In this document: piece after piece, positions 1 through 32,402 of the stretch
Layout: the number at the start of each line of letters is the position of its first letter
How positions within the stretch are numbered: position 1 is the first letter of the stretch
DNA from: a bacterium
Lineage (GTDB): Bacteria; Actinomycetota; Thermoleophilia; Solirubrobacterales; Solirubrobacteraceae
Length of the DNA stretch: 32,402 nt
Assembly: GCA_021323635.1 (NCBI GenBank)
Contig: JAJPKQ010000045.1
Coordinates: 1-32,402, forward strand
Direction of reading: 5' to 3'
Translations under genes and position numbers: made by a program
Notes under the pieces: model-generated
The model's input: only the letters and a program-made list of their open reading frames with translations
Told to the model about the DNA's origin: nothing
The model's database searches: none

Positions 1-2394
1 GGATCGGGCACGGGCTTTGCAGCGGTTCGCTCGATCGAGGAGCTGCGCGTCACCGATGTCCCCTACGCCGGCGGCAAGGGCGCAAACCTCGGCGAGCTGC
101 GCGCAGCGGGCGTGCCCGTGCCGCCGGCCTTCGTCGTCGGCGCCCCGACCTTTGCGGCCTTCTGCGAGCAGACCGGGCTGCGCGGCCGCCTCGCCGAGCT
201 GCTCGACGAGCTTGACGTGGAGGACACGGAGGCGCTCGAGCACGCCACAGCGAGAGCACAGGAGCTCGTCGGCACAACCGCGGTGCCAGAGTGGATAGCG
301 GAGCGCATTCGCGCCGCATACAGCGCGCTGGCACCGGCGCAGGAGGCGGTCGCGGTGCGCTCTTCAGCGACCGCCGAGGACACCGCATCGGCCTCCTTCG
401 CGGGCATGAACGAGACCTTTCTGAACGTGAGCGGAGCGGAGGCGGTGGTCGAGGCCGTCAGGGGCTGCTGGCGGTCTCTCTTTGGCGCCCGCACCGTCTA
501 CTACCGTGGCAAGCAGGGCCTCGGGCAGTCGACGATGGACATCGCGGTCGTGATCCAGCGCCAGATCGAGTCCACCCGTGCGGGGGTGATGTTCACCGTC
601 AACCCGGCGTCAGGCAGCCGTGAGGAGCTTGTGATCGAGGGAGCGTTCGGGCTCGGCGAGGCGGTCGTCTCCGGCTCGGTCTCTCCCGATCGCTACGTAG
701 TCGAGAAGGGCAGCCTGGCGATCAGCACCCGCGAAGTCCACCGCAAGGAGATCGCAATCGAAGCGCTCCCCGACGGGGGCACGCAGCGGCGTGCGCTCTC
801 CGAGGAGGAGGGGATGCACGCGGTGCTGACAGACGAGGAGGTGCTTGCGCTCGCGCGCGTCGGCCGTGCGATCGAGGAGCATTACGGCGCCCCTCAGGAC
901 ACCGAGTGGGCATTCGACCAGGCAGGGGCGCTCTGGATTCTCCAGAGCCGCCCGGTCACCACCCTCGCCGAGTCTGAGCCCGCCGGCACCGTGCTGCTGC
1001 GCGGCCTCGGCGCTGCTCCCGGGCGCGCCGCCGGTGCGGCGCGCATCCTGCGCTCGCTCCAGGAGGCCGAGCGGCTGCGCTCCGGAGATGTGCTGGTCAC
1101 ACACATGACCGCCCCCGACTGGGTCCCGCTGATGCGCCGCGCTGCTGCGATCGTGACCGACTCCGGCGGCATGACCTGCCATGCGGCGATCGTCTCGCGC
1201 GAGCTCTCGATCCCCTGCATCGTCGGCACCGGCGAAGCGACGCGCAAGCTCCACGACGGGGAGCAGGTGACCGTCGATGCGACGCACGGGATCGTCCTCG
1301 AGGGCGCGGAGGCACAGCGGGCGCAGGGCGATGGCCGCCTGAGCACATCGCCCGCCGGAGAGCTCCTCGCACCCGGCGCGGGGGCCGCCGCCACCCTGCT
1401 CGCGGCAGCCCATCAGCCGGTGACCGCGACCGCGCTGCTGGTCAACCTCTCCGAGCCCTCCCAGCTTGAGCGCGCCGCCGCACTGCCGGTCGACGGCGTC
1501 GGCCTCCTGCGCGCCGAGATGATGATCCTTGAGGCGCTCGGCGGCGAGCACCCCCGCGCCCTGCTTGCGGCAGGAGCCGGGGAGCGCTTCGTCGCTGCGA
1601 TGGCCTCGGCGCTCCGCGACTTTGCCACCGCCTTCGCACCGCGTCCGGTCACCTATCGCAGCACGGACTTCCGCACCAACGAGTTCCGCTCGCTGCGCGG
1701 CGGCGAGCAGTTTGAGCCCCAGGAGGCAAACCCGATGATCGGCTACCGCGGGGCGCTGCGCTACATCCGCGAGCCCGAGGTCTTCGCGCTCGAGCTTGCG
1801 GCAATCGGCCGCGTCTGGAAAGAAGGGCACCACAACCTGCACCTGATGCTGCCTTTTGTCCGCACAAGCGCTGAGCTTGCCCGCTGCCGCGAGCTGATCG
1901 GCGCCGGCGGCCTGCTTGCCGAGCGTGACTTTCAGCTGTGGGTGATGGCCGAGGTGCCCTCCGTCCTCTTCAACCTCGCCGACTACGCCGCTATCGGGAT
2001 CGCCGGCATCTCGATCGGCTCCAACGACCTGACCCAGCTGCTGCTCGGCGCCGATCGTGACAACGAGCGCCTCGCGGAGACCTTCGACGAGCGCGATCCC
2101 GCCGTCGTCGCCTACCTGGATGCGCTGATCGAGCGCGCACATGAGCTGGGCCTGCGCACCTCGATCTGCGGGCAGGCGCCATCGGTCCACCCCGACTACG
2201 CGGAGCTGCTGGTGCGCGCGGGAATCGACGCGATCTCCGTGAACATGGACGTGGTCGAGCGCACCCGCTCGCTGATCGCCGCGGCGGAGCGCCGCGTGCT
2301 CCTGCAGGCAGGCCGCGAGCAGATCAGGGCCTGCGGAGGGCGCGCCGCTCGCTGCGAGGGGCACGGGCGCCATCGGCGCCCGGAGGGGCCGTAG
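1..2394 (+). CDS. ppsA: Phosphoenolpyruvate synthase (pyruvate, water dikinase), 5'-truncated by window edge
   Basis: This enzyme converts pyruvate + ATP + H2O to PEP + AMP + Pi, the entry step of gluconeogenesis from pyruvate. The frame is open from base 1 with no start codon before the conserved GGKGANLGEL block (about residues 24-33 from the window edge), so the true start lies just upstream; 797 residues are visible, close to full length. The N-terminal ATP-grasp/nucleotide domain has RSSATAEDT. The swivelling domain has GGMTCHAAIV with the phospho-accepting His at about residue 394. The C-terminal PEP/pyruvate barrel has SIGSNDLTQL and the catalytic Cys in ICGQAPS (about residue 723). 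The last 20 or so residues are a basic tail outside the family core. The TAG stop abuts the GTG start of the next gene, so it is co-transcribed with the pyruvate:ferredoxin oxidoreductase genes, which supply or consume its substrate. Pyruvate phosphate dikinase is less likely because the domain order and motifs are those of PpsA. Confidence 0.93.
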   Translation, partial: GSGTGFAAVRSIEELRVTDVPYAGGKGANLGELRAAGVPVPPAFVVGAPTFAAFCEQTGLRGRLAELLDELDVEDTEALEHATARAQELVGTTAVPEWIAERIRAAYSALAPAQEAVAVRSSATAEDTASASFAGMNETFLNVSGAEAVVEAVRGCWRSLFGARTVYYRGKQGLGQSTMDIAVVIQRQIESTRAGVMFTVNPASGSREELVIEGAFGLGEAVVSGSVSPDRYVVEKGSLAISTREVHRKEIAIEALPDGGTQRRALSEEEGMHAVLTDEEVLALARVGRAIEEHYGAPQDTEWAFDQAGALWILQSRPVTTLAESEPAGTVLLRGLGAAPGRAAGAARILRSLQEAERLRSGDVLVTHMTAPDWVPLMRRAAAIVTDSGGMTCHAAIVSRELSIPCIVGTGEATRKLHDGEQVTVDATHGIVLEGAEAQRAQGDGRLSTSPAGELLAPGAGAAATLLAAAHQPVTATALLVNLSEPSQLERAAALPVDGVGLLRAEMMILEALGGEHPRALLAAGAGERFVAAMASALRDFATAFAPRPVTYRSTDFRTNEFRSLRGGEQFEPQEANPMIGYRGALRYIREPEVFALELAAIGRVWKEGHHNLHLMLPFVRTSAELARCRELIGAGGLLAERDFQLWVMAEVPSVLFNLADYAAIGIAGISIGSNDLTQLLLGADRDNERLAETFDERDPAVVAYLDALIERAHELGLRTSICGQAPSVHPDYAELLVRAGIDAISVNMDVVERTRSLIAAAERRVLLQAGREQIRACGGRAARCEGHGRHRRPEGP

Positions 2395-3000
2395 GTGTTC
2401 TCGGTCCGCATCCACGGACGCGGCGGGCAGGGCGTCGTCACAGCCGCAGAGCTGCTCTCGCTGGCGGCATTCGGGGGCGGCTCCTTTGCGCAGGCGTTCC
2501 CGTCCTTCGGATCCGAGCGCATGGGTGCGCCCGTGGCCGCCTTCTGCCGCATCGATCAGGAGCCGATACGCCTGCGCGAGCCCATCGAGGAGCCTGACGC
2601 GGTGATCGTGGCCGACGCAACGCTCGTGCACCAGGTGGCGCTCTTCGAGGGCCTGCGCGAGCATGGCCTCCTGCTGATCGCCTCGGCGCGCACCCCGCAG
2701 GAGCTGGGCATCGCAGAGCTCGGCGCGGGGGGCGGGCGAGTGCTGCAGTGCGTCCCCGCCCGGGAGCTCGCGCTCAGACACCTGGGACGCCCGATCCCAA
2801 ACGTCGCCCTGCTCGGCGCCTTCGCCGCGCAGACCGGCGTGATCGACCTGCCTGCGCTGGAGCGGGCGATCGACGGCCGCTTCGCGGGCGCAGCCGCTGA
2901 AGGAAACAGGGCGGCCGCAGCGGCCGCATACTCCTGGCTGCTCGAGCACAGCGTCGGCGGCGCACCCCCACTTGCGAGCGCCGGCCGGGAGGGACGGTAG
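2395..3000 (+). CDS. porG: 2-oxoacid (pyruvate):ferredoxin oxidoreductase, gamma subunit
   Basis: Gamma (domain III) subunit of the multi-subunit thiamine-diphosphate oxidoreductase that interconverts pyruvate + CoA + oxidised ferredoxin with acetyl-CoA + CO2 + reduced ferredoxin in the cytoplasm. The N-terminus carries the family signature RIHGRGGQGVVTAAELL (about residues 5-21), followed by SFGSERMGAPVAAFCRI. At 201 residues it matches the usual gamma-subunit length. It starts with GTG immediately after the ppsA stop (zero spacing) and is followed 6 bp later by the alpha subunit, so translation is probably coupled. The substrate is inferred as pyruvate from the PEP synthase neighbour. A 2-ketoisovalerate or 2-oxoglutarate enzyme cannot be excluded from sequence alone. 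Confidence 0.9.
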   Translation: MFSVRIHGRGGQGVVTAAELLSLAAFGGGSFAQAFPSFGSERMGAPVAAFCRIDQEPIRLREPIEEPDAVIVADATLVHQVALFEGLREHGLLLIASARTPQELGIAELGAGGGRVLQCVPARELALRHLGRPIPNVALLGAFAAQTGVIDLPALERAIDGRFAGAAAEGNRAAAAAAYSWLLEHSVGGAPPLASAGREGR

Positions 3001-3006
3001 AGCGCG

Positions 3007-4260
3007 ATGGCAGAGCAGATCGAGGCCTCTGTCGCGATCGCCACCGCAGTGGCGCGCTGCCGGCCGGAGGTGCTCTGCGCCTATCCGATCACGCCGCAGA
3101 CGCACATCGTCGAGGCGCTCTCGCGGATGGTCCGGGCCGGCGATCTGGCCCCGTGCGAGATGGTCAACGTCGAGTCGGAGTACTCGGCCTGCTCGGTCGC
3201 GATCGGCGCGAGCGCCGCCGGAGCGCGAGCGTACACCGCGACGGCAAGCCAGGGCCTGCTGTACATGGCCGAGGCGCTGTTCAACGCCGCGGGCCTGGGC
3301 CTGCCGATCGTGATGACCGTCGCCAATCGTGCGCTGGGGGCCCCGATCAACATCTGGAACGACCACTCCGACGCGCTTGCGGTGCGCGACTGCGGCTTCA
3401 TCCAGCTCTACGCAGCCGACAACCAGGAGGCCATCGACATGCACATCCTCGCCTTCCGCATCGCCGAGCAGCTCTCGCTGCCGGTCATGGTCTGCATGGA
3501 CGGCTACGTCCTCACCCACGCGATCGAGCCGCTCGAGCTGCCCAGCCAGGAGCAGGTCGACTCCTTCCTGCCGCCGTTCGCACCCCGCCAGATCCTCGAT
3601 CCGGACGAGCCGATGACGATCGGCGCAATGGTCGGGCCGGAAGCCTTCACCGAGGTCAGATACCTCGCCCATCTCCGCCAGCAGGAAGCGCTTGACGCGA
3701 TACCGGCGCTCGCGCAGGAGCTGAGCGAGCGCACGGGCCGCGCCTGCGGCGGGCTGCTCTCCGGCTACCGGACAAGCGACGCGGCGCTCGTCGTCGTCGC
3801 GATGGGCTCGGTGCTGGGCACGCTCGAGGTGCTGATCGACGAGATGCGCGGCGAAGGCCTCAGCGTCGGGGCGCTTGCGATCAAGACCTTCCGTCCCTTC
3901 CCACGCGCCGAGGTCGCCGCGGCGCTCGGCGGAGCAGCGCGCATCCTGGTGCTCGAGCGGGCGATCGCGATCGGCGCGGGCGGGGTGCTCACGGACTCCG
4001 TGCGCTGGGCGCTCGGCGCTCGCCAGACCCCTCTGCACACGGTCATCGCCGGGCTGGGCGGGCGCCCGATCACACGCCGCTCGCTGCGCCCGGTGCTTGA
4101 GGCTGCCGCAACCGGCGGCCTTGGCGAGCTGCACTTCCTCGACCTGCGCCAGGACCTGGTCGATCGCGAGCTTGCCCGCTGCCGATCGAGCGCGCGTCCA
4201 GGGCCGCACGCAGAGGCGATCCTGCGGGAGATCGGCATCGTCGGGGCAGGTCCGGTATGA
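3007..4260 (+). CDS. porA: 2-oxoacid (pyruvate):ferredoxin oxidoreductase, alpha subunit
   Basis: Alpha subunit (domains I/II) of the oxidoreductase, contributing to the TPP active site together with the beta subunit. Visible signatures are AYPITPQTHIVE (about residues 24-35), the VNVESEYSACSVAIGAS stretch holding the conserved Glu, TASQGLLYMAEAL, and the C-terminal transketolase-type segment with KTFRPFP. At 417 residues it is typical of four-subunit PORs. The ATG lies 6 bp after the gamma stop, and the stop overlaps the beta-subunit start as ATGA (4257-4260), indicating translational coupling. The gene order gamma-alpha-beta, with a delta-like ferredoxin fused to the following gene, is a compact variant of the archaeal/bacterial four-subunit arrangement. 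Confidence 0.92.
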   Translation: MAEQIEASVAIATAVARCRPEVLCAYPITPQTHIVEALSRMVRAGDLAPCEMVNVESEYSACSVAIGASAAGARAYTATASQGLLYMAEALFNAAGLGLPIVMTVANRALGAPINIWNDHSDALAVRDCGFIQLYAADNQEAIDMHILAFRIAEQLSLPVMVCMDGYVLTHAIEPLELPSQEQVDSFLPPFAPRQILDPDEPMTIGAMVGPEAFTEVRYLAHLRQQEALDAIPALAQELSERTGRACGGLLSGYRTSDAALVVVAMGSVLGTLEVLIDEMRGEGLSVGALAIKTFRPFPRAEVAAALGGAARILVLERAIAIGAGGVLTDSVRWALGARQTPLHTVIAGLGGRPITRRSLRPVLEAAATGGLGELHFLDLRQDLVDRELARCRSSARPGPHAEAILREIGIVGAGPV

Positions 4261-5363
4261 GCGCAGCAGCGGACCGATCCCCCCAGGCTGAGCGCCGCGA
4301 CGAGGGGCTGCGCTTCTATCAGACCGGGACCTTCGCGGTCGGCGGACGCCTGCTTGCCGAGCATCAGCGCACCGTCCAGTCGCAGCCGCGCCGGCCCAGC
4401 TCATTGACAAAGGGCCACCGTGCCTGCCAGGGCTGCGGCGAGGCGCTGGGCGCCCGCTATGCGCTCGATGCGGCCCTTCGCGCAGCCGGCGGAAGGCTGA
4501 TCGCAGCCAACGCCACCGGTTGCCTGGAGGTCTTCTCAAGCCCCTACCCGGAGAGCTCCTGGCAGCTGCCCTGGATCCACTCGCTCTTCGCCAACGCGCC
4601 CGCGGTGGCCAGCGGCATCGCAGCCGCGCTGAGGGCGAAGGGGCGCGAGGATGTGCGCGTGGTCGGTCAGGGCGGGGACGGCGGCACCGTCGACATCGGG
4701 CTGGCGTGCCTCTCGGGGATGTTCGAGCGCCACGACGACGTGCTCTACATCTGCTACGACAACCAGGCCTACATGAACACCGGCGTGCAGCGCTCCGCGG
4801 CAACCCCGCCGGGAGCGCGCACCGCCACCACGGAGCCGCTCGGCGGCCATCCGGGCAACGACTTCGGCCAGGGCAAGAGCGCGCCGCTGATCGCCCTCGC
4901 GCACGAGATCCCCTATGTCGCTACCGCGACCGTCGCCGAGCTGCACGACCTGGAGGCAAAGGTGGCGCGCGCGATGGAGATCCGCGGCCCCCGCTACCTG
5001 CACCTGCTGGTCCCCTGCCCGCTCGGCTGGGGCTCTGAGCCCTCGGAGACGATCCTGATTGCGCGCCTCGCCAAGGAGAGCGGCCTCTTCCCGGTCTTTG
5101 AGGCGATCGACGGTGCCATCCACGCGGTCGCCAAGATCCGCCGGCAGGTTCCGGTGCGCGAGTACCTGCGCCGCCAACGTCGCTATGCGCATCTCTTTGC
5201 CGACGGCGGCAGAGAGGACGTGATCGACCGCTTGCAGGCGGCAGCCGATCGCAACATCGTCCGCTTCGGCCTGCTCGAGGGCTCAGCGCCGCTCGCGGGC
5301 GACCTGCTCGGGGCGCCTGCGCCGGGCGAGCTGGACGACCTGAGCGGAGCGCAGGCGCCATGA
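4257..5363 (+). CDS. porB: 2-oxoacid (pyruvate):ferredoxin oxidoreductase, beta (TPP-binding) subunit
   Basis: Catalytic TPP-binding subunit. Cys57 and Cys60 (ACQGCGEALG), Cys89 (ATGCLEVF) and Cys254 (VPCPLGW) match the four ligands of the proximal [4Fe-4S] cluster of POR beta subunits. The TPP/Mg motif is GGDGGTVDIG (about 139-148) followed by ICYDNQAYMNTG (about 165-176). It has 368 residues; roughly 50 N-terminal residues precede the usual family start, and the ATG is chosen because it forms the ATGA overlap with the alpha gene. Its own stop overlaps the next start, again as ATGA. The N-terminal extension (RFYQTGTFAVGGRLLAEHQ) has no recognised motif and might contact the fused reductase/ferredoxin; that role is a guess. 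Confidence 0.92.
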   Translation: MSAAADRSPQAERRDEGLRFYQTGTFAVGGRLLAEHQRTVQSQPRRPSSLTKGHRACQGCGEALGARYALDAALRAAGGRLIAANATGCLEVFSSPYPESSWQLPWIHSLFANAPAVASGIAAALRAKGREDVRVVGQGGDGGTVDIGLACLSGMFERHDDVLYICYDNQAYMNTGVQRSAATPPGARTATTEPLGGHPGNDFGQGKSAPLIALAHEIPYVATATVAELHDLEAKVARAMEIRGPRYLHLLVPCPLGWGSEPSETILIARLAKESGLFPVFEAIDGAIHAVAKIRRQVPVREYLRRQRRYAHLFADGGREDVIDRLQAAADRNIVRFGLLEGSAPLAGDLLGAPAPGELDDLSGAQAP

Positions 5364-7084
5364 GCGAGCGCCCGTTCGCGATCACCCTTGAGGTCGGCTC
5401 CAGTCGCGCCAACCACACCGGCTCCTGGCGCAGCGAGCGCCCCGAATACGTGCGCCGGATGCCCCCCTGCAATGCCGCCTGCCCGGCGGGCGAGGACATC
5501 CAGGGCTGGCTCTATGAGGCCGAGGCCGGCGGCGGCGGCTACCACTCCGCCTGGCGGGCGCTGGTGGCGGTCAATCCGCTCCCGGCCGTGATGGGCCATG
5601 TCTGCTTCCACCCCTGCGAGGAGGCGTGCAACCGCCTCGCGCTCGATGAGGCGGTGGGCATCAACGCCGTGGAGCGCTTTCTGGGCGAGGAGGCGATCAG
5701 GCGCGGCTGGGAGCCGCCCTCCCCGGCCCAGCCCAGCGGGCGGCGCGTGCTCGTGGTGGGCTCGGGCCCGGCGGGACTCTCCGCCGCCTGGCAGCTTGCG
5801 CTGCGCGGCCACCACGTCACGCTGCGCGAGCGCTCAAAGCAGCCTGGCGGCATGATGCGCTACGGCATCCCCGCCTACCGCCTGCCGCGCAGGACCTTGG
5901 ACGCCGAGATCGAGCGCATCACCGCGCTCGGCGTCCAGATCGAGTGCGGCCAGCGGGTCGGAAGCCTCGCTTACGCCCTGCAGGAGGGCGCATTCGATGC
6001 GGCCTTCCTGGCCCTCGGCGCTGATGTCGCCCACCACATCGACATACCTGGCGCGACCGCCGCGCGGGTGATCGACGCCGTCGCCTTCCTGCACGCGACC
6101 GCAGAGGGCCAAGCGCCCGTGCTCGGCCGGCGTGTGGTCGTCTACGGCGGCGGCGACACGGCGCTCGATGCCGCGCGCACCGCAGCGCGTCTCGGCCACG
6201 GGGCGGGATCGCTGCCGGCGCCTCAGCCGCTCGCGGGCGCTCCCGGCGCTCAGGAAGACCCGGGCGGCGAGGCGCCTCCGGCGCCGCAGGAGCCCGTGGT
6301 CGTATACCGCCGCACCGCCGAGCGCATGCCGGCGCACCCGCAGGAGCTCGCGGAAGCCAGGGAGGAGGGGATCTCCTTCCGCTGGCTCTCGACGATCGCA
6401 GCCGCGCGCGGAGAGCGCCTGGTGCTCGAGCGCATGCGCCTGGACGAGCAGGGCATGCCGCAGCCGACGGGCGAGCTGGAGGAGCTGCCCGCTGACTGCG
6501 TCATCCTGGCGCTCGGCGAGGAGCCGGACCTCACGCCGCTGCAAGGGCTCGACGGCGTCATCGGTGAGGATGGCCGCGTGGCGGTGAACGAGGCGATGAT
6601 GACCGCCAGGCCGGGGCTCTTCGCGGGCGGGGACCTGATCGCGCAGGAGCGCAACGTCGCGGTCGCGGTCGGGCACGGGCGCCGCGCTGCGCGCTCGATC
6701 GATGCCTACCTGCGTGGCTTTGCGATGCCGGGCGAGGAGGCGCCAGAGCCGGTCGCCTTTGCCGATCTCAACCCCTGGTACTTCACCGATGCGCCGCGCC
6801 AGGTCGCCCCCAAGCTCGCGCGCATCCGCCGCCAGAGCACCTTCGAGGAGGTCGTGCTCACCCTGGCGGAGGACTCCGCGCTCTATGAGGCCAGGCGCTG
6901 CTTCTCCTGCGGCAGCTGCTTCTCCTGCGACAACTGCTATGGCGTCTGCCCGGATGACGCCGTGCTGAAGCCCGGCCCCGACGGCTCGCCATACGCGATC
7001 GACCTCGACTACTGCAAGGGCTGCGGGATGTGCGCCGCGGAGTGCCCCTGCGGCGCGATCGCGATGGTGCCTGAGCAGACGTAG
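5360..7084 (+). CDS. GltD-like NAD(P)H:acceptor oxidoreductase fused to 2[4Fe-4S] ferredoxin (POR delta-like)
   Basis: A flavoprotein of the glutamate-synthase small-subunit family (574 residues) with a ferredoxin tail. The N-terminal Fe-S domain has PPCNAACP (Cys37, Cys41) and CFHPCEEAC (Cys82, 86, 90). The FAD Rossmann motif is VVGSGPAGLSAA (about 132-143) and the NAD(P)H motif is VYGGGDTALDAA (about 261-272). A C-terminal FAD segment containing LFAGGD follows. The last 61 residues hold two CxxCxxCxxxCP clusters (Cys520/523/526/530 and Cys552/555/558/562), plus extra cysteines at 514, 517 and 564. The ferredoxin part resembles the PorD delta subunit missing from the operon. The likely role is passing electrons between NAD(P)H and the POR complex; a glutamate-synthase role is unlikely because no large subunit is nearby. 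About 33 Pro/Ala/Gly-rich residues (about 280-312) interrupt the nucleotide-binding domain. The start overlaps porB as ATGA. Confidence 0.85.
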   Translation: MSERPFAITLEVGSSRANHTGSWRSERPEYVRRMPPCNAACPAGEDIQGWLYEAEAGGGGYHSAWRALVAVNPLPAVMGHVCFHPCEEACNRLALDEAVGINAVERFLGEEAIRRGWEPPSPAQPSGRRVLVVGSGPAGLSAAWQLALRGHHVTLRERSKQPGGMMRYGIPAYRLPRRTLDAEIERITALGVQIECGQRVGSLAYALQEGAFDAAFLALGADVAHHIDIPGATAARVIDAVAFLHATAEGQAPVLGRRVVVYGGGDTALDAARTAARLGHGAGSLPAPQPLAGAPGAQEDPGGEAPPAPQEPVVVYRRTAERMPAHPQELAEAREEGISFRWLSTIAAARGERLVLERMRLDEQGMPQPTGELEELPADCVILALGEEPDLTPLQGLDGVIGEDGRVAVNEAMMTARPGLFAGGDLIAQERNVAVAVGHGRRAARSIDAYLRGFAMPGEEAPEPVAFADLNPWYFTDAPRQVAPKLARIRRQSTFEEVVLTLAEDSALYEARRCFSCGSCFSCDNCYGVCPDDAVLKPGPDGSPYAIDLDYCKGCGMCAAECPCGAIAMVPEQT

Positions 7085-7121
7085 CGGCTGCGCCCGCGGT
7101 CGCCCGCCTGCGGCCGTTCGC

Positions 7122-9479
7122 TCAGCGGCGGTGGATCCCGAGGCGCGCAAAGAGCGGCGCCTTGATCGCGTCGACGATCAGCATGCCGAGCACCGCGGTG
7201 CCGAGCAGCGCCGCCAGCGGGGCCGGGGCGATGGGCGAAAGCAGCGCGCCGGCGAGCGCAAGCGCGCTGAAGGCGACCAGGTCCAGGAGCGTGGCCGCCA
7301 GCAGCCAGCGACCGGGCGCCGCGCTCCAGAACCGACCTGCGACGCGCACGAGGTAGACGGTCGCCTGGCTCTGGAAGAGGAGCGTCAGGAAGGCAAAGGT
7401 CTGCAGGCTGGCGCCATGAAGCGCCGGCCACAGATCGCGGGCGAGCACAACGATCGCGATCGCCGCCGCCAGCAGCGGCAGCGCCACAACGAGCGAGCCC
7501 GCCAGCAGCTCGCGGTTGCGCCACCGTTCCGGGCCGCGCGACTGCGCCGCCCGATCGGTCACGATCGCAAGGCTCACAAAGTCGTTGCCGAGCAGCAGCA
7601 GCGCCATCAGCAGCGGCGTGAACAGGAAGCTGCCCCAGGCAAAGACGCCGAACGCCAGCAGCAGCGGGACCTCGATCTTCTTCGATGCCACGTTCAGCGC
7701 ATAGGTGACAGAGCGCTGATGGATCCGCCGGCCGCTCTGCACCATCGCCACCAGATCGGCGATGCCCTCGCTTGTCAGAACCACGCTTGCGGCCTGCTTG
7801 GCGACGTCGGTGGCGCTGGCCACAGCCACCCCGACCTCGGCCTGACGCAGCGCGGGCGCATCATTGACGCCATCGCCGGTCATGCCGACAACATGACCCT
7901 GCGCCTGCAGCAGCTTGACAAGCTCAAGCTTGTCTTCAGGAAGGACCTCGGCGACAACTGCAGGCGGCTCTGCGGGAGGCGGCCCGGCGTGCAGGTCCCC
8001 GACGCGCACGCTCGCGCCGCTGATCCCGACCTCCGCCGCGATCGCCTGCGCTGTGGGCAGGGTGTCCCCGGTCAGCATCACCACGCGCACGCCAAGCGCG
8101 TGCAGCTGCTCGATCAGCTCACGAGCATCTGCTCGAGGCATGTCGCGCAGCGCCAGCAGGCCGAGCAGGCTCGGCGTGCCCTCACCGACGCCCGCCGCCA
8201 CCGCCAGCACGCGCGAGCCGTTTGCGGCAAGCCGCTGCACGCGCGCGGAGAGCCTGGCGTCGTAGCCGCCCGCAAGGGAGGCGATCACCTGCGGCGCGCC
8301 CTTCATCACCCTCAGCAACGCGCCATCCTCTTCAACGGTCGCTTCCGAGCGCTTGCTGGCGGGATCGAAGGGAACGAACGCGGTGCGCACGAGCCCGCCG
8401 CCGCCCTCCTGCTGCGCAGCGGCGAGCACCGCGAGGTCGAGCGGATCCTGAGTCGCCGGGTCGCTCGCTGCCGCCGCGAGCGCAAGCACGCGCTGCGGCG
8501 CGATTGCGTGGAGCGCTTCGATGCGGTCCAGGTGAAGGTGATTGGTGGTGATCGTGCCGGTCTTGTCGACACACAGCACATCCATCGCCGCAGCCTCCTG
8601 CACCGCGGACATGCGCGTCACCAGGATGCCCGCACGGGCCAGCTCGACGGCGCCCAGCGCGCTTGCCAGCGTGAAGGCCGCCGGCAGCGCCACCGGCACT
8701 GAAGCAAGCAGCAGCACAAGCGCGAAGCTCACGACGTCCCGCGCGGGCCTGCCCTGGGCGAGCGCCAGGCCGACCACCGCAAGCGCCACCAGGCCGTCGA
8801 ACGCGATGAACCAGCGCACGAGGCCGATGACGACCGCTTCCAGATGGGAGGCGGTGCGCGCGGTGCGCACAAGCTCGGCAGTGCGCCCGAAGTATGTATC
8901 TGCACCGGTGGCAAGAACGGTGCCGCTCGCCTCGCCCGCTGCGACGATCGAGCCGCTGTAGAGGGTCGCGCCCGGCGCGACTTCGGCAAGCAGCGACTCA
9001 CCGGTCAGCGCCGAGTTGTCGACCGAGACCTCCCCCTCGCTCAGCTTTATGTCGGCCGGAACCACATCGCCAGCGCGCACGTGCACGAAGTCGCCCGGAA
9101 CCACCTCCGCGGCGGCGACCAGTCGCCAGCGTCCCTGGCGCCGCACGCGCGCCTGCACCTGCAGACGGGTTCGCAGCAGCGCCACAGCGGCGCTTGCGCG
9201 CGACTCCTGAAACAGCCCGATCGCGACGTTCACGACCAGCACCGCCGCGACGATCCCCGCTTCCAGGAGGTGGCCGAGCACCAGCTCGAGGGCCACGGTC
9301 GCCTCAAGCATCCAGGGCACCGGCGCCCATAGCCGTCCAAGCGCCTGGCGCCATCGCGATTCGCGTTCCGGGGCGACCTCGTTGCGGCCGTGCTCGACTA
9401 GGCGACTGCGGGCCTCGCTCTCGCTCAGCCCCGGGGGCTCCGCTGCGCTCTGCTGAAAGCCGGCCGCCAAGGTGGCCAC
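7122..9479 (-). CDS. P3A-type plasma-membrane H+-transporting ATPase
   Basis: A P-type ATPase of the proton-pump (P3A) class, ATP-driven and in the cytoplasmic membrane. Family landmarks in order: PVPWMLEA at the first membrane helix (about 53-60); the actuator motif TGES (159-162); PVALP in M4 (about 262-266); the phosphorylation site DKTGTIT with Asp305; KGAP (about 393-396) in the nucleotide domain; TGDTLPTA; and the hinge GDGVND (about 535-540). The M6 region reads LLGNDFVSLAIVTD, matching the Asn-Asp pair used for proton transport. At 785 residues it has the core architecture without the long C-terminal autoinhibitory tail of plant pumps. The start is GTG at 9479 with no strong Shine-Dalgarno; conserved sequence (GLSESEARSRL) begins 17 residues in. 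It is convergent with the POR operon (37-bp gap) and divergent from the PRTase gene. A divalent-cation P-type ATPase is less likely given PVPWMLEA and the M6 sequence. Confidence 0.9.
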   Translation of the reverse strand: MATLAAGFQQSAAEPPGLSESEARSRLVEHGRNEVAPERESRWRQALGRLWAPVPWMLEATVALELVLGHLLEAGIVAAVLVVNVAIGLFQESRASAAVALLRTRLQVQARVRRQGRWRLVAAAEVVPGDFVHVRAGDVVPADIKLSEGEVSVDNSALTGESLLAEVAPGATLYSGSIVAAGEASGTVLATGADTYFGRTAELVRTARTASHLEAVVIGLVRWFIAFDGLVALAVVGLALAQGRPARDVVSFALVLLLASVPVALPAAFTLASALGAVELARAGILVTRMSAVQEAAAMDVLCVDKTGTITTNHLHLDRIEALHAIAPQRVLALAAAASDPATQDPLDLAVLAAAQQEGGGGLVRTAFVPFDPASKRSEATVEEDGALLRVMKGAPQVIASLAGGYDARLSARVQRLAANGSRVLAVAAGVGEGTPSLLGLLALRDMPRADARELIEQLHALGVRVVMLTGDTLPTAQAIAAEVGISGASVRVGDLHAGPPPAEPPAVVAEVLPEDKLELVKLLQAQGHVVGMTGDGVNDAPALRQAEVGVAVASATDVAKQAASVVLTSEGIADLVAMVQSGRRIHQRSVTYALNVASKKIEVPLLLAFGVFAWGSFLFTPLLMALLLLGNDFVSLAIVTDRAAQSRGPERWRNRELLAGSLVVALPLLAAAIAIVVLARDLWPALHGASLQTFAFLTLLFQSQATVYLVRVAGRFWSAAPGRWLLAATLLDLVAFSALALAGALLSPIAPAPLAALLGTAVLGMLIVDAIKAPLFARLGIHRR

Positions 9480-9568
9480 ATTGTGACTTCTCAGGCGCGC
9501 GCGCAGAACCCCTCGAGGGCACCGTCAGGCCTGCCTCCGGACCGCAGCAGCGGTGCGGGTTTCCCACC

Positions 9569-9596
9569 TTGCGCTGCCAGGCCAGGGGTTTACGCT
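9569..9596 (+). promoter_or_regulatory. Possible sigma70-like promoter for the PRTase-nadE transcript
   Basis: TTGCGC (9569-9574) and TACGCT (9591-9596) are separated by 16 bp in the 155-bp divergent region upstream of the gene at 9635. The boxes match consensus only partly and no transcript data exist, so this is tentative. Confidence 0.25.
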
Positions 9597-9634
9597 GATG
9601 CTGAAAGGCGATCGACGCGACCGGAAGGCAGAGG

Positions 9635-11124
9635 ATGACCACGCCCACGCAGAGCCCGCAGGAGCGCCGAGGCGATCTCGGCGAGTCGCTGCTCGGCGGT
9701 CCGCTGCCCAAGCGCTGGAGCACCGCCCTCTACGCCGACCGCCATGACGCCGGCCGGCGTCTGGGGGCCCTGCTCGCCGATCGGCGCTTTGAAGATCCGC
9801 TCGTGGTCGGGATCGCGCGCGGCGGCATGCCCGTCGCCGCAGAGGTCGCTCATGCGCTGGGGGCACCCCTCGACATCGTCATCGTGCGCAAGATCGGCGC
9901 GCCCTGGAACCGCGATCTTGCGATCGGCGCCGTTGCCGAGGGCGACCTGGTGATGGTCGACGAGCGCGCGGTCGCGGAGCTCGGTCTCTGCGCGCAGGAG
10001 GTCGATGAGGCCGTCGCGAGGGCGCTCGAGGAGCTCGCCCGCACGATCGATCGCCTGCGCGAGGGCAGGCCGCGGATCGGTGTCCGCGGACGCTCCGTGA
10101 TCCTCGTCGATGACGGGCTGGCGACCGGGCGCATAGCGCAGGCTGCGATCCGCGCGCTGCGCGAGCGCGGCGCCCTGCACATCACCCTTGCCCTGCCCGT
10201 CGGCGCCCCCGAGTCAGTCCAGGCGCTCGCCGACAGCGTCGATGAGGCCCTCTGCGCGGCGACCCCCCAGCACCTGCGCGCGATCGGCGACTGGTACGCG
10301 GACTTTCGCGCCACCAGCGACGAGGAAATGCTCGCGCTGCTTGCCGGGCACAGCGGAGCCGCCGCCCGCAGCGCCCTGATCAGCTCAGAGCCGGGGATCT
10401 CGGCGCACGGCGATCTCATCGTCCCCTGGAGCGCACCCGGCCACGGGGTGATCGTGTTCGCGCCATCAGGCCCCTCACACGCCGAAGCGCAGCTGACCGC
10501 AGAGCTGGCCGGCGTGCTCGAGCGCTCAGGCTTTGGCACGCTCAGCCTCGACTGGCCGCAGATCGACTCGCCATCCCGGGGCGAGCGCAGCGAGGATGTG
10601 CAGATCACCGCGCAGCTGATGCGCGCCGCCACAGACTGGCTGCGCAGCCAGCCCGAGAGCGCGCGCCTGCCGATCGGCTACGTCGGCGGCGGCGCCGGCG
10701 CGGCGGGCGCGCTGGTGGCGGCGGCGCAGCTGCGCAGCGCCCTCGGGGCGCTTGTCGCGCTTGCCCCGCGGCTGGAGCTGACCGGCGGCGCGATCGCGCT
10801 GCTTGAGGCGCCCACGCTGCTGGTCGTCCCCGAGCAGGACCGCGAGCTGCTTGCGATCTGTCATGCAGCGCGCGAAGCGATGCAGTGCGAGAGCCGCATC
10901 GCCCTGCTTCCGGGCCGCTCGCCGCTCGCTCTCGACAGGCGTGCGCGAGAGTCGCTCGCGCCGATCGTCACCGACTGGCTCGCGCGCCACATCAGCGCGA
11001 TGACCCAGCCTCCCGGCGGGGCCGCCTACGCATGCTCTGCCCCTGAGCGCGCCGCGCCGGCCCGATCTGTTATCTCTGGCGCACGGACCGATCCGCGCGA
11101 CAACCCGCAGCTGCCCCTGCCGGG

Positions 11125-11128
<4 letters not shown>
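9635..11128 (+). CDS. Phosphoribosyltransferase fused to a degenerate dienelactone-hydrolase-like domain
   Basis: Two-domain protein of 497 residues. The first 230 or so form a type I phosphoribosyltransferase with VVGIARGGMPVAAEVA (about 57-72), RKIGAPWNRDLAIGAV, and the PRPP-binding loop VILVDDGLATGRIA (about 155-168). The rest is an alpha/beta-hydrolase fold of the dienelactone hydrolase type, a fusion known in actinobacteria. Here the nucleophile elbow reads GYVGGGAGAAGA (about 348-359), with Gly353 where Ser is expected in GxSxG. The usual C-terminal GATH-type His segment is replaced by LPGRSPLA (about 425-432). The PRTase part therefore looks intact while the hydrolase part is probably not catalytic. 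The substrate is unknown. The start ATG is preceded by GGAAGGCAGAGG. The stop TGA overlaps the putative CTG start of nadE, so the two are probably expressed together. Confidence 0.82.
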
Positions 11129-13248
<2,120 letters not shown>

Positions 13249-13463
13249 CCTACGCGAGAGCGCAACCCCACAGCCGACTCGTCCCAGCCGGCGCACGTGG
13301 CAGGCCTGCGAGCGCACAGGCGGCCATCGCTCTCGAGCGCATGCAACCACGCCCCGCCTACGGGGTATCTCCGGAAGTGCCGCGGTCCTCACAACGTCAT
13401 TCTGCGCCCATGGCCGACGCTGGAGAGCCCGCGCAAGCGGCGGTGATGCGCTGATGCGCAGCG

Positions 13464-14477
13464 GTGGAGCCGCGGGCGTCACCTACGGCGCCCAGGGAGG
13501 TCTCGACGAGACAGTGCAGGGGACCTCGGCGTGAGCTTCACAGACAGCGACGGGCGAAGGGCTTCGCCATAGACGCGATCGAGTCAAAGACGGCTGTGCT
13601 CCATGGCCACGCGGTCACCTATGCGCAGGCGGGCAGCGGGCCGTTGCTGCTCCTGATCCACGGGATCGCAAGCACCTACGAGAGCTGGCGGGAGGTGATC
13701 GGGCCGCTCGCGCAGAGGCACACGGTGATCGCGCCCGACCTGCCCGGCCACGGCAGCTCGGAGCCGGCCGGCGGCGACTACTCCCTCGGCGCGCTCGCCG
13801 CCGGCCTGCGCGACCTGCTGATCGCGCTTGGCCACGATCGCGCAACGCTTGTAGGGCATTCTCTGGGCGGCGGAGTCGCAATGCAGCTCGCCTATCAGTT
13901 CCCGGAGATCACCGAGCGCCTGGTGCTCGTCTCAAGCGGCGGCCTCGGCTGGGAGGTCAGCCGCATCCTGCGCGCCGCCGCGCTCCCAGGCGCGAATCTC
14001 TTCATCGCCGCGACAGCCGGAGCGGGGCGCAAGGCGGGTTCCGCGGCGGCGCGTGGACTTGCCGCGATCGGGCTGCGACCGAGCGCGGACCTCAGCGAGA
14101 TCGCGCGCGGATATGCCTCCCTCGCCGACCCTGCTCGCCGCGCAGCCTTCCTGGCGACGCTGCGCGCCGTCGTTGACACCGGCGGCCAGCACGTCAACGC
14201 CGGGGACCGCCTCTACCTCGCTGAAGACCTGCCGGTGCTGATCATGTGGGGGGAGCGAGATCCCATAATTCCCGCGCTCCATGGTGAGGCGGCCCACCGC
14301 GCCATTCCGGGCAGCCGCCTTGAGATCTTCGACTGCGTCGGTCATCTGCCACAGCTAGAGGCGCCGGCGCGGTTCGTCGCGGTGCTGGAGCAGTTTCTGG
14401 CCGCGACCAAGCCGGCGGAGTGGAATGCGAGCCGGTGGCGCGCCCGGCTGGCGGCCGCCAGCCACGATGCGGCCTAA
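13464..14477 (+). CDS. Alpha/beta-fold hydrolase
   Basis: A cytoplasmic serine hydrolase of the alpha/beta superfamily, substrate unknown. Visible features are the oxyanion-hole LLLIHGIASTYESW, the nucleophile elbow VGHSLGGGVAMQLA, the acid in MWGERDPIIPALHG, and the catalytic His in CVGHLPQLEAP. Core length is about 300 residues, as usual for single-domain members with a cap. The start is unsure. GTG 13464 gives about 35 residues of unconserved basic sequence before the fold begins near AIDAIESKTAVLHGH. GTG 13596 would be too late. A GTG at 13531 opens a short frame (VSFTDSDGRRA) that would join the body only after a one-base shift near 13562. It lies 215 bp after nadE on the same strand and converges on the minus-strand pncB. 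Confidence 0.82.
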   Translation: MEPRASPTAPREVSTRQCRGPRRELHRQRRAKGFAIDAIESKTAVLHGHAVTYAQAGSGPLLLLIHGIASTYESWREVIGPLAQRHTVIAPDLPGHGSSEPAGGDYSLGALAAGLRDLLIALGHDRATLVGHSLGGGVAMQLAYQFPEITERLVLVSSGGLGWEVSRILRAAALPGANLFIAATAGAGRKAGSAAARGLAAIGLRPSADLSEIARGYASLADPARRAAFLATLRAVVDTGGQHVNAGDRLYLAEDLPVLIMWGERDPIIPALHGEAAHRAIPGSRLEIFDCVGHLPQLEAPARFVAVLEQFLAATKPAEWNASRWRARLAAASHDAA

Positions 14478-14612
14478 AAAGAGGCGATTGCTGACCCGAC
14501 CTGAGGCGCGGGGAGGCTCCCTGCGCCGCCTGGACCCACGGGCCACCGACGCTCTCCCCCGCCTCGGTGAGGGGCAGCTGCACGCAGCACCGAGCGCTAG
14601 ACCAGCCCTTCG

Positions 14613-16151
14613 CTACCGCTCGCGCTGCGCCGGGCCGGGCGCGTGCGCAAGGCAGCCGCCGAGCGCCACCGGGTAGGGGCGGCGACGCACGCCGGGGGGC
14701 TCGATGCGGCGCAGCTCAGGAGGCAGCTCGCCGAGGCTCGAGCAGGCGCGCTCTCGCATCGCCTCGAGCTGCTCATGGCGCAGCTGCCTGCCGGCCTCTA
14801 CGTAGGGGACGAGCAGCGGTCGCACCTCATCGTCGCGCTCGCCGCGAAGCTCGGCCGCGGCCGCCTCGACGTCCTCCAGCGCCACGATCAGGTCCTCCTG
14901 CATCGTGCCCTCGCGCAGGCGACGCAGCACCTGCTTGACGCCCGGCAGCGTCTCCTTGGCGACCGAGCGCTTGCGCACGCCGCGCCAGCTGCCATCCACC
15001 CGCTCGGCAACGAGCTTGTAGACGCCGCCCACGGTCGGCGCATCCCTGCTCACGCCCAGCTCCGTCCCAACCCCATAGAGGTCGATCGGCGCGCCCGCGG
15101 CGACCAGGCGCGCGATCTGCTGCTCCTCAAGGTCGCCGCTGGCGATGATGATCGCCGCCTGCATGCCCGCCTGATCGAGCATCGCTCGTGACGCGCGCGA
15201 GAGCTCGAGCAGATCGCCGGAGTCGAGCCGAATACCCCCGAGCGCGATCCCGGTCGCACGCGAGGCCGCGATCGCGCTTGCAACGCCCTGCAGCGTATCG
15301 TAGGTATCGACAAGCATGATCGCGTTGGCCGGGAAGTCGCGCATGAAGGCGACAAAGGCCTCCTCCTCGGTGGGGAAGGAGAGGACATAGGAGTGCGCCA
15401 TGGTGCCGGATGGGCGCAGGCCGTAGCGAAGCGCAGCGGCGAGGTTCGAGGTGGCCGCCACGCCCGCGATCGCCGAGGCCCGCGCAGCCTTCATCGCAGC
15501 GTCCACCCCATGATCGCGGCGCGGGGAGAAGTCCATCACCCGCGCCCCGCCGCCAGGGCGACCGCCGCCCGCAGCCAGGACGATTCGCGCCGCCTTGGTG
15601 GCGATCGCGGTCTGGAAGTTGATCTGGTTGAGCAGGATCGTCTCGATCAGCTGAGCCTCGATGCGCGGAGCGATCACCCGCAGCAGCGGCTCCCCCGCAA
15701 AGACGACGGTGCCCTCCGGGACCGCGTGCACCTGGCCGCTGAAGCGAAGCGATCCCAGATAGGCAAGAAAGTCACCCTCAAAGCCCTGCTCCTGCAGGTA
15801 TGCGCGCTCGGCCGGGCCGAAGCGCATGGCACGCACAAGCGCAAGCGCCGGGCCGAGGCCTGCCGCAAGCAGCCACTGGCGGCCGGCCGGCAGCGAGCGC
15901 ACGAACAGCTCGAAGGCAACCGGCTCATTCATCCCCCGGCGGAAGTAGCTTGCCGCCATCGACAGCTCATAGCTGTCGATCAGCAGCGCAGTCTGGGCGG
16001 GGCTCAGCAGGCCGGGGTCGTCCGCGCCGCCGGGGCGCAAGGCGCCGGCCACGCCGAAAGCGCGAGCCCAGTCATCCTCTGCGGCTCTCGGCCGCTGACC
16101 AGTTTGGCGGTCGTTCCCTGAGGGGCAGCGCTCACGCTTCGACACATCCAT
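14613..16151 (-). CDS. pncB: Nicotinate phosphoribosyltransferase
   Basis: Converts nicotinate + PRPP (+ ATP) to nicotinate mononucleotide in the Preiss-Handler NAD salvage route. Visible are the N-terminal LIDSYELSMAASYFRRGM, VMDFSPRRDHGVDAAMKAAR, the GTMAHSYVLSF segment with the regulatory phospho-His, and GGIRLDSGDLLELSR. IDLYGVGTELGVSRDAP follows near the C-terminus. I start at ATG 16151 (512 residues), 8 bp after the stop of the upstream kinase gene, rather than at 16238, which would overlap that gene by about 80 bp. About 50 residues precede the family core. It is the last gene of the minus-strand run Hsp20-kinase-pncB. Its product feeds, via NadD, the NAD+ synthetase encoded about 1.4 kb away on the opposite strand. 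Nicotinamide phosphoribosyltransferase is less likely given the motifs. Confidence 0.92.
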   Translation of the reverse strand: MDVSKRERCPSGNDRQTGQRPRAAEDDWARAFGVAGALRPGGADDPGLLSPAQTALLIDSYELSMAASYFRRGMNEPVAFELFVRSLPAGRQWLLAAGLGPALALVRAMRFGPAERAYLQEQGFEGDFLAYLGSLRFSGQVHAVPEGTVVFAGEPLLRVIAPRIEAQLIETILLNQINFQTAIATKAARIVLAAGGGRPGGGARVMDFSPRRDHGVDAAMKAARASAIAGVAATSNLAAALRYGLRPSGTMAHSYVLSFPTEEEAFVAFMRDFPANAIMLVDTYDTLQGVASAIAASRATGIALGGIRLDSGDLLELSRASRAMLDQAGMQAAIIIASGDLEEQQIARLVAAGAPIDLYGVGTELGVSRDAPTVGGVYKLVAERVDGSWRGVRKRSVAKETLPGVKQVLRRLREGTMQEDLIVALEDVEAAAAELRGERDDEVRPLLVPYVEAGRQLRHEQLEAMRERACSSLGELPPELRRIEPPGVRRRPYPVALGGCLAHAPGPAQRER

Positions 16152-16159
16152 CTTAGCGC

Positions 16160-17770
16160 TCACCGCCGCCGCGATCTGGCCGGCGCGTCGATCGCCGGCC
16201 CGCGCCGCAGCGCCTCCAGGCGCAGGTCGATCGCGCATTGCACCGCCGCCAGCTGGGCCGAGAGGGGGCGGTCAGAGCGAATCGACAGATGAGCGGCCGC
16301 GGCAATCTCGTCCATCGGCTCAAAGCTTGCAAGCTCCTGGGCGACGACCGCGGCGCCTGCGTCCGAGAGGCGCTCGGGGTCGCGCTCGCGGCGGCGTGCG
16401 CGCGCCAGCAGCACCGCGGCCGGCGCGCGACACTCGACAAAGAGCATCGGCGCGTCGCTGCCCAGCGCCTCCAGGAAGGCGGCTCGCTCAGCGGCTCGGC
16501 GGCAGGTGGCGTCGACCAGCGCTCCACCATCGGCCTCCAGCGCTCGCCGTGCCTCCTCACCAAGCTTGCTGTAGACGCTAAGGCTCCGCTGCGGGGAGTA
16601 GAGCTCGAGCGGAGCGCGAGCCTGGGGCGGGAGCCCGGCCATGCGCTTGCGCAGGAGATCGCTTGCGAGCACCGGCAGCCCCGACGCCCGCCGCAGCCGC
16701 GCAACCAGGCTCGACTTGCCGGCGGCCGGCAGGCCGCAGACCACGATCACGAGCGGCGCACGGGCACGCCAGGCAGAGCGCTCCGCGCGGGCGATCCACC
16801 GCTCCGCGACGCGGCGGCGATCGCCAGCGGCCGCCCCCGTGAGCTGAGAGGCGCGCAGCAGCGCAACCTTGGCCGAGACGAGGGCGCGAAAGCACTCATA
16901 GAATGCGATCAGCTCAGCTGGCCCCGCATCGCCGCCCGCGCGCTTGTATGCCTCAAGCAACCGGTGCGCAAGAGCGTGCGCGCCGCGCGACTTCAGATCG
17001 ACCAGGAGAAACGCCAGCTCATCGGCGACATCGAGCTCGCGCAGCGATCTGTCAAACTCGATCCGGTCGACGATTCGCAGCCCGGCTGGATCGAACAGCA
17101 CGTGGTCGGCACGCAGGTCGCCGTGGAGCTCGCGAATCGCCCCTGCCCGGGCGCGGGCGCCGATCAGCGCGGCGCGCGCTCGCAGGAAGGCGGCGCTGAA
17201 GCGGGCGAGCGCCGCCACGCGCGCGGCGAGCTGCGGGCGCTCGCAGAGCGCCAGCAGCTCGCCGACATTGCGAAGCACGCGCACAGCGCACTGCTCCCTC
17301 GGTGCTCTAATGCCGGAAACCCGCGCCGCGCGCTGATGGAAGTCGACAAGCGCCTCCGCCAGCGCCTGGAGCCCCTCTTCGAGAGGCGCGCCAGCCGAGA
17401 GCAGAGACGCCAGCGTGTGGCGCTCGTCGTAGCGACGCATCACCACGACGTAGTCGAGCGCTTCCGGATCCGCCTCGGCGCCGATGCGCACTCCTCGCCG
17501 CCCGCGCGCCAGGACCGACCCGACGCCGAGGTAGATGTCGCCCGCCAGCTCTCGATTGACCCGCACCTCCTCGGCGCATGCCGCGTGGCGGCGCTCGCGG
17601 GTCGAGTAATCGAGAAACGGCAGCGTGAGCGGCTTCTTGAGCTTGTAGGCGCGCTCGCCGGCGAGGAACACCCACGAGCCGTGTGTCTCGCGCACCTGCA
17701 CCGATCGAGGGCGCGGAGCGTAGCTCGACGGGCGCGAGAGCGCTGCGAGCAGCCAGCCCGCCTCGCTCAG
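16160..17770 (-). CDS. Bifunctional APH-like kinase / P-loop (AAA) kinase-like protein
   Basis: Two-domain protein seen in many bacteria (the COG2187 + COG0645 fusion type); physiological substrate unknown. The N-terminal aminoglycoside-phosphotransferase-like fold has ELHGDLRADHVLFD (catalytic Asp about 218) and RIVDRIEFD as the metal-binding segment. The C-terminal P-loop domain has Walker A GLPAAGKS (about 346-353), ASDLLRKRMAGLP and LVDATCRR, resembling small-molecule kinases such as gluconate kinase. GTG 17701 is the first conventional start. However, family-like sequence continues upstream (LLAALSRPSSYAPRPRSVQVRETHGSW) to CTG 17770, which overlaps the Hsp20 stop as CTGA and has GGAG five bases before it; I therefore extend to 17770 (536 residues). 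It sits between hsp20 and pncB with an 8-bp gap to the latter. Confidence 0.85.
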   Translation of the reverse strand: MSEAGWLLAALSRPSSYAPRPRSVQVRETHGSWVFLAGERAYKLKKPLTLPFLDYSTRERRHAACAEEVRVNRELAGDIYLGVGSVLARGRRGVRIGAEADPEALDYVVVMRRYDERHTLASLLSAGAPLEEGLQALAEALVDFHQRAARVSGIRAPREQCAVRVLRNVGELLALCERPQLAARVAALARFSAAFLRARAALIGARARAGAIRELHGDLRADHVLFDPAGLRIVDRIEFDRSLRELDVADELAFLLVDLKSRGAHALAHRLLEAYKRAGGDAGPAELIAFYECFRALVSAKVALLRASQLTGAAAGDRRRVAERWIARAERSAWRARAPLVIVVCGLPAAGKSSLVARLRRASGLPVLASDLLRKRMAGLPPQARAPLELYSPQRSLSVYSKLGEEARRALEADGGALVDATCRRAAERAAFLEALGSDAPMLFVECRAPAAVLLARARRRERDPERLSDAGAAVVAQELASFEPMDEIAAAAHLSIRSDRPLSAQLAAVQCAIDLRLEALRRGPAIDAPARSRRR

Positions 17771-18210
17771 GAGGACTCCGCCTGGGGCGTGATCGTCACC
17801 TTCTGCTTCTCGGGCTCCGCGGGCAGCGGTATCTGCACCTCGATCACGCCCGCCTTCGTCTGCGCCTTGATCTGGCTTGCGTCGACGCCCGCGGGCAGCG
17901 CCATCGAGCGCACGAAGCTGCCGAAGCGCCGCTCGCGGCGCAGGTACTCGCGGCCCTTCTCTTCGCTGCTCTCCTCGCGCCTGCCCGAGATCGTGAGGAT
18001 GTCATCCTCGACCTCGATCTTCACGTCCTCGGGCTTGATCCCGGGAATGTCCGCGCGCACGATCAGCTGTGAGCCCTCCCGCACCACATCGATCGCGGGG
18101 GCCCAGGTCCGCTCGCCGCCACCCCAGAGCTCGTCAACCATGCGGTCAAAGCGCGTGCGCAGCTCCCCGAGCTCCGCAAACGGCTCCCAGCGAGTGAGTG
18201 CACCAGGCAT
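17767..18210 (-). CDS. Small heat-shock protein of the Hsp20/alpha-crystallin family
   Basis: An ATP-independent holdase chaperone of 147 residues that binds unfolding proteins. The alpha-crystallin domain runs from about AIDVVREGSQLIVRADIPG to AQTKAGVIEVQIPLP (the family A-x-x-x-x-GV(L/I) element), with DDILTISGRREES between. The charged C-terminal tail ends KVTITPQAESS. The start ATG is unambiguous: it is preceded by a near-perfect Shine-Dalgarno (AAAGGAGGT, spacing 4-6). It lies 88 bp downstream of the glycosyltransferase on the same strand. Its TGA overlaps the CTG proposed as the start of the kinase gene. I saw no CIRCE or HAIR element in the 88-bp gap, so heat regulation cannot be assigned. 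Confidence 0.93.
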   Translation of the reverse strand: MPGALTRWEPFAELGELRTRFDRMVDELWGGGERTWAPAIDVVREGSQLIVRADIPGIKPEDVKIEVEDDILTISGRREESSEEKGREYLRRERRFGSFVRSMALPAGVDASQIKAQTKAGVIEVQIPLPAEPEKQKVTITPQAESS

Positions 18211-18298
18211 TTCTACCTCCTTTGTCGAGCTGCTGAACAGATGCTTGCAGGCTACCCGCGCCGCTCGGCAGCAAGATCGCCCTCAACCACGTAGGACG

Positions 18299-19516
18299 CT
18301 ACGTAGTTAACACGGCGCTCAGGCCCTCGACCTGCGCGCCCCTGGACACGCCGGCGTGCTGTGCCGAGCGCCGCGGCGACCGTGCGCCCAGAGCGTCTGC
18401 GCGCGCTGTGATGTCGTGGAGAACGCTGCGGTAGACGGACTCGTAGGAGCCGGCCACCAGACGCGCGTCATAGCGCTCGGCGACACTGGCGCGCGCCCGG
18501 CGCGGATCGATCGCGCCCGCTGCGTCGATCGCAGTTGCCATCTCCGCCTCGCTCTCGACCAGATAGCCGTTGACGCCGTCGATCACGATCTCAGCAGCCG
18601 CGCCCTCCGGAAAGGCGATCACGGGCGTGCCGGTGGCAAGCGCCTCCACCATCACCATCCCAAAGGGCTCAGGCCAGCGGATCGGCATCAGGAAGGCGCG
18701 TGCGCGCGCGAAGAGGTCCGCCCGCAGCCGACCGCCGACCTCACCGACATAGCGCGTGTGGCGCTCATCGAGGTGCGGTGCCACGCACCTGGCAAAGTAC
18801 TCCTCCTGACCGGGCTGGATGGGGCCGGCCAGCACCAGCGGCACGCCCGCCCTGCGCGCGGCTGCGATCGCGCGGTGCGCGCCCTTGGAGGGGTCCATGC
18901 GACCCATCCAGAGGACGTAGTCCTGCTTGCTCTCTTGCAGCGGCCAGTCCGCCACACGCATCGGGTTGGGCACCACCGCATGAACGTGCACGCCCGGCGG
19001 CGCCTGAGCGCGCTGATAGCTGCTGATCGCGATCAGGTCAACCTTGTGGCCGTGCCGCTCATAGAACGGGCGCGTCTCCGCGTTGAAGGGCGCGTGCAGC
19101 GTGTGCACCATCGGCGTCTGGAGCCTGTCCGCCATTGCGACCGCCGTGAACCCGCTGTGGTCGTGGACGATGTCAAAGGGCTCGCCATGCGCGGCCGCGC
19201 GCTCGATGATCGTGAAGACCTGCGCGATGTAGTCGGCCTCGTAGAGGGCGGTGCCGATCCGCTTGGGGTGGGCCTCCGCGAGCGGCGTGATCACCCGCGC
19301 GCGCGATCTTGACCCCGGGGCGGCAAAGAGCGTCACATCGTTTCCCGCCGCCACCAGCTCATCGGCAAGCAGCGCGACAACCGCCTCGATCCCGCCGTAT
19401 GCGGGGGGCGGGACCGGGATCCAGGGTGGCGCGATCAGCGCGATCCGCAGCGAGCCACGCCGCTGCTGCGCTGCTCGCGTGCGCGCCGCCTGACGATGGG
19501 GGTCGATCCTGTGCAT
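18299..19516 (-). CDS. Glycosyltransferase family 4 (GT-B fold)
   Basis: Transfers a sugar from a nucleotide sugar to an unidentified acceptor; cytoplasmic, with no signal peptide. The N-terminal acceptor domain begins LRIALIAPPWIPVPPPAYGGIE, where YGGIE is typical of GT4 enzymes. Then come DIVHDHSGFTAVAMAD, the inter-domain region VLWMGRMDPSKGAHRAI and the donor-site E-x7-E motif in EPFGMVMVEALATG. About 405 residues. I use ATG 19516 because AGGAG lies 11 bases upstream; a longer frame opening at 19627 would only add unconserved sequence. The closest functional types are trehalose/glycogen-synthase-like or glycolipid mannosyltransferases, and I cannot choose between them. It precedes hsp20 on the same strand and may share its transcript. 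Confidence 0.87.
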   Translation of the reverse strand: MHRIDPHRQAARTRAAQQRRGSLRIALIAPPWIPVPPPAYGGIEAVVALLADELVAAGNDVTLFAAPGSRSRARVITPLAEAHPKRIGTALYEADYIAQVFTIIERAAAHGEPFDIVHDHSGFTAVAMADRLQTPMVHTLHAPFNAETRPFYERHGHKVDLIAISSYQRAQAPPGVHVHAVVPNPMRVADWPLQESKQDYVLWMGRMDPSKGAHRAIAAARRAGVPLVLAGPIQPGQEEYFARCVAPHLDERHTRYVGEVGGRLRADLFARARAFLMPIRWPEPFGMVMVEALATGTPVIAFPEGAAAEIVIDGVNGYLVESEAEMATAIDAAGAIDPRRARASVAERYDARLVAGSYESVYRSVLHDITARADALGARSPRRSAQHAGVSRGAQVEGLSAVLTT

Positions 19517-19562
19517 CGCTGCTCGTGCTCCTCTCGTGATCGTGGTTGCCTGCCCCACCCCT

Positions 19563-19579
19563 GAGTGCTGCCTGCACTC
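19563..19579. promoter_or_regulatory. Inverted repeat upstream of the glycosyltransferase gene
   Basis: GAGTGC (19563-19568), TGCCT, GCACTC (19574-19579) is a perfect 6-bp inverted repeat with a 5-bp centre, 47 bp before the glycosyltransferase ATG. A second palindrome, CGGCG-TTA-CGCCG, sits at 19610-19622. They could be an operator and/or a weak terminator of the preceding minus-strand gene; no U-tract follows either one. Confidence 0.35.
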
Positions 19580-19658
19580 CAAGCTATCCACCGTACGCTC
19601 ACTCCCCATCGGCGTTACGCCGCTCAAGACCCGCGCAAACTACGGAGTGGGCCACACC

Positions 19659-19913
19659 TCAGGCGAGCGCGAGCTCGCCTGGCGCAGGGGTGACCGGCGT
19701 CAGCGCCGCGACGTCCTCCCAGCGCATGATCATCACCGCGAGCGTTCGGCAGTCCTCTAGGCTGACCAGCCCCTCGGACTCGCCGATCGCGCCCAGGGTG
19801 TAAAAGAGGTTGACCCCATCTGTGAGGTATTGCCCGCCCCTGCCCGACGGAGGCGCCGTGGCGGCGCGCGGGGCGGTGTGGACCGGTCCGATGATGCGCT
19901 GAGCAATCGACAT
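19659..19913 (-). CDS. Small hypothetical protein (84 aa)
   Basis: No function recognised. ATG 19913 is supported by a good Shine-Dalgarno (GGAAAGGAAG, about 7 bases before the ATG), which argues against the longer frame reaching to 20153. The protein starts SIAQRIIGPVHTAPRAA and contains GRGGQYLTDGVNLFYTLG, SLEDCRTLAVMIM and WEDVAALTPVTP. It is soluble with a single Cys and no membrane helix or signal peptide. The GR/GGxYLTDGxNLF block followed by a LEDCRT segment looks like a compact conserved fold, not noise, and amino-acid composition is normal for coding sequence. It lies 202 bp downstream of osmC on the same strand; that gap probably carries its own promoter. Confidence 0.7.
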   Translation of the reverse strand: MSIAQRIIGPVHTAPRAATAPPSGRGGQYLTDGVNLFYTLGAIGESEGLVSLEDCRTLAVMIMRWEDVAALTPVTPAPGELALA

Positions 19914-20115
19914 CGCAAATCTTCCTTTCCAGCTTGTGGCGTTCTCTGGCCTACTGCCAGCCACCCTATGCCCGCCGGCTGCCTGCGCCATCGTGGAAGT
20001 GACCCGCCCGCAGTCGGGGAAGGCATGCGGGCGCGCTCGGTAGTTCACTGCAATCTCGCTGCAGCGCCCGGCCGCAGAGCCGCAGGCTGCGCGCGCCCCA
20101 ACCGCCGCCGCGCTC

Positions 20116-20580
20116 CTAGGCGCTGCCGGGCTCCTGCGCCCGCACGCGCACATCGACGTCGAGGCCCTGGCGCACGCTCTGGGTGACCACGCAGAAATCC
20201 TCGAAGATCTCCAGGCAGCGACCCATCCGCTCCTGCTGCTCTGCCGGCACGACCGGCGTCAGCTGCACCTGCAGCGAGGCGACGCGCAGACGTCCGGCGG
20301 CGTTGCGCTCAAGCGTCCCGCTCACGACGCCGCTCATGCCGAGCACCTCGATGTGCGCCCGACGCAGGCAGTACAGCGCGCTCGCCGCAAGGCAGTTGCC
20401 GACCGCCGCCGCAAGCAGGCGCGCAGCGTTCGGGCCCGCCCCTTGACCGAGCGGCTCGGGCTCGTCCATCACAAGCGTGTGCACATCCAGCCCAGCCGCC
20501 GAGCCGGGATCGAAGTCAAGGTCAAATCGGTAGCCCTCCTGCAGCGTGAGGGCGACCGTGAACTGCTCCGGGGCGCTCAT
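20116..20580 (-). CDS. OsmC/Ohr family protein (probable peroxiredoxin)
   Basis: Family members reduce organic hydroperoxides with a pair of active-site cysteines. Here Cys63 lies in AAAVGNCLAASALYCL and Cys130 in FEDFCVVTQSVRQG, matching the two conserved positions. At 154 residues the length is normal for the OsmC/YhfA branch. The start ATG 20580 is preceded only by a weak purine stretch (GCGAGAG). It is divergent from the zinc alcohol dehydrogenase; the 161-bp gap between the two genes should hold both promoters, but I see no clear -35/-10 pair. Thiol-dependent hydroperoxide detoxification is inferred from family membership. Confidence 0.88.
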   Translation of the reverse strand: MSAPEQFTVALTLQEGYRFDLDFDPGSAAGLDVHTLVMDEPEPLGQGAGPNAARLLAAAVGNCLAASALYCLRRAHIEVLGMSGVVSGTLERNAAGRLRVASLQVQLTPVVPAEQQERMGRCLEIFEDFCVVTQSVRQGLDVDVRVRAQEPGSA

Positions 20581-20741
20581 CGCTCTCGCCGCGACTCTAC
20601 CGCTGCTTTCGCAGGAGCTGGCGCTCCAGGCCTCCGCATACCTCCACCGCCCCGACGTGGCAGGTCACGGATGCCAGGCGCTGCGGGAGCCCTAGCTTGA
20701 GGCTTGCGGAACGGTTTCCCAATCACAGGAGCGCAAGGAAG

Positions 20742-21836
20742 ATGAAGGCACTTGTCTATCACGGCGCCGGGCAGCGCAGCCTCGATGAGGTGCCCGACCC
20801 GCAGATCGCGGAGCCCACCGATGCAATCGTGCGTATCGATACGACCACGATCTGCGGCACCGACCTGCACATACTCAGGGGCGACGTCCCGGAGACGACG
20901 CCCGGAACGATCCTCGGCCACGAGGCGGTCGGCACGGTCGAGGCCGTCGGCGCCTCCGTGCGCACCGTCGCGCCCGGTGACCGCGTCCTTGTCTCCTGCG
21001 TGTGCGCGTGCGGCAGCTGCCGCTTCTGCAGGGAAGGGCGCTACGGCCAGTGCGTCGGCGGCGGCGGCTGGATCTTCGGCCACCTGATCGACGGGCTGCA
21101 GGCGCAGTACGCGCGCGTGCCGCTTGCCGACGGCACGCTCTACCGCGTGCCGCCGGACCTCAGCGATGTGCATGTGCTGTTCCTCGCCGACGTGCTGCCG
21201 ACCGCCTACGAGGTCGGCGTGCTCAACGGCGGCGTGCGCCCGGGTGAGATGGTCGCGATCGTGGGCGCCGGGCCGATCGGCCTGGCCGCGATCCTCGGCG
21301 CAAGGCTCTTCACGCCGGCCAGCGTGATCGCGATCGACCTGGCTGACGCGCGGCTGGAGAGCGCCCGACGCTTCGGCGCTGACATCACGATCAACAACGG
21401 CCGAGAAGACGCGGTCGCGCGCATCATGGAGCTGACAGAGGAGCTGGGCGTCGACGTCGCCATCGAGGCTGTCGGCGCTCCTGAGACCTTCGAGCTCGCC
21501 GCAGAGCTCGTGCGGCCGGGCGGGCGCGTGGCAAACGTCGGCGTGCACGGCCACCCCGCGACCCTGCACCTCGAGCGCCTCTGGATCCGCGACGTGACGA
21601 TCACCACCGGCCTCGTCGACACCTACAGCATCCCAGCGCTGCTGCGCCTTGTGGCCGGCGGCAGGATCGACCCGCTCGTCCTCGCCACGCACCACTTTCA
21701 GCTGGAGGAGATCGCCAGCGCCTATGACACCTTTGCGGACGCCTCAAGCACCCGTGCGCTGAAGGTCGTCGTGAGCGCCCACGGCAACCCCGAGCGGCAG
21801 CTGAGCTCTTCCGGCGGCGCGGCGGCCGGCGGCTAA
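20742..21836 (+). CDS. Zinc-dependent alcohol dehydrogenase (MDR superfamily)
   Basis: Oxidises or reduces alcohols/aldehydes with NAD(P) in the cytoplasm. Catalytic zinc ligands are visible as Cys38 (TICGTDLH), His60-Glu61 (LGHEAVG) and the later FLADVLPTAYEVG segment. The structural-zinc lobe has four cysteines (90, 93, 96, 104) in CACGSCRFCREGRYGQC. The Rossmann motif is VAIVGAGPIGLAA. NVGVHGHPATLHLERLWIRDVTITTGLVDT is characteristic of the short-chain alcohol/isopropanol-type subgroup. 364 residues. ATG 20742 is chosen over an in-frame start 15 codons upstream because MKALVYHG is the normal family N-terminus and AGGAGCGCAAGGAAG precedes it. The stop overlaps the convergent stress-protein gene by 4 bp. 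Confidence 0.92.
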   Translation: MKALVYHGAGQRSLDEVPDPQIAEPTDAIVRIDTTTICGTDLHILRGDVPETTPGTILGHEAVGTVEAVGASVRTVAPGDRVLVSCVCACGSCRFCREGRYGQCVGGGGWIFGHLIDGLQAQYARVPLADGTLYRVPPDLSDVHVLFLADVLPTAYEVGVLNGGVRPGEMVAIVGAGPIGLAAILGARLFTPASVIAIDLADARLESARRFGADITINNGREDAVARIMELTEELGVDVAIEAVGAPETFELAAELVRPGGRVANVGVHGHPATLHLERLWIRDVTITTGLVDTYSIPALLRLVAGGRIDPLVLATHHFQLEEIASAYDTFADASSTRALKVVVSAHGNPERQLSSSGGAAAGG

Positions 21837-22612
21837 AGGGGCTCAGGAGCCCTCCTGGGGGCGACCGGGACCAGCAGCACCGGCACCGCGCTTGCGGCAA
21901 GCACCTCTCTGACCACCGGTGCGTGACCGCCGGCAAGCACCTGTGACCAGGCCAGCACGACGAGGTCCGCGCCGACCTCGCCGGCGACCGCAGAGATGCT
22001 CTCGCCGACTTCGCCCACCCTCCGCCGCACCGCCGCGGCGCTTCCTGGCAGGTCCAGGAAGCGCGCCAGGAACTCCTGCTCCCAGGCGCTGTGGGCGTGG
22101 TGAGCTTGATCCACAAATGGCGGCGCCTGCTCGCGCCCGTGGACGTGCAGCACCTCCACGCATGCGCCATGGTGGCGCGCAAGCTCCACGATCGCACCGG
22201 CCGCCTGCGAGCCGGCGAGCGTCCCCTCCAACGGCACCAGCACGCATGCGATGCGCGCGATCGGGCGCCACCCGGGAGGTATCACAGCCAGCGGCTTGTC
22301 GACCGCCGCGATCACCGAGAGCGCTGTGCGGCCGGCCGGAAGCGGCCCGCCGCTGACCCCGCGCGCTCCGAGCGCGAGCGCCACAACCTCCTCTCTGGCG
22401 CCCTCGCGGATGATCGTCTCCACCGGCGAGCCGCTCGCCAGGCGCAGCTTCACGCCAGCCGCATCGGCCAGCTGCTGAGCGCGCTCCTCGGCGCCCTCGC
22501 GCACATGCAGGGCCACAGGGTCGGCGCCGAAGAGGTCGGCAAGCGGCCGCGCTGCAGCGAGGACCGCCTGCGCGCACGGGCTTGCGTCGATCGCGGCCAG
22601 CAGGACGCTCAT
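21833..22612 (-). CDS. Tandem-domain universal stress protein (UspA family)
   Basis: 259 residues forming two Usp domains. The first opens SVLLAAIDASPCAQAVLAAA and closes with the ATP-binding-type loop ALGARGVSGGPLPAGRTALSVI and KPLAVIP. The second opens IACVLVPLEGTLAGSQAAGA and closes with LVVLAWSQVLAGGHAPVVREVL and VPVLLVP. The second loop lacks the G-x2-G-x9-G(S/T) pattern, so only domain 1 is likely to bind nucleotide. The start overlaps the upstream HAD-GH65 stop (TCAT on the + strand, 22609-22612), so the two genes are translationally coupled. At the other end the TAG stop overlaps the convergent alcohol dehydrogenase TAA. The role (stress or energy-state response) is inferred from the family only. 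Confidence 0.87.
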   Translation of the reverse strand: MSVLLAAIDASPCAQAVLAAARPLADLFGADPVALHVREGAEERAQQLADAAGVKLRLASGSPVETIIREGAREEVVALALGARGVSGGPLPAGRTALSVIAAVDKPLAVIPPGWRPIARIACVLVPLEGTLAGSQAAGAIVELARHHGACVEVLHVHGREQAPPFVDQAHHAHSAWEQEFLARFLDLPGSAAAVRRRVGEVGESISAVAGEVGADLVVLAWSQVLAGGHAPVVREVLAASAVPVLLVPVAPRRAPEPL

Positions 22613-25600
22613 CGGCCGCCTCCGGGGCCGGCCGGTCGGCGCTGAGCCGCAGGAGCCGTCGGGAGCTCCACCGCGCGCGTGCCCACAAGCACCTCTCCGC
22701 GCTCGCCAAGCAGCATCCGCCGCGGTGGATCGCAGCGCACGCTGGTGCGCTCCTGGCCCACGCGCACATGCACCCGTGCGCCGCGAAAGCGAACGCCGAG
22801 CTCGATCGCCTCAAGCTCGCCGGGCGCCACGGGGTCCAGCGAGAGCAGCGTGCCCGCGCTGCGGTCGCCCGCTGCCGAGCGGCGGGCGCCGCCGCGGCGC
22901 ACCGCCTGCAGACCGGCAAAGCCGTATGAGATGGTGCGCCACACCGCGCCCATCGCCGCCAGGTGCAGCCCGCCCGCCGTCATCTGGCCGATGTCCTGAA
23001 GATCGATGTGCGCCGTCAGCCGCAGCAGCTCAAGCGCGGCCTCGCTCTCCCGCGCACGCGCAAACAGCGCCGCATGCACGCCCGGCGAGAGCGTGCTGCC
23101 GTGCGCGGTGCGCGGCTCATAGAAGGCAAGGTTTGGCTGCAGCGAGCCGGGGACCGTCTGATCGGGGACGAGGTAGTGGAGCATCAGGACGTCCGCCTGC
23201 TTGAGCACCTGAGCGCCCCGCGTGCGCTCAGCCCCCAGCATCACGTCCGCCGCGATCGGGCGGCTGGCGGCAAGCTCCGCGATCACCAGCCCCTCAAGCG
23301 CGAAAAAGCCCGCAAACTGCTCGTAGAGGCCGCTCTCGGCGTCATAGCCGTCGACGAGCGCCTCGGCGGACTCAAGCCAGCTGCGCGCCTCCTCCCGGTC
23401 GACCTCCCCGGCGGCCAGCTGCGCCCCGCGCCGCAGGTTCCAGCGCGCCATCACGTTTGTATAGGCGTTGTCGGCGACGGTCTCGTGATACTCGTCCGGG
23501 CCGATCACGCCGGAGATGTGGCCGCGCCCGTCGGCGTCGCGCTCGATGCGCGAGGCCCACCAGCGCGCGCAGGCGACGATCAGCTCCCTGCCCGCGCCGG
23601 TCGCAAAGCGCCAATCGGCGCTCCAATCGATGTAGTGCGCAGCCGCCCAGGCGACGTCCGCGACGATGTGCTCCTCCTGCGCGCCGGTGCGGATCGCCAC
23701 CTCCCGGCCGTCGGCCGCGCGCGCGGAGGTCGGCGTGACGTCCTCGCCGCCGGCGGCAGACTCCCAGGGGAAGCGCGCACCGGCGCGGTGAAGCGCGCGC
23801 GCTGCGCGCAGCGCTGCGGGCAGGCGCGCCACACGGTAGCCCAGCACCGCGCGCGCGGCGCGCGGCCAGGCGGCAGCGAGAAAGGGCAATACGAAGACAT
23901 CCGTGTCCCAGAAGACGTGGCCGCTGTAGGCGGCGCCGGAGAGACCCCGCGCGCCGATCGCGCTCTCGCGCTCTGCGCTCGCCACGGCAAGCAGGTGGAA
24001 GAGCGCGAAGCGCACCGCGAGCTGGAGCTCGGGATCGCCGATCACCCGCACATCAGCGTCCTCCCAGAGCGCCGCCCAGGCGCGCCGGTGGCCGTCGAGC
24101 AGGGCCTCGAAGCCGAGCGAGCGCGCCCGCGTGAGGGCTCGCCGCGCGTGCCTCGGCGTGAGCAGCTCACCCTGCCTGCCGACATACGCCGCATTGCGAT
24201 CCAGCCCCCACTCGCGCTCGGAGCAGCCATACACCCGCTCCGCCGCGAGCGCGATCACCGAGCCATTGGCATCGCCGCTGCGCATCCACTCGCAATCGCG
24301 CAGGGCTCCGGCGGCGATCTGACCCTCCTGCTCGTGGTCGGCGGGCGCCTGCAGCGCCGCCGCCCCGCCCACCCGCTCAAGGCCGCGCGCGCGTACCCGC
24401 AGCAGCGTGCTGCCGGGGCGATCGCGCAGGCTCATCAGCACCGCGCGCAGCTGCCCGTGCGCGGTGCGCAGCTCCTGGGCGAGCAGGCCGCTGTGCAGAT
24501 CTAGCGTTCGCACCACATCTGCGCCGTCCTCCTGCTGCGCGATCGCAAGCGTGTTCCAGAGCGGTGCCGAGAGCAGGTGCGTCTTGGGGCCCTTGCCGCG
24601 GTACACGCCCGAGCAGCGGACGCCCGGACGCTCCTGGGAGCGCGGCACGATCGTGCTGCCGCGGGTGCCCAGGCAACCGTCGGATATGCACAGCAGCGAC
24701 TCCGTCACGCGCGCCAGCAGCGTGCGCGCATCTTCCAGCGTGAGCGTCCACTGCGGATCGGGATCGACCAGCGGCGGCTCACCCTGGCGGCGGAGCTCGA
24801 TCTGCTCAGCAAGCAGCGCTTCAAAGCGCGCAGGCCCGCCGCCCAGGTGCAGCACGCCCGCAGGCACCCCCGCTGGCTCCGCGCCGACCGACACCGCGAC
24901 CGAGCGCTCGCTTGCCAACAGCAGCGAGTCGCTCCCCGGCAGCCCGCCCAGCTTCCCCCACTCATCGCCTGCAACCAGCACCTGGCCGGGCGCAACCCCC
25001 TCCTGCCACAGCCAGCGCATCAGCGCCCGCGCGGAGTCGCTCTTGTCGGTCAGGCCGATCTCGACGTGCTTTGCGTCGCTGGTGACGCGGGCATCGCTGA
25101 GACCAGCCGCCGCAGCCGCCTCCAGCGCGATCGCCGCCGCCTCCTGCAGGCCATCGATGCCGGCGGCCGCCAGGCGGCGCTCAACCGCCTCCAGCAGCTG
25201 CGCGATACGCGCCTTCGGCGGGTCTGACCACTCGGGCAGCGGGATCAGGTCGATCTTGCGGCGATTGAGGCGCTCGGCGACGACCTGCGCGCCGAGCCCG
25301 CGCGCGCCCAGGCGCCGCACCGTCTCCTGCGCGGCGTGCGTGAGCGCGGCATCCTCCGCCGCGCTCGCCACTCGTCGCGCCACCAGCTCAGGGCCCGTGG
25401 GCGTCATCCGGAAGAGCTCAGAGCCGCGGTTTACAGCCAGCATCAGCTCTCCCGGCCCGGACGGGCGCACCTGCAGCTGCGCGGTGACGTTGGCGACGTG
25501 CGTGCCGGTGACAACCGCCAGATGAATGCCGATTGCGCTCGCCTGCGCGACCAGCTCGCACAGCGTCTTCGCATCCGCCCTGCGATCGGGGACGGCGGTG

Positions 25601-25692
25601 CCGTCCCAGTCGAAGATGATCGCCTCGAAGCGCCGGGCGAGCAGATCGCGCCCGGCTGCGCTTCTCGGCCTCTCATGATCGCGCGCGCCCAT
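22609..25692 (-). CDS. HAD-superfamily hydrolase fused to glycoside hydrolase family 65 (trehalose/kojibiose phosphorylase-like)
   Basis: A 1027-residue fusion. Residues about 20-290 are a HAD domain: IIFDWDGTAVPDRR with the nucleophile Asp28 and Asp30, VVTGTH, and LVAGDEWGKLGGLPGSD as the acidic metal loop. The layout resembles sugar-phosphate phosphatases of subclass IIB. The rest is GH65: YSGHVFWDTDVFVLPF, FPWESAAGGEDVTP, the catalytic acid Glu734 in GPDEYHETVADNAYTNV, KQADVLMLHYLVP, and the phosphate-site region TAHGSTLSPGVHA. GH65 members phosphorolyse or hydrolyse alpha-glucosides such as trehalose, maltose or kojibiose. A fused phosphatase suggests processing of a phosphorylated disaccharide or its product, which is inference. 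No otsA homologue is in the window. ATG 25692 has only a modest upstream purine run. The gene is coupled to the stress-protein gene downstream. Confidence 0.88.
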   Translation of the reverse strand: MGARDHERPRSAAGRDLLARRFEAIIFDWDGTAVPDRRADAKTLCELVAQASAIGIHLAVVTGTHVANVTAQLQVRPSGPGELMLAVNRGSELFRMTPTGPELVARRVASAAEDAALTHAAQETVRRLGARGLGAQVVAERLNRRKIDLIPLPEWSDPPKARIAQLLEAVERRLAAAGIDGLQEAAAIALEAAAAAGLSDARVTSDAKHVEIGLTDKSDSARALMRWLWQEGVAPGQVLVAGDEWGKLGGLPGSDSLLLASERSVAVSVGAEPAGVPAGVLHLGGGPARFEALLAEQIELRRQGEPPLVDPDPQWTLTLEDARTLLARVTESLLCISDGCLGTRGSTIVPRSQERPGVRCSGVYRGKGPKTHLLSAPLWNTLAIAQQEDGADVVRTLDLHSGLLAQELRTAHGQLRAVLMSLRDRPGSTLLRVRARGLERVGGAAALQAPADHEQEGQIAAGALRDCEWMRSGDANGSVIALAAERVYGCSEREWGLDRNAAYVGRQGELLTPRHARRALTRARSLGFEALLDGHRRAWAALWEDADVRVIGDPELQLAVRFALFHLLAVASAERESAIGARGLSGAAYSGHVFWDTDVFVLPFLAAAWPRAARAVLGYRVARLPAALRAARALHRAGARFPWESAAGGEDVTPTSARAADGREVAIRTGAQEEHIVADVAWAAAHYIDWSADWRFATGAGRELIVACARWWASRIERDADGRGHISGVIGPDEYHETVADNAYTNVMARWNLRRGAQLAAGEVDREEARSWLESAEALVDGYDAESGLYEQFAGFFALEGLVIAELAASRPIAADVMLGAERTRGAQVLKQADVLMLHYLVPDQTVPGSLQPNLAFYEPRTAHGSTLSPGVHAALFARARESEAALELLRLTAHIDLQDIGQMTAGGLHLAAMGAVWRTISYGFAGLQAVRRGGARRSAAGDRSAGTLLSLDPVAPGELEAIELGVRFRGARVHVRVGQERTSVRCDPPRRMLLGERGEVLVGTRAVELPTAPAAQRRPAGPGGGR

Positions 25693-25808
25693 CGCTCATC
25701 GCATCAATCTACGGTCGGCGGGCTCTGCGCCCTTCCGTGCGGCGCCCGGCCGCCGCTGCGGAGAACTACTGCCTGTGTCCGCCCATCGGACGCATCTGCG
25801 CAGCGCTT

Positions 25809-25823
25809 GCTCTAAAAATGTGA
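25809..25823. promoter_or_regulatory. AT-rich patch in the divergent GH65/MMPL intergenic region
   Basis: The 218-bp gap 25693-25910 is GC-rich except around TTGCTCTAAAAATGTGACG (about 25808-25826), the most A/T-rich run nearby. It could contain a -10 element for either divergent gene. No well-spaced -35/-10 pair is convincing, and nothing else is visible in the gap. Confidence 0.2.
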
Positions 25824-25910
25824 CGATGTCGATCGGGTCCTCCAGCGGGTCGCGCGTCTGCCGATGCCCGTGCGCGTAGGCCGGCTGGCCGGCGGGCGCA
25901 GCGTCGGTCG

Positions 25911-28157
25911 GTGGCGGCGATGAGGCGCATCAGCGCGCTCGTCTGCGCGCACCCCCGGCGCATCCTTGGCGGCGCCGCAGCGCTGCTCGTGCTCGCTGCG
26001 ATCTTCGGGGCACCGCTGATCTCGATTCTGAGCACCGCCCTCTCGGACTTTGAAAGCTCCTCCACGCAGACATATCACGCGGCGCGGCTGATCGAACGGG
26101 CGACCGGCGCTCAGGACGACGTCGGCTTTGTCGTGCTTGTCAAGAGCGCCGAGCCGGTGCGCAAGAGCAGGCAGGCCTTTGACGTACTCGCCGAAATCAC
26201 GCGACTGCTTGCCAAGCAGCCGGGCATTCGCTCCGCGCTTGACTACCCGCGCACCTTCGACCCCGAACTGCTCTCCAGGAACGGCCGCGAAGCGCTCATC
26301 CTGGCCACCTTCTCCACGCGCTCGCGCTCCTACGAAGCCGCCCAGCGCCTGCGGCGGGCGATCCGCGCGCGCGGCGGGCGGATCAGCGGCCTGGACATCG
26401 TCTTTGAAGAGCTCACGCGCCGCTCGCGCAGCGATCTCGTCCACGCGGAGCTCTACGCGGCGCCGATCCTCGTGGCGCTCTCGCTGCTGCTCTTCGGCGG
26501 CCTGGTCGCAGCGCTGCTTCCGCTCCTGGTCGGCGTGCTTGCCGTGCTCTTCACCTTCCTGTGCCTGCGCGTCGTGCAGCAGGCGCTCGGCCTCTCGGTC
26601 TTTGCGCTCGACCTCGTGATCGCGGTTGGCCTCGGGCTGGCGGTCGACTACAGCCTCTTCGTCCTCGCCCGCTTCCGTGAAGAGCTCGCATCCGCAACGG
26701 CCGACTGCGCGCGCTTGACGCAGGCGCCTGAGGGCAGCGGTGGCGCGCTCGGGCGTCCCTCCCCCGCGGTGCGCAGGATCGCGATCGAGCGCACGCTTGC
26801 GAGCGCCGGGCGCACGGTGCTCTTCAGCTGCCTCACCGTCGCCTGCGCGCTTGCCTCGCTGTGCGTCTTCCCGCTGCCCTTCCTCTACTCGATGGGGGTC
26901 GCGGGCATCTTCACCGCGCTTGTCGCCGGCACCGTCGCGCTGCTCGTGCTGCCCGCGGCGCTCTACCTGCTCGGCGACCGCGTCAACGCGCTCTCGCTGC
27001 GGCGCTCGGCGACTCGCGGCCGCGAGGCAGCGGGGGGCAGGGACCTCTGGGCGCGCCTGGCGAGCGCTGTGATGCGCCGGCCGGGCACCGTCGCGCTGCT
27101 CTCCGGAGGAGTGCTGCTTGCGGCGGGCAGCCCTGTCTTCCAGATGGGCCTCACCCCCGCCTCCGCCGCGCTGCTGCCGCCCGGCACCGAATCGCGCCAG
27201 GTCGAGGAACGCATCGAACGCAACTTCGAAACCAACCCCGCGCTGCCGATCGCGGCGGTGGTCGAGGCCAAGCCGACCGAATTCCAGTCCGTCTACGAAT
27301 ACGCGCAGGCGGTCGCGCGCGCCAGCGGCGATCCCAGGCACGCTCACCTGCTCAACCTGAAGGGGTCGACCTGGCTGGTCGCGATCACCCCGCGTGGAGA
27401 TCCCTTCGGCGCCGCCAACGAAGCGGCTGTCGCGCGCATGCGCGCGGTGCGCTCCGCTCATCCGACGGCGGTGGGCGGGATCACCGCGTGGTTCCACGAC
27501 GAGCTTGAAAGCGTCGCCGGCAACCTCCCCTACGCGATCCTGATCGTCGCCCTGACGATGTTCCTGATGGTCTTTGCGCTGACCGGCTCGCTGCTGCTGC
27601 CGCTCAAGACGCTGCTGATGAACCTGCTCACGCTCTCGGTCGCGACGGGCGCCCTCGTGCTCTGCTTTCAGAGCGGCCTGCTGGCGGCGCCCCTGCACTT
27701 CAGGGGCAACGGCGGCCTTGAGCCAGCGAACCTGATCCTCCTCTACACCGTCGCCTTCGCGCTCGCTAGCGACTACGGCGTCTTCCTGCTCGCGCGCATC
27801 CGCGAGGCGCATGACTCCGGGCTCTCAAACCGCGAGGCTGTGGCGCTCGGGATGCAGCGCACAGGCCACCTGATCACAGCCGCAGCTGCACTCTTCTGCG
27901 TCGCGGTCGCCGCGCTGTGCACCTCCTCGATCCTCTCCATCAAGGAGCTTGGCTTCGGCGCGGCCTTTGCGGTCGCGATCGATGCGACGATCGTCCGCGC
28001 GCTGCTCGTGCCCTCGCTGATGGCCCTGCTGGGGGACTGGAACTGGTGGGCGCCGGAGCCGCTGCGGCGCCTCCATGCGCGCCTGGGCCTGCGGGAGTCA
28101 GGCGCGGGGCTCCCGCGCGGGGAGGAGGCGCAGGCGCTCTCCGGGCAGCTGCCCTGA
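25911..28157 (+). CDS. MMPL/RND-family membrane transporter
   Basis: A secondary transporter with two homologous halves, each containing an N-terminal helix, a soluble domain and five further helices, driven by the proton gradient. The helix-borne Asp-Tyr pairs expected for proton coupling are present: LGLAVDYSLFVLARFREEL (Asp246) and FALASDYGVFLLARIRE (Asp621). Helices include LGGAAALLVLAAIFGAPLIS and ILVALSLLLFGGLVAALLPL. 748 residues, normal for single-chain MMPL proteins. The start is GTG 25911 or ATG 25920; neither has a good Shine-Dalgarno. The substrate (lipid, terpenoid or drug) is unknown. Glu is encoded by GAA in 16 of 34 cases, almost all before 27510, unlike neighbouring genes where GAG dominates. 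It is convergent with the second MMPL gene (35-bp gap). Confidence 0.88.
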   Translation: MAAMRRISALVCAHPRRILGGAAALLVLAAIFGAPLISILSTALSDFESSSTQTYHAARLIERATGAQDDVGFVVLVKSAEPVRKSRQAFDVLAEITRLLAKQPGIRSALDYPRTFDPELLSRNGREALILATFSTRSRSYEAAQRLRRAIRARGGRISGLDIVFEELTRRSRSDLVHAELYAAPILVALSLLLFGGLVAALLPLLVGVLAVLFTFLCLRVVQQALGLSVFALDLVIAVGLGLAVDYSLFVLARFREELASATADCARLTQAPEGSGGALGRPSPAVRRIAIERTLASAGRTVLFSCLTVACALASLCVFPLPFLYSMGVAGIFTALVAGTVALLVLPAALYLLGDRVNALSLRRSATRGREAAGGRDLWARLASAVMRRPGTVALLSGGVLLAAGSPVFQMGLTPASAALLPPGTESRQVEERIERNFETNPALPIAAVVEAKPTEFQSVYEYAQAVARASGDPRHAHLLNLKGSTWLVAITPRGDPFGAANEAAVARMRAVRSAHPTAVGGITAWFHDELESVAGNLPYAILIVALTMFLMVFALTGSLLLPLKTLLMNLLTLSVATGALVLCFQSGLLAAPLHFRGNGGLEPANLILLYTVAFALASDYGVFLLARIREAHDSGLSNREAVALGMQRTGHLITAAAALFCVAVAALCTSSILSIKELGFGAAFAVAIDATIVRALLVPSLMALLGDWNWWAPEPLRRLHARLGLRESGAGLPRGEEAQALSGQLP

Positions 28158-28192
28158 GCGAGCCCTCTCTGCCCCGCGCGGGCGCCGGCTGC

Positions 28193-30391
28193 TCAGGCGA
28201 CCTCCACCGGCTCGGCCTGGGGGCGCACGGGATAGGCCGGCGCTGCGGCGCTGGGCGCCGCCGCAGCCTGCCCGTGGCCGAAGTGCACCGCCGGCAGCAG
28301 CCTGCGCATGAAGCTCGGCAGATACCAAGCGGAGGATCCCAGCAGGCGCAGGGCGACAGGCAGCAGCAGCAGCCGCACGAGCGCCGCGTCCAGCAGCACC
28401 GCGACGCCCAGGATGATCCCCATCTCCTTGGGCGGCAGCGGCCCGGAGAGCGCGAAGGTGAAGAAGACCGCCACCATCACCGCCGCAGCGGCAAAGATCA
28501 CCCGGCCAGAGTGCGCGACGCCGCCGACCATCGCCGCGCGCGCGTCGCCCTCGGTCTCCCAGTGCTCCTTGGCGCTTGAGAGCAGGAAGACGGTGTAGTC
28601 CATCGAGATCGCAAAGATCATCGCGAAGAAGAAAACCGGCCCCCAGGCATCGAGGAAGCCCTGGGGCGTGAAGCCAAGCAGCGAGTGCAGCACGCCATCC
28701 TGGAAGACCCACTTTGCAACGCCGAAGGCGGCGCCGCTCGCAAGCAGGTTTGTCAGGACGCCGACCGCCGCCAGCGCGGGGGTCTGCAGCGCGATCAAGA
28801 GCAGGATGAAGCCGAGCGCGAGCACCACCCCGATCACGAGCGGCGTGCGCGCCGAGAGCGCGCTCTGCAGCGCGTGGTCTTCGGCGACCGCGCCGCCGAT
28901 CAGCGAGCCGCGCGGCAGGCTCCTGCTCAGCTGATCGATCAGCGCTCCGACCCTCGGTGAGGAGGGGTCGGCCGCGGGTATCGCGCTGTAGAGGACATGG
29001 CCGCCCGCCAGCTGCGGCGCGGAGACCGCAGCGATGCCGGGCTGAGCCTTGAGGGTGGCTGCAACGGCGCTTGACTCCGCGCTCGGCGCGACCACCTGCA
29101 GCGGCCCGGTCGCTCCCGGGCCGAATGCGGCCTGGACCTGCTCGTAGCCGATGCGCGATCCCGCGCTGCTTGGCACGACCTTGATCGATGGCATCGCGGT
29201 GCGCAGCGTCAGGACGCCGCTCGCGAGCACGATCAGCGCCGCCAGCGCGGGCAGCCCGAAGCGCAGCGGCGTCTTCCACAGGCGCTGCCCCCAGGCTGCG
29301 AAGCGCACCGAGCGGTGCTCGCCGGAGTGAACCCAGGGCAGGGCGTAGCGATCGACGCGGTCGCCCAGTCGCGCGAGCACCGCCGGCAGCAGCGTCAGCG
29401 TCGCGGCGAGCACGAAGATCACCGCCAGCATGATCCCGAGGCTCATCGAGCGGAAGGCCGGGCTTTCGACGAGCATCACCGCGCTCAGCGAGACGAGGAC
29501 GGTCAGGCCGCTGAAGAGCACCGCCTTGCCGGCGGTGTCCATCGTGATCCCCGCGGCCTCGCTTGGCGAGAGGTGGGAGCCGAAGCGGGCGCCGCGGAAG
29601 CGGTTGACGATGAACAGCGCGTAGTCGATCCCCAGCGCCAGCGCGAACATCAGCGCGAAGTTCATCGCCCAGATCGAGATCGGCGCGATCAGCGTGCCGA
29701 GGTAGAGGGAGCCTGCGGCGGCAAGGAGGCCGAGCAAGGTCAGCATCAGCGGCAGGCCGGCCGCAACCAGCGACCCGAAGGCAAGCAGCAGGATCGCGAG
29801 CGTGACCGGCCAGGAGAAGACCTCAGAGCGCAGCATCGCGGAGCGGTTGGCTTCGTTGAAGTCAGACCACATCCCCGCGGCGCCGGTCAGGTGCACTTCG
29901 ACGCCCGCGCGCGCATCTGCGCTCAGCCTGCTCTTGAGTGTGCCGGCCGCCGCAACCATCGCGTTCGGGTTGCTGCCCGCCCCGGCGGTCACGATCGCAG
30001 TGTGGCCATCCGCAGATATCGTCCGGCCCGCGAGGGGCGCATAGACTCCGCGCACATCCTTGCTCGCCGCAAGCGTGTGCTCGACGCTCGCAAGCACGCG
30101 CGCGAACGCAGGCGAGGAGGCGTTCAGGCTGCGCGAGTGCACGACCACCTCGAGCGCGTAGCTGGAGCTGCCGCCGAAGTCGCGGTTGACGATCTGCCGC
30201 GCCTGCGAGGAGGCCGATCCGCTGGCTTCCCAGCCGGCTCCGGAGAGGGCTCTCTCCACGCGCGGGGCAAAGAAGCCGAGGCCGATCGCGATCAGCACCC
30301 AGACCGCCGCCACCGCACGGAAGTGGCTGGCGGTGAACAGGCCCAGGCGCCCGATCGGGCCCAGCTGCTGCGTGAGAGGCTTGCCTTCCAT
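28193..30391 (-). CDS. MMPL/RND-family membrane transporter, divergent from an ArsR regulator
   Basis: Second RND-type transporter, 732 residues in the same two-half architecture. Proton-relay signatures are LALGIDYALFIVNRFRG (Asp256) and FAISMDYTVFLLSSAKEH (Asp598). SGRVIFAAAAVMVAVFFTFALSG and PPKEMGIILGVAVLLDAALVRLLLLP are typical last-half helices. The proline/alanine-rich C-terminus (QAAAAPSAAAPAYPVRPQAEP) is probably a disordered cytoplasmic tail. ATG 30391 is chosen because AAAGGAG lies about 10 bases upstream; a start at 30421 would place that Shine-Dalgarno inside the gene. The divergent ArsR-type repressor, 125 bp away, probably controls it. The substrate is unknown, and identity to the neighbouring MMPL protein is low by eye, so they do not look like a recent duplication. 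Confidence 0.9.
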   Translation of the reverse strand: MEGKPLTQQLGPIGRLGLFTASHFRAVAAVWVLIAIGLGFFAPRVERALSGAGWEASGSASSQARQIVNRDFGGSSSYALEVVVHSRSLNASSPAFARVLASVEHTLAASKDVRGVYAPLAGRTISADGHTAIVTAGAGSNPNAMVAAAGTLKSRLSADARAGVEVHLTGAAGMWSDFNEANRSAMLRSEVFSWPVTLAILLLAFGSLVAAGLPLMLTLLGLLAAAGSLYLGTLIAPISIWAMNFALMFALALGIDYALFIVNRFRGARFGSHLSPSEAAGITMDTAGKAVLFSGLTVLVSLSAVMLVESPAFRSMSLGIMLAVIFVLAATLTLLPAVLARLGDRVDRYALPWVHSGEHRSVRFAAWGQRLWKTPLRFGLPALAALIVLASGVLTLRTAMPSIKVVPSSAGSRIGYEQVQAAFGPGATGPLQVVAPSAESSAVAATLKAQPGIAAVSAPQLAGGHVLYSAIPAADPSSPRVGALIDQLSRSLPRGSLIGGAVAEDHALQSALSARTPLVIGVVLALGFILLLIALQTPALAAVGVLTNLLASGAAFGVAKWVFQDGVLHSLLGFTPQGFLDAWGPVFFFAMIFAISMDYTVFLLSSAKEHWETEGDARAAMVGGVAHSGRVIFAAAAVMVAVFFTFALSGPLPPKEMGIILGVAVLLDAALVRLLLLPVALRLLGSSAWYLPSFMRRLLPAVHFGHGQAAAAPSAAAPAYPVRPQAEPVEVA

Positions 30392-30427
30392 TGGAGTGCT
30401 CCTTTCTAGGTCACAACTCAATCGTGG

Positions 30428-30500
30428 TGCAGTTGGGGCACTTTAGCATGCCTCGGCAAGAAACCACTCTACGGCGGTGGGGTTGTCAAGTTGCAGCTGG
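30428..30500. promoter_or_regulatory. Candidate operator pair (TGCAGYTGG) in the MMPL/arsR divergent region
   Basis: TGCAGTTGG (30428-30436) and TGCAGCTGG (30492-30500) are same-orientation near-repeats 64 bp apart, about six helical turns. The right copy falls between the -35 and -10 boxes of the arsR promoter. The left copy lies within GTGC-AGTTGGG-GCAC (30427-30441), near the MMPL start. This layout would suit a repressor acting on both genes; binding is inferred only. Confidence 0.3.
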
Positions 30501-30510
30501 CATCTAGAAT
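30483..30510 (+). promoter_or_regulatory. Promoter of the ArsR-family gene (leaderless transcript predicted)
   Basis: TTGTCA (30483-30488), 16-bp spacer, TAGAAT (30505-30510), then GGGCCC and ATG at 30517. The expected transcription start, 6-7 bases after the -10 box, falls at or next to the A of the ATG. No Shine-Dalgarno exists upstream, which agrees with a leaderless mRNA. Confidence 0.6.
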
Positions 30511-30516
30511 GGGCCC

Positions 30517-30870
30517 ATGGCGACGACCGAGCCGATCCCCCATCCGATACCTGAGCCCCTGCTGGAGCTGATCGCCAAGCGCTTCCGCGTGCTTGCCGAG
30601 CCGATGCGGATCCGCCTGCTCGATCGGCTGCGCGAGGGCGAGGCGACGGTAGGCGAGCTGCAGGAGGCGCTCTCGGCCTCGCAGCAGAACGTCTCCAAGC
30701 ACCTCGGGATCCTGCTGGAGGCGGGCATGGTCAGCCGCAGCAAGCGCGGCAACCATGCCTACTACGCGATCGCCGACGCCAGCGTCTTTGCGCTCTGCGA
30801 GCAGGTCTGCGGTGGGGTGCGCAAGCAGCTCTCAGAGCTTGAAGCTCTGCTCGGCGGGCACGCGCTTTAG
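30517..30870 (+). CDS. ArsR/SmtB-family winged-helix transcriptional regulator
   Basis: 117 residues, a dimeric DNA-binding repressor by family. The fold is clear: RFRVLAEPMRIRLLDRLREG, the helix-turn-helix TVGELQEALSASQQNVSKHLGIL (about 44-66), and the wing SRSKRGNHAYYAIAD. The alpha-3 metal site of classical ArsR/SmtB (ELCVCDL) is absent. Instead Cys94 and Cys98 (FALCEQVCGG) form a CxxxC pair in the C-terminal dimerisation helix, a possible thiol or metal sensor. ATG 30517 is used: there is no Shine-Dalgarno, but the promoter boxes position it at the transcription start. The gene is divergent from the MMPL transporter, its most likely target. It ends 62 bp before the CRISPR array. Confidence 0.9.
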   Translation: MATTEPIPHPIPEPLLELIAKRFRVLAEPMRIRLLDRLREGEATVGELQEALSASQQNVSKHLGILLEAGMVSRSKRGNHAYYAIADASVFALCEQVCGGVRKQLSELEALLGGHAL

Positions 30871-30904
30871 AGCGCGCCACCAGCCGCCGCTGAGCTATCC
30901 CTTT

Positions 30905-30928
30905 GGCGCCCGACCACCTGCGGGCGCC
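30905..30928. terminator. GC-rich hairpin between arsR and the CRISPR array
   Basis: GGCGCCCG (30905-30912), 8-base loop, CGGGCGCC (30921-30928): a perfect 8-bp stem ending 3 bp before the first repeat. There is no T-run on either strand, so it is not a canonical intrinsic terminator. Its position would suit ending arsR mRNA or, on the minus strand, the CRISPR precursor. Confidence 0.45.
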
Positions 30929-30931
30929 GCG

Positions 30932-32402
30932 CCTTCAACGGAGCCGGAGACTTACGTCTCCGGTGACGCTGGCGGCGTGGATCAGGGGCGGATGGGGCGG
31001 CGTGCTTCAACGGAGCCGGAGACTTACGTCTCCGGTGACGGCCGACGAACTGCTGCGCCCACAGAGTATGGAGGCGCTTCAACGGAGCCGGAGACTTACG
31101 TCTCCGGTGACCCGCTGCGGCTCGTAGGTCGCCAATTCACAGACGGGCTTCAACGGAGCCGGAGACTTACGTCTCCGGTGACGATCTGCGCAGCTCGCCT
31201 GCTCCCTCGGAGGTTCGGCTTCAACGGAGCCGGAGACTTACGTCTCCGGTGACGGACCGTCCTGCGGGCGCGCCGCCAGCGGATCTTCCGGCTTCAACGG
31301 AGCCGGAGACTTACGTCTCCGGTGACAGGCTTGGCGGCACGATTGGAACGTCATCGCTCAGGCGCTTCAACGGAGCCGGAGACTTACGTCTCCGGTGACT
31401 TAGACCGAAGGGAGCAGTTGTGAGTAGTGAGACGGCTTCAACGGAGCCGGAGACTTACGTCTCCGGTGACTGCTATACTGGGAACCCAGTCTCTCCTCCC
31501 TTCGCAGCTTCAACGGAGCCGGAGACTTACGTCTCCGGTGACTAGTGCGGGAAGTCAATGAGCTTGCGCGCCGAAACGCTTCAACGGAGCCGGAGACTTA
31601 CGTCTCCGGTGACGTTTCCGGGCTGGCGGTAGCCGAGATGGTGTCGCCGTGCTTCAACGGAGCCGGAGACTTACGTCTCCGGTGACCAGGAGTTCACCGG
31701 CTGGCGGTGGGCTTTAGTCAAGCTTCAACGGAGCCGGAGACTTACGTCTCCGGTGACGAGCACGTCCCGGTCAAGCTGCACATCGACGAAATGGCTTCAA
31801 CGGAGCCGGAGACTTACGTCTCCGGTGACCGGGGATCACAGGTGAATGATGGACGAGACGCCTGAGCTTCAACGGAGCCGGAGACTTACGTCTCAGGTGA
31901 CCAGCTGCGGGGGTGCTGGCGAGGGCGCTTGCTGTGATGCTTCAACGGAGCCGGAGACTTACGTCTCCGGTGACACCGCAAAGCAGGTTCAGGTCATCGC
32001 GGAGGTAGCGCTTCAACGGAGCCGGAGACTTACGTCTCCGGTGACAAGGATGAAGCGGAAGTGTGCGATCGCGCAACCGTGCTTCAACGGAGCCGGAGAC
32101 TTACGTCTCCGGTGACGGGTGCCCCGTACTTTCAACATGCTCGTGCGCATCGAGGCTTCAACGGAGCCGGAGACTTACGTCTCCGGTGACATCGGGTCCT
32201 AATCGTCAGCTCCACTGGTTCCGGGCTTCAACGGAGCCGGAGACTTACGTCTCCGGTGACGAGGTCGATTAGCCGCATCGAGCGCGACAGGCTCGCGCTT
32301 CAACGGAGCCGGAGACTTACGTCTCCGGTGACACCAGGCGTGGATCCTGCAGCTTTCACGTGTGGACGCTTCAACGGAGCCGGAGACTTACGTCTCCGGT
32401 GA
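30932..32402. CRISPR. CRISPR array: 21 repeats of 36 bp, 20 spacers, open at the right window edge
   Basis: On the + strand each repeat begins GCTTCAACGGAG, has hairpin arms CCGGAGAC and GTCTCCGG around TTAC, and ends TGAC. Repeats start at 30932, 31004, 31076, 31147, 31218, 31291, 31364, 31435, 31507, 31578, 31651, 31722, 31794, 31866, 31939, 32010, 32081, 32155, 32225, 32297 and 32368 (the last lacks its final base at the edge). Spacers are 36,36,35,35,37,37,35,36,35,37,35,36,36,37,35,35,38,34,36,35 bp and all differ. Repeat 1 has C for G at its first base, and repeat 14 has one base changed in the stem. The reverse complement has a GTAA (GNRA) loop and ends GTTGAAGC, like the 8-nt crRNA handle of type I/III systems. 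Transcription is therefore probably right-to-left with the leader beyond the window. No AT-rich leader exists on the left and no cas gene is in view, so the subtype is undetermined. Confidence 0.98.

What the first reader, a model, noticed from the sequence alone, without database searches (positions are those of the whole stretch)
30932..32402. CRISPR array read right-to-left, with leader and possibly cas genes outside the window
Only the minus-strand repeat gives a CCGGAGAC/GTCTCCGG stem closed by a GUAA (GNRA) tetraloop and a 3' end GTTGAAGC, as in the 5' handles of type I/III crRNAs. On the + strand the loop would be UUAC. The left-most repeat is the one with an altered end base (its handle becomes GTTGAAGG), typical of the leader-distal end. 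The left flank (30871-30931) is GC-rich with no leader-like sequence. The newest spacers are thus expected on the right, beyond the window.
Basis: partly seen in the sequence, partly recalled or inferred. Interest (0 to 1): 0.6.

Follow-up and report, generated by a model that had tools for sequence, protein, structure and literature searches.

The report
Leader-distal part of type I-G CRISPR array

Summary
The array is real: 21 repeats of 36 nt and 20 unique 34-38 nt spacers at 30932-32402, running to the end of the contig (the window is all of contig C1). The same repeat occurs in only one other contig of this genome, C42, which also ends in it. C42 carries a complete type I-G operon (cas3g, cas8g/csx17, cas7g/csb1, csb2, a cas4-cas1 fusion, cas2), then a 182-nt leader, then 9 repeats and 8 spacers. 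The supporting arguments are of mixed value. The 3' handle GTTGAAGC is invariant in seven related repeats and lies 4 nt beyond the stem, as reported for Csb2 cleavage. Altered repeats do cluster at the distal end in relatives. The GNRA-loop argument fails: in relatives with the same orientation the transcribed-strand loop is GCAG, UUAC or UCCG. The leader is AT-rich only relative to the genome (61.5% against about 71% GC). No spacer target was found. New member of a known kind, ordinary.

The parts
30932..32402 (-). Leader-distal part of a type I-G CRISPR array: 21 repeats of 36 nt (the rightmost lacks one base at the contig end), 20 unique spacers of 34-38 nt; inferred pre-crRNA strand is the minus strand
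   Evidence: the same repeat follows cas2 and leader in contig C42
30932..30967 (-). Terminal (leader-distal) repeat, last handle base altered (GTTGAAGG)
31866..31901 (-). Internal variant repeat (position 7 G->T on the transcribed strand, one stem pair broken)
30905..30928 (.). GC-rich inverted repeat GGCGCCCG-N8-CGGGCGCC between the convergent ArsR-type gene and the array end; possible bidirectional transcription stop (no T-run, so only inferred)
   Evidence: 37-nt fold, z -3.6 on the plus strand, -2.2 on the minus strand; no canonical terminator by scan
30517..30870 (+). ArsR/SmtB-type helix-turn-helix regulator, left neighbour of the array, transcribed toward it; not a cas gene

Best explanation
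The window ends inside a type I-G CRISPR array of a Solirubrobacterales-like actinobacterium. The cas operon (cas3g, cas8g/csx17, cas7g/csb1, csb2, cas4-cas1 fusion, cas2) and the leader lie to the right, on contig C42, which breaks off in the same repeat. The window holds the older, leader-distal spacers. New spacers would be added by Cas4/1-Cas2 at the leader-repeat 1 junction on C42. The array is transcribed along the window's minus strand. Csb2 would cut each repeat 4 nt past the hairpin, leaving an 8-nt 5' handle GUUGAAGC, and Cas7g/Cas8g/Csb2 with Cas3 would destroy matching invader DNA. Shown here: array, gene content, order, orientation, leader, hairpin covariation. Inferred: contig adjacency, transcription, cleavage, immunity.
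For: In this genome the repeat matches fall only in C1 and C42 (28 matches), and both contigs end in it. The C42 proteins exceed the NCBIfam cut-offs for cas3_GSU0051 (697.9 vs 400), csx17 (469.5 vs 150), cas7_GSU0053 (75 vs 38), cas5_6_GSU0054 (189 vs 45), cas4g_cas1g (694 vs 560) and cas2 (33.6 vs 24.5). The leader is 182 nt from the cas2 stop to repeat 1, 61.5% GC, and its end is partly conserved in relatives. Arrays in relatives follow the cas4-cas1/cas2 end in the same orientation with the same 3' end CTCCGTTGAAGC. The stem covaries across seven repeats: 5 of 8 pairs changed on both sides, 96.4% of cells paired, 0 of 500 shuffles as high on the covariation score. The 4-nt gap between stem and 8-nt handle equals the published Csb2 cut (PMC9638904). 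Across five relatives' arrays, 28 of 29 variant repeats lie in the leader-distal half. In alignments with relatives, HD-domain residues of Cas3, cysteines of the Cas4 part, candidate Cas1 catalytic residues and C-terminal Csb2 histidines are invariant.
Against: No read or long contig joins C1 to C42, and the flank next to the array in the sister genome G164 is not homologous, so synteny does not confirm the join. No protospacer was found, so the PAM and function are untested. No consensus sigma-70 promoter was found in the leader; the scan is a crude test in a high-GC actinobacterium.
Confidence: 0.93

Rival explanations
1. C1 and C42 hold two separate arrays with the same repeat; the window's array has its own leader on missing sequence and is served in trans by the C42 cas genes.
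For: The number of spacers lost at the break is unknown, and at least one relative (G185) carries more than one array.
Against: The open end of C1 is its leader side and the open end of C42 is its distal side, as one broken array predicts. No other contig carries the repeat.
Confidence: 0.05
2. The array is read left to right (plus strand), with a leader at 30871-30931.
For: The plus-strand repeat folds slightly more stably (-17.9 vs -15.9 kcal/mol).
Against: The left flank is 77% GC, abuts an ArsR-type gene and shows no promoter. The leader and cas2 are on the other side, in the opposite orientation, here and in relatives. The leftmost repeat is the altered one.
Confidence: 0.01
3. The array and its cas genes are no longer used and are decaying.
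For: No matching phage, plasmid or IMG/VR target was found for the spacers tested; two repeats carry point changes.
Against: The repeats are otherwise identical, the cas operon is complete with expected catalytic residues conserved, and phages of this lineage are poorly sampled (own knowledge).
Confidence: 0.03

Closest known systems
Type I-G (formerly I-U) CRISPR-Cas, e.g. Thioalkalivibrio sulfidiphilus (PMC9638904) and Methanosarcina barkeri Cas4/1 (PMC10504553)
   Same: cas3, csx17/cas8g, csb1/cas7g, csb2 (Cas5-Cas6 fusion), cas4-cas1 fusion; 36-nt repeat with hairpin, 4-nt linker and 8-nt handle
   Different: Repeat sequence and spacer set are specific to this organism; the operon is contiguous, whereas T. 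sulfidiphilus has extra genes between csb2 and cas4-1
Type I-G system of the same-genus genome G164 (contig G164:C50, same length as DAHUYQ010000013.1, Solirubrobacterales MAG clean274)
   Same: Cas4/1 77% identical; repeat identical except two loop bases; same gene order and leader position; array also split over two contigs
   Different: Loop GCAG instead of GTAA; different spacers; different distal flank; truncated terminal repeat

Membership tests
Type I-G CRISPR-Cas | Large subunit Csx17/Cas8g | tested here: met
   TIGR04113 469.5 bits, cut-off 150
Type I-G CRISPR-Cas | Csb2 (Cas5-Cas6 fusion) and Csb1/Cas7g | tested here: met
   TIGR02165 188.9 vs 45; TIGR02570 75.1 vs 38
Type I-G CRISPR-Cas | Cas3 with helicase and HD domains of the GSU0051 kind | tested here: met
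   TIGR02621 697.9 vs 400
Type I-G CRISPR-Cas | Cas4-Cas1 fusion and Cas2 next to the leader | tested here: met
   NF049935 694.2 vs 560; TIGR01573 33.6 vs 24.5; order
Type I-G CRISPR-Cas | Repeat hairpin with Csb2 cut 4 nt beyond the stem, giving an 8-nt 5' handle | tested here: inconclusive
   The geometry fits exactly (stem, CTCC, GTTGAAGC) and the stem covaries; cleavage itself not measured. Published rule: PMC9638904
Type I-G CRISPR-Cas | TTN-type PAM next to protospacers | tested here: inconclusive
   No protospacer found in phages, plasmids, IMG/VR (8 spacer seeds) or 232 genomes of the order
Type III CRISPR-Cas | Cas10 and type III RAMP genes by the array | tested here: not met
   The six genes next to the leader are all type I-G or adaptation genes; the rest of the genome was not scanned for Cas10

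The most novel reading that the evidence does not exclude
In this actinobacterial branch of type I-G the 3' tail of the repeat (CTCC + GTTGAAGC) is frozen while stem and loop change by compensatory mutation, so Csb2 may recognise a sequence element beyond the stem rather than the stem-loop sequence.
Probability: 0.35. Interest if true: 0.25.

Novelty: new member of a known kind. Interest (0 to 1): 0.1.

Why it matters
It shows that an orientation guess made from raw repeat sequence alone can be right, and which of its cues were sound (handle, distal repeat decay) and which were not (GNRA loop). The system itself adds one more complete type I-G locus from a little-studied actinobacterial order and a small natural set of covarying type I-G repeats.

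Tried and rejected
Protospacer search: the whole window array against phages and plasmids gave only chance matches (E 0.4); the C42 array against phages gave none; eight 24-nt spacer seeds with every sixth base free gave nothing in IMG/VR. The window array against 232 genomes of the order gave only other CRISPR arrays and weak short matches read as chance; in its own genome it matched only C1 and C42, so no self-target by the window spacers at this sensitivity. Synteny of the distal flank with G164 and G165 to prove the contig join: no homology. Rfam: no match. Folding energy as a strand test: uninformative. Named relatives of Cas4/1: only one found by the pattern scan.

Full report
What is there. 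The right end of the window is a CRISPR array: 21 copies of a 36-nt repeat separated by 20 unrelated spacers of 34-38 nt, from 30932 to the last base. All repeats are identical except the leftmost (last handle base C->G on the minus strand), one at 31866-31901 (G->T in the stem), and the rightmost, which is short by one base because the sequence ends.

Where the rest is. The window is the whole of contig C1 in a 46-contig genome. A search of that genome found the repeat only in C1 and in contig C42, and C42 also ends in a repeat. Reading C42 toward its end: cas3g (788 aa, L010:9590-11956), cas8g/csx17 (L009:1874-4174), cas7g/csb1 (open frame L009:3952-5127, likely start about 4171), csb2 (5131-6543), a cas4-cas1 fusion (6577-8247), cas2 (8255-8551), a 182-nt leader (8552-8733), then 9 perfect repeats with 8 spacers (8734-9342). 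This is a complete type I-G operon. The repeat runs away from the leader in the orientation GTCACC...GTTGAAGC, which is the window's minus strand. C1 lacks its leader-side end and C42 lacks its distal end, so the simplest reading is one array of at least 28 spacers broken by the assembler at a repeat. That the two contigs join is an inference. Synteny could not confirm it, because the flanks of the arrays on the corresponding contigs of the same-genus genomes G164 and G165 are unrelated to the window's.

Handle: across seven related type I-G repeats the last twelve bases CTCCGTTGAAGC are invariant, and the distance of 4 nt from stem to 8-nt handle is what was measured for Csb2 of T. sulfidiphilus (PMC9638904). 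Stem: 5 of 8 pairs show changes on both sides and 96.4% of cells pair, against 21-61% when the partner is slid, so the hairpin appears to be under selection. GNRA loop: not supported as a rule. G164 has GCAG, G185 has UUAC and G078 has UCCG on the same transcribed strand; G165 has GUGA. G185 gives a small independent hint of the strand: a U.G pair in its stem on the predicted transcript would be an A/C mismatch on the other strand. Altered distal repeat: sound; in five relatives' arrays with variant repeats, 28 of 29 variants lie in the distal half. The last repeat's handle precedes no spacer, so its altered base need not matter. Leader: present on the right, but 61.5% GC; it is poor in GC only beside a genome region near 71%. 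Conserved stretches lie just before the first repeat in relatives. Array direction following the direction of the cas genes is also a published criterion (PMC6737040).

How it works (inferred from the family). Cas4/1 and Cas2 insert new spacers at the leader-repeat junction on C42 (directional integration shown for type I-G Cas4/1 in PMC10504553). The transcript runs toward the window, and the window spacers are the oldest. Csb2 cuts the repeats, and the Cas7g-Cas8g-Csb2 complex with Cas3 attacks DNA next to a TTN PAM (PMC9638904). Residues expected at active sites are invariant in alignments with relatives: H582, H613, D614 and others in the HD part of Cas3; cysteines C18, C193, C196, C202 in the Cas4 part; E380, H448, E463 in the Cas1 part; and H381 and H459 near the end of Csb2 (their roles are assigned from family knowledge, not tested). 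No spacer target was found anywhere searched, which leaves the PAM untested.

Verdict. An ordinary type I-G array seen from its old end. In the order, 16 of 232 genomes searched carry a strong match to the Cas4-Cas1 fusion, 10 of them above the family cut-off.

Noticed in passing
L040 (G231), also L039, L041, L042, L044: A second, diverged I-G-like lineage in the same order: Cas4/1 scores below the NF049935 cut-off and repeats end in ATCGAGGC or similar. In G231 a 367-aa protein without a family match (L040:5877-6980) sits between cas3 and cas4-1, none of the six frames scanned hit csx17, and cas3 there is spread over two reading frames.
   Followed up: partly
L044 / G185:C49:41379-42936: G185 carries two different I-G-type arrays on one contig; the second cas4-cas1 gene appears in two pieces (positions 2-307 and 316-546 of the family), possibly broken.
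   Followed up: no
L053 (G164:C14, about record position 33700): The leader-distal repeat of the sister array is truncated: its 3' handle end is replaced by unrelated flank.
   Followed up: no
window 25911-30421: Two large MMPL-family transporter genes lie tail to tail (25911-28157 plus, 28193-30421 minus), next to an ArsR-type regulator.
   Followed up: no
window 112-7084: Cluster of a PEP-utilising/PPDK-like enzyme followed by 2-oxoacid:ferredoxin oxidoreductase subunits and an FeS/FAD oxidoreductase.
   Followed up: no
window 9635-16238: Phosphoribosyltransferase, a carbon-nitrogen hydrolase/NAD synthase fusion and a nicotinate phosphoribosyltransferase within 6.6 kb, suggesting an NAD salvage neighbourhood.
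   Followed up: no
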